64,000 nt of DNA from Terrimicrobium sacchariphilum (GTDB lineage: Bacteria > Verrucomicrobiota > Verrucomicrobiia > Chthoniobacterales > Terrimicrobiaceae): NCBI RefSeq assembly GCF_001613545.1, contig NZ_BDCO01000002.1:3162001-3226000 (forward strand), written 5' to 3'. Below the pieces are notes generated by a model. The model searched no databases. It was not told the DNA's origin and was given only the letters and a program-made list of their open reading frames with translations. Both the position numbers and the translations under genes were made by a program. Positions 1 to 64,000 of this stretch are shown here, one piece after another; the stretch's first letter is position 1; every line of letters starts with the position of its first letter.

Positions 1-1
1 C

Positions 2-697
2 TGGAGCGTGGAAGGCGCGGGGGAGTTCGTGCTGGAAAAGCGACGCATCCGGGTTGAGCGGGGCGAGGTGTTTTATCTGCTGCCGGGCGAGATGCATGAA
101 CTGCGCCCGCTCACGCCGCGCTGGAAATACCATTGGTTCACCCTCGACCATCCGATGAGCCCGCAATGGCTGGAGGCGTTTGGGTTTGTGAAGCGTCCCC
201 TCCCCGCGCCGCAGTTTCCAGCGGCGACCTTTGACGCGCTGCGGGCGGCGCTCAGCGAAGGCACGATGAAGGGCGACCGGCAGGCGGCGCACTACGCGCA
301 TGAAATCCTGCTCGCGGCGATGGAGGGCAGCCTCGCCCCGCTGGCTCGGACGCATTCGAGCTGGGTGGAGGCGTGCCGCAAGCAACTCGACGAACGCTTC
401 GCCGATCCGCTGCTAAACGTGAGCGCGATCGCCAATGAAATCGGTCTTCATCGATCAACCCTCTTCCGCGCCTTCCTCGCGGCCCATGGCATGACGCCCT
501 CGCACTATCTGCAAAACCTCCGCCTTCATCATGCGATGGAACTGCTGAAGCAAACCGAGCTGCCTATTAAGGAAGTCGCCGTGCGCTCCGGCCTCGCCGG
601 AGCCAACTACCTCGGCCGCCTCATCACGCGCCTGTCAGGCATGTCGCCACGGCAATTCCGCGCCGCCTACCGCCAGGGCCGCATGATGCACAGCTGA
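2..697 (+). CDS. AraC-family transcriptional regulator (5' end outside window)
   Basis: The reading frame is open from the left edge, so only the C-terminal 231 residues are visible and the true start lies upstream. The first residues (WSVEGAGEF, then VFYLLPGEMHEL) look like the end of a cupin-type sugar-sensing domain. The last 100 or so residues contain two helix-turn-helix motifs of the AraC/XylS type: NVSAIANEIGLHRSTLFRAF, then LPIKEVAVRSGLAGANYLGR followed by SGMSPRQFRAAYR. Such proteins bind promoter DNA and respond to a sugar or sugar acid. Its target is not visible because its neighbours are off the window; the next gene downstream is 358 bp away. Family is certain, ligand unknown. 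Confidence 0.9.
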   Translation, partial: WSVEGAGEFVLEKRRIRVERGEVFYLLPGEMHELRPLTPRWKYHWFTLDHPMSPQWLEAFGFVKRPLPAPQFPAATFDALRAALSEGTMKGDRQAAHYAHEILLAAMEGSLAPLARTHSSWVEACRKQLDERFADPLLNVSAIANEIGLHRSTLFRAFLAAHGMTPSHYLQNLRLHHAMELLKQTELPIKEVAVRSGLAGANYLGRLITRLSGMSPRQFRAAYRQGRMMHS

Positions 698-1055
698 GGG
701 GGGCTAAAAACGATGGACCCCATCCCAAACCTGGCGGCAGGCAACGCGCCCACGGGAGCGGCATTCCAGCCACGATGCGCCAGGCCGAGAGGAATCGGGC
801 AGCCCGCATGGCTCCTTTGCACAGAGGTTAACGAAGTCAGCGCCCAAGGACTCCGTTAACTTTTCCCGGATCACTAATAAAGAGAAGTTCACGCGGACAA
901 CGTCGCGACCGCAGCTTCCGCTCTCTCGTCCAGAGCCGCCGCACGCGATTTCCGGCCAGCATGTAACTGTTACACCAGCAGGCAATTGCTTGCGACCAGA
1001 TGACATGAGAAGCTAAAGCACCATCGACCCCAACATTGTCGCTCCCTCGCCAATC
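698..1055. other. Intergenic gap without recognisable gene
   Basis: This stretch lies between the AraC gene and the pseudopilin-like gene. Frames crossing it on the minus strand read as low-complexity, Arg/Gly-rich shadows with no domain. I see no clear hairpin followed by a T tract and no RNA-gene signature. It probably holds the promoter of the downstream pseudopilin gene, but no convincing -35/-10 pair stands out. Confidence 0.5.
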
Positions 1056-1721
1056 ATGAGCCTCCCCAGACAATCGACCTTTGGCTTCTTGAAGGCAAAT
1101 CCTGTTCGCGGCCAAATCATCGCACCGACTGCCTGCCGGGCCTTCACACTGATGGAAATTCTCGTGACGGTCGCCATTATCGGCATTCTGGCCACGCTGC
1201 TTTTTCCGACTGTCAGCCGGATCAAGGATAATGCGAACCTGACAAAATGCAGCAGCAACCTGCGGCAGTGGGGGATCGCTTATCAGTTGTACATGGCGGA
1301 CCATGATGGCCTTTTGCCGCAGCAGGAAAGAGTCCTCAGCGACCCTAACACCCATTGGCAGAACCTGATCGCTCCCTACGTGATGGGCGGCACAAAAACC
1401 TACTTAAGCATCGATCTGCGTACCAAGTTCCGCTGCCCAAACGACAAGACAACGGGCATCGTCTATGGGTGCAGCTACTACCTCAGCCCGCCAAATTATG
1501 CCCAGGCCCCGGCCAAGCTGATCAATCTGAACAAGAAGCTCTCTGATTTCATTCTGATGGCGGAAAATTACACTGGTGAATTCTGGAACACCGAGCGGCG
1601 GCTCGAAGGAGCAGAAAATCCGGATACCTCGCCCGCGGAGGCTGTGCTCAGGAATGTATCTTCCTGCTGCGCGAGGCGGACGCCGGGCGGTGCTCGACGG
1701 CGTGTTGCTGCCGGACAGTGA
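1056..1721 (+). pseudogene. Truncated pseudopilin-like (prepilin N-terminal methylation) protein
   Basis: The 221-residue product has a prepilin-type leader: CRAFTLMEILVTVAIIGILA, with cleavage expected before the Phe and a hydrophobic helix behind it. The middle (SNLRQWGIAYQLYMADHDGLLP, later FILMAENY) matches the Verrucomicrobiota/Planctomycetota pseudopilin-like family found beside sugar-degradation genes. Family members normally end in a block like the VLWCDGHVSAI seen in the copy at 5461-6123; here that block is missing. After about residue 175 the sequence turns Arg/Ala-rich and runs 74 bp into the 3' end of the convergent lacI-type gene. I infer a 3'-truncated gene. It could still make a short exported protein. 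Confidence 0.6.
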
Positions 1722-2730
1722 GGCCATCCTTCCACTCGACGCCGACAGTGGTTTCCATGGGATGGGAAGGAAGTCCGACGACATTGCGAAAGATCATGTC
1801 GCTGAGTTGCATCACGGCTGTCGCCCCGACGAGGCGGTGGTTTTGAGAGATCCCGGCGATCTTTCCCCAGTCCTGAGGACTGACATCCAGCCCCGCGTAG
1901 CCCACGTCCTGCGGAATAGAGAGCCCGATCTCGCCCAGCCACCCGGCGGAGTAGTCTGGCCAGAAAGAGCTCATGATGGCGTCGGGTTTTTCGCGCCGGA
2001 CCCACTTGAGAAACTTCTCCCGGTCGGGCACGCCATGAGCGTCGAAGGGCTCCAGACGGGGGCATTTCCAATGCCATTGGGTGCCAAAATAGCTGGAGAC
2101 CCAATAGCGGTTCACTCGTTCATTTGCCTGCGCGGCCATGGCGAGGCCGATGCGCCGATAGCCCATGCCATAAAGCTTTTCAAAACACACGCCGACGGTG
2201 CTGGACTGATTGGCGGCCACCCTGTGGGGGGTCTTTTGCCGGAACGAATAGCCTGTAGCGACGATGGGATACCGATCCCAGTCCAGATCGAGCTTCAAAA
2301 GCTCGGACGGCATGTAGGACAAGAGCAGCCCACATACTCCCCGCGCCCGCAGGATGCGCGAGGCCTTGCGCGAATCCGCCCCCATGGGGCCGAGCCAGCA
2401 TGGCTCCAGCCGGAAGCCCAGCTTTTCCGCCATCTCGCGCGCACCCTCGAAGACTTCTCCCTGCGATTGCTTCTTCCAGTAAAACTCTTCGTTCAATGCC
2501 GTCAAAAAGGCAATGGCCTCGCCGTGATACTCGATCCGACGAGTTCGCACCTGGGTCATCAAGGCAGTGACTAGCGCATTTTTCTGATATCCTAATTCCG
2601 CAGCCGCCTGGTGAATCCGGAGCTGCGTCGCCTTGCTAACACCCGGGTGATTACGCAAACCGAGGGAAACCGTCGTGCGGCTAATACCCAGATACTCAGC
2701 TAAATCACGAACAGTTACGGAGCCAGCCAT
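1648..2730 (-). CDS. LacI-family transcriptional regulator
   Basis: The 360-residue protein begins with a classical LacI helix-turn-helix: VTVRDLAEYLGISRTTVSLG, then LRNHPGVSKATQLRIHQAAAELGY. The rest is a periplasmic-binding-protein-like effector domain ending in VGVEWKDGLTV. Regulators of this kind bind a palindromic operator and release it, or bind it, with a sugar ligand. It is divergent from the exported-protein/oligogalacturonate-lyase operon starting at 2795, with only 64 bp between the starts, so control of that operon is the natural inference. The final 20 residues (RPASASRSRKIHS) extend past the usual family end and overlap the broken pseudopilin gene. ATG start at 2730. Confidence 0.93.
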   Translation of the reverse strand: MAGSVTVRDLAEYLGISRTTVSLGLRNHPGVSKATQLRIHQAAAELGYQKNALVTALMTQVRTRRIEYHGEAIAFLTALNEEFYWKKQSQGEVFEGAREMAEKLGFRLEPCWLGPMGADSRKASRILRARGVCGLLLSYMPSELLKLDLDWDRYPIVATGYSFRQKTPHRVAANQSSTVGVCFEKLYGMGYRRIGLAMAAQANERVNRYWVSSYFGTQWHWKCPRLEPFDAHGVPDREKFLKWVRREKPDAIMSSFWPDYSAGWLGEIGLSIPQDVGYAGLDVSPQDWGKIAGISQNHRLVGATAVMQLSDMIFRNVVGLPSHPMETTVGVEWKDGLTVRQQHAVEHRPASASRSRKIHS

Positions 2731-2794
2731 ACGAACGTGTCAGCATAAAACTTCCTTGTTCGGACCGGCAAGGAGAATCAGCTTTTGCCTCAAG

Positions 2795-3568
2795 ATGAAA
2801 GCACCCCTCACATTTCCCACTCCACACCGCATATCCCGGGCGATGGCTTTACTCTCCTCCCTGCTGATTGCGGGCGGAGCCTGCGCCCAGGTCATTGTCA
2901 GCAACACGACCTCCGTGCCGTTGAATGCCACGATCAATCAATCGTCGTTTAGCGACGCCTCCAACGTCCAGGCGCGGGATCAGACGGGAAGCGTGAGGGC
3001 GGTGTCCCAGACCTTCACCTGGAACAGTGCCCAGGCTCTGGACGGCCTGGGGATGCGCCTCGCCACGGCCCAGAACACACTGAATCCTTATACAACAAAC
3101 AGCACATGGGTGCTGGACATCCAGCAGCTAAGCGGAAACGGGCTGCAGGCAGCGGCGAGCATCGTCTCCACGGTCGCGCACCTGACCTTTACGCTGCCAG
3201 CCTCAGCGGTAAGTCCCGAAAGCTATCTCTACTTTGATCTGTCGACAAACCTGTCGCTGACCAATGGGGGAACCTATGGATTTATCCTGTATCCGGAAAC
3301 GTCCAGCGACACTTTTCAAAGGCTGTTTTTTAGCAGGTCGGCCAACACGTCGGTTTATTCAGGAGGCGTGGCGGCGCAGGTCAGTTCCGTGACAGGACCC
3401 GGCCCTTACTCCGGCAGTTATGGAGGGCAGGGCTATGACCTGGGATTTTACCTTGTGGCGGTGCCGGAACCGGGCGTCCAAGGGTTGCTAGCGATGGGCG
3501 CATGCGCGATCGTGATCCTCGTCCGTGCAAGGAACCGCAGAGCGATGGATGCCCCCACCCGAGCCTGA
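2795..3568 (+). CDS. PEP-CTERM-anchored exported protein
   Basis: The 257-residue product starts at the ATG at 2795, followed by a signal peptide ending near GGACAQ. It ends with a PEP-CTERM sorting signal: VAVPEP, a hydrophobic stretch (LLAMGACAIVILV) and a basic tail (RARNRR). Proteins with this tail are handled by an exosortase and end up on the outside or in the matrix; no exosortase gene is in this window. The body is a predicted beta-rich domain of unknown function with the blocks TFTWNSAQALDGLGMRL and YLYFDLSTNLSLTNGGTYGF. It is first in a tight operon (next gene 23 bp away) and is a paralog of that next gene. A carbohydrate-binding or scaffold role is inferred only. Confidence 0.85.
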   Translation: MKAPLTFPTPHRISRAMALLSSLLIAGGACAQVIVSNTTSVPLNATINQSSFSDASNVQARDQTGSVRAVSQTFTWNSAQALDGLGMRLATAQNTLNPYTTNSTWVLDIQQLSGNGLQAAASIVSTVAHLTFTLPASAVSPESYLYFDLSTNLSLTNGGTYGFILYPETSSDTFQRLFFSRSANTSVYSGGVAAQVSSVTGPGPYSGSYGGQGYDLGFYLVAVPEPGVQGLLAMGACAIVILVRARNRRAMDAPTRA

Positions 3569-3591
3569 TCCCACCATCCCCCGATCATTGT

Positions 3592-4266
3592 ATGAAATCA
3601 CATCCCCTCCCCTTTATCCTCGGCCTCATCGCCTGCACCGTGGCGGCGCTGCCCGGGGCTGATGTCACGGTAAAATCCCTGGCCGAGGCGCCTGATGGCG
3701 AAGCCGCAGTCAGCAATGTCGAGCAGGCGACGGAGTTTGAGCCTGTGCAGGCCCGGTGGCGCAACTGGGACGCCAAGGAAACCGGGAAACCCGAGGCGAC
3801 GGATCGCCGCGGGATCTCGCAGATGTTCACCTGGCCGTCGACCCAGGGGCTAAAGGAACTGGGATTGCGGACCGATGCCTTCGAGCATCCTCTGAATCGC
3901 GGCGTCATCTCGCCCCAGAAGTGGACCATCGACATCCAGCGACTGAATGAGCAAGGCGAGGTGGTCGACACGGTCGCCACGCTTCCCGTCCAGCTGAATC
4001 CCGGCGATTACCGGCGCGGCGAATATCTGGTGTTTGATTTCTCGCCTGCGATCAAGCTGCTGGAAGGAGGAAGGTACGGATTTCATCTCCGACCGGAGTC
4101 CATCGTCGACGGGCAACGCCTGTATTTCTCGCGGACGACGGCAGGCTCAACGCCCAAGCTCGGCGGCGGAGCGGTGCAAACGCCCGGCGCCAAGCTCGCG
4201 CGCTATCATCAGCAGTCCGGCGAAGGGCAGCAGTACGACCTGATCTTTTTCCTGAGCCATGAATAG
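3592..4266 (+). CDS. Exported protein, paralog of the preceding PEP-CTERM protein but without anchor
   Basis: The 224-residue product starts with MKSHPLPFILGLIACTVAAL, a signal peptide. Its body aligns by eye with the upstream gene: MFTWPSTQGLKELGLRTDAF, then WTIDIQRLNEQG, then EYLVFDFSPAIKLLEGGRYG, then RLYFSRTTAGS. It stops at FFLSHE where the paralog continues into its VPEP tail, so it should be secreted or periplasmic rather than anchored. The gene overlaps the next one by 8 bp, implying coupled translation. The fold and ligand are not recognised; proximity to an oligogalacturonate-lyase-like gene suggests binding of a pectin fragment, which is inference. Confidence 0.8.
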   Translation: MKSHPLPFILGLIACTVAALPGADVTVKSLAEAPDGEAAVSNVEQATEFEPVQARWRNWDAKETGKPEATDRRGISQMFTWPSTQGLKELGLRTDAFEHPLNRGVISPQKWTIDIQRLNEQGEVVDTVATLPVQLNPGDYRRGEYLVFDFSPAIKLLEGGRYGFHLRPESIVDGQRLYFSRTTAGSTPKLGGGAVQTPGAKLARYHQQSGEGQQYDLIFFLSHE

Positions 4267-5446
4267 CTCCTCCCCGCGACGGGCCGGCAGCCTCTCCCGC
4301 CGCCTGCTCCAGGCGTCCCTCAGCATCGCCCTCCTGGGAATAAGTCAATACAACTCCCAGGCAGGCCTGGTGAAGCGGGTCGTCGAGGGGCCGCAGAACG
4401 CCTATTTCGTCTATCCTCACTCCAATGGCTTCCTGCCGGATGGGAGAACCTATGTGGCCGCCCGGCCGGAACGCGACGGCCTGACGTTCCTGGCCTTTGA
4501 TCCCGCGACGGGAACGCAGAAGGAGCTGGGATGGTTCCCGCATGTCGACCTGTACTACAGCCTCTCCGAGGATTGGAAGCGGATGGCGTTCACCGCCGAC
4601 AACACCCTTTATCTTTGGGAGATCGAGAGCGGACAGCCGCCGAAGGTCGTCTACCAGGATACGCCGGAGGAAGCGGGCAAATGGTGGCACACGGTGAGCG
4701 ATATCTCGCCCAAGGGCGACGCCATCGTCTCAATGCGGAAACGGAGGAAAGGGGCCGATCCCGGGGATGATAGCATCAAGTGCCAGATGCTGCGGCACGA
4801 TCTGACCAGCGGAAAGACCGAGGTACTCATGGAAACCGACTGGTGGCTGAACCATGTGCACTTCTCGCCCTATGACCCGAGCTGGATCTGCTTTTCCCAT
4901 GAGGGAGATGCCGACAAGGTCGCCGATCGCATCTGGGCTTGGAACGCCCAGGACGCACCGAAGGGAAAAGTGCTCTTCACTCAGACGGGGCAGGATGGCA
5001 AGCCGCTGCAGGTGGGTCATGAGCGCGCGGCCTTTCATTCCCCCTCCATGGTCTTCATCGCCTACGGGACCAGCGAAGGGTCGCCGCGCGGCCTGTACGA
5101 GGTGGGGTTCGATGGAAAGAGCCGCCTGGTCAGCCAGGGAGATCGCGACATGCACTGCAACATCAGCCGCGACGGGCGCTGGGCGGTGGTGGACACCAGC
5201 GGCCCCCACGACGCACCGGGTAAAGGGTGGGAGAACTCCAACTCGGTCAGCGACGTGATGGCGGTCAATATGCAGACAGGCAAGAGGGAAATGCTCTACC
5301 GCACCTCGATCCTGAAGCACCCATGGCATCCTCATCCGAACATCAGCCCGGATGGGCGATGGATCGTCCTGAATGATGCGAAAACCCATCGCACGGTCGC
5401 ACTGGAGATAGACCCTGAGGCGCTCGGGGAATTTCTCAAACACTAG
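4259..5446 (+). CDS. Oligogalacturonate lyase-like beta-propeller protein (PL22-type)
   Basis: The 395-residue product has an N-terminal hydrophobic segment (RLLQASLSIALLGIS) consistent with a signal peptide, then propeller-like repeats. Diagnostic blocks resemble oligogalacturonate lyase: NHVHFSPYDPSWICFSHEG followed by ADRIWAWN, and near the C terminus KHPWHPHPNISPDGRWIVLN. In the PL22 family the conserved histidines hold Mn2+ and the enzyme splits unsaturated galacturonate dimers; the His-rich HPWHPHP block fits that. An export signal would be unusual for the cytoplasmic bacterial enzymes, so a periplasmic role is likely here. It lies inside the operon 2795-8943, overlapping the previous gene by 8 bp. 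A TolB-like non-catalytic propeller is the alternative. Confidence 0.75.
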   Translation: MNSSSPRRAGSLSRRLLQASLSIALLGISQYNSQAGLVKRVVEGPQNAYFVYPHSNGFLPDGRTYVAARPERDGLTFLAFDPATGTQKELGWFPHVDLYYSLSEDWKRMAFTADNTLYLWEIESGQPPKVVYQDTPEEAGKWWHTVSDISPKGDAIVSMRKRRKGADPGDDSIKCQMLRHDLTSGKTEVLMETDWWLNHVHFSPYDPSWICFSHEGDADKVADRIWAWNAQDAPKGKVLFTQTGQDGKPLQVGHERAAFHSPSMVFIAYGTSEGSPRGLYEVGFDGKSRLVSQGDRDMHCNISRDGRWAVVDTSGPHDAPGKGWENSNSVSDVMAVNMQTGKREMLYRTSILKHPWHPHPNISPDGRWIVLNDAKTHRTVALEIDPEALGEFLKH

Positions 5447-5460
5447 CCATCCTCCTGACC

Positions 5461-6123
5461 ATGCTCCCCCCCAACGATGCTAGAAAAGAAAGAGGGTTCA
5501 CCCTGATCGAGATGCTCGCGGCCATTGCCATCGTGCTCTTCCTCGCCAGCCTGCTCTACGCCGGGGTCGGCCCCATGTTGGAAACCTCGCGCAGGGCAAA
5601 ATGTGCGGGGCAGCTGCGTGCCATCTCGCACGCCGTGTCGCTGTACGCCGGAGAGAACAACATGAACTTCCCCCCCTCCTACGGCGGGGTCGCCGACCCG
5701 AAACATACCTGGTGGTGGTATAACTTTGACTCCCCGCTGGCTGCCTATGCGGGCAATACCCAGACCTGGATGAAGATCACCATCTGCGACAAGAACCGGT
5801 CGCCCGCCAAGGTGGCCGCCAGCGGAGTGCCGGGTTACCCGTACGCGGTGAACTACAACATCATGCCCACCTACAATGCCCAGATCAACTTTACCGTGGT
5901 CAAAGCAACGCAGGTCAGCAATCCCTCACGCATGATCCTCATGATGGACTCGGTGAAGGGCGACGAATGGGGATGGGGGTTTCGCGACGTGGCGCCGGAA
6001 TTCAAAAACTGGAACCGAGTCTCAGAAAACCACCTGGGCATGGCCAATGTGCTCTGGTGTGACGGCCATGTCTCCGCGATACGAAAGAGCGAGGTCCGCT
6101 CGGAGAACTGCCTCATCCAGTAG
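5461..6123 (+). CDS. Pseudopilin-like protein (prepilin N-terminal cleavage/methylation domain)
   Basis: The 220-residue product begins with a short basic leader and the prepilin motif ERGFTLIEMLAAIAIVLFLA, cleaved before Phe by a prepilin peptidase, followed by one transmembrane helix. The remainder matches the family with SRRAKCAGQLRAISHAVSLY and the C-terminal block NHLGMANVLWCDGHVSAI. Such proteins resemble type II secretion minor pseudopilins, and in Verrucomicrobiota they are frequent in polysaccharide loci; their actual job is unknown. It sits 14 bp after the lyase-like gene and 8 bp before the transporter gene, so it is co-transcribed with them. Unlike the copy at 1056 it is complete. 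Confidence 0.88.
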   Translation: MLPPNDARKERGFTLIEMLAAIAIVLFLASLLYAGVGPMLETSRRAKCAGQLRAISHAVSLYAGENNMNFPPSYGGVADPKHTWWWYNFDSPLAAYAGNTQTWMKITICDKNRSPAKVAASGVPGYPYAVNYNIMPTYNAQINFTVVKATQVSNPSRMILMMDSVKGDEWGWGFRDVAPEFKNWNRVSENHLGMANVLWCDGHVSAIRKSEVRSENCLIQ

Positions 6124-6131
6124 GCCGCAGG

Positions 6132-7544
6132 ATGGGGATTTCTGAAAAAACCGTCACCCGCCGATGCCCACCGGAGAACCGGCGGGAAGGCCTCCCGGCA
6201 AGACGAGAGAGCGACCAGCCCCGCTGGCGCGCGGGGACGCTGGCCTATACGTCCTCCGGTCTGTACCTGCTCTTTGCCTGGCTGCTGCTGGGGGACTTTT
6301 CATGGTCGATGCGCGAGCGGTCGGTCGCGCCGATGGCTCAGTGGTATCTCGGCCAGCTCGGCATTTCCAACCTGCTCTTTGCCCTGCTCACGGGATCCAT
6401 CCCGGCCCTCCTCGGGATCAGTATCGCTCCGATCGTGAGCGTGATGTCCGACCGGCATCGGGGGCCGCGAGGGCGGCGCATCCCGTTCCTCCTGATGACG
6501 ACGCCCTTCGCCGCCGGGGCGATGATCGGGCTGGGGCTCACGCCGCTGCTGGCGAGGGCGGTCACAGGCTGGCTGCCGGGACTGGACGCCACGACGACGG
6601 CGCTTATCGGATTCTGTCTTTCGTGGACGATCTTTGAGATCGCGACCATCGCCGGGGGCGCGGTCTTTGGCGGGTTGCTCAATGACGTGGTTCCGCCGGG
6701 CTTGATCGGGCGCTTTCACGGGCTGTTTCGCGCGGTGAGTCTTGTTGACGGGATCCTGTTTAACTATTGGCTGATGGGGCACACGCCGGGGTACTTCACA
6801 CCGATCCTCGTGGGGCTGGGGCTTTTTTATGGGGTGTCGTTCATGCTCGTCTGCCTGAAGATCCGCGAGGGCAGCTATCCCCCGGTCGACATTGCCAGCC
6901 AGATGCAGCGAAGCCCGGCAGCCGGGATCGCAGGTTATCTCAGGACGTGCTTTTCCAAGCCTTATTACGTCTCGGTGTTTCTCATGATGACCCTGGCTGC
7001 CCTGGCCTTCCTGCCGATGAACACCTTTGCAATCCGCTATGCAGGCCATCTGCATATCGGGATGGATGCCTATGGAAAGGTGGTTGCATTGACTTATCTC
7101 ATCTCGCTCCTGCTCGCGTATCCGCTCGGGTGGCTGGCCGATGTCTTTCATCCGCTGCGCGTCGGGGCGGTGACGCTCGGCCTGTACGCGGGCGCGATGC
7201 TGTGGACGGCCAGCCGGGCGGCGACCGGAGAGGCCTTCCTGCCGGCCCTGCTGCTGCATGGGGTCTGCTCGGGCAGCTATTTCACCTGCTCCGCCTCGCT
7301 CGGCAACCGCCTGTACCCCGCCTCGCATTTCGCCCGGTACGCCTCGGCGGCGGGCATCCTGATCTCGCTTTCGGCCTTGTTTTTCCCGGTCGCCATGGGA
7401 GCCCTCATCGACTGGGGAGGCGAGGCGTATCACTGGGTGTTTCCCGCCGCGGGAGGCATCGCTCTTTGCGGCCTGGTGCTCACGGTGTCAGTGTACAGGC
7501 AGTTTCTACGCCATGGTGGACTTAAAAGCTATGCGGCTCCGTGA
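6132..7544 (+). CDS. MFS transporter, probable oligosaccharide or sugar-acid carrier
   Basis: The 470-residue protein has about twelve hydrophobic segments and the signature loop SDRHRGPRGRRIPFLLMTTP between helices 2 and 3, as in major facilitator and glycoside-cation symporter-like carriers. It sits in the inner membrane. The first 35 residues are hydrophilic and Arg-rich, so a later start cannot be excluded. It is related to the carrier at 53635-55032, which has the same GDF motif in helix 1 and a similar RIP-containing loop, and both are in pectin-type operons. Transport of pectin fragments is inferred from context. The stop codon is one base before the ATG at 7546. Confidence 0.88.
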   Translation: MGISEKTVTRRCPPENRREGLPARRESDQPRWRAGTLAYTSSGLYLLFAWLLLGDFSWSMRERSVAPMAQWYLGQLGISNLLFALLTGSIPALLGISIAPIVSVMSDRHRGPRGRRIPFLLMTTPFAAGAMIGLGLTPLLARAVTGWLPGLDATTTALIGFCLSWTIFEIATIAGGAVFGGLLNDVVPPGLIGRFHGLFRAVSLVDGILFNYWLMGHTPGYFTPILVGLGLFYGVSFMLVCLKIREGSYPPVDIASQMQRSPAAGIAGYLRTCFSKPYYVSVFLMMTLAALAFLPMNTFAIRYAGHLHIGMDAYGKVVALTYLISLLLAYPLGWLADVFHPLRVGAVTLGLYAGAMLWTASRAATGEAFLPALLLHGVCSGSYFTCSASLGNRLYPASHFARYASAAGILISLSALFFPVAMGALIDWGGEAYHWVFPAAGGIALCGLVLTVSVYRQFLRHGGLKSYAAP

Positions 7545-7545
7545 A

Positions 7546-8943
7546 ATGAGAGAACACGGCCTGTCATCAGCGTATCAAGACACCGCCATGGAACGCCGCC
7601 GGGCGGGAGACGGCAATACACCCCGCCTATCGCGCCCGATCCGGATGGCGGTGGCGGGCATCGGTGGATTCGCCGACCTGCATCATCTCGCCCTATCGAG
7701 ACTGGAGGAGGAAAAGGCGGTGCGCGTGGTCGCCTCCTGCGACCCGGCCCTGGAGGCGCTCGCTGCGCAATGCGAGGCCCACCGCTTCGGCAGCCGGGGG
7801 GTCGTTGCGTACAAGGACTTCGAGACCATGCTCTCGCTACATGGGCGGGAGATAGATGCCATCTCGATCTCCAGTCCCATCCCCTTTCATCGCGAACATC
7901 ATCGGATGAGCATCGGCAATGGGATCGCCTGCTACGTGGAAAAGCCGCCCTCGCTCGATCCCGAGGAGTTGGAGGAGATGATCGGCACGGATCTGCTGGC
8001 GGAGTATCCCTCGGCAGTGGGTTTCAATCACATCTCCCAGCCGTGGCGGCTGCGGTTGAAAGAACGGGTGCTGGCCGGGGAGTTTGGCCGTCTCCTCGAG
8101 GTGGGTTTTGCGGGATTCTGGCGAAGGCCGATCGGATATTTCGCACGAAATGGCTGGGCGGGAAGACTGACCTTTGGCGACAAGATCCTGCTGGATTCCT
8201 GCTGCGGCAATGCCATGTCGCATTATCTGCACAACATGCTCTTTCACGCGGGTGCGGGCGGCCTCTGGGATTGGGCGCATCCGGTCGACGTCACCGCCGA
8301 GCTTTACCGCTCGAACGACATCGAGAGCCCGGACACTATCTTTGCCCGCGGCACGCTGGAGGGAGGGACGCTATTTCGCATCGTCGCCAGCCACGCCTGC
8401 GAGACACGGCTGAGGCAGCGTGAGATCATCCGGTGCGCCGACGCGCTGATCGAAATCCCGGAGGACGGACGTGGCACGATCTCCAGGCGCGGCGAGATCA
8501 TCGAGCGATTTGCCGCCTCCAGTCTCCCGCCGCCAACCCTGCTTCAGGAGAACCTGCTGGAGTACCTCGCCTTCCTGGCGGGAGAGCGCAGCCGGCCATC
8601 GTCGACGCTGGCTGACTGCCGCGCGTTCGTGTCCCTCAACGCCCGGTTGTATCTTTCCAGCCCCTGCATTCACCGGGTCGATGACGCCCACCTCAGCCTG
8701 CTCGCTGCGGACGATTTCGGCGGCGTTACGCTCATCATTCCCGGCATTGAGCAGACCGGCGAGAGTTTCATGATCGACGGGAAGCTCCCTTCCGAAAGAG
8801 GTTCGGCATGGGCCATGGAGGGTAGCGCGCGACATTTCTCGGGCGAAATCGCGCCCAACCTGCTACGCCAAAAGATCAACCGCCTCCAGGCATGCACGCG
8901 GGAAGCTCCGCTCCGCGCTCTCGACAAAATCAGGAAAGCCTGA
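7546..8943 (+). CDS. Gfo/Idh/MocA-family oxidoreductase
   Basis: The product of about 465 residues has an N-terminal Rossmann fold starting at IRMAVAGIGGFADLHHLAL (dinucleotide binding), followed by VVASCDPALEALA and the conserved CYVEKPPSLDPEELEEM block that carries the family EKP motif. These enzymes oxidise or reduce sugars and sugar derivatives with NAD(P) in the cytoplasm. Several ATGs are possible (7513, 7531, 7546, 7588); 7546 is chosen because it follows the transporter stop directly. The fold starts only near position 7640, so even 7588 is acceptable. It is the last gene of the operon that begins at 2795. Substrate unknown. Confidence 0.88.
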   Translation: MREHGLSSAYQDTAMERRRAGDGNTPRLSRPIRMAVAGIGGFADLHHLALSRLEEEKAVRVVASCDPALEALAAQCEAHRFGSRGVVAYKDFETMLSLHGREIDAISISSPIPFHREHHRMSIGNGIACYVEKPPSLDPEELEEMIGTDLLAEYPSAVGFNHISQPWRLRLKERVLAGEFGRLLEVGFAGFWRRPIGYFARNGWAGRLTFGDKILLDSCCGNAMSHYLHNMLFHAGAGGLWDWAHPVDVTAELYRSNDIESPDTIFARGTLEGGTLFRIVASHACETRLRQREIIRCADALIEIPEDGRGTISRRGEIIERFAASSLPPPTLLQENLLEYLAFLAGERSRPSSTLADCRAFVSLNARLYLSSPCIHRVDDAHLSLLAADDFGGVTLIIPGIEQTGESFMIDGKLPSERGSAWAMEGSARHFSGEIAPNLLRQKINRLQACTREAPLRALDKIRKA

Positions 8944-9049
8944 CTCCACAATCCCGCACGTCGATGAAGATCCTCAAGTGTGTTTGTTGCGAGGAGAGAG
9001 GGATGAACGCCGCCTAGGCTTGGAACAGACGAGTTCCCCGCGGCCGCCC

Positions 9050-9838
9050 TTACTTCCCCGAGGCGATGGTGCCACCGAGGGTGATGTCGTCGAGGACGAG
9101 GGGCTGGCCGGTGTCGGAGTGCTCGGCGGCGCCATAGGCGAGGAAGCGGAAGAGGGCGGTCTTGCCTGCGGGAATGGTGAAGGGCTCGCCCTTGACCTTT
9201 CTCTCCACGAGGCGGTCGGCGGGCGCGGCCGGGTCGACGAGCTGGACAGGGGCGCCGAAGGGCCGAAAATCCCGCCCGTCGTCGAGTGCAACCTCCCACT
9301 GGCCCTGGCGCGGGATGACCCGCTCGCCGCCGCGAAGATACGCGGTGCGGAACGCGATGGTGGTCACGGTTACGTCAGCCCCGGCTGCCGAGACGGAAAA
9401 GGAAAACTCGAGCTCGTGCGCGGTGGCGGCAGCGAGAGTGTCGGCCTGCTGCGTGGCCGCAAGCGGTCGCACCTGAAGGACGAGGAAACCACCACTATTG
9501 ACTCCTCCCACATTCCCGGCATGGGTCGCTCCCTCGCCCGCGATGTAGAGAAGGTCGTATGCGTCGGGAGCCTTGTTGAGCGGGATCTGGAGGTCGATCT
9601 TGCCGCCGAGTGCGGCGGAGGGTTTCTGGTATTCATCGACACCCGGGAGGGCGTCGCCCTCGATGAAGCCTGTGCCGCGTTCGATCGGGCCGGCCTTCAC
9701 CCCCGGCGCTGTGGTGGAGGGAGCGAAGGGCGCAACGGTATTGGGTGAAGGATCATCAAAATAGAAGGTAACCAGCGGTACATCTGCCGCGACCGCTGTC
9801 GAAGCAGCGGTCAGCAGGATAAGAAACAAGCTTTTCAT
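9050..9838 (-). CDS. Secreted protein of unknown function
   Basis: The 262-residue product starts at the ATG at 9838 with a clear signal peptide (MKSLFLILLTAASTAVA). The mature part begins VPLVTFYFDDPSPNTVAPFA and reads as a beta-rich, lectin- or jelly-roll-like domain, with AYDLLYIAGEGATHAG and a C-terminal QPLVLDDITLGG. The last block resembles the ends of PEP-CTERM-type domains that describe a surface feature, but there is no PEP-CTERM tail, so it should be free in the periplasm or medium. It is downstream of the PEP-CTERM gene at 10124-10678, with 285 bp between them. I do not recognise a catalytic motif. Confidence 0.75.
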   Translation of the reverse strand: MKSLFLILLTAASTAVAADVPLVTFYFDDPSPNTVAPFAPSTTAPGVKAGPIERGTGFIEGDALPGVDEYQKPSAALGGKIDLQIPLNKAPDAYDLLYIAGEGATHAGNVGGVNSGGFLVLQVRPLAATQQADTLAAATAHELEFSFSVSAAGADVTVTTIAFRTAYLRGGERVIPRQGQWEVALDDGRDFRPFGAPVQLVDPAAPADRLVERKVKGEPFTIPAGKTALFRFLAYGAAEHSDTGQPLVLDDITLGGTIASGK

Positions 9839-10123
9839 TACACGTATCAGTGAGCAACCCTCGCATCTCCACGATAGGAGAGACACTTCGTTTTTGCAAC
9901 GGCCCCCGGGCACGCATCCCTTTACGTCGGGAAACCCGCTCAGCCAGTATGAGTTACGCGAAACATGGAATTTACCTGATTCGCAGACCTCCGCGACGTT
10001 GCATAAGAAATTTCCTATTCCCTGGCATCCGTCCCGCTTCGGCTCAGATTTGTGCTAGCCCTTCGTCGATGAAAGGGCATGAATGCGCCGAGACCCGCGT
10101 GGACATGGGAGGTGACTCCGCCG

Positions 10124-10678
10124 CTACGCGACCACGCGTTTGCGGAAACGAATCGCACAACAGATCGCACCCAGCAACAAAGCAAGAGAGATGGATGGTT
10201 CCGGGACCGCGGTCGTTCGAAGCTCCTTCAACGTAAAGTTCAGACTTGCGCCTGAACCAGCGGTAAAAAGCGCTACCTTCACGATCTGCCCATTGAATCC
10301 TGCAACTGGCGCATAACGAGTCAATACAGCACTCATCTCCACGCCGGGTGAATATGATCCCCAGGACCCATCGAAATAAACGGTATTCTCCTCGGTATCG
10401 AGAAGCGCAATCTGGAAAGCGGAACCAGGATTGGCTCCACTGAGTGTCCCGGTAAGGGTCAGCTCGATCGTCGACGCCGGGATGATCACCGTGGAAATGA
10501 TGCCCGCAAGTTCCGACCAGTCATTACCGGAAATCTGCAGCGACGAATGAGTCTGCACATCCGTAAAGTCGCTATAAGTGATCGTAAACTGGTCGGAACC
10601 AAAATTTGTGAGTATCTGGGCGCGGGCCTGTTGCACCTGGACTATGACCAACGCAAGAAGAACGACGAAGGATTTCAT
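10124..10678 (-). CDS. PEP-CTERM-anchored exported protein
   Basis: The 184-residue product has a signal peptide (MKSFVVLLALVIVQVQQARAQ) and a C-terminal PEP-CTERM signal: TAVPEP, hydrophobic ISLALLLGAICCAI, basic RFRKR. The 130-residue mature domain is beta-rich with many Thr/Ser and resembles other short PEP-CTERM domains; no enzyme motif is visible. Its start is 21 bp after the stop of the giant SGNH hydrolase gene, so the two are probably co-transcribed. A surface partner of that esterase is a reasonable inference; nothing in the sequence proves it. Confidence 0.85.
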   Translation of the reverse strand: MKSFVVLLALVIVQVQQARAQILTNFGSDQFTITYSDFTDVQTHSSLQISGNDWSELAGIISTVIIPASTIELTLTGTLSGANPGSAFQIALLDTEENTVYFDGSWGSYSPGVEMSAVLTRYAPVAGFNGQIVKVALFTAGSGASLNFTLKELRTTAVPEPSISLALLLGAICCAIRFRKRVVA

Positions 10679-10699
10679 AAAAGCAAAAGTGATGCCGGA

Positions 10700-13600
10700 C
10701 TAGCGGAAGTTCTGGATAAGCGAGGTGGAGCCAGCTCCCGAACCCGGCCGCGAGATCAAAAGTCCTGCTCCCGAGGGTGTGGCCAGGGTGTCGGCTATCG
10801 TGTTGAGCCCGACAGCACGCCAGTGTGAGCCATCATGGTAATATTTTTTCCAGGTGTTCGCGTACCAAAGCATGACCATGTCCGCTGCGGTCGGAGAGGC
10901 GGAGGATATCCAACCCGGCAGACTTTCCAGTCCAGTCGTTGCCAGCGTCTGGCCCGTGGTGGGAGTTGAAGAAATCGCGGTTATGCCAGAGTTTGCAATA
11001 TCAACCACCCGACGGCTGCGCAAAGCCTGTCCATGCAAGGAAAAGGTAAGCGGCGATGCCGCCAGACGGGAAAAGAGGACGGCGGTGGAGGGCAAAATCG
11101 GAATATTTCCCGCTCCAGTTTCCAGGCTCGCCTGTCTCCAGCTTCCGCTCGTGGTGTTGTAATAGTATTTCTTCCATGTATTCCCGGAAAGAATCTGCAC
11201 GTAATCCGCGGCATTCGCCGTGTCGCCACCGAGAACTCCCGTACTTCCGGGCGAGCCAAAAACAGAGCTGATGGTCGGGCAAGGGTGGAGTTCATACGCA
11301 TCTCCCGCCGCGATCCCGAGCGCAACAAGACCCGTAGGCGGAACACCATCGATGGCCGCCGTAGTCGCAGTATTCGCGATAGCTGTCGACACAAGAAAGG
11401 TGCGTCCAAGGCCAGCTCCGCTGGTAAAGTGCACGAGATACGGCGAGGTAGGGTTTGAAAGCTGACCCGCAGTCCATCCCGCTTGCGAGTCGCTGATGGA
11501 GGAGGCACTCACTCCTGTGAGGATGCCGCTCATACGACCGGAAGCCACGGGAGCGCCGAGCAACGGCAGGGAGAAAAAGGTATTTGCGCGTGCAGTGCCG
11601 GTTCCTGGTGCGATCGGAATCGACAATGTCTGTGGCGCACCCGGTCCCGTTTTTTCCATCACCGCCAAGGTAAATATCTGGTCGACGGAACCTGTCGTGT
11701 TGCTTGCTGTAAGCGTGAATGTCGTCGTTCCCGCCGCCACAGGTGTACCTTTTAGCAAACCAGTCGCGGCATCGAGGGTCATCCATGAGGGCAACCCTGA
11801 CGCACTAAAGGTCGGGGCAGGATGCCCGGTTGCGGCAACCTGAAATGCAAAGGCATCGCCTTTCACGCAGGTTGCGCTGGCCGGGCTTACAAAAGCAGGC
11901 ACAGCCGTCGCGAGATAGGGCTTGAGCAGCGGGACCAGGTAATTCGTTATCTGAGCATGCCCCGCAGGACTCGGGTGGATTCCATCCGCCAGGATGTCCA
12001 CCGTCCAGCCCGTGGTATCAATATAGTGAACCTTTCCGTCTCCAGCAGAGATGACGGCCTGGGCGGCATTGGCTATGGCTGCATTGACGTTAGCATACGG
12101 AATGCTCACGGGACGCATCACAAAAATGTGCGCGTCTGGATGGCTGGCCCGAACCCGCTGGATAAAATTCACATATGCGGTCTGGAATGCGGAGACCAAA
12201 CTGGGCGCGCCTGTGATCTGCGCCGCGTCATTCGTGCCGAGATTGATCACGATGATACGGGGCTTGTAGGGGGACTGATTGAAGTTCCATAACCCTGCCG
12301 TACCCGAGCCATAGGTCGCCATCGCAATATTGAAATAGGCATCCTGCATGCCGATATTGGCAGGATTAGTCGTTACATACCCGTATCCCGTCTGGAGAGC
12401 GATTCCGGGCCAGCAGATCCGGCTGCTCTCCACTCCCAGCGCATGGGGAGCCAGCCAGGAATAGCCATCATTCCATGCCGTGATCGAGTCGCCGATAAAC
12501 TCGATCTCGTTGGGATCCATCACGGCATCGACCAGGTTTGCCGCGGAATCGACATAGATCTGACTGCATCGAATGATGTCTGGATACATGGCTCCGGCCA
12601 CAGTCACGGTATGCACTCCCCCAGGGGAAAGGTCGCGGGCAAGTTCCGTATAGCCCTTGACTCCACTGTAACGAGTAGTGACACCATCGACTGTCACATC
12701 GAGATTGGTGATCGCCGAGAGATTGACCGCCGCGTAGGTGCCAGTGAAACTGAGTTTGAAATACGGCCTTACATAATCGCTCGTCAGCCCCGACGAGCCC
12801 TCGCTCCAACGACCTACGTACTTGATCCTGGGATCTGAGGGTGCGATGGCCTGGAGTTTGCGAAGCAGGCTCGTACGTGGAGCCAGCACCGTACTGCGAT
12901 CAGCTCCATATAGCGTGACATCGACACTCAGAGCATCCGGGGCGAGTCCATCGAGTGGAGCATCAAGATCGACATTGGTAAAACTCACCCCGGAACCTCC
13001 CATCGCGGCAATGGTCACGGGCTTGGTCACGCTGCTTCTTAATGTCCCCTGCTGCGAGATATTCAGAACGGCAAAACCTTCGATGGAGGAGTTTACGAGA
13101 GAGTTTTGAATCGTCACGCCAGCCACCAGCGAAGTGTCAGATGGCTTGAGTGTGGTCACGGCGTTGCCATTGGAGTCGAGGATATTGGAAACCGGGGAGA
13201 AATAGATGCCGTCCGGGATTTTTCCCACCGAGATATTATCGATATAGTAAGGAGCGGAGTAAGCGGCGGTCGATGGAGCGGTCAGAATGACGGCCACACG
13301 CGTAGCCCCGGGCTGAACGGTGTTCTTCGTCGCGGAAACGGGATAGATCGGGATTTGATTCCACGCACCCCTGACGAGGTTGGACGCAGGGAAGGTCTTG
13401 GAATCCGATATGATCAGGTCTCCCGCCGTAGCATCGTAGGACGAAAAAGAGACTGTCGGAAATCCCGTCGTCGGGTCAGCCGAGGCCGGGACGTACAACC
13501 AGTAATAGCCCCCCACTTTGTCGCCGATCCGAGGCAGATTATCAGTCGTCGCAGACGACAGGTCCGCAGGGTTCCAGGCAAAACCTGCGGCACCCACCGC

Positions 13601-14428
13601 CGCCATATTGTAGCCGCTTTGAGCTGCTCCGGGCGAGGTGCTGGAGGGATTCGTGACGAGTTGCAACGCCGCCGAAACATTGGAACCCCAGTACTGATTA
13701 CCCACAGAGGCATTTCCAACTTCAAAGTCTCCGTTGAAGGTGGAGCCCGAGTATGGTCGGAAAACCGGGATCGCCCCCACGCTGACCAGCCCTGCTCCCC
13801 CAGGGGTCTCCTGAGACTTGCGCCCGAAGGTCACCGCATTGATGTAACAATTCACCCCACCGCTCGAGAGGATATTGAAGCCCAGAGTCAACCCTGGAAC
13901 CCATGTGGCAGAGGCTGGCGTGAGCGGGATTTCCACCCATGTATTCAGCGGTAGAGCAGACAGATCCACGGCCGAGGTATGACAGAAAACCGTCTCGGCA
14001 TTGCTCCCGTCGTATCCCGTCATCCGGACATCCACCGAGGCACCAGCAGAGGGAGAAGACAGAAGATAGATCCAGAATGATCCGCCCACTGAATCTCCCG
14101 AAGCAGGAAACACCGATCCGCTGGTGTGGGTGCCCCAGACGGAGACAAACGATGTCCCGTCGATATGGAGGACATTGGGTCCTCCTCCGGGGTGGCCTGA
14201 AGTCGGGTCCGCAGGAAAAGAAACTGCGGTGCCGTTTGCCGAAAAAGAGCTGATACCCACCGGACCAGGCAGGAAGCTGAGATTTCCCCAGCAATCATAG
14301 GGAGTGAGGCCGGACGCGACACTCGTTGTCATCACTCCGCCCCAGCAGGCGTAAAGTATGGACAGAAGAAACAGTAAACTCCCTCGGATGCAAACAGGAG
14401 AGCGATGGGGAAGGATGGGGGCACGCAT
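10700..14428 (-). CDS. Giant exported SGNH/GDSL hydrolase with Ig-like and TIGR02597-like modules
   Basis: The 1242-residue product begins with a signal peptide (GSLLFLLSILYACWGGV). Residues about 40-400 hold two related beta-sandwich modules, probably carbohydrate-binding. An SGNH hydrolase domain spans about 560-835: EFIGDSITAWNDG with nucleophile Ser648, the NLGTND block and DGIHPSPAGH with Asp815 and His818. An Ig-like putative module follows (ASGLPSWMTLDAATGLLKGT). The last 280 residues carry WKKYYY-type blocks twice (GNTWKKYYYN, ANTWKKYYHD), as in the Verrucomicrobia family TIGR02597. The likely role is deacetylation of a plant polysaccharide at the cell surface. No PEP-CTERM tail is seen; it is first in an operon with a PEP-CTERM gene. 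Confidence 0.85.
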   Translation of the reverse strand: MRAPILPHRSPVCIRGSLLFLLSILYACWGGVMTTSVASGLTPYDCWGNLSFLPGPVGISSFSANGTAVSFPADPTSGHPGGGPNVLHIDGTSFVSVWGTHTSGSVFPASGDSVGGSFWIYLLSSPSAGASVDVRMTGYDGSNAETVFCHTSAVDLSALPLNTWVEIPLTPASATWVPGLTLGFNILSSGGVNCYINAVTFGRKSQETPGGAGLVSVGAIPVFRPYSGSTFNGDFEVGNASVGNQYWGSNVSAALQLVTNPSSTSPGAAQSGYNMAAVGAAGFAWNPADLSSATTDNLPRIGDKVGGYYWLYVPASADPTTGFPTVSFSSYDATAGDLIISDSKTFPASNLVRGAWNQIPIYPVSATKNTVQPGATRVAVILTAPSTAAYSAPYYIDNISVGKIPDGIYFSPVSNILDSNGNAVTTLKPSDTSLVAGVTIQNSLVNSSIEGFAVLNISQQGTLRSSVTKPVTIAAMGGSGVSFTNVDLDAPLDGLAPDALSVDVTLYGADRSTVLAPRTSLLRKLQAIAPSDPRIKYVGRWSEGSSGLTSDYVRPYFKLSFTGTYAAVNLSAITNLDVTVDGVTTRYSGVKGYTELARDLSPGGVHTVTVAGAMYPDIIRCSQIYVDSAANLVDAVMDPNEIEFIGDSITAWNDGYSWLAPHALGVESSRICWPGIALQTGYGYVTTNPANIGMQDAYFNIAMATYGSGTAGLWNFNQSPYKPRIIVINLGTNDAAQITGAPSLVSAFQTAYVNFIQRVRASHPDAHIFVMRPVSIPYANVNAAIANAAQAVISAGDGKVHYIDTTGWTVDILADGIHPSPAGHAQITNYLVPLLKPYLATAVPAFVSPASATCVKGDAFAFQVAATGHPAPTFSASGLPSWMTLDAATGLLKGTPVAAGTTTFTLTASNTTGSVDQIFTLAVMEKTGPGAPQTLSIPIAPGTGTARANTFFSLPLLGAPVASGRMSGILTGVSASSISDSQAGWTAGQLSNPTSPYLVHFTSGAGLGRTFLVSTAIANTATTAAIDGVPPTGLVALGIAAGDAYELHPCPTISSVFGSPGSTGVLGGDTANAADYVQILSGNTWKKYYYNTTSGSWRQASLETGAGNIPILPSTAVLFSRLAASPLTFSLHGQALRSRRVVDIANSGITAISSTPTTGQTLATTGLESLPGWISSASPTAADMVMLWYANTWKKYYHDGSHWRAVGLNTIADTLATPSGAGLLISRPGSGAGSTSLIQNFR

Positions 14429-14492
14429 GATCCGCTTCCCGCTATTTCAAAGAGATAACTGTCGACGGTCAAAAGAAAGCCGTCCTCATAGG

Positions 14493-14511
14493 ATACAAAG
14501 TGTATGCATAC
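14493..14511. promoter_or_regulatory. Overlapping palindromes, candidate regulator binding site
   Basis: Two inverted repeats overlap here. ATACA-aag-TGTAT occupies 14493-14505, and the perfect 10-bp palindrome GTATGCATAC occupies 14502-14511. They lie 65-83 bp upstream of the start of the SGNH hydrolase gene and just past the 3' end of the GntR-type regulator gene. The position fits an operator for that regulator, but no second copy was found to test this. Binding is inference. Confidence 0.4.
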
Positions 14512-14543
14512 GGTTGAGCGCCACCGCTGCATGGGTTGAGAAA

Positions 14544-15656
14544 CTAATCCGACCCGGCTCGGCGCACAGCCTCCACGCAAACACGCCTCCTGCGAGGAGG
14601 GACACCTACGCTTTCACGCCAGTTCGCACGGTATGAGACGGTATGTGAGAGAATGACCGAGCGATCACCGTTCCAACGCTGACCGATAATCTCAAGAGCG
14701 GCGGATGCGAGCTCGCCGTCATGGATCGTGGCGTCGGAAGTTGGCGGAATGGAGTATACAGCCCTGGGGTCGCTGCCGATGCTGCATAGACTGAGATCGC
14801 GGGGAATCTGACAGCCCGCATCTCGGAAAACCACCGGAGCTGGAATCGAGCCCGCGAGGCTACCCGCGATCAGCGCCGTAAATGGCAGCGGTCTACCTCC
14901 AAGTCGGCTCAGGTAACGGCGGAGATAGCTTTCCGATTTTGCCGTGCTGTCCTCTCCATATTGAGCCCGAACATCGAGTACGAGAGATTCCTCAATGTCG
15001 TTGGACCGACATATTTCCAGAAACGACTCCACGCGCTTTCTGACTTCATCGAAGGGCGGCTCACAATCCAGATAGGCGATCCGCCGATGCCCGCGTTTCT
15101 TCAGTCCCAAGATGAATTCACGGATGACCGGTGTGTCATCCCCGGTCACAAAATCGAGACGCTCACCGCTCGTGTCCCGCCCCATTACGACCACGGGTAC
15201 TCCCCTCGCGGTCAACCGCTGGAGCAGTGGAGAGTGAAAAGTAATCAGCTCTGGAGGGACAATAAACGCGCTGGCCGATGCACCTTCTGAAAAAGCATCC
15301 ACCTTGAGAGCATCGAAGCGATCCACGATGAGATGCCACCCCCTGGCTCGGCAGGCTTTGTCGAGAGCCTCTTCCTTCAAGTCAAAATGGGCATTTTGAT
15401 TCTGCGGCCGACAAAAGCACACGGTTGGTTCGGCGTTCTGTCTGGAGGCATAAACCCCGCTTCCCGGACGCCGCTCGATCATTCCGTCATTCTCAAGAAG
15501 CCCCAATGCAGACGTCACCGTATGCTGGCTGACATGAAACCTTTTCATCATCGCCCGCACCGAGGGAAGACGTGCACCATCCGCCTTCGCCGCCAGATTC
15601 TCGCGAAGGAGATTAGCGAGCTCGACGTATTTCGGAACGGGTAGGTTATCCGCCAT
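14544..15656 (-). CDS. GntR-type HTH regulator with LacI-like effector domain
   Basis: The protein has an N-terminal GntR winged helix (KYVELANLLRENLAAKADGA, then LPSVRAMMKRFHVSQHTVTSALG and LENDGMIERRPGSGVY). It is followed by a LacI/periplasmic-binding-protein-like domain (VPVVVMGRDT, RGHRRIAYLDCEPPF) in place of the usual FadR or UTRA domain. This AraR-like hybrid arrangement is typical for sugar-responsive regulators. The frame can be extended to a TTG at 15680 and an ATG at 15668; the ATG at 15656 directly precedes ADNLPVPKY and is chosen, giving about 370 residues. It is upstream of, and parallel to, the SGNH operon, which it probably controls. Confidence 0.9.
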   Translation of the reverse strand: MADNLPVPKYVELANLLRENLAAKADGARLPSVRAMMKRFHVSQHTVTSALGLLENDGMIERRPGSGVYASRQNAEPTVCFCRPQNQNAHFDLKEEALDKACRARGWHLIVDRFDALKVDAFSEGASASAFIVPPELITFHSPLLQRLTARGVPVVVMGRDTSGERLDFVTGDDTPVIREFILGLKKRGHRRIAYLDCEPPFDEVRKRVESFLEICRSNDIEESLVLDVRAQYGEDSTAKSESYLRRYLSRLGGRPLPFTALIAGSLAGSIPAPVVFRDAGCQIPRDLSLCSIGSDPRAVYSIPPTSDATIHDGELASAALEIIGQRWNGDRSVILSHTVSYRANWRESVGVPPRRRRVCVEAVRRAGSD

Positions 15657-15812
15657 GGAGACGAACATCACTAAATACAATCCGTATCCATTGCAATCAC
15701 TGGACAGAAGAACCGTGTCCCCCGCTCATCGACACTCCGTCCGTTGGCCGGACGGTGGCCTATTTGCCCGAGTGGGAAAAAGACCACCTTACAGTCGCTC
15801 TCGATCGAGGAA

Positions 15813-17243
15813 TCAGCGCATTGCCACCTCACCGGCAAGGTCCCCTGCCTTTTCGGGCCTAAGATCGCTGGAAGCAATTTCGCTCCGGGGAAAAGCCGCC
15901 CACTCATCGACGCGCAACAGCGAATCAACATGAACCGGGAGTCCCGTCTTGAATGACTCGTTGGCGGCGATTCCCGTCAATATCGAACGCGCGCCATCGA
16001 TGTGGTTTGCAGCACGTCCTAGAGGATCCGCAAGTTTTCCTCCCTCAAAGATCTCACGCAACATGATCGGATCGCCTCCACCGTGACCGCCCTCACTGGC
16101 TGGAATGTCGATGACTTTGGGCTTTCCAAACAAGGGAAGGAGCAGAACCTGCTCGGAACTCGACACGCCTTCGGTCAATGCGCCCGTACCTGCGTTGATG
16201 TAGGATGTTTCCTGGTGATTCACCTCGATGCGCCCTTTGGTTCCATTGAAGGCGATCCGATAACCTTCCCACGGAGCATAGGCATGGAGGCTGTACGTCA
16301 TTTGTGCCCCCGACTTGTAACGGACCAGCACATTCATCGTATCCTCGATCGAGATCCCTTCGCCAAAGACGCTCTGATCCCGCCGATATCCGTCTTCATG
16401 CTCGGCATCGAGATAGAGGCTTTTCAAGTTCTCCGACGACCGCAGATCCAGGGCAAAGGGATCACCCGCCGCCTCCGGCGAATCCGTTCCCCTTTCGTAA
16501 AACTTCGTCACACCCCGGCTCCTGGCATTTTCCTTGCCGTAGAAAGCGAGCCCGCCCATTCCGAACACCGTTTCTGGCGTGGAATCCAGCCACCAGTTCA
16601 CAAGATCAAAATGATGAGTCGCCTTATGAACCATGAGACCTCCCGAGTTTGCCTTGTCCCGATGCCAGCGCCGGAAATAATCCGCGCCATGCTGCGTATC
16701 CAGCAGCCACTCGAAGTGGACGGATTTCACCTCCCCGATGGCTCCATCCTGAATGAGTTCCTTCACCTTCGAGCGGATCGGCGCATACCGATAGTTAAAG
16801 GTGACCGTGAGCTTGCGACCGGTCCGCTCTATGGCTTCCAGGATCTCAACACACTTTTCAATATCCACCGTAAGCGGTTTTTCGGAAACAACGTCACACC
16901 CCAGTTCCATCGCCCGAACGATGTAATAGTGGTGGGTACGGTCGATGGAGGACACGATCACCACGTCGGGGCGGACTTCTCGCACGAGCTGGTCAAATTC
17001 CTCCGCACGATAGGTCGGCACGGGCGACATCCCATATTTCTGTCCGATCTCCTGATTGTAGAAATTCATTCGTGTGGAGTTCACATCACAGAACGCGACA
17101 AGGTCGCAGGAGTCCCGAAAGGTCGAGGCAAGGGCCTGAATGAACATCCACGAACGACCCCCGGTCCCAACGACGGCATAGCGCTTTCTGGCGGGACGAG
17201 AGACCGGATCGGTTGTGGCGGAAGAGGAAGATGGTGTTTTCAT
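15813..17243 (-). CDS. Gfo/Idh/MocA-family oxidoreductase
   Basis: The product of about 476 residues begins at the ATG at 17243. The Rossmann motif is RYAVVGTGGRSWMFIQAL, and the family block is CDVVSEKPLTVDIEKCVEIL with the conserved EKP lysine. The C-terminal half includes GGLMVHKATHHFDLVNWWL, typical of the substrate-binding fold. It is cytoplasmic, NAD(P)-dependent, and acts on a sugar or inositol-like compound that cannot be named. It is divergent from the AraC regulator at 17338, with 94 bp between the starts, so that regulator probably controls it. A frame extension to 17339 exists but would overlap the regulator start and lacks family similarity. Confidence 0.92.
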   Translation of the reverse strand: MKTPSSSSATTDPVSRPARKRYAVVGTGGRSWMFIQALASTFRDSCDLVAFCDVNSTRMNFYNQEIGQKYGMSPVPTYRAEEFDQLVREVRPDVVIVSSIDRTHHYYIVRAMELGCDVVSEKPLTVDIEKCVEILEAIERTGRKLTVTFNYRYAPIRSKVKELIQDGAIGEVKSVHFEWLLDTQHGADYFRRWHRDKANSGGLMVHKATHHFDLVNWWLDSTPETVFGMGGLAFYGKENARSRGVTKFYERGTDSPEAAGDPFALDLRSSENLKSLYLDAEHEDGYRRDQSVFGEGISIEDTMNVLVRYKSGAQMTYSLHAYAPWEGYRIAFNGTKGRIEVNHQETSYINAGTGALTEGVSSSEQVLLLPLFGKPKVIDIPASEGGHGGGDPIMLREIFEGGKLADPLGRAANHIDGARSILTGIAANESFKTGLPVHVDSLLRVDEWAAFPRSEIASSDLRPEKAGDLAGEVAMR

Positions 17244-17337
17244 TGAATGGGCGAAATATCCCACCCGGGCCGGGATGCAGCCATAGATGAAACGCTCAAG
17301 GTTTTGACATTTTCGCTCTGGAGAACCAACCTGAGGC

Positions 17338-18183
17338 ATGCTTCTCCTCTATCGAAATCGTGGCAAACGCCGCTACGGCATCGCTCCATTGATTCCCTAT
17401 CGCCGCGGAGCCTGGGAATTTCAGTTCATCTTCGAAGGACAATGCAATCTCGTCATCAGAAAGGACCAGTCCATACACGTCGAGCGCATCGTCAGTCCGA
17501 CACTCGTGGTAAGCGGACCAGAGTGCGTGCATGGATGGGGAGGCGAACCATCGGATGCATGCCGCAGCATCATCTTTCACTTTGACGAAGCAGAGTACAC
17601 GGTACGCTCCATCATCGGCAATGAGGGGCACCGCCGCATCCCATTTCGCGCCACCTTTCTGCCCCTGATCGAGCAGCTCTATGAGCGCTGCGGTGAAGCA
17701 CGCAAAACCATCGGAGCGACTCCGCTCGAAGCGCAGAGAAACATGGGTGTCCTCGAACCCCTCATCTATCGGATCGTGGCCTCCGAGTTGACGTTGTTTT
17801 TCCTGAAACACATTCCGCGAGTGCAGTGGGGCGATCCGCCAAACTATGGAACCTCAAAAGTCAACGAAGCGATGGCCTGGTATGAGGCGAATCTCCAGCA
17901 AGGCCCCAACATCGCCGAGGTTGCCGAGGCTATTCACCTATCGGCCAGCCACCTGCGCCGGTTGTTTCACAAGGTGCGGGGGATTTCTCCCCAGCAGGCG
18001 TTTACCCACGTTCAGTTTGAACGTGCAAAATGGCTCATGCGCGATCCTGAAATGACGCTGGAACAGATCAGCGAACACGCGGGATTCGGCAGCGGCAGCG
18101 CTTTCTCACGCGCCTTCAAGTCGGAATTTCACATCTCGCCTCTCCAATACAGGCAGAAAATTCAGGCTAGGTCTCTCCGGTAG
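17338..18183 (+). CDS. AraC-family transcriptional regulator
   Basis: The 281-residue protein has an N-terminal cupin-like sensing domain (WEFQFIFEGQCNLVIRK, then ECVHGWGGEPSD) and a C-terminal double HTH: NIAEVAEAIHLSASHLRRLF and MTLEQISEHAGFGSGSAFSR followed by FKSEFHISPLQYRQ. It should bind DNA as an activator in response to a sugar-like ligand. It is divergent from the oxidoreductase at 15813-17243, and that shared 94-bp gap is the probable target. The first codons (MLLLYRNRGKRRYG) suggest that the start is correct. No sign of truncation. Confidence 0.92.
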   Translation: MLLLYRNRGKRRYGIAPLIPYRRGAWEFQFIFEGQCNLVIRKDQSIHVERIVSPTLVVSGPECVHGWGGEPSDACRSIIFHFDEAEYTVRSIIGNEGHRRIPFRATFLPLIEQLYERCGEARKTIGATPLEAQRNMGVLEPLIYRIVASELTLFFLKHIPRVQWGDPPNYGTSKVNEAMAWYEANLQQGPNIAEVAEAIHLSASHLRRLFHKVRGISPQQAFTHVQFERAKWLMRDPEMTLEQISEHAGFGSGSAFSRAFKSEFHISPLQYRQKIQARSLR

Positions 18184-18318
18184 CCGGAACTGAAAAAGTG
18201 CACCAACACAAAATCACAGCAAGCAACCGACTGCCGTCCTCGTGCCAAAGGAAACTCCGTGACAGCATTCGCCGCCTCGCTCAAGACGGACTAAACTTTC
18301 TTTGAGAATGCCGTGGAA

Positions 18319-18723
18319 TCAGGCTTTGAGCGACCACTGCGCCTGCCCGATCTTCTGAAGATCTGCCAGCTTTCTCCCCTTGAAGCTAAACCAGACGTGA
18401 ACATTCTGCGCTTTCATGCCGAGCTTTGAGGCGATTTCCCGGATGCTCAATCCCTTTGAACCAGCCACCTTGAGCAAGCCCAGGATTTTCGCCGAGGTGT
18501 CCTTCTTGTCCTCAACTGGAACCGGTTCGGCGAGCTTACGCCGACCGGACGCCTTTCGTATCGGCTGAGCCTCGGTCGTCGCGGCAACTGCCCGAGCGGA
18601 CACACTCAATTCGGCAATCTGACGATCCAGATCGTCTACCTTTTTAAGCAACGCTTCGCGCTTTTCAGCAAGTGGAACGATCTGGCGGAGGGCGGCGGAA
18701 GAAGGAAAGACTTCAGATGACAT
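18319..18723 (-). CDS. Small coiled-coil protein with C-terminal winged-helix-like domain
   Basis: The 134-residue product starts at the ATG at 18723 (MSSEVFPSSAALRQ). Residues about 15-45 form a heptad-like coiled coil (LAEKREALLKKVDDLDRQIA). A basic linker (RKASGRRKLAEPVP) follows, then a C-terminal helix-turn-helix-like segment (ILGLLKVAGSKGLSIREIAS, KLGMKAQNVHVWFSFKGRKL). The layout suggests a small DNA-binding protein, but I do not recognise the family. It is alone on the minus strand, with 135 bp before the AraC gene and about 90 bp to the DUF748-type gene, and shows no operon link. Confidence 0.7.
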   Translation of the reverse strand: MSSEVFPSSAALRQIVPLAEKREALLKKVDDLDRQIAELSVSARAVAATTEAQPIRKASGRRKLAEPVPVEDKKDTSAKILGLLKVAGSKGLSIREIASKLGMKAQNVHVWFSFKGRKLADLQKIGQAQWSLKA

Positions 18724-18816
18724 TCCCCTCACTATGGGTTTGTCGCGTTGCATGACAAGTCATGACTTTCCACCGCGCCCCTTCCTACGCGATAACCGGG
18801 AGACTTCCTCGGAGGG

Positions 18817-21447
18817 TCAGGAGGACTTCTTCGTTGTCGATGATTTGAGCGGCTTTCCTACGTCGGCAGGAAGAGGCTGGAAGGAAATCACAACCCCGGG
18901 TTCTCCATCCGCCTCCCGTTCGCCCACGGCGAGCCTCTTGCCATCAACCTTTTTTGCGATCAGAAGATCTCTCACCTTCTCTGCCCGCTGCCGTGCCAGG
19001 AGTTGCAATTGGTCAGGCGGGATCTGAACTGCGGCAACGTAGCGGGCGTAGATGGACCGATCCTCCGCACCGAGCTCCGCCTGCTCACCTTTGGAACGTT
19101 TCGCTAAATAAATGCTGATCCTTCGTCGCGCCAGGAATCCCACGTCAGAAATCTCCGGCAGCTTGACCTTTGCTCGCGCGTTTTCCACCAGTTGCCGGTC
19201 CGCGAGGATCGGCAGATCCTCTGTTCCGATACGCCCTCGCAGGCTCAGTTGCACCTCCGGCCGCTCCGCCAGCAGCCTCACCAGTCCGTCGAGCCGGGCG
19301 CCTTCGCCCGGAGCAAGATCAGAAGTGCCAGGCTGGCTCTTGATCGCAGCGCCTTTCAGTTGTCCAGGCGAACTTCTGCCGCCCATGCCGATGCCAGCAA
19401 GCTTCAGAGGGGAGCTGATCGCACCGAGGATCGATGCCCTCACCGCCGAGGCGACCACCGCGCCCATCGATATCGTGGTCCCCTTTTCGTCTCTCCGCAT
19501 CGGCACCTGCAGTCGGATATCGCCGCCCGCATCACGGAGCAGGGCGAGCACCAGATTGATCGGCAACCCAAATTCCCGCACAAACCAGTCCGGATGGCTT
19601 AAGGAAAGTCCGAGCTTGTTGAGTACGATATCGTTGTCGATCGTCATGACATCACCCTGCATCTTGAGGTTCGTCTTCAAGGAAAACCGTCCTCCGTCCA
19701 AAGTCACCCCGGCGTCTTTTGCATACGGGCTGAACGTCGGCAAATCCAACTCCTGCAAGCCGATGGCAAAATCCCCGGTTTGGTCGCCCCTAAGGCTGCC
19801 CTCAAGCGAAAACCGGGAATCCGTCGGCAGCATGGCCTGGAGAGAGAGGGCTTCAAAGGTCATCTCGGGGAACTCCATATTGCGGAGGATCACATCCATG
19901 CCTCGCACCGTAGCCTGCGCAACCGCAGTGGTATCCCGCATCTCGATCTCGCCGCCCTTGATCTCCAGGAGGTCAAGGGTGGCACGGCCAATCAACTGCT
20001 CCTCCTTGCTATCGCGCTCCAGGATCCCCAGAACGAAGGCTACCATCGTCGCCTTTTGTGCCGGGTCCCATCCGAGAAAAGTCTCCAGCATCGGCCAGGG
20101 GTGAGTGTAGAGAATGCGAGGCTCCTGCAGACTGATTCTCTCAATCGCCACAATTGGCAGAGGCGATGTTCCACCACCCACCGCCAGCGGTATTACCGCC
20201 TCCTTCATTATGACATCCAGCCTCCGCCAGCCAAGAGCGAATCCCGCACCGGATGGGTCAGCCGCAGAAAAATTTTCCACCGTCGTGCGGCCCGCCAGAC
20301 GGATGCCCGGCGAACCATCGGCCCCGGCGAGATCCGCTGTTATCCGCAAATCTCCGCTACCATCCGTGGATTTCAGCCACGCTGCGAGGTCAGGCAGCGC
20401 TGCCAACAAAAGCGGAGCAAAGGAAATCCCATCCCATTTCAGCGTTCCCTTGTAGTATGGCGGGAGCACCCCCGCTTCTCCCGAGAGATCGACCTTTCCG
20501 TCACCGATCTGCAAAGCCAGCTCAAAGGGGAAACGCTTTCCCTGCTCTGCTGTGAGACCTGAGGCTTTCAGCTTCAGCATCACATCCAAGGGACCCTTCG
20601 CACTCAGCCAGGTGAACTCCGCACGATCAACATTGACCCGTTTGATACGAAATCCCGATCTACCCTCGGATGTCGCACGGACTGTCGACCGGGCAACTGC
20701 TTCCTTCTTCGCGGCAGCCGGCTGGTCGGAGAGGATCAGTTCACGCTTCACCTTGAGAATCGGACCGTTCACAGCTACTGACCCGAGACCAAATTCCGAG
20801 TCTCGCAACGAAGCCTCGTCGATCTCAAAGTTCTCCAGTGAAAACACGAGCAGTTCCTGTCCCGTCGGGACATCGAGGATCTTTACATTCGGGTTTCGCA
20901 GGACAAAACGCCGCACCTCAACCGGCCAGTTGCGAGATGCTGTTTTGTCAGATGGTGATGTCTTCTCTCTCGTTGCTGGAGCAAGAGGCTTCGCATGCCT
21001 CAATGGATCGATCTGGCCGTCAGCCTCGCGCAGCAGGCGAACGGTCGGCGACTCCAGGGCAAACTCCTTTAGCAGCAATCGCCCTTTGATCAACTCCCAC
21101 CAGGACCAATGGAATGCGACCCGCTCGATATGCAGGAGGGATGCCTTTGGGTCTATGATCCGTGGATGCAATGCAGCATGCCATGGGGTGCCGACCTCAG
21201 CCACAGCGCCGACACGGACATTCTCCAGCACCACGCCTCCGGTCAGCAGCGAGAGATCGACATTTTCCACCCGGGCAGGCAGCCCGAGATAGTATTGGGA
21301 ATAATAGGCCGCCGCCCGTTCAATCACTGTGGGCAGGATGGCGCGTACCCCAACAAGCGCCACGAGCACCAGTCCCGGTGGAATGATCCACCAGCGCCTT
21401 CGCCCGATCCAGGCCGCGATCTTCTCCCAGGACATCGATGAGGTCAT
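18817..21447 (-). CDS. AsmA/DUF748-type envelope protein
   Basis: The product of about 876 residues has one N-terminal membrane anchor (RRRWWIIPPGLVLVALVGVRAI) after a short cytoplasmic tail. A long periplasmic region with repeating beta-strand patterns then follows, as in AsmA-like and DUF748 proteins: NVDLSLLTGGVVLENVRVG, VRRFVLRNPNVKILDVPTGQ, VAIERISLQEPRILY. The C-terminal part (ISIYLAKRSKGEQAELGAED, then LQLLARQRAEKVRDLLIAKK) is alpha-helical. Such proteins are thought to help lipid traffic between membranes. Starts at 21447 and 21435 are both possible; 21447 is used. The gene is 84 bp downstream of the alpha/beta hydrolase gene. Confidence 0.75.
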   Translation of the reverse strand: MTSSMSWEKIAAWIGRRRWWIIPPGLVLVALVGVRAILPTVIERAAAYYSQYYLGLPARVENVDLSLLTGGVVLENVRVGAVAEVGTPWHAALHPRIIDPKASLLHIERVAFHWSWWELIKGRLLLKEFALESPTVRLLREADGQIDPLRHAKPLAPATREKTSPSDKTASRNWPVEVRRFVLRNPNVKILDVPTGQELLVFSLENFEIDEASLRDSEFGLGSVAVNGPILKVKRELILSDQPAAAKKEAVARSTVRATSEGRSGFRIKRVNVDRAEFTWLSAKGPLDVMLKLKASGLTAEQGKRFPFELALQIGDGKVDLSGEAGVLPPYYKGTLKWDGISFAPLLLAALPDLAAWLKSTDGSGDLRITADLAGADGSPGIRLAGRTTVENFSAADPSGAGFALGWRRLDVIMKEAVIPLAVGGGTSPLPIVAIERISLQEPRILYTHPWPMLETFLGWDPAQKATMVAFVLGILERDSKEEQLIGRATLDLLEIKGGEIEMRDTTAVAQATVRGMDVILRNMEFPEMTFEALSLQAMLPTDSRFSLEGSLRGDQTGDFAIGLQELDLPTFSPYAKDAGVTLDGGRFSLKTNLKMQGDVMTIDNDIVLNKLGLSLSHPDWFVREFGLPINLVLALLRDAGGDIRLQVPMRRDEKGTTISMGAVVASAVRASILGAISSPLKLAGIGMGGRSSPGQLKGAAIKSQPGTSDLAPGEGARLDGLVRLLAERPEVQLSLRGRIGTEDLPILADRQLVENARAKVKLPEISDVGFLARRRISIYLAKRSKGEQAELGAEDRSIYARYVAAVQIPPDQLQLLARQRAEKVRDLLIAKKVDGKRLAVGEREADGEPGVVISFQPLPADVGKPLKSSTTKKSS

Positions 21448-21531
21448 TCCGCACTCCGGAGTTACCACCGCACCTTAGCCTGATCCCAGCATCCGGGAAA
21501 TGACGATTTCACTGCCAGCCCGGACAAACAT

Positions 21532-22545
21532 TCACAGCCACCTGAGTAAAAACGCCTCTGCCTTTCCATCGATATCGTACTCGTGCCCGCCCGAGTGCGT
21601 TCGCCTTTCAAACCGGTCTCCCAGGCCAAGGGCTGCGTAACATTTCTCAACCTCCTCACTCGGGACGAAAAATCCCTCCACCGCAAACACATCATCCACC
21701 TCACCCGCCTCAAGGAAGAGCGGACGAGGACAGATCATGCGGGCGATCTCGCCATCGAGGAACCGTAATGCGCTACCAGTCCACACGAGATCCTCCCAGT
21801 TGTAGCGGAAGCGGTCATTTACAAAGCACGAGGCCACTGCGACCCGGATGCGCGGCTCCATAGCGGTGAACGCCAGGGTGTAGAATCCCCCGTACGAAAG
21901 GCCCGCCATGCCAACATGTCCTGGATCGATCTCAGGATGCTCCAAAAGCCAGTTAAATGTCCCCTGCAACTGGCAAAGATCGAAGGCCACGCGTGATCCG
22001 CCGAGATGCCGGAACTGCCGGTCGAGGAGATATTGGTCAAACTTTGGCTCCTGGCCATCATCCCAGACGAGCAACTGTTGAGCAAAAACCGCGATTCCGC
22101 GTTCGCGCATCCCCCTGACAAGCTGGTTGTAGTTGGCCGACCCGATCTCTGTCAGCCCGGCAGCTAATTCGGGACTTCCTTTGCCGCCATGCTGCGCGAT
22201 CACCAGGGGATAACTCCCCTCCGCCGGCGGGAGAAAGAGTAGTCCATACGTGCGAACAACGCCAAAAATTCGCTGACTGACACGAAAGACGCGTCCCAAG
22301 GCATCTCTCGAAATCAACTCGCACTCCGTTTCAGGGCTCGCGGCAGGCTCCGTCAGCGGCCAGCCGAGCAGGCGTTTCCACTCCTCGCGATAACCCTGAA
22401 GACTATCAGCATAGGACTGGGCATCAGTCATATCCGGCTGAAACCACTCTCGGCGGGATGCGGCGGCAAACTCTCGGCGCTGCGCGAGAAATGTGCCGAG
22501 CGACTCCAATAAGGCTGCGCGTTCATGGGTACCGGGTTTGCTCAT
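21532..22545 (-). CDS. Alpha/beta hydrolase (dienelactone hydrolase/acetyl xylan esterase-like)
   Basis: The 337-residue product starts at the ATG at 22545. It has an alpha/beta-hydrolase fold with the nucleophile elbow GLSYGG (Ser217), an acid in AGEVDDVF (Asp284 or Asp285) and the histidine in THSGGHEYD (His321), plus an oxyanion-type HGGKG at 119-123. The family includes esterases of polysaccharides and prodrug-like esters, acting in the cytoplasm or, with a leader, outside; no leader is seen here. It follows the jetC-like gene by 27 bp in the same direction, occupying the position where jetD usually stands, yet it has no nuclease or TOPRIM motif. Its link to the operon is unexplained. Confidence 0.85.
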   Translation of the reverse strand: MSKPGTHERAALLESLGTFLAQRREFAAASRREWFQPDMTDAQSYADSLQGYREEWKRLLGWPLTEPAASPETECELISRDALGRVFRVSQRIFGVVRTYGLLFLPPAEGSYPLVIAQHGGKGSPELAAGLTEIGSANYNQLVRGMRERGIAVFAQQLLVWDDGQEPKFDQYLLDRQFRHLGGSRVAFDLCQLQGTFNWLLEHPEIDPGHVGMAGLSYGGFYTLAFTAMEPRIRVAVASCFVNDRFRYNWEDLVWTGSALRFLDGEIARMICPRPLFLEAGEVDDVFAVEGFFVPSEEVEKCYAALGLGDRFERRTHSGGHEYDIDGKAEAFLLRWL

Positions 22546-22571
22546 GGTTCGTAAATGGTAGAAGAGCTGCT

Positions 22572-25500
22572 TCAGGAAAGGATCTCGCGGAGCCGGTCGC
22601 GGTTGACGCGCACGACCCAGTTCTCGATGTGGTTCACCGCGCCGGTCTTGTCGTGGTATCCGCGCTCGACGCGGCATTGCACGACAGTCTCGGCGTGTTC
22701 GATCATGGTCGGCAGACGGTCTTCCGGGAAGGCCATCACGAGCTGGAGGCCAAAGTTGCGCGCCAGGGCGAGGCAGTCGTCGATGCGGTCGCCGGAGAGC
22801 TTGCTGAAGGCCTCATCCATCACGACCAGCCCGAGCGTCGGCTGCCCGCCCCGCCCGCCCACGTCGTAAACGCGATGAAACGCCGCCAGCGTGGCCACGA
22901 AGAACGGCGCCTGGTTTTCGCCGCCGCTCTGTTTCTTTGCGCTCTTGTTGAGGGAGATCGCCGCCTCGTCGCCCTTGCCACTCGGGCGGGCCTCGATGTC
23001 CCAGCGATGATAAAACCGGTAGTCGAGCGCGCGTTGGCCCTTTTTGTCGTCGGGATTGTCGACGGATTCGATCGCGGCCATCAGTTCCTCCTTGGCCTTC
23101 TCGATCTCCTCGCGTTGCGCGGAGTTGAAAAGACCCATGTCCTCGCCGGAAGGCAGGCCTTTCTCGACCAGCGCCCAGATCGCGCTGTGCGCGCGGTCGC
23201 GGTGGCTGACGATCTGGTAAACGATGCCGCCGATGTCGTGGAGCATCGCCTTGTTCAGCTCGCGCTTCGTGCGCTCTGCTTCATTGATCTTGTCGCGGAG
23301 GACATCGAGCACCTGATGCTGGAGCCGGTCCTCCCACTCGGCGCGGGCGCGCTCGGCCTCGGCCTGGAAACGATCCAGCTCCTGCTCGCCCAGCTCGCGG
23401 CACCGCTGGTCGTAGCGGTCATTGTCCTCATCGTCCGGATCAAAGACCTCGGCCATCTCGCGATGCACGAGAAGAAACTCGCGCCGGGCGTCATCGCGGT
23501 TGCGAATAGCCTCGGCCGCACGATTCTGCTCCGAGGACGCCGCCTCGATCGAGGCCTCGATGCGCTTCGACCAGGAGGAAAACTGCCGTCGGGCCTTGGT
23601 GATGTAATCCGCGATCTCGTCGTCGAGCACTCCGCTGAGACGCGCCCGGCTGAGCTGGCGCTCCAACCGCAGCCTCGACTCGTCGTCCTCCGCCGCCCCG
23701 GCACGGTCGCGCAGCTCGCGGATGTTTTGATCCACCGCCTTCAGCCGCTCGTCGAGGCGCACGGCGCGCTCTGTCGCTCCGCGCTCGTCGCTTTCCAGCC
23801 GCTGCAACTCCGCCACGGCCTTTTCGCGTTCCGGCGTGGAGAGGAGCTTGATCGTCTCCTCACGAATGTTGCGCTCGCGCTCCGCCTCGGGAAGCCGCTG
23901 GAGGGCATGGGCGACCTTGGGAATCTCGGGGTGAATGAGGTTGCGCTTCTCCGCACGGTCCAGCCAGGAACGCCAGTCATTGCGTTCGCGCCGGATGCCA
24001 CTGAGCTCGTGGCGCACATCAGTGATCTCCTTTTCGCGGATCTCGCGCAGGCGGCGCAGGCCTTCCTCGCCGATGGTCAGCTCCTTCGCGGGCTTGAGCA
24101 GCACGCGGCGCGGCGGGTCTTTCAGCCAGCCGTCGCGGGACAGGGCACGCTCATGTTCGTCGAGAAAGGTCGGATGCTCGACCGGCATGATCTGGCCGAG
24201 CAGGCGGTCGAGGTAGGCTGAGGCAGCCTTGTGCTTCACCTCAAAAAAATCGCGGAGGCTGCCCCGGAGAGGCTTGGCCTCCGCTTTCCCGAGTTCCGCC
24301 GGGTTCAGCAGCACTTCGTCGGCACTGGAGATGCGCTGGGCCACTTCCCAGGCCGCATCGAAATTCTCCGCTAGGATCGAATGACGCTCCCCGGCCAGCA
24401 GGGTTTCCAGCAGCGGCCACCAGCTTTCCGCAGAGGGCTTCACCTCGATGACTCGTCCGAAGGCCTGCGCCTTCACTCCCGCCTCGTGCAGAGCCTCCAG
24501 CAGCGGAGCGGAGGCGGTGCGATCCTTCTGGTAATTCTCCAGATCGCGTACGAGTTCGGCTTCCCGCCGCTCCGCACGCCGTATGGCCTCCTCCAATTCC
24601 GTGAGGCGCACCTTCGCTTGATCCTGCAAACGCGAACCCTCGCGCGAAAGCCTCGCCACGGTTTCAAGTGCCGCCGCCTCGTCGGTATCATTGAGCACCT
24701 CGACCAGATTGAAACACTCCTCCAGCGACTCCAACCCGAGCTGTTCACCGAGGCGCAGCCAGTCGCGCCAGTCCTGGGAATAGTCGCGCAAGAACTGTCC
24801 GGCCACCTTGCGCGCCTCGCGCAGGGTGGTGAGTTCGCGTTCCAGCTTTGCCAGCTTCTCGCGCTCCTCGCTCAGTCGGGCGATCTGGGAATCACGCCCG
24901 ACCACAAGACGCACCTCATCGAGCTGCTCGCGATAGCGGTCGCGCTCACTGACGGCTTCCTTGCGGGCAAGCAGGTTGTTTTTGTTTTCCTCGACCAGCG
25001 TGCGCAGCTTCGTCTGGTCATTCTGCAACCGCTCGGAGGCTTCCTCGTGAGCCAGCGCGTCGCGCAGGTGCGTCCACAGTGCAGCCTCGCGCCGATGCTT
25101 CGCCGCGACGGCATGAAGCTCGCCGATCTTTGTCAGGCGCACGTGCTGGTCGCGCATCTTGTCGAGGCGCTCCTTGGCGCGGCGGTGAGCATCGACGCTT
25201 TCCTTCACCGCCCGCACGTCGGGCATTCCCGCCTCCAGAAGGTAATCGCGGATGAACGCCTCGAAGTTGCTCTCCGGCTGAAACGCCATCGCCTTGGGCA
25301 ACGTCTTGTTCATCTGTTCGCGGTCAAAGTGCAGGCCGGAGCTCTGCCGCATCTCCTCGAGATACGTACGCTGGTGCTCCCAGGTTTCGCCGCCGAGGTC
25401 GCGCTTGAAATGCACGCGAAATTCATCCTCCGGCAAAAACTCCTCGCCGCCGAGCAGCGGGTTTTCCCGCAGGAAATCACTGCGCTCCAGCCGCGTCGGC

Positions 25501-25913
25501 ACGGTGAACCACAGCGTGCGCCCCTTCCCCGTCGGGCTGTCAAACTCGATGCGCGCCCCCCACGTCTGCCGGCGCGGCTCCGTCTCGCCCTCCAGCAGCG
25601 GAAACTGAAACTCCAGAGCTGCGATGGTCACACCGCTCGTGCGCAGATAGCGCTCCTGCCCGTCGCGGCCCAGCGTATTCGTATCGCACAGGCAATATCC
25701 GCGCAGCGTGCGTCCGCTGCCCGCCCCGGCGGCGGCCTTGTTGAAACGGCTGAGATTCTCTCCCAGCATGACAAACTGAATCAGGTCGAGCAGCGCGCTT
25801 TTGCCCGAGCCGTTCGCCCCGGTGATGAGCGAAAGCCCGCTGATGTCGATGAACTGCCGGTAGCCGTACCAGTTCACGGCGACAATCCGGCTCAAGGTAA
25901 TACGAGAAGTCAC
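22572..25913 (-). CDS. jetC: JetC-like SMC ATPase (Wadjet/MksB-type)
   Basis: The 1113-residue protein is organised like SMC/MukB ATPases. It has an N-terminal Walker A (TGANGSGKSALLD, residues about 31-43), long coiled coils, a middle hinge-like region without coil near residue 500, and a C-terminal ABC signature SGGENQ (from 996) with Walker B LGLVVMDEAF (Asp1033, Glu1034). In Wadjet and MksBEF systems this ATPase extrudes or compacts DNA together with JetA and JetB. It starts 5 bp after the JetB stop. The gene is cytoplasmic and nucleoid-associated by family. The family call is firm; the missing JetD partner is discussed in the findings. Confidence 0.9.
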   Translation of the reverse strand: MTSRITLSRIVAVNWYGYRQFIDISGLSLITGANGSGKSALLDLIQFVMLGENLSRFNKAAAGAGSGRTLRGYCLCDTNTLGRDGQERYLRTSGVTIAALEFQFPLLEGETEPRRQTWGARIEFDSPTGKGRTLWFTVPTRLERSDFLRENPLLGGEEFLPEDEFRVHFKRDLGGETWEHQRTYLEEMRQSSGLHFDREQMNKTLPKAMAFQPESNFEAFIRDYLLEAGMPDVRAVKESVDAHRRAKERLDKMRDQHVRLTKIGELHAVAAKHRREAALWTHLRDALAHEEASERLQNDQTKLRTLVEENKNNLLARKEAVSERDRYREQLDEVRLVVGRDSQIARLSEEREKLAKLERELTTLREARKVAGQFLRDYSQDWRDWLRLGEQLGLESLEECFNLVEVLNDTDEAAALETVARLSREGSRLQDQAKVRLTELEEAIRRAERREAELVRDLENYQKDRTASAPLLEALHEAGVKAQAFGRVIEVKPSAESWWPLLETLLAGERHSILAENFDAAWEVAQRISSADEVLLNPAELGKAEAKPLRGSLRDFFEVKHKAASAYLDRLLGQIMPVEHPTFLDEHERALSRDGWLKDPPRRVLLKPAKELTIGEEGLRRLREIREKEITDVRHELSGIRRERNDWRSWLDRAEKRNLIHPEIPKVAHALQRLPEAERERNIREETIKLLSTPEREKAVAELQRLESDERGATERAVRLDERLKAVDQNIRELRDRAGAAEDDESRLRLERQLSRARLSGVLDDEIADYITKARRQFSSWSKRIEASIEAASSEQNRAAEAIRNRDDARREFLLVHREMAEVFDPDDEDNDRYDQRCRELGEQELDRFQAEAERARAEWEDRLQHQVLDVLRDKINEAERTKRELNKAMLHDIGGIVYQIVSHRDRAHSAIWALVEKGLPSGEDMGLFNSAQREEIEKAKEELMAAIESVDNPDDKKGQRALDYRFYHRWDIEARPSGKGDEAAISLNKSAKKQSGGENQAPFFVATLAAFHRVYDVGGRGGQPTLGLVVMDEAFSKLSGDRIDDCLALARNFGLQLVMAFPEDRLPTMIEHAETVVQCRVERGYHDKTGAVNHIENWVVRVNRDRLREILS

Positions 25914-25918
25914 GAGGA

Positions 25919-26572
25919 TCAGGAAATAACAGGTTCTTCAGTCTCCGGCTCGCCGTCGCGCGGGGAGGCCATGTCGACGCGCTCGCGCCACTGCTCGATG
26001 GAGTCAAACGGGATGGCACGGGCCAACGACGGCAGCACCTCGATGAGGAGATCGCCGGATTGCGTCATGTCCTCCGGGCGCTGGGTGCGAATGAGCCGGT
26101 GGCGCTTCAGGCGGCTGAGCGCGGCCTCGATCTGGGATTTCTCGGGGGGCTCGATCCGGTCAAAGAAGACGCGGAGCTTTTCCCAGAGGTCGTCGAGCCG
26201 CATCAGCACGGCGGAGCTGGTTCCCGCCGTCTGAGCCTCGTCCCATACGCGCCAGAGGGTGAGGAGGATGAGGGTTTCGTCCTTGGTGAAGTTCCCCAGG
26301 AGCTGGCACGACTCCATGCGCGGGCGCGCCTGCAGGAGCAGTGCCTCGTCATCCACGATGAGCTCGAGGCCCAGCGGAGCGAGATAGTCCTCCAGCCGGA
26401 AGCGATGATGATCCCGCGCCAGCAGGAAAAGCTCCCGCCCGCTGCCGGTGTCACCCAGCAGTACGCCGCGACCGAGCAACTCCGCCAGGATGTCGCGCAG
26501 CGGGGCGCGGTCCTCGGCGGCAACATCAGCCCAAAAGCTGGGCCAGAGGGGGTCGGTACGTTCGGCGGTCAT
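25919..26572 (-). CDS. jetB: JetB-like (MukE/MksE, DUF4194) subunit
   Basis: The 217-residue protein is made of winged-helix-like segments, as in MukE/MksE. It has LRDILAELLGRGVLLGDTGS near the N terminus and DETLILLTLWRVWDEAQT in the middle, followed by FFDRIEPPEKSQIEAALSRL. The Asp/Glu-rich C terminus is typical. It bridges the kleisin JetA and the ATPase JetC. The start overlaps the JetA stop by 4 bp (ATGA), and JetC starts 5 bp later, so the three are translationally coupled. Assignment comes mainly from size, composition and gene order, which match family DUF4194. Confidence 0.85.
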   Translation of the reverse strand: MTAERTDPLWPSFWADVAAEDRAPLRDILAELLGRGVLLGDTGSGRELFLLARDHHRFRLEDYLAPLGLELIVDDEALLLQARPRMESCQLLGNFTKDETLILLTLWRVWDEAQTAGTSSAVLMRLDDLWEKLRVFFDRIEPPEKSQIEAALSRLKRHRLIRTQRPEDMTQSGDLLIEVLPSLARAIPFDSIEQWRERVDMASPRDGEPETEEPVIS

Positions 26573-28050
26573 TGCGTGCGGTTTACCTCAAAGCGGTCCA
26601 TCAGCCAATCGAGTTGCGCATCGCGGGCGACCTTTTCGGGTTCCAGCCCCGAGGACCGCCGCAGGCCATCGACCTTCCAGCGAATGGTGCGCCCGTTCTC
26701 GTCCTGGGCGTGGTCGTAGGCGACGATGGCGAGCAGGTCGAGGAGTTCGTCCGTGTTCTCCACGGCAAAGTCGCCTACCGCGCCCTTCTCCCCTTTTTTC
26801 GGAAGAAACTTCGCGACCAGTTTGGCGGCGCGCAGCGGGGTGAGGGCCAGCCTCTGGCGTTCGCGCAGGGCGGCGAGCGCAGCCGATTCGTCCTCCGGCG
26901 TGGCCCGGCCGGTGGCAAAGGAAAGGTCGGCGGGGGTGCGACGCTTGTGCATTTTCCAGAGCGACTCGGTGCCGTGCAAAAACCGCGTCTCCGGGCAAAG
27001 CGGGCGGAAGTCCGGTGCGATGTTGGCAAAGATGCGGAAATGTCCGCCGCCATGGGCGTGGTTGATCGCGTCGCAGTATGCCCTGACGAGCTCCGGTCGG
27101 CGGCCACGAATCTCGGTCTGGTAGCGGTAGCGCTGCTGCGAGAGACGGTTAAAGGCGGCCATGCGTTCGTCGATGGCACGCGCGATCTCGCCCAATCCGC
27201 CCAGGCTTCGTTCCAGCCGCAGCAAGATCGTGTTGGCCCGCGTCGCTGCTTCGGCCTCGTCGTAGCCATAATGTTCGCGTAAACCCTCCGCCAGCCTGTC
27301 GCGGGTCAGCGGATCGTCCCGCCCGTCGCTCACCCTGGCCCGGGCGGCGCGAAGCCGGGAAATCAGCCCGCCCTTGCTCAGCACGTCGTAGCAGACCATG
27401 TGCTGGCCTCGGGAAAACTCGGTGTAGAAAACCTGCAGCGTCTCCAGCGGGGACTCAGAATGCCGCTGGCGCATCTCAAAGCTCGCGATCAGTTTCTCCA
27501 CCGAGTAAAGCTGCGACACCGCGAGATCGAGCCGCTGGTTCAAATCATGCACTGTCCCCCGCAGGTCGTCGCCACTCTGGGTCAGAGGATCGAGGGCGTG
27601 GTTGCGCTCCAGCGTTTCGCAGACTCCGCGCAGTGTATCAGCAAAGGCCTGAAGTTCAGCAACTTGATCTTCCACCAGTGTGCGAAGCATGCCCAGAAGC
27701 AGACGCAGCCCCGGGGAAATAATGATGCGCCGATCGTGCAACCCGAGCGTCTGCTCCTCCACCCAGCCCGCGGCAAGGAGCTTGGTCAGGAAGACACTGG
27801 CTCGCTGGCGGACATCGCGCAGCAACGCCCCCTCATCCTCGTCAAAATGCACGGATGGATGCGCCAGCAGCACCTCACGAATGATTTGCTGCGCATCGAG
27901 TAGCGGCAGCCGTCCCGCCAACCCTGCCTCCTCCTCCAGACGACAGGCGCAATCGACATAGACAGGCGCAGAGGGGCGGGTCAACGGCCGGAAGAAATCC
28001 GCCGAAACCGTCCTGCTCAATCGAGTGCTCAGAGGGATCTCAGATGCCAT
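26569..28050 (-). CDS. jetA: JetA-like kleisin (MukF/MksF-type) subunit
   Basis: The 493-residue product starts at the ATG at 28050 (MASEIPLSTRLSRTVSADFF). It has an N-terminal winged-helix region (LLDAQQIIREVLLAHPSVHF, then SVFLTKLLAAGWVEEQTLGL), a helical middle with SQLYSVEKLIASFEMRQRH, and a C-terminal domain ending in AQLDWLMDRFEVNRTQ. This resembles the JetA family (DUF5716-like), the kleisin of Wadjet-type complexes, and gene order jetA-jetB-jetC agrees. It is the first gene of the operon. A frame extension to 28200 crosses a run of ten C and is not used. Confidence 0.85.
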   Translation of the reverse strand: MASEIPLSTRLSRTVSADFFRPLTRPSAPVYVDCACRLEEEAGLAGRLPLLDAQQIIREVLLAHPSVHFDEDEGALLRDVRQRASVFLTKLLAAGWVEEQTLGLHDRRIIISPGLRLLLGMLRTLVEDQVAELQAFADTLRGVCETLERNHALDPLTQSGDDLRGTVHDLNQRLDLAVSQLYSVEKLIASFEMRQRHSESPLETLQVFYTEFSRGQHMVCYDVLSKGGLISRLRAARARVSDGRDDPLTRDRLAEGLREHYGYDEAEAATRANTILLRLERSLGGLGEIARAIDERMAAFNRLSQQRYRYQTEIRGRRPELVRAYCDAINHAHGGGHFRIFANIAPDFRPLCPETRFLHGTESLWKMHKRRTPADLSFATGRATPEDESAALAALRERQRLALTPLRAAKLVAKFLPKKGEKGAVGDFAVENTDELLDLLAIVAYDHAQDENGRTIRWKVDGLRRSSGLEPEKVARDAQLDWLMDRFEVNRTQ

Positions 28051-28134
28051 GTTGGGGTCTTCGAGGGAACTCGCCTTGGTATCCCTTTGCCGATGGTGCG
28101 ACAAGGATTTCCGGCTTTTCCGCTGGAAACCACG

Positions 28135-28144
28135 CCCCCCCCCC
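28135..28144. repeat. Homopolymeric C10 tract (G10 on the jetA strand) upstream of jetA
   Basis: Ten consecutive C residues lie between the start of the jetA-like gene (28050) and that of the divergent small gene (28245), 85-94 bp upstream of the jetA start. Tracts of this length are prone to slipped-strand changes. Placed in a promoter region, a length change could alter expression; this is only a possibility. Confidence 0.8.
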
Positions 28145-28244
28145 GATCCCGCCTTCAGGCAGCAGCGCCATTTCCCTTGTCGTTTGAAGATTGCGGCCAC
28201 CGGGTTTCAACCGTAAAAACACGCTGCTGCCGCAAATATCGTCC

Positions 28245-28637
28245 ATGCCCATTGATTCATTGAAAATCGAAGAATCCGCCAAATCTCTAGTTTCCCAGTT
28301 GGTCCTGAAAGAGCTTCCCTTGGCGGTCTACGACCCAAACCAACCCCGCCGCGTTCGCGTACCGGTCACCTCGTTCACGATAGAACTCCTTGAAATCGAG
28401 GAAGATGAGGGTCGTATAACCGTCTGTGCCGCAGGACCGGTCATCTTGCAAACGCCGAACGGACCTTGGGAGAATCATCTCCGGCTCTATGCACCCATGG
28501 AGATCGCAGAAGGAACCTGTCGCCTCGGCAACCGGGACGACGTGCGCACCGCTTATATCGTCCTAACCGATTTCGACCTCGGCACTTGCAAGGAAACTGC
28601 TGCTCTGGCCAATGCCGAGTCAGACAGCGCCGGTTAG
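28245..28637 (+). CDS. Small protein of unknown function
   Basis: The 130-residue product starts at ATG 28245 (MPIDSLKIEESAKSLVSQLV). It is acidic, has no signal peptide or membrane helix, and is rich in beta-type patterns (PVTSFTIELLEIEEDEGRIT, then AAGPVILQTPNGPW). Codon use is normal, so I think it is real. I do not recognise it. It is divergent from jetA and convergent with the PhcR-like gene at 28660, 22 bp away, so it belongs to neither operon. A ligand-binding or PilZ-like small domain is possible, but nothing confirms it. Confidence 0.6.
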   Translation: MPIDSLKIEESAKSLVSQLVLKELPLAVYDPNQPRRVRVPVTSFTIELLEIEEDEGRITVCAAGPVILQTPNGPWENHLRLYAPMEIAEGTCRLGNRDDVRTAYIVLTDFDLGTCKETAALANAESDSAG

Positions 28638-28659
28638 TGCCCAGGCGGATACAGTTTCT

Positions 28660-29775
28660 TTAGTCAATCAAATCGACCAGGAGAGTTGCGACGAACTCGA
28701 TCTCCTTGTTCAATCCGATCCGGCAGTCCACGGTGCCATCCGCGTACTCGGCGATGCGGCGACATGTAGCCAGCTCCAGTCCCAGACTCTTGCTGAACCC
28801 GGTGCTTTCTTCGGTCGGTCGGAAGAAGTAAGGCTCGAACAACTGCTCGATGCGCGAGATTCCGGATCGCCCCTGGATCAGCCCCGTATTTTTCACAACC
28901 ACAGTGAGACGTTGTGCCTCCGTGTCGGACATATACTCCACGTTGCCTTGCAAAAGCACATTTCGCGATTGATGTGAGGCAATACGCACCAGTTTCCTGG
29001 CGATCATCTGGATCGAGCGGGAAGCTCCACGCAAACGCAGATCAAGCATCTCGTCCTCCTCGAGCCTGACAACGAGCTCGCGGGAAGCCAAAGGTGCGAC
29101 AGCCTTGCTCAGGACGTTCCGCAAGGTGAAATCCTCTTTTACGCCTTCGCTGGCCAAGTGAGATGCCCCGATATAATCCACGATCTCCATGAGAATGTCA
29201 TGGAGGTGGCTTCCGGAGTTCTGGATATTATGGACCCAGGCCTTTTGCTCTTCGTCGAGGTCGACCTCCGACAATAATTCCGAGAACCCGAGGATCGAAG
29301 TCAACGGAGTGTTGAACTCATGACAAAGCAGCGACAGGAAGTTATCGTGCACACCCATCAGGCGTTGCTGCATCTCCCGCGTCCGGCGGGTATTCTGGTC
29401 GTAGTCCTGGATGCCTTTGGAAATGACCTCCTTGAGGCGGTTCTGCCGGAAAGGCTTGGTCAGATAGCTGTAGGCTCCGAGATTGAGGGCCTCGATGGCA
29501 GACTCGGTGCTCTCATAAGCAGTGAGGATCACTACGTTCTGCATGGCATGAAGCTGCTTGAGCCGCCGGAGCGTCTCGAGGCCCGAAATGCCATCCATCC
29601 GGAGATCGAGCAGCACCACCGGAAAGTCCTCCTGTTTTGAGAGTTCTATTGCCTCTTCCCCCGAGGCTGCAGCCGTGATGTCGTACTCGTCATTCAGGCA
29701 ATAATCGAGCGTCTCCCGAACCAGAGGTTCGTCGTCAACTACCAGTACTTTCCTATGGGGGCGCTCAGCGATCAT
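28660..29775 (-). CDS. Response regulator with histidine-kinase output domain (PhcR-like)
   Basis: The 371-residue protein has an N-terminal receiver (phospho-acceptor Asp57 in VVLLDLRM, Lys107 in LTKPF). A kinase-type region follows with an H-box SLLCHEFNTPLTSI (His152) and a C-terminal ATPase-like part with FSKSLGLELATCRRI. The canonical N-box is not clear, so the ATPase may be degenerate. A receiver joined to a kinase is the architecture known for PhcR of the Ralstonia Phc quorum-sensing system. It is the last gene of the operon 42339-28660 and overlaps the previous gene by 4 bp (ATGA). It probably relays the phosphoryl signal; its partner is not proven. Confidence 0.8.
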   Translation of the reverse strand: MIAERPHRKVLVVDDEPLVRETLDYCLNDEYDITAAASGEEAIELSKQEDFPVVLLDLRMDGISGLETLRRLKQLHAMQNVVILTAYESTESAIEALNLGAYSYLTKPFRQNRLKEVISKGIQDYDQNTRRTREMQQRLMGVHDNFLSLLCHEFNTPLTSILGFSELLSEVDLDEEQKAWVHNIQNSGSHLHDILMEIVDYIGASHLASEGVKEDFTLRNVLSKAVAPLASRELVVRLEEDEMLDLRLRGASRSIQMIARKLVRIASHQSRNVLLQGNVEYMSDTEAQRLTVVVKNTGLIQGRSGISRIEQLFEPYFFRPTEESTGFSKSLGLELATCRRIAEYADGTVDCRIGLNKEIEFVATLLVDLID

Positions 29776-30977
29776 GACCGGGACAAGGTATTGTATGGCT
29801 CCGGAAACGACTTGCCGAGAAAATCCGTTCCCTCAAGAGGAAATCGCCGCCCGTTGATCGGCAGAAAGATACGAAAGCAAAGCCCATCTCCCTCCGCCTT
29901 TCGATGCACCTCGAAGGTTCCTCCATGATGGCGTGCGATAAAGTAGCAGGCAGCCAGGAACACCCCGAACTCCCTAGGATTTCCGCCTCTTACGTAAAAA
30001 GGCAGGAGGAAATTCCCCGGATCAACGCTCGCAGAAACCGCGCTGTAATCCTCAAACTCGATATCCACCCCCTGGCATTCGCCATTTCTTAAGTGCTTGG
30101 AAAACACAATACGCAGAAGGCTATCGGGCGGAAGCGAGACCGCCTCCTCGGCGATCATGAACCGGAACAGCTTGCCGATTTGACGCGCAGAACCATGGAT
30201 TTCCGGCAGATCCGCCGGAATGAGCGCCTCAATCTGCAACTGCTTCTGCTCACGTATGGAAACCATTTCCGCCAGGGTGCGATTGAATACAGCCCGCAAA
30301 TCAAGGACTTCCCGATCACAATCGCGTAAAGGTGCGCTGATCTGCTCAAACTCTTTTAGGGTCCGCGAAACCTCATGAATATGGTTGCGGACTTCCTGCA
30401 GGAATTCCAAAGAGCAAATCTGGTTCACCGGCTTGTTGGCGATCAACTGGTCAAGCAGGAAGGTCATCGGACACAGGGCGTTGTGCACATAGTGCCCGAG
30501 TCTCGCCGCGATCAGGCCCACGTCATATACCCGGTCATCTGTGACAGGATGCGCCATTTCATCCCCCGGGAAGACCAGCCCTGGTCTGCCCGGCAGCCGC
30601 CGATTTCGCATTTCCAACGCCTCTACGAGAGTGCGTTCGAGGTCACCGATATTCCATGGCTTGGCCACAAAGGAATGGACTGCTCCGACGTTGATGGCTG
30701 AGACGAGAACGTCGAAATCGGAGTACGCGGTGGTCAATATTCTTGCCGTGCCCGGGTATTTGTTGCGGACGACAGTGAGAAGCTCGACCCCCGTGGCTTC
30801 AGGCATTCGCTGATCCGTAACGACCGCGCCGATCCGGGGGGCATGTTCGTCAAGCACCTGGAGGGCCGCGGCGGCAGAGGAAGCGGCATAGATGGGAAAG
30901 CGCTGTCCGAAGGCTTTGGAAAAGTACTTCAGCGCAAGCGCCTCATCATCGACCAGTAGTATGCCTTTTTGATCCAT
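29772..30977 (-). CDS. Response regulator with degenerate kinase-like domain (PhcQ-like)
   Basis: The 401-residue product has a receiver beginning GILLVDDEALALKYF, with Asp55 in VVTDQRMPEATG and Lys106 in VAKPWN. The ALKYF, TDQRMPE and KPW features mark the PhcQ-type receiver class. The remaining 270 residues look like a decayed kinase: ARLGHYVHNALCPMTFLLDQ stands where an H-box would be, and FGVFLAACYFIARHHGGTFE where the G-box would be. It has no HTH, so it should act by protein contact. It precedes the PhcR-like gene with a 4-bp overlap and follows its paralog by 21 bp. Confidence 0.8.
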   Translation of the reverse strand: MDQKGILLVDDEALALKYFSKAFGQRFPIYAASSAAAALQVLDEHAPRIGAVVTDQRMPEATGVELLTVVRNKYPGTARILTTAYSDFDVLVSAINVGAVHSFVAKPWNIGDLERTLVEALEMRNRRLPGRPGLVFPGDEMAHPVTDDRVYDVGLIAARLGHYVHNALCPMTFLLDQLIANKPVNQICSLEFLQEVRNHIHEVSRTLKEFEQISAPLRDCDREVLDLRAVFNRTLAEMVSIREQKQLQIEALIPADLPEIHGSARQIGKLFRFMIAEEAVSLPPDSLLRIVFSKHLRNGECQGVDIEFEDYSAVSASVDPGNFLLPFYVRGGNPREFGVFLAACYFIARHHGGTFEVHRKAEGDGLCFRIFLPINGRRFPLEGTDFLGKSFPEPYNTLSRS

Positions 30978-30998
30978 CCGGGAATTCAGCTGCCGAAG

Positions 30999-32018
30999 CT
31001 ACAACCGGGCAATATCCCAGGAGGAAAACTTCCCGGCCAGTGCGTCTATCACGGCATCCTCGGAGGCCGTGGCAGGAACCTCCGCGGATATGTCGCCAAT
31101 CGTAACGCTTGCAGCTGTATTGGCTGCAGCGAGTGCGTACAGACACTCAAAGAAACGCAGCGAGGACGTCTCCGTGTTGCCTCCCAGGAGGAGTCCAAAC
31201 AAATCCCGGTGCAGCACCGCATTTGGGGAGGACGGGGTTGATGATACCAGGGAAAACTCCCCCGCCGGCGTCAGCCCATGTTTCTCGGAGAGGTCGACCA
31301 GGAGTGCCTGCCAGGCCGCGGAAGGAGTGGGGGGGGTATTGCGCAGCGTCTCCAGCGCTGGCGATAGGTTCGCTGCGCTGGCAAACTCGGAACGAATCAG
31401 CGAACCGATTTCAAAGCTCCGGGCTGTCGCCGCAGGCGAAGCCAGAAAGGACGGATTGGCTGGCAAAGCCTGGATCGCCGCAAGCAGCGCGCGCTGAAGT
31501 ATTGCACGGGCCGCAGGCTCCCAGGACTGCGAGGAAAGCAGCAGCCATTTCACCCGGTCACTGCAGAGGATGCGCTGCAAGGTTGCCATCTTGAGCGCCA
31601 ACAGTTCGTTACGCTCGGTCAGGACCTGGAAGTAATCCGCCGCTCGCTGAAGCACCATCCCGAGGTCGCGAATCTCCCAGGGTTTGACCACATACTGATA
31701 GATGTAGCCCTTGTTCACCGCCTGGATGGCACTCTCCAGATCGGAGTATGCCGTGGTAATGATGCGAACGATCGAGGGATATTGATCCCGCACGATTCCA
31801 AGCACCTCGGCACCGAGCATCTCCGGCATTCGCTGGTCGGAGATCACCACACCGATCCTCGCCGACTCCCTTTTCAGCACCTCGAGCCCTTCCCGCCCCG
31901 AACTCGCGGTGAAGATCTCGAATTTCTCGGAGAAAGCCATGCGAAAGTACTTTAAGGCCTTTTCTTCGTCATCAATGTAGAGGATTCCGCAACGCGGATT
32001 CGAATCGTTGGTCGTCAT
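30999..32018 (-). CDS. Response regulator with unusual C-terminal domain (PhcQ-like paralog)
   Basis: The 339-residue product has a receiver GILYIDDEEKALKYF with Asp61 in VVISDQRMPEMLG and Lys112 in VVKPWE, closely matching the PhcQ class and its downstream paralog. The C-terminal 200 residues (DYFQVLTERNELLALKMATL, then ERNELL-type coil and Ala-rich helices) show no HTH and no complete ATPase motifs. It is the fourth gene of the operon, 8 bp after the hybrid kinase gene. In Ralstonia a PhcQ protein is needed for the output of the quorum signal; a similar relay role is inferred here. Confidence 0.78.
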   Translation of the reverse strand: MTTNDSNPRCGILYIDDEEKALKYFRMAFSEKFEIFTASSGREGLEVLKRESARIGVVISDQRMPEMLGAEVLGIVRDQYPSIVRIITTAYSDLESAIQAVNKGYIYQYVVKPWEIRDLGMVLQRAADYFQVLTERNELLALKMATLQRILCSDRVKWLLLSSQSWEPAARAILQRALLAAIQALPANPSFLASPAATARSFEIGSLIRSEFASAANLSPALETLRNTPPTPSAAWQALLVDLSEKHGLTPAGEFSLVSSTPSSPNAVLHRDLFGLLLGGNTETSSLRFFECLYALAAANTAASVTIGDISAEVPATASEDAVIDALAGKFSSWDIARL

Positions 32019-32026
32019 ATGTAGGG

Positions 32027-34636
32027 CTAGTGTTCGGCGAGTGGCAAAGTGATGGTGAAGACAGCTCCGCCGCCCGGCCGGTTATCTGCGGTAATGCTGC
32101 CGTGGTGAGCTTCCATGATGGTGTGGCAAATGCTAAGTCCCATGCCCATTCCTGATCCCACATCGCGTGTGGTAAAGAATGGCTCAAAGATCCGGCCTAT
32201 GATCATTTCGGGAATGCCTGGGCCGCTATCGGCAAAGTCGATCCTGACAGTGTCTCCGGCAACTGTAGCAGACACGGTGATTTCCTTGGTGCCACCTCCC
32301 GGCTTTTCCTGGATAGCCCGCGCTGCGTTGGCAAACAGGTTGATAAACAGATGAATCATCTGGGTCTTCTGGCCTTGAATAGCCAGACCGGCCGGGATCT
32401 CCGACCTGACCTCGATGCCCTGCAAGTCGCGCGCCATGATCTTCCGCGCAGATTGCAGCACCTCCTCCAGTGTAAACACGGAGGAGACCCCGGCTCGCTC
32501 TGGATAGGCGAACGTTTTAAGATTCGTCACCACATCACTCACCCGAGTCATGCCCTCCTCGATGTCGGCAATAACCTCCTGCATTTCCGGGCTGAGCTGC
32601 CCCTGGAACTGCTTGGCGAAGCTGACCGCGGCGAGAGTGTAATTCAATGGATTGTTGATTTCGTGCATCAGACCCGCAGACAGGGATCCAATGGCATTCA
32701 TCTTCTCACTTTGAATGAGCATGATCTCCGTGCTCTTCAATTTCTCCATCGCAGCGAGGAGTTCGTCATTGCGAGCGCGCAGATCCGCCTGCAGGCGCAC
32801 CGACCTCAGCAGATTGTCTATACGGGTCAACACCTCGATGCTGCTGAAGGGTTTTGTCAGAAAATCATCAGCTCCCGCCTGGAGGGCATCGATCTTCGAC
32901 TGCTCGTCGACTCGCGCGGTCAGCAGGACGATCTTCAGGTCGCTGTTCTGTTCGCTGGCACGGAGTTCCTGACAGACCGTCAGGCCATCCCTGCCCGGCA
33001 TCATCCAGTCGAGCAAAACGATCGCGGGCTTGTGCTCCGCAACGAGAGCACTGACATGCACCCCATCCGGAGTTTGGATCACCCGGTATTTGTCCGCCAG
33101 CAGCGAGACGACATAGTTGCGCATGTCAGGTTCATCATCTGCCACGAGCACGGTTTTCTCGCCCTGTCCGACGATGGAAAATTCAAGCTCGGACCCACTC
33201 TCCGGCGCACTCCGCCAACTGCGATCCGCCGACCGAAATGCCTGCTCAAAAGGCTCATCTCCAGCTCCTGCCGCCCCAGGCTCCAGGGTCTCTATTCCCT
33301 CCGCCCCATCATCCAGGGGCAGACAGACACGAAATGTACTCCCCTGCCCGACCATACTTTCCACCTCGATACGCCCGCCATGCTCGACAACCAGCTCCTT
33401 TGCCAGCGCCAGGCCGATCCCCACCCCCTGACTACGGTTGGCCAGGTTGCTCCGGACCTGATGAAAACGGTCAAAGATACGAGGCAGTTCGTCCTCGGCT
33501 ATACCCACTCCCGTATCCTCCACCTCGATGCAGGTCTCCCGATCACGAGAGAACCAGCGTACGGTGATCAGACCACCGGAGGGCGTGTACTTGAGTGCGT
33601 TGGTCAGCAGGTTGACCAGCACCTTCTCCAGCCTGGATGGGTCGGCAATCAGCTTCACAGACGATTGCCTTTCCTCGATTTTCATCCGGAGATTCTTGGA
33701 AAGCCCCAGGTGTCGCACCGAATCGACGATCCCCTTGATAAAGGCCGTGGTCGGGATCTCCCGCTTGCGCAGGACCTCGGCTCCCTGATCGAGCCTCGTC
33801 AGGTCGAGAAGATCATTGATGAGCTTGAGCAGCCGCAGAGCGTTGCGATGGATCAGGATGATCCCGTCGTGCACCTTCTGGTCAAGGGCCTCGCTCCGGC
33901 TGAGGATCGTCTCGACCGGGCCGAGAATAAGAGTAAGAGGCGTACGCAGTTCGTGACTGACATTGGAAAAAAACTGGGTCTTCAACCGGTCGAGATCCTG
34001 CAGTTCCCGATTTTGCTCATCGAGTTGATGGCGCAGCCGAAACTCTTCAAACCTCGCCTTGGCCAGATAAAACGTGATGCCGATACAAACCGTCGCGGTA
34101 ATCACGAGGAAAAAGCCGCCAAAGCCCAGCAAGGGAATAGATCCCGGAGCCTCAAAGTCCGGATTCAGGATGCAGGCCAGGAGAAATGCCAGTATGGAAA
34201 GAAAGCACATGCTCGCGGTCTCCACGACAGTCCAGGGCGAGAGGATCGACCAGCAGGTAAGCACCAGGATCAGACCGACAAAGTAGGGCGACTTCGCCCC
34301 CTCGGTCCGATAGATCATGAAACACATGGCGGAGTTCACGCTCAACGCTGAGAGCACGCCCAAAGACTTGATCACCGTCAGCCTCTGGCTCTTCCGCTCC
34401 AGGTAAAGCACACCGATCAGCAGGATCAGAAAGGCCGCAGTGGCCAGTCGCACCCCGAGAAACGTCAGAAACTCGTGCGGATACAGAAAGTAATCGAGGA
34501 CGAATCCACCCGGCACGACCAGCACCGAGAGGCCACTGAGTACCATCAGACCATACGCGAGCTTCTCGGAGTTATAGGCACGGTATCTCAGGCGCAGGGC
34601 TTGATCCTTGGCCTCCGCAACACTGTCGACACTCAT
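32027..34636 (-). CDS. Hybrid sensor histidine kinase with two transmitter modules (PhcS-like position)
   Basis: The 869-residue protein starts with a membrane region of about six helices (residues 25-195, beginning LAYGLMVLSGLSVLVV). A first HisKA domain (FFSNVSHELRTPL, His228) and ATPase domain (NLLTNALKYTP, then GVGIGLALAKELVVEHGG) follow. A receiver (TVLVADDEPD, Asp543 in LLDWMMPG, Lys595) and then a second H-box (GLMHEINNPLNYT, His658) with an ATPase G-box (GMGMGLSICHTIMEAHHG) complete the chain. The membrane part is a plausible receptor for a lipophilic signal. The gene overlaps the methyltransferase gene by 4 bp. Its position after the PhcB-like gene matches phcS. Confidence 0.88.
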   Translation of the reverse strand: MSVDSVAEAKDQALRLRYRAYNSEKLAYGLMVLSGLSVLVVPGGFVLDYFLYPHEFLTFLGVRLATAAFLILLIGVLYLERKSQRLTVIKSLGVLSALSVNSAMCFMIYRTEGAKSPYFVGLILVLTCWSILSPWTVVETASMCFLSILAFLLACILNPDFEAPGSIPLLGFGGFFLVITATVCIGITFYLAKARFEEFRLRHQLDEQNRELQDLDRLKTQFFSNVSHELRTPLTLILGPVETILSRSEALDQKVHDGIILIHRNALRLLKLINDLLDLTRLDQGAEVLRKREIPTTAFIKGIVDSVRHLGLSKNLRMKIEERQSSVKLIADPSRLEKVLVNLLTNALKYTPSGGLITVRWFSRDRETCIEVEDTGVGIAEDELPRIFDRFHQVRSNLANRSQGVGIGLALAKELVVEHGGRIEVESMVGQGSTFRVCLPLDDGAEGIETLEPGAAGAGDEPFEQAFRSADRSWRSAPESGSELEFSIVGQGEKTVLVADDEPDMRNYVVSLLADKYRVIQTPDGVHVSALVAEHKPAIVLLDWMMPGRDGLTVCQELRASEQNSDLKIVLLTARVDEQSKIDALQAGADDFLTKPFSSIEVLTRIDNLLRSVRLQADLRARNDELLAAMEKLKSTEIMLIQSEKMNAIGSLSAGLMHEINNPLNYTLAAVSFAKQFQGQLSPEMQEVIADIEEGMTRVSDVVTNLKTFAYPERAGVSSVFTLEEVLQSARKIMARDLQGIEVRSEIPAGLAIQGQKTQMIHLFINLFANAARAIQEKPGGGTKEITVSATVAGDTVRIDFADSGPGIPEMIIGRIFEPFFTTRDVGSGMGMGLSICHTIMEAHHGSITADNRPGGGAVFTITLPLAEH

Positions 34637-36030
34637 AGAGGCTTGCGGATCGTTAGGAACACGTTTACCCCGGTGTCATCTGCGAAGACCTCCCCCTCGG
34701 ATCCCTTGGGAGCCAGGCTGAGCAATTCTTCCTCGTTCCGATAGATCAGATACCACTCGAGCAGATGCTCCATGAGGTAGCGCTCGGGGTTGTTCGGATG
34801 CACGTTGGTCGTAAGCAACAGGCCGCCCGGGCGCACCCACCGGTAATAAAGCTCGAGCAGATTGCGGCAGACGTTGTCCGGGAAGTAATCAAACAACCCT
34901 GCGCAGTAGATCATGTCGTAGCTGGGCAGGAAGCCCTCGCTCTCCAGATGAATGTCCTTGAGCAGGTCGTCGATGGACTTCTGGATAAACTTCAGTGCCG
35001 GCTTGTTTCCAGACTCCTCCACCGCCTCGGCTGTGCGGAGCTTCACGTACTCCAGCGTCTCCTCATTGAAGTCCATGAGGTGAAGTGCGCTCTGGCTGGA
35101 AAGCGGATTGCGGCGAATGAATCGCTGAATCTCCACGGCGGGGCCGCAGGCGACCGTAAGCGCTGTAAAAACACGCTGCTCATCGTTAACGCGCTCGGCC
35201 TCCTCGCCGAGCGTGCGCTCCATGATCGTGACACGGTTGCGATGTGCGATACATGCCGCCACGCTGCTGGTGAGTTCGTGAAAAATCCGCGCGTACGTGG
35301 TCGATCCCGTGGTCTGGGACTCCTGGAGGAGCATATTCACCATCTCGTAATCACCCGCATATCCGAGCGGCTTGTAAAAGGTCCTCCAGACAAAGGGTGC
35401 GCAGAGCAGATAAGGGTGAATCTCGCGACGGGCGAATGCCTTGTAGATCATGGAGTCCTCCTCCGGGACCCTGGCGGCCTCGTCCTGGAAAAGATACAGG
35501 AGCTGCGAGAGCTTCTCCGTCACGACCTTCTCGATCGACTCGCGAAAACGCGCTGCCTTTTCGGGGTGCGCGTTGATGTCGCCGATGATGGCTGTCTCCG
35601 CCTCCTCGATCCACCGGCTTGTTTCCGCCAGAAAGTTGGAGAATTTATTGACCGCCAGCTGATAGCCGTCGGAGATGTTTAGTCCGCTCTCCCAGTCACT
35701 AATGAATTTCCCAAACTCCTCGCTCAACGCAGGGCCGGGTTCCAGGTGATTGAGAGCGCTCCACGAGTCAATCAGGGTGACGGAAACGATCACCATCAAA
35801 CCGGTGGAGACGATGCTCGTGACGACCCCTCGGCCTCTGTAAATCACACGCTCGCCGCGCATGACCGAGATTTCCTGGAGAACCTCGCTCATCTGGATCA
35901 GGGAGAAGGGATTATATACCTCGAAAACCGCCACTGATCGCGAGATGTGAATCAGCGTTCCACGCCCCCGGATCCCGGAGGTGTTAACGAAGGCTACGAG
36001 GCTATCAATTCCGGCAAGTGCTTTTTCCAC
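34633..36030 (-). CDS. PhcB-like SAM-dependent methyltransferase with N-terminal PilZ-like domain
   Basis: The 465-residue product starts with GTG at 36030. Residues 1-90 form a beta-barrel that looks PilZ-like (GTLIHISRSVAVFEV, then RGRGVVTSIVSTGLMV), though the usual c-di-GMP RxxxR motif is not clear. The C-terminal region carries the signature of the EF/3-hydroxypalmitate methyl ester synthesis family: FYKPLGYAGDYEMVNMLL (223-235), NRVTIMERTL, a SAM-binding glycine loop ACGPAVE (294-300) and Asp320. PhcB of Ralstonia makes the methyl ester of a 3-hydroxy acid as a quorum signal. The gene follows the PKS gene by 27 bp and overlaps the kinase gene. Confidence 0.85.
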   Translation of the reverse strand: MEKALAGIDSLVAFVNTSGIRGRGTLIHISRSVAVFEVYNPFSLIQMSEVLQEISVMRGERVIYRGRGVVTSIVSTGLMVIVSVTLIDSWSALNHLEPGPALSEEFGKFISDWESGLNISDGYQLAVNKFSNFLAETSRWIEEAETAIIGDINAHPEKAARFRESIEKVVTEKLSQLLYLFQDEAARVPEEDSMIYKAFARREIHPYLLCAPFVWRTFYKPLGYAGDYEMVNMLLQESQTTGSTTYARIFHELTSSVAACIAHRNRVTIMERTLGEEAERVNDEQRVFTALTVACGPAVEIQRFIRRNPLSSQSALHLMDFNEETLEYVKLRTAEAVEESGNKPALKFIQKSIDDLLKDIHLESEGFLPSYDMIYCAGLFDYFPDNVCRNLLELYYRWVRPGGLLLTTNVHPNNPERYLMEHLLEWYLIYRNEEELLSLAPKGSEGEVFADDTGVNVFLTIRKPL

Positions 36031-36057
36031 GGTCGATAAAGGTCTTGGTAGTCAATG

Positions 36058-39000
36058 TTAAGTGCCCCACAGACGGCTTTCCGCCAAGGTGGCCAACTGT
36101 CGGAGAGTTGGCCCCTTGAGGAATTCCATCGCCGAGAAATTCAAGCCGATTTGCTCCTTAATGCCGAGACTAAGTTCCAGCACCATCAGAGAATCCACCC
36201 CCATCTCGTTGAGCTTGCGGGTCATTGGAATCGTATCCTTCGACATCCGAAGAGTTTTGGCGAGAACGTCTTGCAGGCGATCCTCGAGAACACGCATCCG
36301 TTGCTCGCGAGAAGCATCCGTCAATTCTTCAAGGATGCGGGCCATCACCTCGTTGCCAGCCGTTTGGGAACGCATCGTCTGATCGCGGAAAAGCGCATGG
36401 CCGGCGAGCTTGGGATTGGCATCACGCCATTTCTCCCAATCCATCAGAAAAACGCCGATCTGCTCTTTTCCCGCCCTCAGAACCGTTCCCAGCGCCTGCA
36501 GCGCCTCGCGGTTGCCCAGGCCGGTTATGCCGGAGGAAGCCAATACAGTGCCCAGTCTTTCATCCCGGGCCACCACGCCGGATTCCGCCAGTGCCCCCCA
36601 GTTGAGCGAGATTGCAGGTATGCCTCGCGCCCGGAGAACGGTCGCGAGCCCGTCCAGTGTGCGGTTTGCTCCCACATAGCTCGTCTGTCCGCGGTTTCCA
36701 ATCACCGAGGAGATCGAAGAGTAGAAGACGAGGAAGTCGAGTGTCGTAGAACCTTTTACGGCCGCGGCGAGGTTCAACGCGCCGGCCACCTTGGGAAGGA
36801 AAACCTTGCGGAAACGCTCGGCCGTCATGTCTGCCATCATTGCGTCATCCAGCACCATTGCTCCGTGGATCACACCACGGAGAGCATAAGGGGCGGCATT
36901 AGCCTGGCAGACGAGTTCCGAGACCTGGGCGGCATCGGTGACATCGACCGATAGCACCTCCACCTCGGCTCCCGCCGCCTCAATGCGAGCCATCGCCTCC
37001 GACAGACCTCCAGCCTTTTTGCCAGATCGGCTCACGAGATAGATTTTGCCAGCCCCCTGCGAAGCGAGCCACTCAGCCGACACCACGCCAAAGCCCGAAG
37101 TTCCACCTGTGACGATGTAGCTTCCATCGCGATGGCAGACCGGCGCGGGCTGCTCCTTGACCAACACCTCGACCTCGCCCTGCGAAAAATCCACCAGCAG
37201 CTTGCCAATGTGCTGACTGCGCTCCATCTCCGCAAAGGCCGCCTTGATCTCCGCCGCGGGATAAACCCGCACCGGGCCGGGCTTGAAATCTCCCTGGGCG
37301 AAATGATCCACGACCGCGCGCAGCGTTTGTTGAACAAACGAAGGCCGTTCCCTGGCGAGACGATCCATGTCGACCGAAGCAAAGATGAGATTACGGTTGA
37401 AGGCGCGGAGCGGAAGGCTGTTGTCCTCGGCGATGTCCTTCTTGCCGATCTCAATATACCGTCCACCGGTGCGTAGCAGATTGAGGCTGACATGCATGGC
37501 CTGTCCGGTCTGGGCGCCGATGACGACATCCACACCCTCGTTGCCCGTATCCTCGCGGATGCGCTGGCCAAAATCGAGCGTACGGGAGGAGTAAACATGA
37601 CTGATCCCGAGACCCCTGAGGTACTGCTGCTTTTCCTCCGAGCCCGACGTGGCGTAAATCTCCGCACCACGCCAGCGCGCGATCTCGATGGCGGCCATGC
37701 CGAGACCTCCCGAGGCGTGATGTATCAGCACCCTCTCGCCACGTTGGAGATTTGCGATGGTGACCAAACCATGGTAGGCAGCCAGATAAACGACCGGCAC
37801 CGCCGCCATGTCCATTCCGAAGCCCTGAGGTATCCTGACCGCAAAGCCTTCGTCAATGGTCGCGATACTGCGAAAGCCTCGCGTCAACACGGCAATAATG
37901 CGGTCTCCGGCGGCAAAGGCGCTGCCTGGGCCGGCTCTCAACACCACTCCCGCACACTCCATCCCAAACTCCCCTTCGTTGTACGTCCCCTCGACCGCTC
38001 CGGGGTGAAGTCTGCCCTCGACCTTGAGGAGATCCTTGTAATTCAGCGCGCTCGCATGGATGCGCACCTCGATCTGCCCGGGACCCGGGTCCACCCGCTC
38101 CGATGGTTCATAGTACAGCGAGTCGATCTTTCCCTTGATTCCGACCTGAAGCTCGACCGGTTCATCAAGAGAGCGAGTCTCGACGTGGACCGCTGAGTTT
38201 CCTTCGTCGAGAGACTCCAGGATGTTCTCCAGTCGCTCTCCGGCACGATAGGCGATCTCGCCATTGCTGCCGGCGGCCAGTTCGTCAAGCACCGCCTGCG
38301 ACCCGGCGGAGTCCAGGTCGATGGAACGGAAGCGTATCGCGTCGTATTCATTCTGGGCGACCATGCCGATGGCATTGAGGGAAAATGCCAGCCAGTTCGT
38401 GATGATCTCGCCATCATTCACCGCCTTCGCGCCGACTGTGACCGAGGTGATGTCGACCACCGGTTCAGGCATCATGGCTGCCGCCTGCAATAGAGCGACC
38501 AGACGCTCGGACAACTCCGACGCCGCCAGGATGTCCTCCATCACCTGCCCGCCGGACCCCCAGAGCAGGATGATCCGCCCCCGGTTGGCGAGAGCGGCCG
38601 CGCCAAGTATTGAGGAAAAATCTCCCCGGCTCGCTCCTCCCGCAAACTCCCGCACGATCAGTTCTGACCCCGGTAACGCCGCCGAGAGCTCGTTAGCCAA
38701 TGCGAGATCGGAATCCCGGGGGTCGGCAAGTATGACGGCTCCGGAAACGGACTCCCTGCTCTCTCCCGAGAGCGGAGCCTGTTTCCAATGGAGCTGATAG
38801 TAGGGTGATTCCGCAGATTCACCGGCTTTCATGTCGATGGCTTGAAGCGACATATGCCGCCCATGAGCATGCACGACGCCCTGGGCATCCATCAGCCAGA
38901 CGTGAGCCACCAGCCGAGACGAGGTTCGCGATGTCAGCTCGCCGTAGACAAACAGCTCTTTCGAGCCGGGACGGGAATGATACTCAAACTGCTCGATGGA

Positions 39001-42000
39001 AAATGGCACGTACAGCCCGGCCATCCCCGAACGGTACAGAATGGGCTGGATCGCCGCGTCAAAGAGCGTCGGATGGAGGAAATGCGTCTCGTCAGCCAGA
39101 GTATCCGAGGCATCGAGCCTCAACAGATAGCTATCCTCGCCGATCCAGATATCCCTCGTCGGGCGAAAGGTCGGGCCATAATGGAGTCCCCGGCGTGATA
39201 GATCGTCGTAAAAGGCCTCACGATCCACCGGCGTCGCGCATTTCGCCTGAAGCGCAGCGAGATCAAGCTTCCTGGCAACTGGTTGGGCCTGAGGCAGCAA
39301 ACGCCCGCGACAGTGACGCAAGTTCCCAATCTCCTCTCCCTCCGTGCGGCTCGAAATGGAAAAACGCCCCTCCTCTGAGTCGTACTCTGTCACGAGATAC
39401 TGGAGCTTGGAGTAATCCACCACCAAGACGCGCTCAAAGCTGACGTTTTCGAGTACGACGGCAACGCTGGAGTTCACCTGCTTGTTCAGGCTGATCGCCG
39501 CCTCGATGTATCCCATACCGGCAAAGACCGTCTGATCTTGCACGCCATGATCGAAGAGAAACGGGAAGTAGTTGCGATTGATCTCCACCTCCCAAGTGGG
39601 ATTGAGTGCGATGAGCGAGCGGTTCAAATAAACCGGCCCCGGCAGACCGAGACGCTCCATTTTGGATCGCTCCGACTCCACCCACAACGTCTCACGCTGC
39701 CACGGATATTGCGGCCCCGGTAGAAATACGCCATGCGCCGGCGCGAGCGCCGCCCAGTCGGGATCGTATCCCGCACAGTACAACTCCCCTATCGTTGAAA
39801 GCAGGCGAGCCATCTCCGGCTCAGCCCGGCGCAACGAGACAAAACACCGCACCTTTTGCTCCAGATGCGCAGCGCATTCCTTGATCGAGTTGCCGAGCAC
39901 CGGATGCGGCCCCACCTCGAGGAATGAGGCAAAACCGTCCTCGATCAGTGCCTGGATCGCTGCGGCAAACCGCACCGGCTGGCGGACGTTGTGCCACCAG
40001 CACTCAGCCGACCATTCCTCGGCGGGAATGATCCTTCCATAACCGGTCGAGTACAGGGGAATACGCGCCGGTTTTGGCGCCAACCCGGACAGCGCGGTGA
40101 GCAGGGGCTCGCGCAGCGGCTCCATCTGCGGACTGTGATAGGCGACCTCGACGCGCAGGAACTTGTTGAAGATTCCGCGCTCCTCCAGACCGGCGGCAAT
40201 GGCTTTGAGCTGTTCGGTGTCGCCCGACAAGGTGACTGCGTTGAAACTATTAACAGCCGCAATGGACACCCCGGGAGCGTTCCCCAGCAACGCCAGAGCG
40301 TCTGCCTCGGGCAATCCCACCGCCAACATGGCCCCCTGCCCGGCAGCGCTTTGCTGGAGCTGGCTGCGATAGTAGCTCACGCGGACCGCTTCCTCGAGAG
40401 AGTAGACCCCGGCGACGTAGCTTGATGCCACCTCGCCTACGCTATGGCCAACGACTGCCGAAGGATGAATCCCATACGATGCCCACAAGCGAGTGAGCGC
40501 CACCTGCAGGGCGAAATTCGCGGGCTGAGCCAGTTCTGTCCTCGCCATGCGGGACGAAGCCTCATCCGCCATCATCGCTTCCTTGAGCGACCACCCGGCG
40601 AGGGGTTGGAAGATCGCGTCGATCTCATCAAGCGTCTGCTCCACGATGGGCTGGGTCTTGACGAGCTCCTGTCCCATTCCCCACCACTGAGGCCCCATTC
40701 CGGTATAGACAAAGACCAGCCCCGCCCCGGGCTCTGCTGATCCCGCTCCTGTCACGAGACCATCGTGAGCCTCTCCGGTCGATGCGGCAATGAACTGCGC
40801 CCGCAAGGTTTCAAGGCTGGAAGCCAGTGCCACTCCGCGAAAGTTCAAGTGGCTGCGACGATGCGCCGCGGTATGGGCAAAATCTTCCAGCGTTCCATAT
40901 CCCGGCTGTCCCAGCAAAAAGGCAAACTTACCCGCGAGATCCCGCAAAGCCTTGTCACTTTGCGCAGAAAACGGGATGACCCTCACCGCGCTTCCGCCGT
41001 CGGCGGCGGGGACGGCTTTTCGATCTGGCGCCGACTCCAGCAGGACATGGGCATTCGTTCCTCCATAGCCAAAGGAATTGATCGCCGCATAAACCGTCGG
41101 CTTCTCGGCCGGAGCCGGCAGGGCCTTGGTCTCCTTGGCCACTTCGACGCAATACTCCGAAAAGGGGATGTTTGGATTGGGCTTCTTGAAGTGAAGATTC
41201 TTTGGCACCTGACGGTTTTTCAGGATGCCGATAGTCTTGAGCACTCCCGCCACCCCGGCGGCTGCCTCGAGGTGTCCGATATTGGATTTCACCGATCCGA
41301 CAATAAGATTGCGGGATCTTCCCTCGGAGAAGCTGCGATGGAGCGCTCCGAGCTCTGCGGAATCGCCCGCCTGCGTGCCAGTGCCATGCGCCTCGACATA
41401 ATCCACCTCCGCGACCGGCACCCCTGCTGTGCTGTAAACCTTTCGGATCAGTTCCTCCTGGGCAGCACTATTAGGAAGCGAGATGCCATCCGTATGACCG
41501 TCCTGGTTGACCCCGCTGGCCCGGACCACGGCGTGAATCTGGTCTCCGTCCGCGAGAGCATCCTCCAGCTTTTTCAAGAGCAGCACGCCCGCTCCTTCTC
41601 CACGCCCATAACCGGCCGCCGTTTCGTCAAAGGTATGGCACTCACCATGAGGCGAAAGGAAATGCCCCTTGCTCATGATGATCGGAAATTCCGGACGTGT
41701 CATCACGTTCACCCCTCCCGCGAGAGCCATGCGGCACTCTCCAAGGAGCAGACTCTGGCACGCATAGTGCAAGGCGACCAGCGAGGATGAGCAGGCTGTA
41801 TCCATCGTCACACTCGGGCCGCGCAGATTGAAGGCATGCGACAGGCGGTTGGAGAGTACCGTCATCATCACCCCGCCCGCAGAGTGCGCATTGACCAGAT
41901 GCCGGTTGGAGGGCTGCGCCTGCATGACCATGTGATCCAGGCAGAAGCCGCCGACAAAAACACCCGTGCTCGATCCCGACATCTTGTGCAGGGGATAACC

Positions 42001-42339
42001 CGCGTCTTCAAAAGCCTCCCAAGCCGACTCGAGCAGCAAGCGCTGCTGCGGATCGAGGGACTCCGCCTCACGCGGAGACATTCCAAAAGCAAGCGGATCG
42101 AACTGGCGGACGTCCTGATCCAGATAGGAAGCCTTCGCGGCGTAGCTCTTGCCCGGTCGGTTCTGATCCTCGTCGTAGTATTGCCGCCAGTCCCAGCGGT
42201 CTTTCTTCAGCGCCTTCGACGCGCTGCCGCCTCGCACCAGAAACTTCCAGAATGCGGCGAGGGATGTCGCGGAAGGAGGCATGCGACATCCTGCGCCAAC
42301 GATCGCAATCCTCCGGTCACTTTGGGGTTCCAAACTCAC
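36058..42339 (-). CDS. Highly reducing type I polyketide synthase (KS-AT-DH-ER-KR-ACP)
   Basis: The 2093-residue protein starts with GTG at 42339. Domains in order: KS 8-440 (DTACSSS with Cys183, EAHGTGT with His318, NIGHLE); AT about 545-845 (GHSVGE, Ser633; VAYHS substrate motif, closer to malonyl than to YASH-type methylmalonyl); DH about 900-1190 (His931 in FDHGVQDQTVF, second motif LFDAAIQP); a non-catalytic spacer region; ER about 1390-1730 (HASGGLGMAA); KR about 1740-1960 (VTGGTSGFG, FYSSIS, TSYVGANR); ACP about 2010-2090 (GVDSLM, Ser2050). There is no thioesterase and no loading module. The set predicts an iteratively extended, fully reduced acyl chain left on the ACP. The neighbouring methyltransferase could finish the product. 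Confidence 0.93.
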   Translation of the reverse strand: MSLEPQSDRRIAIVGAGCRMPPSATSLAAFWKFLVRGGSASKALKKDRWDWRQYYDEDQNRPGKSYAAKASYLDQDVRQFDPLAFGMSPREAESLDPQQRLLLESAWEAFEDAGYPLHKMSGSSTGVFVGGFCLDHMVMQAQPSNRHLVNAHSAGGVMMTVLSNRLSHAFNLRGPSVTMDTACSSSLVALHYACQSLLLGECRMALAGGVNVMTRPEFPIIMSKGHFLSPHGECHTFDETAAGYGRGEGAGVLLLKKLEDALADGDQIHAVVRASGVNQDGHTDGISLPNSAAQEELIRKVYSTAGVPVAEVDYVEAHGTGTQAGDSAELGALHRSFSEGRSRNLIVGSVKSNIGHLEAAAGVAGVLKTIGILKNRQVPKNLHFKKPNPNIPFSEYCVEVAKETKALPAPAEKPTVYAAINSFGYGGTNAHVLLESAPDRKAVPAADGGSAVRVIPFSAQSDKALRDLAGKFAFLLGQPGYGTLEDFAHTAAHRRSHLNFRGVALASSLETLRAQFIAASTGEAHDGLVTGAGSAEPGAGLVFVYTGMGPQWWGMGQELVKTQPIVEQTLDEIDAIFQPLAGWSLKEAMMADEASSRMARTELAQPANFALQVALTRLWASYGIHPSAVVGHSVGEVASSYVAGVYSLEEAVRVSYYRSQLQQSAAGQGAMLAVGLPEADALALLGNAPGVSIAAVNSFNAVTLSGDTEQLKAIAAGLEERGIFNKFLRVEVAYHSPQMEPLREPLLTALSGLAPKPARIPLYSTGYGRIIPAEEWSAECWWHNVRQPVRFAAAIQALIEDGFASFLEVGPHPVLGNSIKECAAHLEQKVRCFVSLRRAEPEMARLLSTIGELYCAGYDPDWAALAPAHGVFLPGPQYPWQRETLWVESERSKMERLGLPGPVYLNRSLIALNPTWEVEINRNYFPFLFDHGVQDQTVFAGMGYIEAAISLNKQVNSSVAVVLENVSFERVLVVDYSKLQYLVTEYDSEEGRFSISSRTEGEEIGNLRHCRGRLLPQAQPVARKLDLAALQAKCATPVDREAFYDDLSRRGLHYGPTFRPTRDIWIGEDSYLLRLDASDTLADETHFLHPTLFDAAIQPILYRSGMAGLYVPFSIEQFEYHSRPGSKELFVYGELTSRTSSRLVAHVWLMDAQGVVHAHGRHMSLQAIDMKAGESAESPYYQLHWKQAPLSGESRESVSGAVILADPRDSDLALANELSAALPGSELIVREFAGGASRGDFSSILGAAALANRGRIILLWGSGGQVMEDILAASELSERLVALLQAAAMMPEPVVDITSVTVGAKAVNDGEIITNWLAFSLNAIGMVAQNEYDAIRFRSIDLDSAGSQAVLDELAAGSNGEIAYRAGERLENILESLDEGNSAVHVETRSLDEPVELQVGIKGKIDSLYYEPSERVDPGPGQIEVRIHASALNYKDLLKVEGRLHPGAVEGTYNEGEFGMECAGVVLRAGPGSAFAAGDRIIAVLTRGFRSIATIDEGFAVRIPQGFGMDMAAVPVVYLAAYHGLVTIANLQRGERVLIHHASGGLGMAAIEIARWRGAEIYATSGSEEKQQYLRGLGISHVYSSRTLDFGQRIREDTGNEGVDVVIGAQTGQAMHVSLNLLRTGGRYIEIGKKDIAEDNSLPLRAFNRNLIFASVDMDRLARERPSFVQQTLRAVVDHFAQGDFKPGPVRVYPAAEIKAAFAEMERSQHIGKLLVDFSQGEVEVLVKEQPAPVCHRDGSYIVTGGTSGFGVVSAEWLASQGAGKIYLVSRSGKKAGGLSEAMARIEAAGAEVEVLSVDVTDAAQVSELVCQANAAPYALRGVIHGAMVLDDAMMADMTAERFRKVFLPKVAGALNLAAAVKGSTTLDFLVFYSSISSVIGNRGQTSYVGANRTLDGLATVLRARGIPAISLNWGALAESGVVARDERLGTVLASSGITGLGNREALQALGTVLRAGKEQIGVFLMDWEKWRDANPKLAGHALFRDQTMRSQTAGNEVMARILEELTDASREQRMRVLEDRLQDVLAKTLRMSKDTIPMTRKLNEMGVDSLMVLELSLGIKEQIGLNFSAMEFLKGPTLRQLATLAESRLWGT

Positions 42340-43103
42340 CCGGGCACCTAACCAATTCCGGAACCTCTCTCCAAGTCCGAACAGAATCTCTCGACGTCAT
42401 TCCCGGCATGGTCAAAAACATCAAACTTTTTCTCCACCCCGAAACTAAGCTTATTTTATTAGCTGTCGCCTATATCATTCCCCTCCAATCGACTCGCATT
42501 CTCTCCAAAGTCACGTCCATGTCGGGAACAACGAATCCCCCACCTCGAATCACACCCGTTGATTACTTTCTTATTAATCGTAAAAATCATTCCAGATTCC
42601 TAAATTACCTCCTCCGCCCGCCCCGCAGCCCCTCCCCAAGCGGAAATCCCTCCCTCAGCAGGGAGCAGTCACATCTCCTGCCACCGGCATTCTCCACCCT
42701 TCTGAGACTAAGCCATCCCCCATTCCCATCACATAGTTCCAGCCGTCGCATACACGAAAAAACCGCCCCCATGGCAGCGACATCCGCCCGGGATTCAAGC
42801 CATATCTGGAAGCTGACTGAGCCGTCTGGCTGAGAATTATTTCATTCGGATAAAGAATGCATTCCTCTTCGCAATCTCGCCTCGCGCCTCAGGAATCCGC
42901 CCAGGAAGTCCGTTTAATAAATAAACCACAAATCACTCATCGAAAGCAATTTACATCGCACCCAAAATTCCCAACTTGCGTACACGCACGTATTTTATCA
43001 GATATCACGGAATATCGCCAAAAAAGGAAATTTCGGGTTTTTTGTTGCCAAGGTTACACTTCGATGAATTGATGTAAGTCACGTCACTCTGAAAGCTTTA
43101 GTC
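42340..43103. promoter_or_regulatory. AT-rich intergenic control region between PKS operon and LuxR-type regulator
   Basis: This 764-bp gap lies between the divergent starts of the PKS operon and the response regulator at 43104. It is much more AT-rich than its surroundings, especially 42840-43080, and I found no gene with domain content. A short inverted repeat TGCGT-ac-ACGCA sits at 42977-42988, about 115 bp upstream of the regulator start. It is the obvious place for promoters and for binding of the adjacent regulator. Short frames at 42252-42833 and 42857-43072 look random. Confidence 0.6.
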
Positions 43104-43814
43104 ATGTCCACTTCTCTCGATCTCCCGCGCATTTTGATGATCGATGATGAGCCCGACCTGCCTCAGATCGTTGAGAACCTCCTTGTGGATATTTGCACCG
43201 TGGAAGGATACCCCACCGGAGAGCTCGGCATCGAGGCGGCTGCGAGGAAAATTTTCCCTGTTGCGATAGTCGATCTTCAAATCAAAAGTCCCCAGGGATC
43301 GCAAGTCCTCCAGGGGATAGAGATCATGGAGTCCATCCGACGATCTTCGCCCTTCACACAGATCATCATCCTTACCGCCAACGCCTCCATGGAATCGGCC
43401 ATCTCGGCGGTAAACCAAGGCGCGTTTCAGTACCTCGTGAAGCCTTTTCTCCGTGCTCCGCTGCGCAAGACCATCTCGGAAGCCCTGAAGGCGTATGAAG
43501 CCGCCTTGCTGGCCGATGAACGGCTTTCGCTGACCAACGGTCATTTCCAGTCCTTCGGCCTCACTCCTCGTCTGGCCGACATTGCCGAAGGCATCCTCGA
43601 CGGGCAGACCAATGAGGAGATCGCAAAAAGGCTCAAGATCGCCGACCGCACCGTGGAAAAGCACGTGGAGCGCCTGCTCGCCCACTTTGGCATACACAGC
43701 CGTTTCCTGCTGGAGTCCAAACTGATCAAGATGCTCCGCCAATTGCGAAAAAGCGACTCCTGGTCGTTCACGCGAGGGGAATACCAGCGAAGCGAGCCAG
43801 ACGGAGACGTCTAG
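43104..43814 (+). CDS. Response regulator with LuxR-type HTH output
   Basis: The 236-residue protein has a receiver (RILMIDDEPDL, Asp57 in VAIVDLQ, Lys113 in LVKPFL) and a C-terminal NarL/LuxR-type HTH at about 153-200 (ADIAEGILDGQTNEEIAKRL, RTVEKHVERLLAHFGIHSR). It should bind DNA when phosphorylated. The receiver has an extra stretch (KSPQGSQVLQGIEI) after the acceptor site. It is divergent from the PKS operon across an AT-rich gap. No DNA-binding protein is encoded in that operon, so this is the likely output regulator of the signalling system. This link is inference from position. Confidence 0.88.
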   Translation: MSTSLDLPRILMIDDEPDLPQIVENLLVDICTVEGYPTGELGIEAAARKIFPVAIVDLQIKSPQGSQVLQGIEIMESIRRSSPFTQIIILTANASMESAISAVNQGAFQYLVKPFLRAPLRKTISEALKAYEAALLADERLSLTNGHFQSFGLTPRLADIAEGILDGQTNEEIAKRLKIADRTVEKHVERLLAHFGIHSRFLLESKLIKMLRQLRKSDSWSFTRGEYQRSEPDGDV

Positions 43815-43938
43815 CCGTCCGGTCGCGGATGCCGCAAAAATACCGACCGCGTCCACGAGAGATCTTCTCGCGATCCTTTCCCATTAACACGGCGCGATGA
43901 ACGCCGTTTGCTAAGCTAATTTTCCCCGCTCCGCCACC

Positions 43939-45156
43939 CTAAGAAACCAGCGATACGAGGGGCGCCGGTTCGATGGCAGGAGCAAAGACTGTCCTGGTCG
44001 GGGGCTTGGTCCAGCCTGTCGATAGTTCGCTCCACATCTTCTCCTCCGCAAAAGCCCGTATGCTTTGCTGCTCGATGCCGCCGATGTGAAGCTCTCCGGG
44101 TTGCTCTGGAGTAGGGATGAGATACTCGCCCTCGATGGAGTGAATCTGGGCTATTTCGAAAGCCGTATTGGAAATCACCGTTTGTTGGCCGGCAATGTCG
44201 AGATCACACAAAAAAACCGGTTCATCTCGCAAGCGGGCCAGGACTGCGTCCAGAAGATACTTGCGCAGTGCGGAAGAATCACTGCACGAGGCAAAAATGC
44301 GCTCCCCCTTCGCATCCCGATGAACGATCTGCTTGCCAGCCCAGCGAACAGCACCCGCCGATCCGCGGATCTCCATCACCGGTCCCAACTCCCGGGCACA
44401 GCTATGCCCCACCCAAAAATAGACATCGGCGCCAGAGTCCGTTCCGATCCGAAAACACGCCGTGTCGCAACTCTCAATCTGCCGGGCGCGATACAACTCC
44501 GCCTCGAGTGAAACGGGAGAGCCCGCACGCAAAACCTTCTCTCCGGTAAAAAAGATCATGAGGTTCAGCCAATGCGCCAGCGCGTTGTTAAATGGCGCAT
44601 CAAGGACCCATCGCCCTTTGACCCGAATGCGCCCCGCCCAATCATTGCGGCAGTAATACGCCCCGTCCCTCGGCCAGAGTCCCAGACATTTTACCGCCTG
44701 GAGCTCTCCCACGAGTCCTTCGCACAGAGCACGTTTCAGCAACATCGTTTCCGGCGCATACATATGCTGGTACGCCACCGCCACAAACCGTCCGCTCCGG
44801 GCCTCCGCGAGCTTCATTTGCTCAACCTCGGCGATGGTCGCCGCGGCCGGCTTCTCGAGCAGCACGTTCCACCCCACCTCGAGGGCCGCCAGTGTCATTG
44901 GCGCGTGGAGATGGATGCCCGTGGGGATGATGCAGAGGTCGACCCGCCCCCCCTCGGCCTCCAGCATGTCCTCATACCGGGAGTAAATCCGACATCCCGC
45001 CCGCCTGAGTCCCGCACATTTCAGGGGCTCTGCCTCTTGATTGATCACGGTGGCTGCGACCAGATCGAGCCCCCCTGCGGCGGCTCTTGTCACCAGGTCC
45101 TCGTAATAGACCCCGGCGAATCCAGATACGCCGACAAGAGCGATACGCGGTTTCAT
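43939..45156 (-). CDS. Gfo/Idh/MocA-family oxidoreductase
   Basis: The 405-residue product starts at ATG 45156 with RIALVGVSGFAGVYYEDLV, a Rossmann dinucleotide site, then LVAATVINQEAEPL and the EKP block NVLLEKPAAATIAEVEQMKL. The C-terminal part has WVLDAPFNNALAHWLNLMIF, typical of the family. The enzyme is cytoplasmic and NAD(P)-dependent with unknown sugar substrate. Its start overlaps the stop of the esterase gene by 4 bp, so both are made from one mRNA, and the locus suggests a pectin-derived sugar. It ends 125 bp from the convergent response regulator gene. Confidence 0.9.
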   Translation of the reverse strand: MKPRIALVGVSGFAGVYYEDLVTRAAAGGLDLVAATVINQEAEPLKCAGLRRAGCRIYSRYEDMLEAEGGRVDLCIIPTGIHLHAPMTLAALEVGWNVLLEKPAAATIAEVEQMKLAEARSGRFVAVAYQHMYAPETMLLKRALCEGLVGELQAVKCLGLWPRDGAYYCRNDWAGRIRVKGRWVLDAPFNNALAHWLNLMIFFTGEKVLRAGSPVSLEAELYRARQIESCDTACFRIGTDSGADVYFWVGHSCARELGPVMEIRGSAGAVRWAGKQIVHRDAKGERIFASCSDSSALRKYLLDAVLARLRDEPVFLCDLDIAGQQTVISNTAFEIAQIHSIEGEYLIPTPEQPGELHIGGIEQQSIRAFAEEKMWSELSTGWTKPPTRTVFAPAIEPAPLVSLVS

Positions 45157-45863
45157 GGCTTAACCAGTTGAGCCGTTTCTGGCGACGTGTCCTTGAGTCC
45201 CGCAGCCACAAACCCGGCTATCTGCCGCGCCCCCTGCTCGGTGAAATGTGATCGGTCCGTGTCCGATACGGTAATACCCACGGAGCCTGACTCCCCGATT
45301 TTCTCGAAATACTCGCCGCTGACTGCATAGAGATCGATGAGGGGCACATTCATCTTTTCGGCCACCTTTCTCGTCGCGGCTGCATATGGCGCCAATTCCG
45401 TGGAGGGTTTGCCATCCGCGCCATACATCCGGCGATGCACCGGCGTCACCAGGACCGGTGTGATTCCGGCATGCCTGGCTTCGGTGATAAATCGCTCGAG
45501 GTTCGCGGTGAACTCCCCATCCGCCTTGGTGGACTCGGGTTTGTCCGGCGCGTGGGAGTCATTGTGCCCAAACTGGATAAGCATGTATTTCGCTCCGCTG
45601 CCCACGGCCTTTTGCCAGTTTCCCGTATCCGGGAATGTCTTGGTGCTGGCCCCACAGACGGCCAGGTTCATGACTCGGGAATCCTCCACAAGATATTCCG
45701 GCAATAGCTGCCCCCATCCCCGGGCAGGCTTTTCCTTCGCCCAATCTGCCACCGTGGAATCCCCCACCAATACCACCACGGTCTCCGCCTTTGCTCCCAT
45801 TGGAACACTCGTCGAGAGCAGGAAGATCCCAGCGCATGCTCCAAGGCATCTGAAAAATGTCAT
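45153..45863 (-). CDS. Rhamnogalacturonan acetylesterase-like SGNH hydrolase
   Basis: The 236-residue product begins with a signal peptide (CLGACAGIFLLSTSVPMGAKA). Block I is VVLVGDSTVADW with nucleophile Ser36. Block II is around AVCGASTKTF, block III is GHNDSH with Asn101, and block V is DTDRSHFTEQGA with Asp203 and His206. These features match the rhamnogalacturonan acetylesterase family (RhgT/YesT-like), which removes acetyl groups from rhamnogalacturonan I so that lyases can act. It is the first gene of a two-gene operon with an oxidoreductase; a perfect inverted repeat precedes its start. The substrate is inferred from family and from the adjacent exo-lyase-like gene. Confidence 0.88.
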   Translation of the reverse strand: MTFFRCLGACAGIFLLSTSVPMGAKAETVVVLVGDSTVADWAKEKPARGWGQLLPEYLVEDSRVMNLAVCGASTKTFPDTGNWQKAVGSGAKYMLIQFGHNDSHAPDKPESTKADGEFTANLERFITEARHAGITPVLVTPVHRRMYGADGKPSTELAPYAAATRKVAEKMNVPLIDLYAVSGEYFEKIGESGSVGITVSDTDRSHFTEQGARQIAGFVAAGLKDTSPETAQLVKP

Positions 45864-45869
45864 GATATT

Positions 45870-45895
45870 TAAGTAACGACAAATACCGTTACTTA
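45870..45895. promoter_or_regulatory. Inverted repeat before the acetylesterase gene, candidate LacI-type operator
   Basis: Perfect 9-bp arms TAAGTAACG and CGTTACTTA are separated by 8 bp, 6 bp upstream of the esterase ATG. Within it, the minus strand reads TAACGGTA (45884-45891), an 8-mer also found before the genes starting at 49352 and 49539. The central CG and near-palindromic form resemble LacI-family operators, and a LacI gene lies next door. Binding is inferred. Confidence 0.55.
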
Positions 45896-45947
45896 TCAAT
45901 CAGAAATAAAAAATCCCCCGCGTGGGAATAATTGAAAAATGACAGAA

Positions 45948-46910
45948 CTAGACGGAAACTACCGATCCTTTGACAGATAACCGCCCAGGCACGCGAACCT
46001 CCACCGGAGTGCGGCGCGGCAGACCGGGCCAGGCGAGCAACAGGTCGGCCGCCATTTTTCCCATCAGGGTCCAGTCTGGGGAAAAGGATGTTAATCTCCG
46101 GGAAGCAGGAGCCGTATCATCAAAGGAAACCATGCTGCAATCCCGAGGCAGCTCCCAACCCTTGGATTCGAAGTAATCCATCGCCGCACCAGCCAGACTG
46201 TCACTCGCAAATGCAATCGCCGAACCCTTGGGAAGACTCTCCAGGACTGCGGGCCGGGGATCGGTTTCGAGATTCCATGTGGCAACTTCCACGGGCAGTC
46301 CATTCTTCCGCATGACCCACTCGTAACCTCTCTCTCGCTCCAGAAAGATCTGGGTTAGCGGCTCCTCCTCGCGGATGAACAGCACCCGGCGGTGCCCATG
46401 CTCCACAAGATGGTTCACCGCATCCCTCATGCCCCCAAAGTTATCTGCCGTAATACGCGGAAGATCAATGCCTTCCGAGTAGCTGCTCACGGCTATCGCG
46501 GGGATGTCCCCGAGACTCCGCACGGTTTCCGCCGTGTAGCGCCCGAAAAGGAAAACCGCCTCCACGCTACGGTTACGCACAGCAGCCGGCACCTCCGACA
46601 TCGAGGGCATCTCAATCGCCGTCTCGGTGTTGAGCGCCTTGCACTGCTGATGCAGACCGAAAAAAATGAGCCGCCTCACTCCGGAAGCCAGCGGATCAAC
46701 CTGGGAGGCTCCATAGAATACAACCGCCGCCCGCCGCAGTGTGGACGACGGCTTTGGCGTGCGAAGACGGGTGTAGCCGAGTTCGCGAGCCTTTTCCAGG
46801 ATGCGCTCCTTCGTAGCCTCCGCCAGATCGGGATGGTTCCGCAACGCCCGCGAAACCGTAATCACCGACACTCCCAACTCGTTGGCAATCTTTGCCTGAT
46901 TGATCCGCAT
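45948..46910 (-). CDS. LacI-family transcriptional regulator
   Basis: The protein of about 320 residues starts with a canonical HTH (INQAKIANELGVSVITVSRA, LRNHPDLAEATKERILEKAR ELGY). The effector domain follows, with VFLFGRYTAETVRSLGDIPA, HGHRRVLFIREEEP and the family block FASDSLAGAAMDYFESKGWE. It ends in TPVEVRVPGRLSVKGSVV. The ATG at 46910 is preferred over an in-frame GTG at 46928. It is divergent from the PEP-CTERM gene at 47003, and between pectin genes that share the TAACGGTA motif, so it is the best candidate for the local repressor or activator. Confidence 0.93.
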   Translation of the reverse strand: MRINQAKIANELGVSVITVSRALRNHPDLAEATKERILEKARELGYTRLRTPKPSSTLRRAAVVFYGASQVDPLASGVRRLIFFGLHQQCKALNTETAIEMPSMSEVPAAVRNRSVEAVFLFGRYTAETVRSLGDIPAIAVSSYSEGIDLPRITADNFGGMRDAVNHLVEHGHRRVLFIREEEPLTQIFLERERGYEWVMRKNGLPVEVATWNLETDPRPAVLESLPKGSAIAFASDSLAGAAMDYFESKGWELPRDCSMVSFDDTAPASRRLTSFSPDWTLMGKMAADLLLAWPGLPRRTPVEVRVPGRLSVKGSVVSV

Positions 46911-46968
46911 GCCCCGCAAGGTATCCACCCGGACCGATCAGGCCAACAAAATTAGCAATTGACAATTG

Positions 46969-46993
46969 TCGGTAATTTTTAATGTACTACCGA
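46969..46993. promoter_or_regulatory. Inverted repeat and promoter elements between lacI-type and PEP-CTERM genes
   Basis: TCGGTA (46969-46974) and TACCGA (46988-46993) form an inverted repeat with a 13-bp spacer. A -35-like TTGACA lies just before it (46959-46964), overlapping a perfect GACAATTGTC palindrome (46961-46970), and a TAATGT that could serve as -10 lies inside (46980-46985). The arms share the CGGTA core of the other sites in this locus. It could control the PEP-CTERM gene and autoregulate the regulator. Confidence 0.45.
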
Positions 46994-47002
46994 TTATTCG
47001 AT

Positions 47003-47722
47003 ATGAAAATCACCCTCCTGAAGACAATCATTTTGGCCGTTTCTGTTTTCGGAATCGCCACCTCCCCCGCAGCAACCATCCTTTTTACCGATACACTCCC
47101 CACCTCGGACGTGATCCGGTCCAACACCGGCGCGAAAACCGGCGACATTCAGGTGCGAAACTATGGATCAACGCCCACCAGTAATAATCGGTGGGTCGGC
47201 GTTGGCTTTTCCACGATATCCGCAATCAGCCTGGATAAGGTGACGTTCTTTATCGCCTCCAATGGCACCCCCACCGCCACGGCACTGGGGGCGAGCATGA
47301 CGATTTCCATTGTGTCCCTTGCCAGCTTGACCGCCTCCCCGTCGGCTCCCTTCACTCCGCTCTATTCCGAATCCGCAACGGTCCCGACCACCTACAACAA
47401 CGAAAGCTACATAACCTTCGATCTTGCGAGTTCTTACTCACTTTCCGCCAACAGCTATTACGGAGTACTCGTCTCCTTCGATACCAACGCCAATAACAGG
47501 GCGATGAACTTTACCCAAGTGTCCAGCACCGGCGGAAAGTCGGGCATCGGCGACACCTTCTACACGGCAGATCAGGGCGCGACCTACACCAACAACACCG
47601 CCGCACTGAACTTCGTGGCTCAATCCGTCCCGGAACCATCGACCACGGCGCTACTCGCCATCGTCGGAGGAGCCGCCATCGCGAGCATCTATCGCTCCCG
47701 CAGGCGTTCTGCGAAAGCTTAA
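47003..47722 (+). CDS. PEP-CTERM-anchored exported protein
   Basis: The 239-residue product starts at ATG 47003, with a signal peptide ending near SPAAT. The C-terminal signal is VPEPS, hydrophobic TALLAIVGGAAIASI, then YRSRRR. The body is beta-rich (RWVGVGFSTISAISLDKVTF, ESYITFDLASSYSLSANSYY) and resembles the mature domains of the pair at 2795-4266, though more distantly. It should be exposed on the surface after exosortase processing. It stands alone between a LacI gene and convergent genes. Possible polysaccharide binding is inferred from context. Confidence 0.85.
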   Translation: MKITLLKTIILAVSVFGIATSPAATILFTDTLPTSDVIRSNTGAKTGDIQVRNYGSTPTSNNRWVGVGFSTISAISLDKVTFFIASNGTPTATALGASMTISIVSLASLTASPSAPFTPLYSESATVPTTYNNESYITFDLASSYSLSANSYYGVLVSFDTNANNRAMNFTQVSSTGGKSGIGDTFYTADQGATYTNNTAALNFVAQSVPEPSTTALLAIVGGAAIASIYRSRRRSAKA

Positions 47723-47740
47723 GGGAATACTGATACACTT

Positions 47741-48715
47741 TCAGGAGGATGGCAGGACCGGGAGAAACACCTGGTCCTGCTCTTTTCCTTTTCGGGGAAG
47801 TCCTTCCAGGCCGGTCCTGAAGATATAAATCCTCTTCCAGGAGATACTCTCCCCGGATTCCGCTCGGAACACCCCAAAGATCTCCGGAGCAAGGAATCCA
47901 TCCTTCACAAAGATCGACAGGCGCGACACCGGCAACAGGGCGGTCACCGTCACCTCCCGCCGGCCATCCGAGCACCTCGCCCAGCCCAGCAATGGCCGAT
48001 CCCTCTGCTCTGCGGTGAAATAAAGAGGCGCAGCAGGCGTTTTTTCAAACCGCATCCCTCCCTCGACGGCTCTGGCCGTCCTCAGCCACTGAATGCCAGG
48101 ACGCAATGAAGTGGCAAACACCCATGGCAGGCCGCGCTCCATGCAGAGCCAGTTGTGATTGTACTGGTCGAAGCTTATGCGCTCGCGGCCGGTATTTTGA
48201 AATTCATAAGAAATCTCCACCCGGCCCCCCGAGGAATCGACCGAGATCTTCTTGCGATAGAGATATCGCCACCGCCCGGCGTCGAGGCGCTGCTCAAAGA
48301 CCGCCTGCAAGGCCGATCTCTCAACCAGCTCCGTCGTCGCAGGCAGCAGCACCGGATACGGATCCCAGAATCGATATGGCGTCACGCGCATGCGCCGCAG
48401 CAGCCCGACACCGATCTTGAGAAAGCCTCCCTCAAAGCCCCCGTCATAGCCAGGAGGCGGCGACCAGCGGGAACTGAACTCATCGATCAACCCCTCCTCG
48501 CCCAGGAACTCCACCCCTCCGCTCTCCACCCGATCCACCCGGATCGGATCAAAGCGCGGGCCGTACTTTTCCCTCAGCCCTTCCGCATCCGCCGCCACAT
48601 GAGCACGGAACGATCCGTCGCCCAGCCAGAAACCGCCATCGCTCCGCGCTTCCGCTGCAACCCCCAGGGGCAGCAGCCACAAAAGCGCGAGGCGAGGCCA
48701 GACTAGCACGGCCAC
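47741..48715 (-). CDS. Exported galactose-mutarotase-like protein
   Basis: The 324-residue product probably starts at GTG 48715, directly after the stop of the previous gene, with signal peptide VWPRLALLWLLPLGVAAEA. The body (GFWLGDGSFRAHVAADAEGL, then VEISYEFQNTGRERISFDQY NHNW) resembles the beta-sandwich fold of galactose mutarotase/aldose epimerase-like proteins, including NTG, a Glu-rich strand and the YNHNW block. Such domains bind or epimerise sugars, here in the periplasm. Catalytic residues cannot be assigned with certainty. It is the second gene of a two-gene operon with 48717-49352. Confidence 0.6.
   Translation of the reverse strand: MAVLVWPRLALLWLLPLGVAAEARSDGGFWLGDGSFRAHVAADAEGLREKYGPRFDPIRVDRVESGGVEFLGEEGLIDEFSSRWSPPPGYDGGFEGGFLKIGVGLLRRMRVTPYRFWDPYPVLLPATTELVERSALQAVFEQRLDAGRWRYLYRKKISVDSSGGRVEISYEFQNTGRERISFDQYNHNWLCMERGLPWVFATSLRPGIQWLRTARAVEGGMRFEKTPAAPLYFTAEQRDRPLLGWARCSDGRREVTVTALLPVSRLSIFVKDGFLAPEIFGVFRAESGESISWKRIYIFRTGLEGLPRKGKEQDQVFLPVLPSS
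47752..47780. terminator. Candidate rho-independent terminator of the PEP-CTERM gene
   Basis: Arms GCAGGACC (47752-47759) and GGTCCTGC (47773-47780) form an 8-bp stem with a 13-nt loop, followed on the plus strand by a T-rich stretch (TCTTTTCCTTTT). It lies 30 bp after the PEP-CTERM stop. It also lies inside the 3' coding end of the convergent gene, so the sequence serves two roles if real. Confidence 0.45.
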
Positions 48716-48716
48716 C

Positions 48717-49352
48717 TCAGAGCGGAGGCAGGGATTTATCGGAGGGAACCAACTCCAGCAGCGTATCGTTCGCCGTGCGGAAATTGCTCGCTCCGCCATC
48801 CTTCGTGGAAAGCAGGAAGACTCGCGCAGCCGACGGTTGATCCGGCAGCGGAAGCTCCAGAGTGATGTAGAGATTGGGTCCATCCCAGGCCGCGCGCACC
48901 TTTGTGTTTTCGGCACTGAAGTCTGGATTCTTGAAAAGCACATACGGCGATTTACCCTGTGCGGTTTCCAGAGCAACCATCAGGTCCACACCTTGCACCC
49001 CTTCGTCCTGACGGCCGGTCGCCGTATCGTTATCGATGTCGAGGTAGAGACAGAAAGATGAGCGGTCAAGGACCGGTGGGTGGTCGAAACGTATCTCAAA
49101 AAGCAGCCTGTCCTTACCCACCACCTCGCCGCGAATCATACGGACCTGCGAGGCTTTTTCTGTGTTTGCCTCGGGCGTTTGAACTTTTGCCGTGCTTTCA
49201 AAGAGGATGTTCATCTCCTTGAAAGGAGCCGTCCCGCCCAGCGCCAGTTTTTCCGCCAATTCCTCCTTCGACTCCGCCAGAGCCGATGAAGCCGTCAGAG
49301 AAAAAAGCACACAACCAGCCAGAAAGGCCATCAGAGGGGAATTTTGATGCAT
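48717..49352 (-). CDS. Secreted protein with sugar-binding-like beta-sandwich domain
   Basis: The 211-residue product starts at ATG 49352 with signal peptide MHQNSPLMAFLAGCVLFSLT. The mature part has FEIRFDHPPVLDRSSFCLYL, DNDTATGRQDEGVQGVDLMV and AAWDGPNLYITLELPLPD. The DNDTATG block followed by GVD resembles the carbohydrate-binding beta-sandwich of DOMON/CBM9-like domains, where Asp residues hold calcium. There is no anchor. It overlaps no gene and is followed immediately by the mutarotase-like gene. A TATAAT -10 (minus strand of 49377-49382) lies upstream. Function is inferred only from fold resemblance. Confidence 0.65.
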   Translation of the reverse strand: MHQNSPLMAFLAGCVLFSLTASSALAESKEELAEKLALGGTAPFKEMNILFESTAKVQTPEANTEKASQVRMIRGEVVGKDRLLFEIRFDHPPVLDRSSFCLYLDIDNDTATGRQDEGVQGVDLMVALETAQGKSPYVLFKNPDFSAENTKVRAAWDGPNLYITLELPLPDQPSAARVFLLSTKDGGASNFRTANDTLLELVPSDKSLPPL

Positions 49353-49360
49353 AAAGAAAA

Positions 49361-49382
49361 GATAACGGTAATTATCATTATA
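49361..49382 (-). promoter_or_regulatory. TATAAT -10 box with TAACGGTA motif before the 48717-49352 gene
   Basis: Read on the minus strand, TATAAT (49377-49382) is followed by GATAATTACCGTTATC (49361-49376), which contains the complement of TAACGGTA (49363-49370). The motif would lie over the transcription start, a good place for repression. GATAA and TTATC ends form a short inverted repeat. No strong -35 is visible. Confidence 0.45.
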
Positions 49383-49494
49383 TTCAATGAAGTTTTTCGT
49401 CACCATTCTCTATATTTTATCTTTTTAGCGCCTCTCTGCATCACCTTTCTCACCCTCTGGTAGAGGGATAAAGCGAGGAATGGAGGCAAAATCT

Positions 49495-49529
49495 TTGACA
49501 CACCTTTATTGTCGGTATATTTAACGGTA
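49495..49529 (+). promoter_or_regulatory. Sigma-70-like promoter with TAACGGTA motif before the exo-lyase-like gene
   Basis: TTGACA (49495-49500) is followed after 17 bp by TATTTA (49518-49523), or after 15 bp by TATATT. CGGTA occurs twice (49513-49517 and 49525-49529), and the second is part of TAACGGTA (49522-49529) that overlaps the -10 and start region. The gene begins only 10 bp later, so the leader is very short. Regulator binding here is inferred. Confidence 0.5.
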
Positions 49530-49538
49530 ATTCCTTCC

Positions 49539-52500
49539 ATGATTCTCTCCCGAGCGCCCTTGGTATTGTCTTTTCTTGTCGCCTGCGCCCTCATCGTCGA
49601 CGCGCAGGACGACGCCTATCGCTTTCAGAACGAATGGGTGAAATACGAGTCGTCAGACAATCTCGGGCTGACCGCCGACAAGCTGGAAAAGACTGCTCCG
49701 TTTTCCTTTCCCCGCCCAAGACCTGCGGTCCCTTTCGGCATAGAGCCGTTTGCTGATCCGACGCCGGAAAAGGGGGCAGGCCTCACGGATCGCGTCCCAG
49801 TGACATTCACCGAGGAGTCAGGCGTCGGACGGGAGGCCAGTGTACGCTTTGGTTTTCCCCTGCCGAAGGGAGCCATCTTCGAGAAAGCCGGAGCGCGATT
49901 TTCGGATGCGAAGGGTTCTCCCCTGCCCGCTCAATTCACGGTGACCTCCCGCTGGCCCGACGGCAGCATTCGCTGGCTGCTTATCGAGAGCCGCATCAAA
50001 ATCGAAGCCAACGAATCGGCAACCAGCTATGTCAGCTTCGCGGAAAAAGCCGATGGGAAATCCACGGATAACACGCTCACGCTGAGCCAGGATGACAAAA
50101 CCCTCCAGATCTCGACCGGGGCGGTGACGGTCACTATCGACAAAACACACTTCAACTTGATCGCAAAGGCCTTCGGCTCGTCGGAAAAGGTGCCATCTGC
50201 CTGGAAGAGTGATGCAAGTGGCATCACTCTCACCGCGACTGACGGCACGGCTTATTCCACGGCAGCTCTCCCTCCCGAGTCGATCGCGGTTGAGGAGTCC
50301 GGCCCGGAGCGAATCACTATCCGGGTAGACGGGCGCTACGGAGATGGCTCCGGCAAGTCGTTCATGCGCTACACAACACGGCTGACATTTCGTCGAGCCT
50401 CCCCGGTGGTGGAGATCGCGCATACTCACATCAATGACGATCTCTCCCATGAGTTCACCGACATTGCTTCCCTTGACCTGAATCTCCAAGCCCCGGACAC
50501 CATCACCCAGGTGCTCGCAAACCTACCGACTGCAGATGACAAAGGCGCCCGTCTTGTCTCAGGCCGGGAGTTGTCAGTCTTTCAATCCAGCGACAGCCAT
50601 AGCTCCTGGACCATTGACGGCCAGACGAAACCCGGTGGACGCACCTCCGGCAGCTGGCTGGTCTCCGCCGGGGATGCCAGGGTAGGAGTGGCAATACTCG
50701 ATTTCTGGGAACGCTGGCCGAAGGGATTCTCCGCAGGCGAAAATCGCGCCCGTATCGGACTGCTCCCCAAACTGCCCGGCCCGACCTTCGGCGACGACCT
50801 GCCGTATCACCTGAAGTTTCCCTTCGTCTCCGGCAACTACCGGTTCAAGTGGGGCATGTCGACAACCGAGCGGCTGGCCATCGACCTCTCCGGCAAGGTT
50901 CCCCGCAAGGCGCTGCTCGCGGAAATTCAGTCGCCGCTCGTCGCGATCATCCCGGCGGGCTGGTACGCCTCGACCCGCGCCCTGGGCGACATCCCGGCCC
51001 CGCAAGGCGCGCAGTTCGAGCTTTGGGATGAATTCGTCTCCCGCAGCTACGAGCAGCACATGGACCTGGCCCGCGCCCAGCGCGAGTACGGATTCTTCAA
51101 CTACGGAGACTGGTTCGGCGAGCGAAAGCGCAACTGGGGCAACAATGAATACGACCTCGCACATTGTTTCTTCCAGCAGTTCGCAAGAACAGGCAATACC
51201 GATTATTTCCGCCTCGCCCTGCGTGCCGCGCGCCACCAGGCGGATGTCGACATCGTTCACGCCTATCCCGATCCCCGCTACGTCGGCGCAAATCATCAAC
51301 ACTCGATCGGTCATACCGGCGTGTGGGAAGGCCCCAACCGCCCGAAGCAGGCGACCTGGAGCCACGCTTACGACGAGCATACCGATGGCACGAACGGCCA
51401 CACCTGGGCCGACGGCATGTCCGATGCATGGTGCCTGACGGGAGACCCTCGCGTGGCTGAGGCGACGCTGGAACTCGGCGAGCACCTCACCTGGGCCATC
51501 GCCCCGTCCTTCAAATCCCTCGGCACCCATGAGCGCTCGGCCGGCTGGTCGATCAAGGCCCTCATGGGCCTGTATCGACTCCGCCCCGATCCCGATTACC
51601 TCAAGGCCGCGGGCCAGATCGCGTCAGTCGCTGTAAAGTCGCAGACGCTCGATCTGGGCGGCGCGTGGGCGCACAAACTCCCCCCCGATCATGACCCACT
51701 CCAGCGCGTCGGCAACTGCCCGTTCCTCATCGGCATCCTCCTGACGGCTCTCGCTGAGTATCATGAACAATCCGGGGATGAGACGATCTGGAAATCCCTC
51801 GAAGCAAGCACAGGGTGGCTGCGAAAAGCCTGGGATGCCCCTCGCGCCTCGTGGCCTTACTCCGCCGACACCGAGGGCAAGCCGACCTCGCCCTTTTATC
51901 CCGCCCATCTCAATCCGCTCGTTGTGAACGCCATAGCCTACGTCGCGGAAAAGGCAGGCCATCGCGCCGACATGGACATGGTGCTGAAGTCGATGGTTCG
52001 TGACTTTGCCTTCATCGACCGCGAGGGCTTTGGAAAGGAACTCGCCGAGCAGATGAACTTCACCCCCGACACGCTTGGCCGGATGTCCCGCTTCTATGGG
52101 CGGAACGATCCCCAGGCCGCGCCACTCCTTCTGAGCAAGGCCGAGACCCGTCTCCGCGACGAGATCACCCTCGACTTTCCTTCCTCCGGAGATCTCTGGC
52201 AGCGAGGGCCGAGGGATCAGTCTGCAGCTCTCGCTCTCACGTCGGACGCAGCCCACCCCTCCGTCATCCGCAAGCCTTATGGGTCGGCCAGGACCGATGC
52301 GCAAAAGAGCCATCTCACCGTGACCAATGCGTCAGGGGTCACTATCCTTGAGCGGGAGTTCTCACCCGGCGAGAAGCTCGACATTCCCTTTGAGATCAGC
52401 GGCAAGGCTGGCGATGTCTTCCGCATCCGCATGCAGGATTCCATCACCGGGGCGTGGCGGATCGCCGGGGAAAACATCCGCACCGTGCTCGATGCCCGAT

Positions 52501-52877
52501 CCAAGCTCCATCTTGCGGGCATCGGCCAGCGGCGTCTCTCCTTCTTTGTCCCGGCGGGAACAGCATCAATCGCTATCTCGGTGGCCGGAATCCACCAGGG
52601 CGAGTATGGCTGCGCTCTGATCTCGCCAGATGGCCGGGTGCGCGCCTTCCTGCGAGCGTCCAATGCCGGAGCCGATCCCATGATCGGAGGAGCGCTGCCA
52701 CAATATTCGCCCGGGCCATTGAGTTACGCGCCGGATCAATCTCAAACCAACGCCATGTGGGAACTCGCCCTTTGGGCCGCAGGTGATATCATCTGCGACA
52801 TTCAGGGCGTCCCCCCGTATCTGGCTCCCAACCCGGAAAACTGGTTCAACCCCGAAGTCTCCCCCGCCACCCCATGA
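49539..52877 (+). CDS. Exo-rhamnogalacturonan lyase/YetA-like protein
   Basis: The 1112-residue product starts at ATG 49539 with a signal peptide (LSRAPLVLSFLVACALIVDA). The N-terminal beta domain contains QFTVTSRWPDGSIRWLLIES, the hallmark of the PcRGLX/YetA family. The middle contains YDEHTDGTNGHTWADGMSDA WCLTGD-type toroid blocks, and the end is a beta-sandwich. Members cleave rhamnogalacturonan I from the chain end. The catalytic residues are not known to me with certainty. It leads an operon with a pseudopilin gene (4-bp overlap), an MFS carrier and a YhcH protein. Length and order agree with a complete, exported enzyme acting in the periplasm or outside. Confidence 0.8.
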   Translation: MILSRAPLVLSFLVACALIVDAQDDAYRFQNEWVKYESSDNLGLTADKLEKTAPFSFPRPRPAVPFGIEPFADPTPEKGAGLTDRVPVTFTEESGVGREASVRFGFPLPKGAIFEKAGARFSDAKGSPLPAQFTVTSRWPDGSIRWLLIESRIKIEANESATSYVSFAEKADGKSTDNTLTLSQDDKTLQISTGAVTVTIDKTHFNLIAKAFGSSEKVPSAWKSDASGITLTATDGTAYSTAALPPESIAVEESGPERITIRVDGRYGDGSGKSFMRYTTRLTFRRASPVVEIAHTHINDDLSHEFTDIASLDLNLQAPDTITQVLANLPTADDKGARLVSGRELSVFQSSDSHSSWTIDGQTKPGGRTSGSWLVSAGDARVGVAILDFWERWPKGFSAGENRARIGLLPKLPGPTFGDDLPYHLKFPFVSGNYRFKWGMSTTERLAIDLSGKVPRKALLAEIQSPLVAIIPAGWYASTRALGDIPAPQGAQFELWDEFVSRSYEQHMDLARAQREYGFFNYGDWFGERKRNWGNNEYDLAHCFFQQFARTGNTDYFRLALRAARHQADVDIVHAYPDPRYVGANHQHSIGHTGVWEGPNRPKQATWSHAYDEHTDGTNGHTWADGMSDAWCLTGDPRVAEATLELGEHLTWAIAPSFKSLGTHERSAGWSIKALMGLYRLRPDPDYLKAAGQIASVAVKSQTLDLGGAWAHKLPPDHDPLQRVGNCPFLIGILLTALAEYHEQSGDETIWKSLEASTGWLRKAWDAPRASWPYSADTEGKPTSPFYPAHLNPLVVNAIAYVAEKAGHRADMDMVLKSMVRDFAFIDREGFGKELAEQMNFTPDTLGRMSRFYGRNDPQAAPLLLSKAETRLRDEITLDFPSSGDLWQRGPRDQSAALALTSDAAHPSVIRKPYGSARTDAQKSHLTVTNASGVTILEREFSPGEKLDIPFEISGKAGDVFRIRMQDSITGAWRIAGENIRTVLDARSKLHLAGIGQRRLSFFVPAGTASIAISVAGIHQGEYGCALISPDGRVRAFLRASNAGADPMIGGALPQYSPGPLSYAPDQSQTNAMWELALWAAGDIICDIQGVPPYLAPNPENWFNPEVSPATP

Positions 52878-53557
52878 ACGCCTCCCGGTACACTCCATGG
52901 CGCAGCCCGGCTGCGTTTACCATGATCGAGCTGCTCATCACCGTCGCGATCATCGGCATCCTCTCCGCCCTCGTCTTTGGCGGGTACAAGCAGACCGTCG
53001 GGCTGGCAAATCGCACGAAATGCGTGGGAAACCTCAAGGCCATCGGCATCGCCATCGCGCAATATGCCAATGACAACCAGGGCCTCCTGCCCGGCCAGAG
53101 CGATAACAGCATCCGGTCGACTTATCGGATCAAGAATAATGACCTCGGGGCCTTCCTCGCTCCTTATTGGGATCTTCCTCCCGCTGATACGGTCACTCGC
53201 AACGCCCCGGCCCTCATGTGTCCGGCTTGGAAAACCACGATGCATATGCAGGAGGGCAAGTGCTACTGGAGTCCGTTCCGACTCAAAGGATTCTACAACG
53301 AGGCCAACCCGACGGGCTATTATTGCCCATTCGGCAAAGGCCAACCCGACGGCCTGCCACTCCGCATGCAGGTGATCCAGCAAATCCCGGGATTCAACTC
53401 GTCAAAACAATGGATGATCCAGGACTTTGATCAGATCAACGGCTCGACCATGAGTATCCCGGAACAGGCTCCCAAGCCTGTGCACGGCCATGTGCGCAAC
53501 GTGCTTTTCTTCGACTACCACATTGAGTCCGTCCCGGCGTCAACCGTCCTGAATTGA
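52874..53557 (+). CDS. Pseudopilin-like protein (prepilin N-terminal cleavage/methylation domain)
   Basis: The 227-residue product has the leader RSPAAFTMIELLITVAIIGI, cleaved before Phe, then one transmembrane helix. TKCVGNLKAIGIAIAQYAND follows, as in the family, and HGHVRNVLFFDYHIESVP at the C terminus corresponds to the usual GH-DGHV block (here FDYH instead of CDGH). Its ATG overlaps the stop of the lyase-like gene (ATGA), so the two are translationally coupled. This is the third such gene in the window, and two of them are tied to pectin enzymes. The role is unknown; a secretion or surface-fibre accessory role is a guess. Confidence 0.87.
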   Translation: MNASRYTPWRSPAAFTMIELLITVAIIGILSALVFGGYKQTVGLANRTKCVGNLKAIGIAIAQYANDNQGLLPGQSDNSIRSTYRIKNNDLGAFLAPYWDLPPADTVTRNAPALMCPAWKTTMHMQEGKCYWSPFRLKGFYNEANPTGYYCPFGKGQPDGLPLRMQVIQQIPGFNSSKQWMIQDFDQINGSTMSIPEQAPKPVHGHVRNVLFFDYHIESVPASTVLN

Positions 53558-53634
53558 CGGACCTAGACGCCAACACGTATTGGTAAGAGTTCATTTCGGT
53601 CTCGCCCCGCGGGCCGTCACCAGAAACGCCCCGA

Positions 53635-55032
53635 ATGAATTCTACCCCGATTAGCTCTCCCTTGCCAGGCACCCAGCCCGGCGTCTACACCGCCGGTTCC
53701 CTCGTCTACTCCAAAAAAAGCCTCATGGTTCTCTCCCTCTGGCTGCTCTGGGGAGACTTTGCCTTTTATTTCTTCGAAACCGTCTTCGGTCGCTTCCTCC
53801 CCCTTTTCCTGAAAGATCTTCAGGCTTCGAACACCATGATCGGAGTGATGACGGGGAGCTTTGCCGGACTCGTCAATGTCCTCTTCCTGCCCTCCATCAG
53901 CCGCTGGTGTGACAATCTGCGCACTCCTCTCGGCCGACGTATCCCCCTGTTGATCGTCGCCACACCGCTCACGGCCTCCATGGTCGTGGCCGTCGGCTTC
54001 GCTCCGGAGATGGCAAAATGGATCAGCTCCAATTTCTTTCATCTGCTTCCAGGCGGAACGAGTGAGAAGAACATCGTCATCTGGCTCATGTGCGTCTTTG
54101 TCGTCAGCTTTCACTTCCTCAACATGGTGCTGGTGAATGCCTACAACTGGCTCATCCGCGACGTAGTGCCCCTCCCGGTGATGTCCCGGTTTCTCGCATG
54201 GTTCACCATCATCGGTACATTGAGCAGCGCGGTCTTTCTGTTCTTTGTATTCCCTCACCTCTCAACCCATCGTCACGAGATCTTTATCGGCGTGGGCGTC
54301 GCATACACGATCCTCTTCCTCCTGATGTGCTGGAAGGTCAAGGAGGGCAACTATCCTCCCCCGCAACCCGCCTCGGAACGCACCGGATTTTTCAAGACCT
54401 TCATCGTCTATTTCCGCGAGTGCCTTCAGATCCCGCTCTATCGGTACTTCTTCCTGGCTTATCTGCTGGTCACAGCGTCTCTGAACTGCGCCGGAAACTT
54501 CATTACGCTTTTCGCCGGAAACACGCTGCATCTCGATATGAATGAGATGGGACATGTCTTCGGGTGGACTGCGGTGATTTCGCTCGTCTTCTCCTATCCG
54601 ATCGGCTGGCTTTGCGACCGCTTCTCGCCCATCCATGTCGCCATCGCATCCATCTCGGCGATCATCGCTGGGGCGCTCCTTGCCTTTTTCTTCATCGGCA
54701 GCGCCACCGGCTTCCTGGTCTATTCCCTTGCCTTTTCTCTACCCACCATGGCCTGGGCACTGGCACAGCGAGCCACTTCCATGAAGCTGTTTCCCGCCGA
54801 GTATTTCGGACAGTTCTCCAGCGGCCTGAACGTCTTCGGCTGCGGAGCCTTGATCATTGGCAATATCCTTATCGGCATCTTGATGGATGCCTCCGGCAGC
54901 AACTACCGTGTCGCCTTTCTCTGGACGGTCGGCATCTCGGCCTCCGCGCTGATCCCGATGGTTCTCGTCCTCCGCGGCTGGCAACAGCATGGCGGCCACG
55001 ATAACTACGTCCCGCCGCTCCCCTCCCGCTGA
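53635..55032 (+). CDS. MFS transporter, probable sugar or oligosaccharide carrier
   Basis: The 465-residue protein has about twelve hydrophobic segments and the loop RTPLGRRIPLLIVATPLTAS-type sequence (LRTPLGRRIPLLIVAT) of sugar-type carriers. It is related to the carrier at 6132-7544 by the GDF motif in helix 1, the RRIP loop and a similar central loop (KVKEGNYPPPQP against KIREGSYPPVDI). It is in the inner membrane. It is 77 bp after the pseudopilin gene in the exo-lyase operon, so uptake of rhamnogalacturonan fragments is inferred. The coupling ion and substrate are not known. Confidence 0.88.
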   Translation: MNSTPISSPLPGTQPGVYTAGSLVYSKKSLMVLSLWLLWGDFAFYFFETVFGRFLPLFLKDLQASNTMIGVMTGSFAGLVNVLFLPSISRWCDNLRTPLGRRIPLLIVATPLTASMVVAVGFAPEMAKWISSNFFHLLPGGTSEKNIVIWLMCVFVVSFHFLNMVLVNAYNWLIRDVVPLPVMSRFLAWFTIIGTLSSAVFLFFVFPHLSTHRHEIFIGVGVAYTILFLLMCWKVKEGNYPPPQPASERTGFFKTFIVYFRECLQIPLYRYFFLAYLLVTASLNCAGNFITLFAGNTLHLDMNEMGHVFGWTAVISLVFSYPIGWLCDRFSPIHVAIASISAIIAGALLAFFFIGSATGFLVYSLAFSLPTMAWALAQRATSMKLFPAEYFGQFSSGLNVFGCGALIIGNILIGILMDASGSNYRVAFLWTVGISASALIPMVLVLRGWQQHGGHDNYVPPLPSR

Positions 55033-55092
55033 TCCGCAGATATTTGACGCTGGGAGCGCGGCGTCGCTTCCAGCGAACAACACCCTTATTTC

Positions 55093-55551
55093 ATGATCCT
55101 CGATTTCCTTACCCAATCTCCCCGCTACCACCATCTCGGCCCACTCTGGAAACTGGGCTTCGACTTTTTGCAGAACCTTCCGTCGGATGCACCCGATGAG
55201 CGCATCGAACTCGACGGCGAGCGCCTCGTCGCCATCGTGCAGTCCTACGAGACGCACGACCCGGCCACCCGGTTTTTTGAGGCTCATCGCCGTTACGTCG
55301 ACATTCAATACATCATCTCCGGCCGCGAAACGCTGTATTTCACGCCAGTAGACACTCTCACGGTCGACGTGCCTTTTAGCGAAGCCAAGGACGTGACGAA
55401 GTATCACATCATCCCCGATGCGGAATCCGTGATCCTCTCTGCCGGGAAGTTCATGGTCCTCTGGCAGGACGAGGCCCACATGCCCAGCTGCCAGGTCGTA
55501 CCAGGCCGGCCCGAGGCCGTGCGTAAGGTCGTCCTCAAGCTCGAGGCCTGA
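55093..55551 (+). CDS. YhcH/YjgK/YiaL (DUF386) family protein
   Basis: The 152-residue product matches the whole family: it begins MILDFLTQSPRYHHLGPLWK, with FFEAHRRYVDIQYIISGRET in the middle and FMVLWQDEAHMPSCQ near the end. The conserved His and Glu/Gln residues in these blocks hold a metal ion in a cupin fold. Family members sit with sialate, uronate and rhamnose-type operons and may act as sugar anomerases or isomerases in the cytoplasm. It is the last gene of the exo-lyase operon, 60 bp after the carrier gene, and convergent with the old-yellow-enzyme gene. Confidence 0.9.
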   Translation: MILDFLTQSPRYHHLGPLWKLGFDFLQNLPSDAPDERIELDGERLVAIVQSYETHDPATRFFEAHRRYVDIQYIISGRETLYFTPVDTLTVDVPFSEAKDVTKYHIIPDAESVILSAGKFMVLWQDEAHMPSCQVVPGRPEAVRKVVLKLEA

Positions 55552-55575
55552 CGCACAGCCGTTCCCTCAGGCGAA

Positions 55576-56694
55576 TCACACGCTCTGGAGGCTCCGCTCC
55601 AGAGTGGGATAGTCCGTGTATCCCTTCTCCGTGCCACCGTAAAACGTCGAGCGATCATAGGGGTTCAACGGTGCTCCTTCGCGGAACCGCTCAACGAGGT
55701 CAGGATTCGCAATGAAGCTCCTTCCGTAGGCAACGAGGTCCGTATGCCCCTCCGCGATCGCTCTCTCCCCCGACTCTCGGGTATAGCCCCCGGCGGAGAT
55801 CAATTTTGTACTCCCGGTTACCAGCGGGCGAAACCGCGAGCACCCAAGATCGTGCAGCGGGTCGATATCGATATTACCCGCGACGCGAGGCTCGACGATA
55901 TGCAGATATGCCAGGTGAAAGGCGTTCAGTTTTCCGATGAGATGCGCGTAGGTGCCGTAGCGATCACTGTGCTCTACGGTTCCGTAGGTGTTGCTCGGTG
56001 ATATCCGTACGCCGACATACTCGCTGCCCCACACAGCAGTAACGGCGGCGACGACATCCAGGAAGAAACGTGCGCGATTTTCAACGGATCCTCCGTAAAT
56101 GTCATCGCGCAGATTGATCCGGTCGCTCAGGAACTGCTCGAGCAGATAGCCATTCGCACCGTGAATTTCTACTCCATCGAAGCCCGCCTCCTTCGCCATA
56201 GCTGCTCCGCGGGCGAAATCCGCAACGATCTGCGATATCTCGTCGATCTGCAGAGCCCTAGGGAGAGACCAGGGTTTCGGACCTTCCTTTGTATGAGCTG
56301 AGCCTTCCGCCGCGATGGCCGACGGGGCCAGAGGTGCTGCTCCACCGGGCTGGAGGTCCGTATGAGAAAGACGGCCCACATGCCAGAGCTGAAGAAAGAT
56401 GTGCCCGCTGGCATTATGCACCGCCCGAGTCACCCCCTTCCACCCTTCCACCTGTTCCGCAGTGTGGATACCGGGCGTTCCGTAGTAGCCGTGTCCCGTC
56501 ACAGATACCGGCGTGCCTTCGCTGATGATGAGTCCCGCACTGGAGCGCTGTCGATAGTACTCCTCATTGAGTGCCCAAGGAATATTGCCCGGCATGTGCG
56601 CCCGCATTCGAGTGAGAGGTGCCATGACGATACGGTTCGGGAAAAGGCGGAAGCCGACTTCGACGGGATCAAGGAGTGGTGAGTGTGCGTTCAT
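55576..56694 (-). CDS. Old yellow enzyme family NADH:flavin oxidoreductase (NemA/XenB-like)
   Basis: The 372-residue protein starts at ATG 56694. It is an FMN-dependent TIM barrel: RIVMAPLTRMRAHMPGNIPW, EGTPVSVTGHGYYGTPGIHT, the substrate-binding pair in FDGVEIHGANGYLLEQFLSD (His and Asn), and RINLRDDIYGGSVENRARF. SAGGYTRE and YGRSFIANPDL close the FMN site. Such enzymes reduce activated alkenes, quinones, nitro compounds and nitrate esters with NAD(P)H. It is divergent from the nitrosative-stress operon, with 237 bp between the starts. An effect of the shared region on both is possible but not shown. Confidence 0.93.
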   Translation of the reverse strand: MNAHSPLLDPVEVGFRLFPNRIVMAPLTRMRAHMPGNIPWALNEEYYRQRSSAGLIISEGTPVSVTGHGYYGTPGIHTAEQVEGWKGVTRAVHNASGHIFLQLWHVGRLSHTDLQPGGAAPLAPSAIAAEGSAHTKEGPKPWSLPRALQIDEISQIVADFARGAAMAKEAGFDGVEIHGANGYLLEQFLSDRINLRDDIYGGSVENRARFFLDVVAAVTAVWGSEYVGVRISPSNTYGTVEHSDRYGTYAHLIGKLNAFHLAYLHIVEPRVAGNIDIDPLHDLGCSRFRPLVTGSTKLISAGGYTRESGERAIAEGHTDLVAYGRSFIANPDLVERFREGAPLNPYDRSTFYGGTEKGYTDYPTLERSLQSV

Positions 56695-56874
56695 AGTGAG
56701 ATTTGATTTCTCCCGCACAAGGATCACTCCGCATGCCAGGAGCAAACTAAACACGCAAACCATTGATCACAAGCAGTATGCATAAAAAATTTCAATCACC
56801 GACCTCGAACGAAATCTCGACCCGCTCAATATCTCGTCCCTCTCTCACCAATTCCGCACAGCTCTCAATTATTT

Positions 56875-56909
56875 AAATAAAGATAGTTTTATCTTTATTT
56901 GTTCAACAA
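56875..56909. promoter_or_regulatory. Perfect palindrome upstream of the ric-hcp-rrf2 operon, candidate NO-responsive operator
   Basis: Arms AAATAAAGATA (56875-56885) and TATCTTTATTT (56890-56900) match perfectly over 11 bp with a 4-bp spacer. A second palindrome, TTGTT-c-AACAA (56899-56909), overlaps its right end. They end 22 bp before the RIC start codon. The operon itself encodes an Rrf2-type regulator, and Rrf2/NsrR operators are long AT-rich palindromes with AAGAT/ATCTT ends. Autoregulation through this site is a strong inference. Confidence 0.65.
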
Positions 56910-56931
56910 GTTGCGATGAAGTGCTCCCATC

Positions 56932-57663
56932 ATGAGCCACCATCATTCGTTCCCAACGGAATCTCACGAAACTCCCCTGCCTGAACGGACAGTGGGCTCG
57001 CTGGTGGCGGAACGACCGGGACGTTCGCGAATCTTTCAGGCGCTCGGCATCGACTTCTGCTGCAAGGGCGGGCAAACCTTGCGCGCGAGCTGCGAGCAGC
57101 GCGGTATCGCGCTCGATGGCGTGCTGGCTGATCTCGCCGCGGAATCCGCCGGGCGTCCCGCTCTGGAACGAAACCCCGCAGAACTCCCGCCCGCCGCACT
57201 CGCGGCCTACATCGTCGAGACGCATCACGATTATCTGCGCCGGGAACTTCCCCGCCTCCACGCCATGGCGGCACGGGTAGCGAAGGTGCATGGCGGGCAC
57301 ACGCCGTCCGTCGCGGAGGTGTTCGCGGTCTTTGAGCAGCTTTTCGTCGAACTCGACAGCCACCTGCGCAAGGAGGAAGAGATTCTTTTCCCTGCCATCA
57401 AGGCGGCCGACGCCAGTGGCGCGACGGAGTGGACTCTCGACGGTCCGGTCGCTCAGATGATCGAGGAGCATGATGACGCGGGCGAAGCCCTGGCCCGGCT
57501 GCGTCTGCTGACCAACGACTACACTCCGCCTGTCGAGGCCTGCAACACGTGGCGCGCGCTGTTCGCCGGCCTGGAGGAACTCGAGACCGATCTGCATCGT
57601 CACATTCATCTCGAGAATCACGTCCTCTTCCCCGCCGCCCTCGCAATGACCGCCCGGGCCTAG
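56932..57663 (+). CDS. ric: Iron-sulfur cluster repair di-iron protein RIC (YtfE/ScdA)
   Basis: The 243-residue protein has the N-terminal ScdA domain ([20 protein letters not shown], then [11 protein letters not shown] with Cys43-Cys44). A hemerythrin-like four-helix domain follows with His and Glu ligands for two irons ([59 protein letters not shown]). RIC proteins repair iron-sulfur clusters after damage by nitric oxide or peroxide and act in the cytoplasm. It is the first gene of the operon, 32 bp before hcp, behind a palindrome. Confidence 0.95.
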
Positions 57664-57695
57664 TCGATCAACCACCCCATACCCCAATAACCGCC

Positions 57696-59348
57696 ATGTT
57701 CTGCTTCCAGTGCCAGGAATCCGCCAATAACTCCGGCTGCACCATCAAAGGTGTCTGCGGAAAACCCGAAACCACCGCCGCCCTGCAAGACCTGCTGGTC
57801 TACACGCTCAAGGGCATCGCGGTTTACGTGCAGCGTCTCGCCGACCTCGGCCAGAGGGAAAGCGCTCACACGGACTTCGTCATCGAGAGCCTTTTCTCGA
57901 CCATTACGAATGCCAACTGGGATGACGCCTGGTTCGTCGCCCGCATCGAGGACGGCCAGTATCGTCTCGACCAGCTCGATGCGCAATGGCGGGCTGCTGG
58001 CGCAGTCGATACCGGCGATCTGCCGGATTGCGCGACCTGGCGCGGTGATGCGACGCACTTTGCCCGCAAGGCGCAGATCGTCGGCATCCTCGCCGAGCCC
58101 GACGAAGACATCCGCTCCCTGCGCGAACTCCTCATCACCGGCATCAAGGGCATCGCCGCCTACGCAAAGCATGCGGGCGCGCTCGGCTACCGCAGCGCGG
58201 AGGTCGATGACTTTTTCTATGAGGGCCTCGAGGCCACCACGCGCTCCATCGGCATGGACCAGCTCATCGCGCTGGTGATGAAGGCAGGCGCGGTTTCCGT
58301 CACCGCCATGGCGCTCCTCGACAATGCCAACACCTCGACCTTCGGCCATCCCGAGATCACGCAGGTGAATATCGGCGTAGGCCAGCGCCCGGGCATCCTC
58401 ATTAGCGGACACGACCTCAAGGATATCGGCGAACTGCTGGAGCAAAGCAAGGACGCCGGAGTCGACATTTACACGCATGGCGAGATGCTCCCAGCGCACT
58501 ACTATCCCGCCTTCAAGAAATACCCTCACTTCGTCGGCAACTACGGCGGCGCCTGGTGGCAGCAGACTGCGGAGTTTGAGGCCTTCAACGGCCCCGTCCT
58601 CCTGACCACGAATTGCCTCGTCCCGCTGCGCAGCCAGAATACCTACCTCGACCGGCTCTACACCACGGGCGCGGTGGGTTATCCCGGCGCGAAGCACATT
58701 CCCGTCGCCTCGCGCGGCGGAGCAAAGGACTTCTCCGCGATCATCGCCCAGGCGAAAACCTGCGCCCCTCCGCGCGAACTGGAGACCGGCACGATCGTCG
58801 GCGGCTTTGCCCACAATCAGGTGCTCTCCCTCGCGGACAAGGTCCTCGACGCGGTAAACTCCCGCGCGATCGAGCGCTTCGTCGTTCTCGCGGGCTGCGA
58901 TGGCCGCCACAGCGGGCGCAGCTATTACACGGAGGTCGCGCAGAAGCTGCCGCAGAGCGCCGTGATCCTCACCGCCGGATGTGCGAAGTTTCGCTACAAC
59001 AAGCTCGACCTCGGCAACATCGGCGGCATCCCGCGCGTGCTCGACGCCGGGCAGTGCAACGACTCGTACTCCCTCGTCATGATCGCGCTCAAGCTCAAGG
59101 AAGTCCTCGGCCTTGCAGACATCAACGACCTGCCGATTTCCTACGACATCGCCTGGTACGAGCAAAAAGCGGTCTGCGTGCTCCTCGCCCTGTTGCACCT
59201 CGGGGTCAAGGGCATCCGGCTCGGGCCCTCGCTCCCAGCCTTCCTCTCGCCCAATGTCGCGAAGTTCCTGGTCGAGACCTTCGACATCAAGACGATCGGC
59301 ACCCCGGAAGAGGATATCGACGAAATGATGACCGGTATGGCAGCCTGA
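57696..59348 (+). CDS. hcp: Hydroxylamine reductase / hybrid-cluster protein
   Basis: The 550-residue protein begins [20 protein letters not shown], which supplies Cys3, Cys6, Cys15 and Cys21. The C-X2-C-X8-C-X5-C spacing is that of the strict-anaerobe class with a [4Fe-4S] cluster rather than the E. coli-type spacing. Later blocks ([67 protein letters not shown]) carry the ligands of the hybrid Fe-S-O cluster. Hcp reduces hydroxylamine and, in physiological settings, nitric oxide. It lies between the RIC and Rrf2 genes, spaced by 32 and 4 bp, in one operon for nitrosative stress. Confidence 0.96.
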
Positions 59349-59352
59349 CCGG

Positions 59353-59760
59353 ATGTTCATCTATGGGAAAACCGCCGCGAACGGCATCGCCGTCATGAGT
59401 TACCTCGCGGCGGACCCCGCGCGGCGGGCGGGCTCGGGCGAGATCGCACGCGCCCGGGGCATCTCCGTCGCCCTGACGGCCAAGCTCCTCACCCAACTCG
59501 CCGCTGCTGGCCTGGTCAATGGCCAGCCCGGCCCGGGCGGTGGCTACACGCTGGCGCGCACCGCCAGCGAGATCTGCCTCTTTGACATCGTCGCGCTCTT
59601 TGAACAGACCGACGAACCTTCCCGCTGTCCCTTTGGCCCGAACTGGTGCGGCCACGGCGAACCCTGTCCGCTGCACAACACCATCGTCGAGATGGTGGAG
59701 AACAACCGCCGCTTCATGGAGAACACCACGCTGGCGATTTTTCAAAAGACGAACGCGTAG
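59353..59760 (+). CDS. Rrf2-family transcriptional regulator (NsrR-like)
   Basis: The 135-residue protein has the Rrf2 winged helix (EIARARGISVALTAKLLTQL, AAAGLVNGQPGPGGGYTLAR) and three cysteines, Cys92, Cys99 and Cys105 (RCPFGPNWCGHGEPC), that can hold an iron-sulfur cluster. Such regulators (NsrR, IscR) sense NO or cluster status. It starts 4 bp after hcp, so it belongs to the ric-hcp operon and probably controls the palindrome at 56875-56900. No other Rrf2 gene is in the window. Confidence 0.92.
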   Translation: MFIYGKTAANGIAVMSYLAADPARRAGSGEIARARGISVALTAKLLTQLAAAGLVNGQPGPGGGYTLARTASEICLFDIVALFEQTDEPSRCPFGPNWCGHGEPCPLHNTIVEMVENNRRFMENTTLAIFQKTNA

Positions 59761-59856
59761 CGGTACGAGTTTCCCTCGGCGAATCAGGCAAAACACGGGT
59801 TGGGATTGCCTGCCCGTGACGGCATCGGACATGCTACCAGACTTGTGAGTAGCAGT

Positions 59857-60348
59857 ATGGCAACAGAGCGGTTTCCGAAGCTGACGATCTGCGGCGTCCA
59901 TGAGCTGGACGCGCTGGATCTGTCAAATTTCAGCCACGTGATCTCGATCTGGGATCCGGTCTGGATGGAGCGAGGAAATCATATCGAGAAACTGCGTGCC
60001 AGGCTGACTCCGGAGGCGAAGACGCACTTCACCTACATGCACGATATCTCCGCACCGACCGACGAGCAGGTGGTGCCGACAGCCGAGAAGATCGCTGAGA
60101 TCCTGGAGTTTGGCCGGGAAATTACCGACTCGGACAATCTCCTCGTCCACTGCTGGGCGGGGGTCTCGCGCTCAACCGCCGTGGCGTATTCGCTGCTGTG
60201 CTCGCTGAGCCAGCCCGGTGAGGAAAAGAAATGCCTCACCACGATGCGCGAAAGCCGCCCGCAAGCCATGCCCAACGAGCTCATCATCAGCCTCGCCGAT
60301 GACCTGCTCGACCGGCGCGGGGCAATGGCCCGGGCTTGCAAAAAATAA
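59857..60348 (+). CDS. Dual-specificity-type protein phosphatase
   Basis: The 163-residue product has the cysteine phosphatase signature LLVHCWAGVSRSTA, with nucleophile Cys99 and Arg105 in a CX5R loop. An aspartate that could be the general acid lies upstream in YMHDISAPTDE. This places it with the dual-specificity or tyrosine phosphatase-like superfamily, in the cytoplasm. Members in bacteria act on phosphotyrosine proteins or on phosphoinositide-like or sugar phosphates. It stands between the nitrosative-stress operon and an MFS gene, with no obvious functional partner. Confidence 0.82.
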   Translation: MATERFPKLTICGVHELDALDLSNFSHVISIWDPVWMERGNHIEKLRARLTPEAKTHFTYMHDISAPTDEQVVPTAEKIAEILEFGREITDSDNLLVHCWAGVSRSTAVAYSLLCSLSQPGEEKKCLTTMRESRPQAMPNELIISLADDLLDRRGAMARACKK

Positions 60349-60421
60349 ACATCCCGCTGGTCTCGCGGGAGTTCGCAGTTACCTTGCGAGCTCCACCATT
60401 TCACCGCACGATTTTCTCCTG

Positions 60422-61555
60422 ATGACTTCGCAATCGACACCTGGCCGCGCCGAGCAGATTTCCACCCGCATTGTCTTTTTCATTGCGGGCATCGGCATGG
60501 CGGCATGGGCTCCGCTGGTACCTTTTGCCAAGGTGCGGGCACAGATCGACGACGGCATACTCGGCCTCCTCCTGCTTTGCCTCGGGGCGGGCTCCATCGT
60601 GGCAATGCCGCTGGCGGGGGCGCTCTCGGCAAAGCTCGGCTGCCGGATCGTCATCACGGCGTCGAGCATCCTGCTCGCCGTGGCGCTGCCCTTCCTCGCC
60701 ACACTCTCCAACCTTCCCGGCCTGATGATCAGCCTGCTCGCCTTTGGCGCGGGGGTGGGTTCGCTCGATGTGAGCATGAATGTGCAGGCCGTGATCGTGG
60801 AGCGGGCCAGCGGGAAAACCATGATGTCGGGTTTTCACGGCATGTTCAGCCTCGGCGGCATCGTCGGGGCGGCGGGGGTGACCATGCTGCTCGGGCTGGG
60901 CGTGAGTCCGCTGCTGGCGGTCGTGGTGGTGCTCATCCTTATCACGCTCGCCATCATTGCCTCCGTCCGGGATTTGCTTCCCTACGGCAGCAGCAGCGAC
61001 GGTCCTCTCTTCGCCGTGCCGCATGGCATCGTGCTTTTGATCGGCATCGTGTGCTTCATCGTCTTCCTCACGGAGGGTTCGATGCTCGACTGGAGCGCCG
61101 TGTATCTCATTTCGCACCACGGCATGACTCCCGCCCAAGCCGGGCTGGGCTATGCCGCTTTTGCCTGCACCATGACTCTGGGACGCCTCACCGGAGACGG
61201 CATCGTTCACCGCCTCGGCGGCCCCAAGGTCGTCCTCCTCGGCGGCATCTGCGCCGCCCTCGGCATCGGCGTAACGCTTTACCCTTACTGGCCCACCGCG
61301 CTGGTCGGCTACGCCCTCGTCGGCATCGGATGTTCCAATATCGTGCCGGTGATGTTCTCCTCTGTGGGTCGGCAAAAGGTCATGCCGGAAAATGTCGCCA
61401 TTCCCGCCATCACGACGCTCGGATATGCAGGCATCCTGGCGGGCCCCGCAGCGATCGGGTTCATCTCGCACCTGTCGTCGCTCTCGGTTGCATTTGCCTT
61501 GATCACGCTGCTTCTCATCGCGGTGGCCTTGAGCGGACGCTTCATCCGGGCATAA
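60422..61555 (+). CDS. MFS transporter
   Basis: The 377-residue protein has about twelve hydrophobic segments and MFS features (GAGVGSLDVSMNVQAVIVER, SGFHGMFSLGGIVGAAGVTM, GRLTGDGIVHRLGGPKVVLL). Its GSLDVSMNVQ and HGMFSLGG blocks are seen in YbjJ-type carriers of unknown substrate, a group predicted to export or import small metabolites. It starts at ATG 60422, 73 bp after the phosphatase gene. It is not related to the two sugar carriers in the window. Confidence 0.9.
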   Translation: MTSQSTPGRAEQISTRIVFFIAGIGMAAWAPLVPFAKVRAQIDDGILGLLLLCLGAGSIVAMPLAGALSAKLGCRIVITASSILLAVALPFLATLSNLPGLMISLLAFGAGVGSLDVSMNVQAVIVERASGKTMMSGFHGMFSLGGIVGAAGVTMLLGLGVSPLLAVVVVLILITLAIIASVRDLLPYGSSSDGPLFAVPHGIVLLIGIVCFIVFLTEGSMLDWSAVYLISHHGMTPAQAGLGYAAFACTMTLGRLTGDGIVHRLGGPKVVLLGGICAALGIGVTLYPYWPTALVGYALVGIGCSNIVPVMFSSVGRQKVMPENVAIPAITTLGYAGILAGPAAIGFISHLSSLSVAFALITLLLIAVALSGRFIRA

Positions 61556-61604
61556 GAATTCCTTTGTCAGCCCCGCCCTCCCGCGGCGAGAATCCTGGCG
61601 TACC

Positions 61605-62033
61605 GTGACACCCACCGACACGCCCGGCATTCTCACTCGCCGCATCGAGGTCCCCTCCTCCGCCATCGACGCCAATGGCCACGTAAACAATGTTGTCTTT
61701 GTCCAGTGGATGCAGGATGTCGCCATCCAGCACGCCAACGACTCCGGCGCAACCGCTGCCGCCCGCGACGACGGAGCGACGTGGTTCGCCCGCTCGCATC
61801 ACATCGAGTATCTCCGCCCCGCCTACGTCGGCGAAGTCATCGAAGCCGCCACCTGCATCGTCACTGCCAAGCGCGCCACCTCGACCCGCCGTTACCGTTT
61901 CACCCGCCTCTCCGACGGCGTGGTGCTCGCACAGGGGGAAACCGAGTGGGTCTACGTCTGCGCGGAAACAGGGCGGCCGCGCTCGATTCCCGAGAGCGTG
62001 CGCTTGTGTTTCCCGCTCGCCGATCTCGGCTAG
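61605..62033 (+). CDS. Acyl-CoA thioesterase (4HBT, hotdog fold)
   Basis: The 142-residue product probably starts at GTG 61605. It shows the hotdog-fold thioesterase pattern SAIDANGHVNNVVFVQWMQD, with the Asp and His used in the 4-hydroxybenzoyl-CoA thioesterase family, then SHHIEYLRPAYVGEVIEAAT and WVYVCAETGRP. It hydrolyses an acyl-CoA or acyl-ACP thioester in the cytoplasm; substrate unknown. It lies 49 bp after the MFS gene and 63 bp before the PLP enzyme gene, so a loose operon is possible. Confidence 0.9.
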   Translation: MTPTDTPGILTRRIEVPSSAIDANGHVNNVVFVQWMQDVAIQHANDSGATAAARDDGATWFARSHHIEYLRPAYVGEVIEAATCIVTAKRATSTRRYRFTRLSDGVVLAQGETEWVYVCAETGRPRSIPESVRLCFPLADLG

Positions 62034-62096
62034 CGGCATTCGGCGTTCGATTTCCCCTCGGGTTCGCGCTACGTTATTTCTCCGAAGGGAACCGCC

Positions 62097-63311
62097 ATGT
62101 CCGACACGCCTCAACCCCGGCCACCTGCCGCCTTTGCGACGCGGGCCATTCACGCAGGGGAGCACCCCGATCCCGTCACCGGAGCGTCCGCGCCCAACCT
62201 CGTGATGTCGACGACCTTTGTCACCGAGGCGGGGGCTTCATTCTCGGCGGAGGACTTCGGGGAAAACACGCCTTTCATCTACACGCGATGGGGCAATCCC
62301 ACCATTGCCCAGCTCGAGCGCAAACTCGCCAATCTGGAGGGTGCGGAGGCCTGCATCGCCTTCGCCAGCGGCATGTCGGCCATCACCAGCCTGCTCCTGC
62401 AAACGCTCAAGCCCGGAGATCATTTCATCCTCTCCGACGTGAGTTATGCGGGTACGGCGGAGTTTGCCCGCGACTTCCTGCCCGCCCACGGCGTCGAGGT
62501 GTCGCGCGTCGATCTTTCCGATCCCGCGCTGCTGGAGGCAGCCCTCCGTCCCAACACCCGACTCGTCTATGCGGAGACCCCGGCCAACCCGATTCTCAAG
62601 CTCACCGACATCGCCGCCGTCGCCGACATGGCCCACCGCGTCGGGGCCAAGCTCGCCGTCGATTCCACCTTTGCCACGCCCATCGCCACCCGACCTCTGG
62701 ACCTCGGGGCCGATCTGGTCGTGCATTCGCTGACCAAGTACCTCGGCGGGCATGGTGATGCCGTAGGCGGCGCGGTGCTCGGCAGGACTGATGATCTCGC
62801 CCCACTGCGCAAGGGTACCGGCATTCATCTCGGGGGCACCATCAGCCCCTTCAACGCGTGGCTGATCATGCGCGGGCTGGCGACGTTGACGATCCGCATG
62901 CGCGCCCATGAAGAGGGAGCTCTCGCCGTGGCAAATGCCCTGGAGAATCATCCCAAGGTGAAACGTGTCATCTATCCCGGCCTCGCCTCGCACCCCCAGA
63001 TGGCGCTCGCCCGGCGGCAAATGAGCAACTTCTCCGGCATGCTGACCTTCCAGATTCACGGAGACGGGGAGGAAGTGGCCCGCCAGCTTTCCGACCGTCT
63101 GCACACGGTTCATTACGCGGTCTCGCTGGGCCACCACCGGAGCCTGATTTTTTACCTCTCCACCTCCGAAATGCTTCGCACGTCCTTCCTGCTCACGCCG
63201 GAACAGGAAGCCGTCTATCGCTCCTTTGCCGGAGATGGGATCTTCCGTCTGTCCGTCGGCCTCGAGGACCCGGGCGATCTTATCGCCGATCTGTCTCAGG
63301 CACTCGGTTAG
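62097..63311 (+). CDS. Cys/Met metabolism PLP-dependent enzyme (cystathionine/methionine lyase or sulfhydrylase type)
   Basis: The 404-residue protein is a trans-sulfuration family member. YTRWGNPT (Tyr62, Arg64) binds the PLP phosphate of the neighbouring subunit, SGMSA holds the phosphate, AVDSTFATP carries Asp189, and HSLTKYLGGHGD carries Lys214 for the PLP Schiff base. The C-terminal part (RTSFLLTPEQEA, FRLSVGLEDPGDLIADL) is typical. Whether it is a lyase (cystathionine beta/gamma, methionine gamma) or a sulfhydrylase cannot be decided by eye. It converges with the GNAT gene, overlapping at the 3' ends by 32 bp. Confidence 0.93.
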   Translation: MSDTPQPRPPAAFATRAIHAGEHPDPVTGASAPNLVMSTTFVTEAGASFSAEDFGENTPFIYTRWGNPTIAQLERKLANLEGAEACIAFASGMSAITSLLLQTLKPGDHFILSDVSYAGTAEFARDFLPAHGVEVSRVDLSDPALLEAALRPNTRLVYAETPANPILKLTDIAAVADMAHRVGAKLAVDSTFATPIATRPLDLGADLVVHSLTKYLGGHGDAVGGAVLGRTDDLAPLRKGTGIHLGGTISPFNAWLIMRGLATLTIRMRAHEEGALAVANALENHPKVKRVIYPGLASHPQMALARRQMSNFSGMLTFQIHGDGEEVARQLSDRLHTVHYAVSLGHHRSLIFYLSTSEMLRTSFLLTPEQEAVYRSFAGDGIFRLSVGLEDPGDLIADLSQALG

Positions 63312-63852
63312 GATTCGCCAGCCGGTAGAGACAGTGCTCCCGCAGCACGTGGCCAGGCGGGACGACGGGATGCTCAAAGGTGGCCTCGCGCTGCATGCCG
63401 AGGCGCTTCATCACCGCCTCGGAGCGGGTATTGACCAGAGCGGTAAAAGACACGATCGAGTCGAGGTCCAGCTCGCGGAAACCGAATTCCAGCGCCCCTC
63501 GCGCACCTTCGGTGGCAAACCCCTTGCCCCACCATTTTCTCGCAAGCCGCCAGCCAATCTCGACACAGGGCATGAACGGAAGCGGCGCCGTCGGAATGTG
63601 CAGGCCGAGGAAACCAATGAACTCGCCCGACTGCTTTTCCTCAGCCGCCCAGAACCCCCAACCACGCTCTGCGATGAGGTCGTGGCATCGCTGCGCATAG
63701 GCGCTGCTTTCCTCCTCGCTCAGGGTGGCGGGGAAATAGCGCATGACCTCGGGATCAGCGGTTAGCGCGGCGAAAGGTGCAAAATCCTCCTCGCGCCACT
63801 GGCGGAGCCGGATGCGGTCGGTCTCGATCTCGCGCGGTATAGGGAAAAACAT
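63280..63852 (-). CDS. GNAT-family N-acetyltransferase (RimJ/RimL-like)
   Basis: The core of about 190 residues begins at ATG 63852 (MFFPIPREIETDRIRLRQWR). It carries the RimJ/RimL motifs: DFAPFAALTADPEVMRYFPA, the acetyl-CoA-binding region VEIGWRLARKWWGKGFATEG and ALVNTRSEAVMKRLGMQREA. It transfers an acetyl group from acetyl-CoA to an amine on a protein, antibiotic or small molecule. The frame stays open to an ATG at 63969, which would give 229 residues; the extra N-terminal part shows no similarity, so the shorter start is chosen. Its 3' end overlaps that of the PLP enzyme gene by 32 bp. Confidence 0.88.
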   Translation of the reverse strand: MFFPIPREIETDRIRLRQWREEDFAPFAALTADPEVMRYFPATLSEEESSAYAQRCHDLIAERGWGFWAAEEKQSGEFIGFLGLHIPTAPLPFMPCVEIGWRLARKWWGKGFATEGARGALEFGFRELDLDSIVSFTALVNTRSEAVMKRLGMQREATFEHPVVPPGHVLREHCLYRLANPNRVPETDRR

Positions 63853-64000
63853 CACACGGTGCGCCTCCTGCGCATCATCAGCCTCAAGCACCTCAAAAAC
63901 GGTCTGGAGGTTGCGATGGGCGAGATGCGGATAGACCGAAGCAAGCGCAACCTGTAATCGGTCCGCCATGGGAAAGCCGGGACGCCCGAGATTCACCGCG

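Follow-up and report, generated by a model that had tools for sequence, protein, structure and literature searches.

A putative Phc-type signalling cassette with a dedicated polyketide synthase in a member of the Verrucomicrobiota

The phcBSRQ system of Ralstonia and Cupriavidus uses methyl 3-hydroxymyristate or 3-hydroxypalmitate as its signal. In the window (the whole 64,000-nucleotide stretch of DNA analysed here), genes resembling this system follow a polyketide synthase (PKS), raising the question of whether that synthase builds the acyl chain of a signal. The window is part of contig 2 in a genome of 4.75 Mb, whose nearest relatives are Spartobacteria/Chthoniobacterales. Six co-directional ORFs were confirmed at 28660-42339 on the minus strand. 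Their description in the initial annotation as a co-directional run with gaps from a 4-bp overlap to 27 bp is borne out by the coordinates, with the correction that transcription proceeds from right to left in the window, PKS first. The PKS and methyltransferase (MT) genes are separated by 27 bp, MT and hybrid kinase overlap by 4 bp, and the following junctions are 8 bp (hybrid kinase to P0004), 21 bp (P0004 to P0005), and a 4-bp overlap (P0005 to P0006). The features are as follows:

36058..42339, minus strand: type I PKS, 2093 aa, GTG start (Pfam and catalytic motifs)
34633..36030, minus strand: PhcB-family SAM-dependent MT by sequence, 465 aa
35737..36030, minus strand: MT N-terminal domain, a PilZ-like six-stranded barrel (alignment and predicted structure)
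32027..34636, minus strand: hybrid sensor kinase with a 6TM PhcS-type sensor, 869 aa (Pfam and PhcS comparison)
30999..32018, minus strand: P0004, PhcQ-like regulator, 339 aa (receiver tree, linker, and C. necator comparison)
29772..30977, minus strand: P0005, second Phc-type receiver protein with a degenerate histidine-kinase-like C-terminus, 401 aa
28660..29775, minus strand: P0006, soluble receiver + HisKA + HATPase protein of PhcR-like layout, 371 aa
42340..43103, strand not applicable: divergent intergenic region, 48% GC as compared with 60% for the window
43104..43814, plus strand: divergent response regulator, receiver + LuxR-type (GerE) HTH

For the first three genes, Pfam matches agree with the functions originally assigned: KS, AT, DH, ER, KR, and PP-binding domains for a reducing type I PKS in first position, a SAM methyltransferase domain for the second gene, and HisKA/HATPase pairs occurring twice, with one receiver between them, for a membrane hybrid kinase in third. 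Pfam also matched receivers in each of the remaining three genes, accompanied in P0006 by HisKA and HATPase.

Comparisons with the Phc system used Cupriavidus necator, not R. solanacearum, as the reference. The MT of the window, METHYLTRANSFERASE, shares 43% identity over 457 residues with the single PhcB match in the C. necator genome; both domains are conserved, the N-terminal one throughout. Its 465 aa match the 464-468 aa of Ralstonia PhcB (PhcR and PhcQ there span 368-374 and 336-337 aa, respectively; PMC8578825), and it is nested within one family tree (trees here and below are quick searches). The C. necator match sits in a four-gene set (463, 443, 378, and 335 aa) whose numbering, with the RGT arginine at 22 and the kinase histidine at 231, fits the published sites PhcB R22 (PMC6989110) and PhcS H230 (PMC11960443); a conserved arginine at 157 lies close to the published PhcQ R154 (PMC6989110). 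Pfam, NCBIfam, and PDB sequence searches placed the MT no further than "methyltransferase". By sequence comparison it is a full-length member of the PhcB family, in agreement with the initial annotation.

AlphaFold2 models of the MT (pLDDT 86.7 for the whole protein and 86.6 for the N-terminal domain) divide it into a PilZ-fold N-terminal barrel (residues ~9-88), a helical domain (~100-283), and a Rossmann methyltransferase domain (~288-462). The best structural match of the methyltransferase part is 3ocj (Z 19.8, 3.4 A, 250 residues). The barrel matches MrkH in structure comparison (Z 10.8, 2.6 A, 94 residues), and its top 25 structural matches are all PilZ-containing proteins. On these models the N-terminus of the PhcB family is a PilZ-fold barrel, a likeness of fold only; Pfam returned no PilZ match in this region of the MT. 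PilZ domains that bind c-di-GMP use an RxxxR motif preceding their first strand. This canonical motif is absent from both the window MT and the C. necator protein, and the domain is predicted not to bind c-di-GMP. The motif E-x-YNPxSxxQxSEVL is conserved in this domain across the family. Residue R23 of the window MT corresponds to PhcB R22, and the barrel places the published PhcB R22C mutation, described as lying outside any known domain, in a structural setting. The literature searched, which included few subscription papers, contained no earlier mention of a PilZ-like domain in PhcB.

The sensor and receivers extend the resemblance to the Phc system. The hybrid kinase consists of a 6TM sensor, a first kinase (H228), a receiver (D543), and a second kinase (H658). 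Its sensor and first kinase align with C. necator PhcS (27% over 451 residues), the sensor motifs LDYxxYP and SPYxxGL being common to both, and its second kinase aligns with the same protein at 40% over 260 residues, placing the HEINNP histidine H658 opposite C. necator H231. Given these two alignments, the shorter PhcS looks like the 6TM sensor combined with the second kinase. PhcQ consists of a receiver followed by some 200 aa that include no DNA-binding domain, and P0004 agrees with this: it and C. necator PhcQ are best hits of each other in both directions (33% over 223 residues). The P0004 linker is near-invariant (E135, R136, L139, K143, Q148, R155) and its C-terminus divergent; R155 stands in the place of the published PhcQ R154C mutation. 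In a receiver tree of few columns, P0004 and P0005 fall in a group of 45 rows with Cupriavidus PhcR and PhcQ (SH-aLRT 93) and P0006 falls outside it, a placement that calls for care given the few columns.

These results redraw the assignments of the initial annotation, which had placed two PhcQ-like genes and a PhcR-like receiver-kinase here. The mutual best hit and the linker indicate that P0004 is PhcQ-like; the same label does not suit P0005, in which a Phc-type receiver is followed by a degenerate kinase-like tail. The receiver would allow P0005 to be the PhcR orthologue; its kinase part is degenerate, however, and the PhcR layout (soluble receiver plus histidine kinase) fits P0006 better, whose length (371 aa, against the published 368-374) and best hit (PhcR, 30% over 164 residues) agree with it; with its receiver outside the PhcR/PhcQ group, P0006 appears PhcR-like in layout only. 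Membership of the receivers in the PhcQ/PhcR classes, as originally proposed, is supported by the tree for P0004 and P0005 and not for P0006.

The window locus and phcBSRQ thus have in common a full-length PhcB-family MT with the same N-terminal domain in one gene row, a 6TM PhcS-type sensor, a PhcS-type kinase, and a PhcQ-like receiver protein. The window locus differs in having a PKS as its first gene, a hybrid kinase containing a further kinase module and a receiver, and three soluble receiver proteins, of which the PhcQ-like one comes first. The intergenic region at 42340..43103 is probably the promoter region of both the operon and the divergent regulator. A three-genome alignment of this region contains ~80 conserved bases adjoining the divergent regulator, with no clear repeat or palindrome recognised in it as an operator. 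The divergent receiver-LuxR HTH gene, found in the genus only, is a candidate for the DNA-binding output. In the Phc system the output regulator, PhcA, is of the LysR type; no LysR gene occurs among the neighbours scanned.

The PKS has the domain order KS-AT-DH-ER-KR-ACP in Pfam, and motif alignment recovered all of its catalytic residues: C183/H318/H356 in KS, GHSVGE and VAYH in AT, and the His and Asp of DH. The further motifs are also present (HHASGGLG in ER, Tyr/Asn and LDD in KR, and GVDS in ACP). It is the sole type I PKS in the genome, where the three other ketoacyl-synthase matches are frames of 400-448 aa and a single phosphopantetheinyl transferase (a 250-aa frame) is present. We take the VAYH extender motif and GHSVGE to point, weakly, to malonyl-CoA, and the LDD motif of KR to a 3R-hydroxyl; because KR carries this motif, the product is probably 3R. 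The Ralstonia signals are (R)-forms (PMC11298618). The same domain order characterises NF041183 (the mycobacterial Pks2 layout), which the window PKS matches over its full length at 1146 bits, but this is far under the curated cut-off of 2400 bits, and the NF041183 family is not a signalling cassette. Pfam found no thioesterase or other release domain in the window PKS.

How consistently this PKS accompanies the MT was assessed from its distribution. A family-profile scan of 84,980 species genomes, from whose 575 candidate loci the 80 best were retained, was complemented by a search of 388 genomes of the phylum; remoter PhcB relatives with other PKSs may exist beyond these 80. In the loci covered, this PKS lies directly upstream of the MT on the same strand in 16 genomes, including that of the window, with gaps of 17-60 bp where measured. 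The 16 PKS-linked MTs form one branch of the MT tree (SH-aLRT 99), and the KS domains of the MT-linked PKSs form one clade (support 100) that branches broadly like the MT tree. By these trees the 16 genomes trace to one PKS-MT joining event, with the pairing co-inherited across several orders. Every MT at least 50% identical to that of the window, among the loci listed, has an upstream PKS. The boundary falls at 49% identity, where a PKS is present in some loci (e.g., L050 and L053-L056) and absent from two (L057 and L058). The best-scoring PKSs of the 388 phylum genomes are exactly those beside an MT. The predicted linkage of PKS and PhcB-like genes in related genomes is therefore upheld by these 16 genomes in one clade, and by a second PKS type described below. 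That the pairing is mere inherited baggage, with one ancestral insertion having spread with the cassette and no functional tie between its parts, would accord with a single joining event. Such an account is very improbable given that the short gaps have been kept down to ~50% protein identity, that the window PKS has kept its catalytic residues, and that the second joining was independent.

The regulatory part of the cassette has a wider distribution. A kinase lies directly downstream of the MT in 89 of the 94 informative loci. Cassettes in Planctomycetota, Myxococcota, and Gammaproteobacteria resemble the window in containing an MT, a hybrid 6TM kinase, and a Phc-type receiver in the same order; unlike the window, they contain no PKS beside the MT, which is also true of canonical phcBSRQ. 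In gene maps inspected by eye, no recurring acyl-supply gene stood out upstream of the PKS-less cassettes. This distribution bears on the view that the locus is a regulated natural-product cluster. The methyl-esterified lipid made by PKS and MT would then serve in defence or in the envelope, and the kinase and receivers would activate the cluster in response to some other cue. Product clusters often combine a PKS with a tailoring methyltransferase and two-component regulators, and in a PKS-first operon product synthesis shares a promoter with the regulators. However, Planctomycetota, Myxococcota, and Proteobacteria have the MT-kinase-receiver trio without a PKS, the trio of Ralstonia works in signalling, and the sensor domain is PhcS-type; we consider a product cluster unlikely, though a less remote prospect than inherited baggage.

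A PKS also appears to have joined the PhcB family a second time, with a different synthase. In L147, which belongs to a different class within the phylum, a PhcB-like gene (39%) and the end of a FAAL-ACP-KS-AT-cMT-KR-ACP synthase overlap, and in L076 (Pedosphaera) a synthase of this type adjoins the cassette in convergent orientation. The KS tree sets the two PKS types apart, and a single clade of L147 with the 16 PKS-linked MTs was rejected (AU p 7e-39); a single origin of the two associations is rejected on this tree test. The second association comprises these two loci, one of them convergent (L076). The relatives L145 and L073 have no PKS, and 198 genomes of the class of G370 yielded no further L147-like examples. 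By Pfam, the FAAL-type PKS has a KR and no DH or ER; its expected product, by usual enzyme logic, is therefore a 3-hydroxy (2-methyl) acyl-ACP. This is the kind of substrate proposed for PhcB (3-hydroxypalmitoyl-ACP; PMC4549310), and the agreement is our strongest reason for linking PKS output to the MT. For the L147 cassette the model predicts a 2-methyl-3-hydroxy methyl ester.

The same observations bear on the possibility that the MT methylates an ordinary 3-hydroxy fatty acid as PhcB does, and that the PKS is a co-regulated target making an unrelated compound. PhcB does use a fatty-acid-derived substrate (PMC4549310), and the genome has ordinary ketoacyl synthases. Yet the PKS sits close upstream of the MT and has been inherited together with it in several orders, a second PKS type has joined the PhcB family, and neither type has a Pfam release domain among the PKSs scanned; we regard a fatty-acid substrate as improbable, slightly more so than a product cluster. 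The persistence of the pairing in 16 genomes and its second origin with a different synthase make it probable that the signal's lipid chain is built by a dedicated enzyme and not borrowed from fat synthesis.

Gene content, homology, operon layout, catalytic residues, and the conserved and repeated PKS-PhcB linkage are observed here. On this basis we favour, as the probable reading, a cell-cell signalling cassette of the Phc kind with its own acyl-chain factory, in which the PKS would supply the MT, and the resulting ester the kinase. We infer each biochemical step, the product, and density dependence. Using malonyl units, the PKS would assemble an ACP-bound acyl chain that is largely reduced, the last round stopping after ketoreduction to leave a 3-hydroxyacyl-ACP, probably 3R. 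The PhcB-like enzyme would then methylate the carboxyl end and release a 3-hydroxy methyl ester, replacing the absent thioesterase; as Pfam detects no release domain in the PKSs scanned, the MT is the obvious off-loader. The ester would diffuse and be detected by the hybrid kinase through its 6TM domain. This kinase would relay phosphate to the soluble receivers; the PhcQ-like protein would be the main effector, and the divergent LuxR-type regulator may provide the transcriptional output. Several points count against this model. The KS-AT-DH-ER-KR-ACP synthase is equipped for full reduction, and its sequence gives no cause for a last-cycle stop at the 3-hydroxyl. Erosion of the ER motif in four related synthases means that the chain must vary. 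The second association comprises two loci, one of them convergent, and two of their relatives have no PKS. MT-regulator cassettes also exist without a PKS, so that the PKS could serve another purpose.

If the signalling model is true, Phc signalling is one branch of a broad cassette family and not peculiar to Ralstonia and its kin, and in certain branches a dedicated synthase has replaced the housekeeping source of acyl chains, which would explain how private signals could arise in individual lineages. It would also provide a candidate cell-density circuit for Verrucomicrobiota, where we found none described, and a product prediction open to direct test. More tentatively, with the chances slightly against, such loci may define a new autoinducer class of methyl esters that are polyketide-built and not fatty-acid-derived, with a PhcB-type MT off-loading a dedicated PKS. 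The class would have evolved at least twice with different PKS types, and its lineage-tuned chains (reduced, unsaturated, or alpha-methylated) would permit private signalling. No report of PhcB or PhcQ combined with a polyketide synthase was found in the literature searched, with its few subscription papers. The photopyrone and dialkylresorcinol signals of Photorhabdus are made by stand-alone ketosynthase-type enzymes and have LuxR-solo receptors. They are alike in ketosynthase-type synthesis of the signal, but do not bring together a modular reducing PKS, an ester-forming enzyme of the PhcB type, and a sensor kinase. Both are named as autoinducers in PMC13220807.

Within the 16-member clade, four Opitutaceae/Pelagicoccus synthases (L051 and L054-L056) have an eroded ER nucleotide motif, and the chains therefore probably differ by lineage. 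In the L052 record, several frames together make up the broken PKS. One member (L050) is a gammaproteobacterial MAG, reflecting either transfer or mis-binning.

PhcB-family proteins begin with a domain (window 35737-36030) that structural modeling predicts to be a PilZ-fold barrel; the canonical c-di-GMP motif is absent from this domain, and the residue equivalent to the published R22C mutation of PhcB sits inside it.

In the Opitutaceae/Pelagicoccus versions of the methyltransferase-linked PKS (loci L051, L054, L055, and L056), erosion has affected the nucleotide motif of the enoylreductase, and the PKS product is therefore probably less reduced in these lineages. At another such locus, the PKS adjoining the PhcB-like gene is broken into several frames in the record (L052:4095-9959), reflecting either decay or sequencing error.

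FAAL-type PKS genes also occur beside PhcB-like genes. At a locus from a different class of the phylum (L147:5769-14994), the PhcB-like gene is overlapped by a FAAL-ACP-KS-AT-cMT-KR-ACP polyketide synthase; in Pedosphaera (L076:9580-21039), a convergent FAAL-type PKS adjoins a PhcB-like gene and hybrid kinase. Additionally, a planctomycete locus (L068:8278-11380) carries a tandem pair of PhcB-like genes, one member of which is very divergent.

On its downstream side, the operon adjoins a Wadjet-type anti-plasmid condensin set (22572-28200, minus strand), with the following members:

26569-28200, minus strand, JetA
25919-26572, minus strand, JetB-like gene (DUF4194)
22572-25913, minus strand, JetC-like SMC ATPase

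Immediately beyond the operon end lies a short convergent ORF (28245-28637, plus strand), for which a Pfam search returned no match. Elsewhere in the window, the protein encoded at 46982-47722 (plus strand) has the C-terminal sequence VPEPSTTALLAI...RSRRR, which resembles a PEP-CTERM sorting signal.
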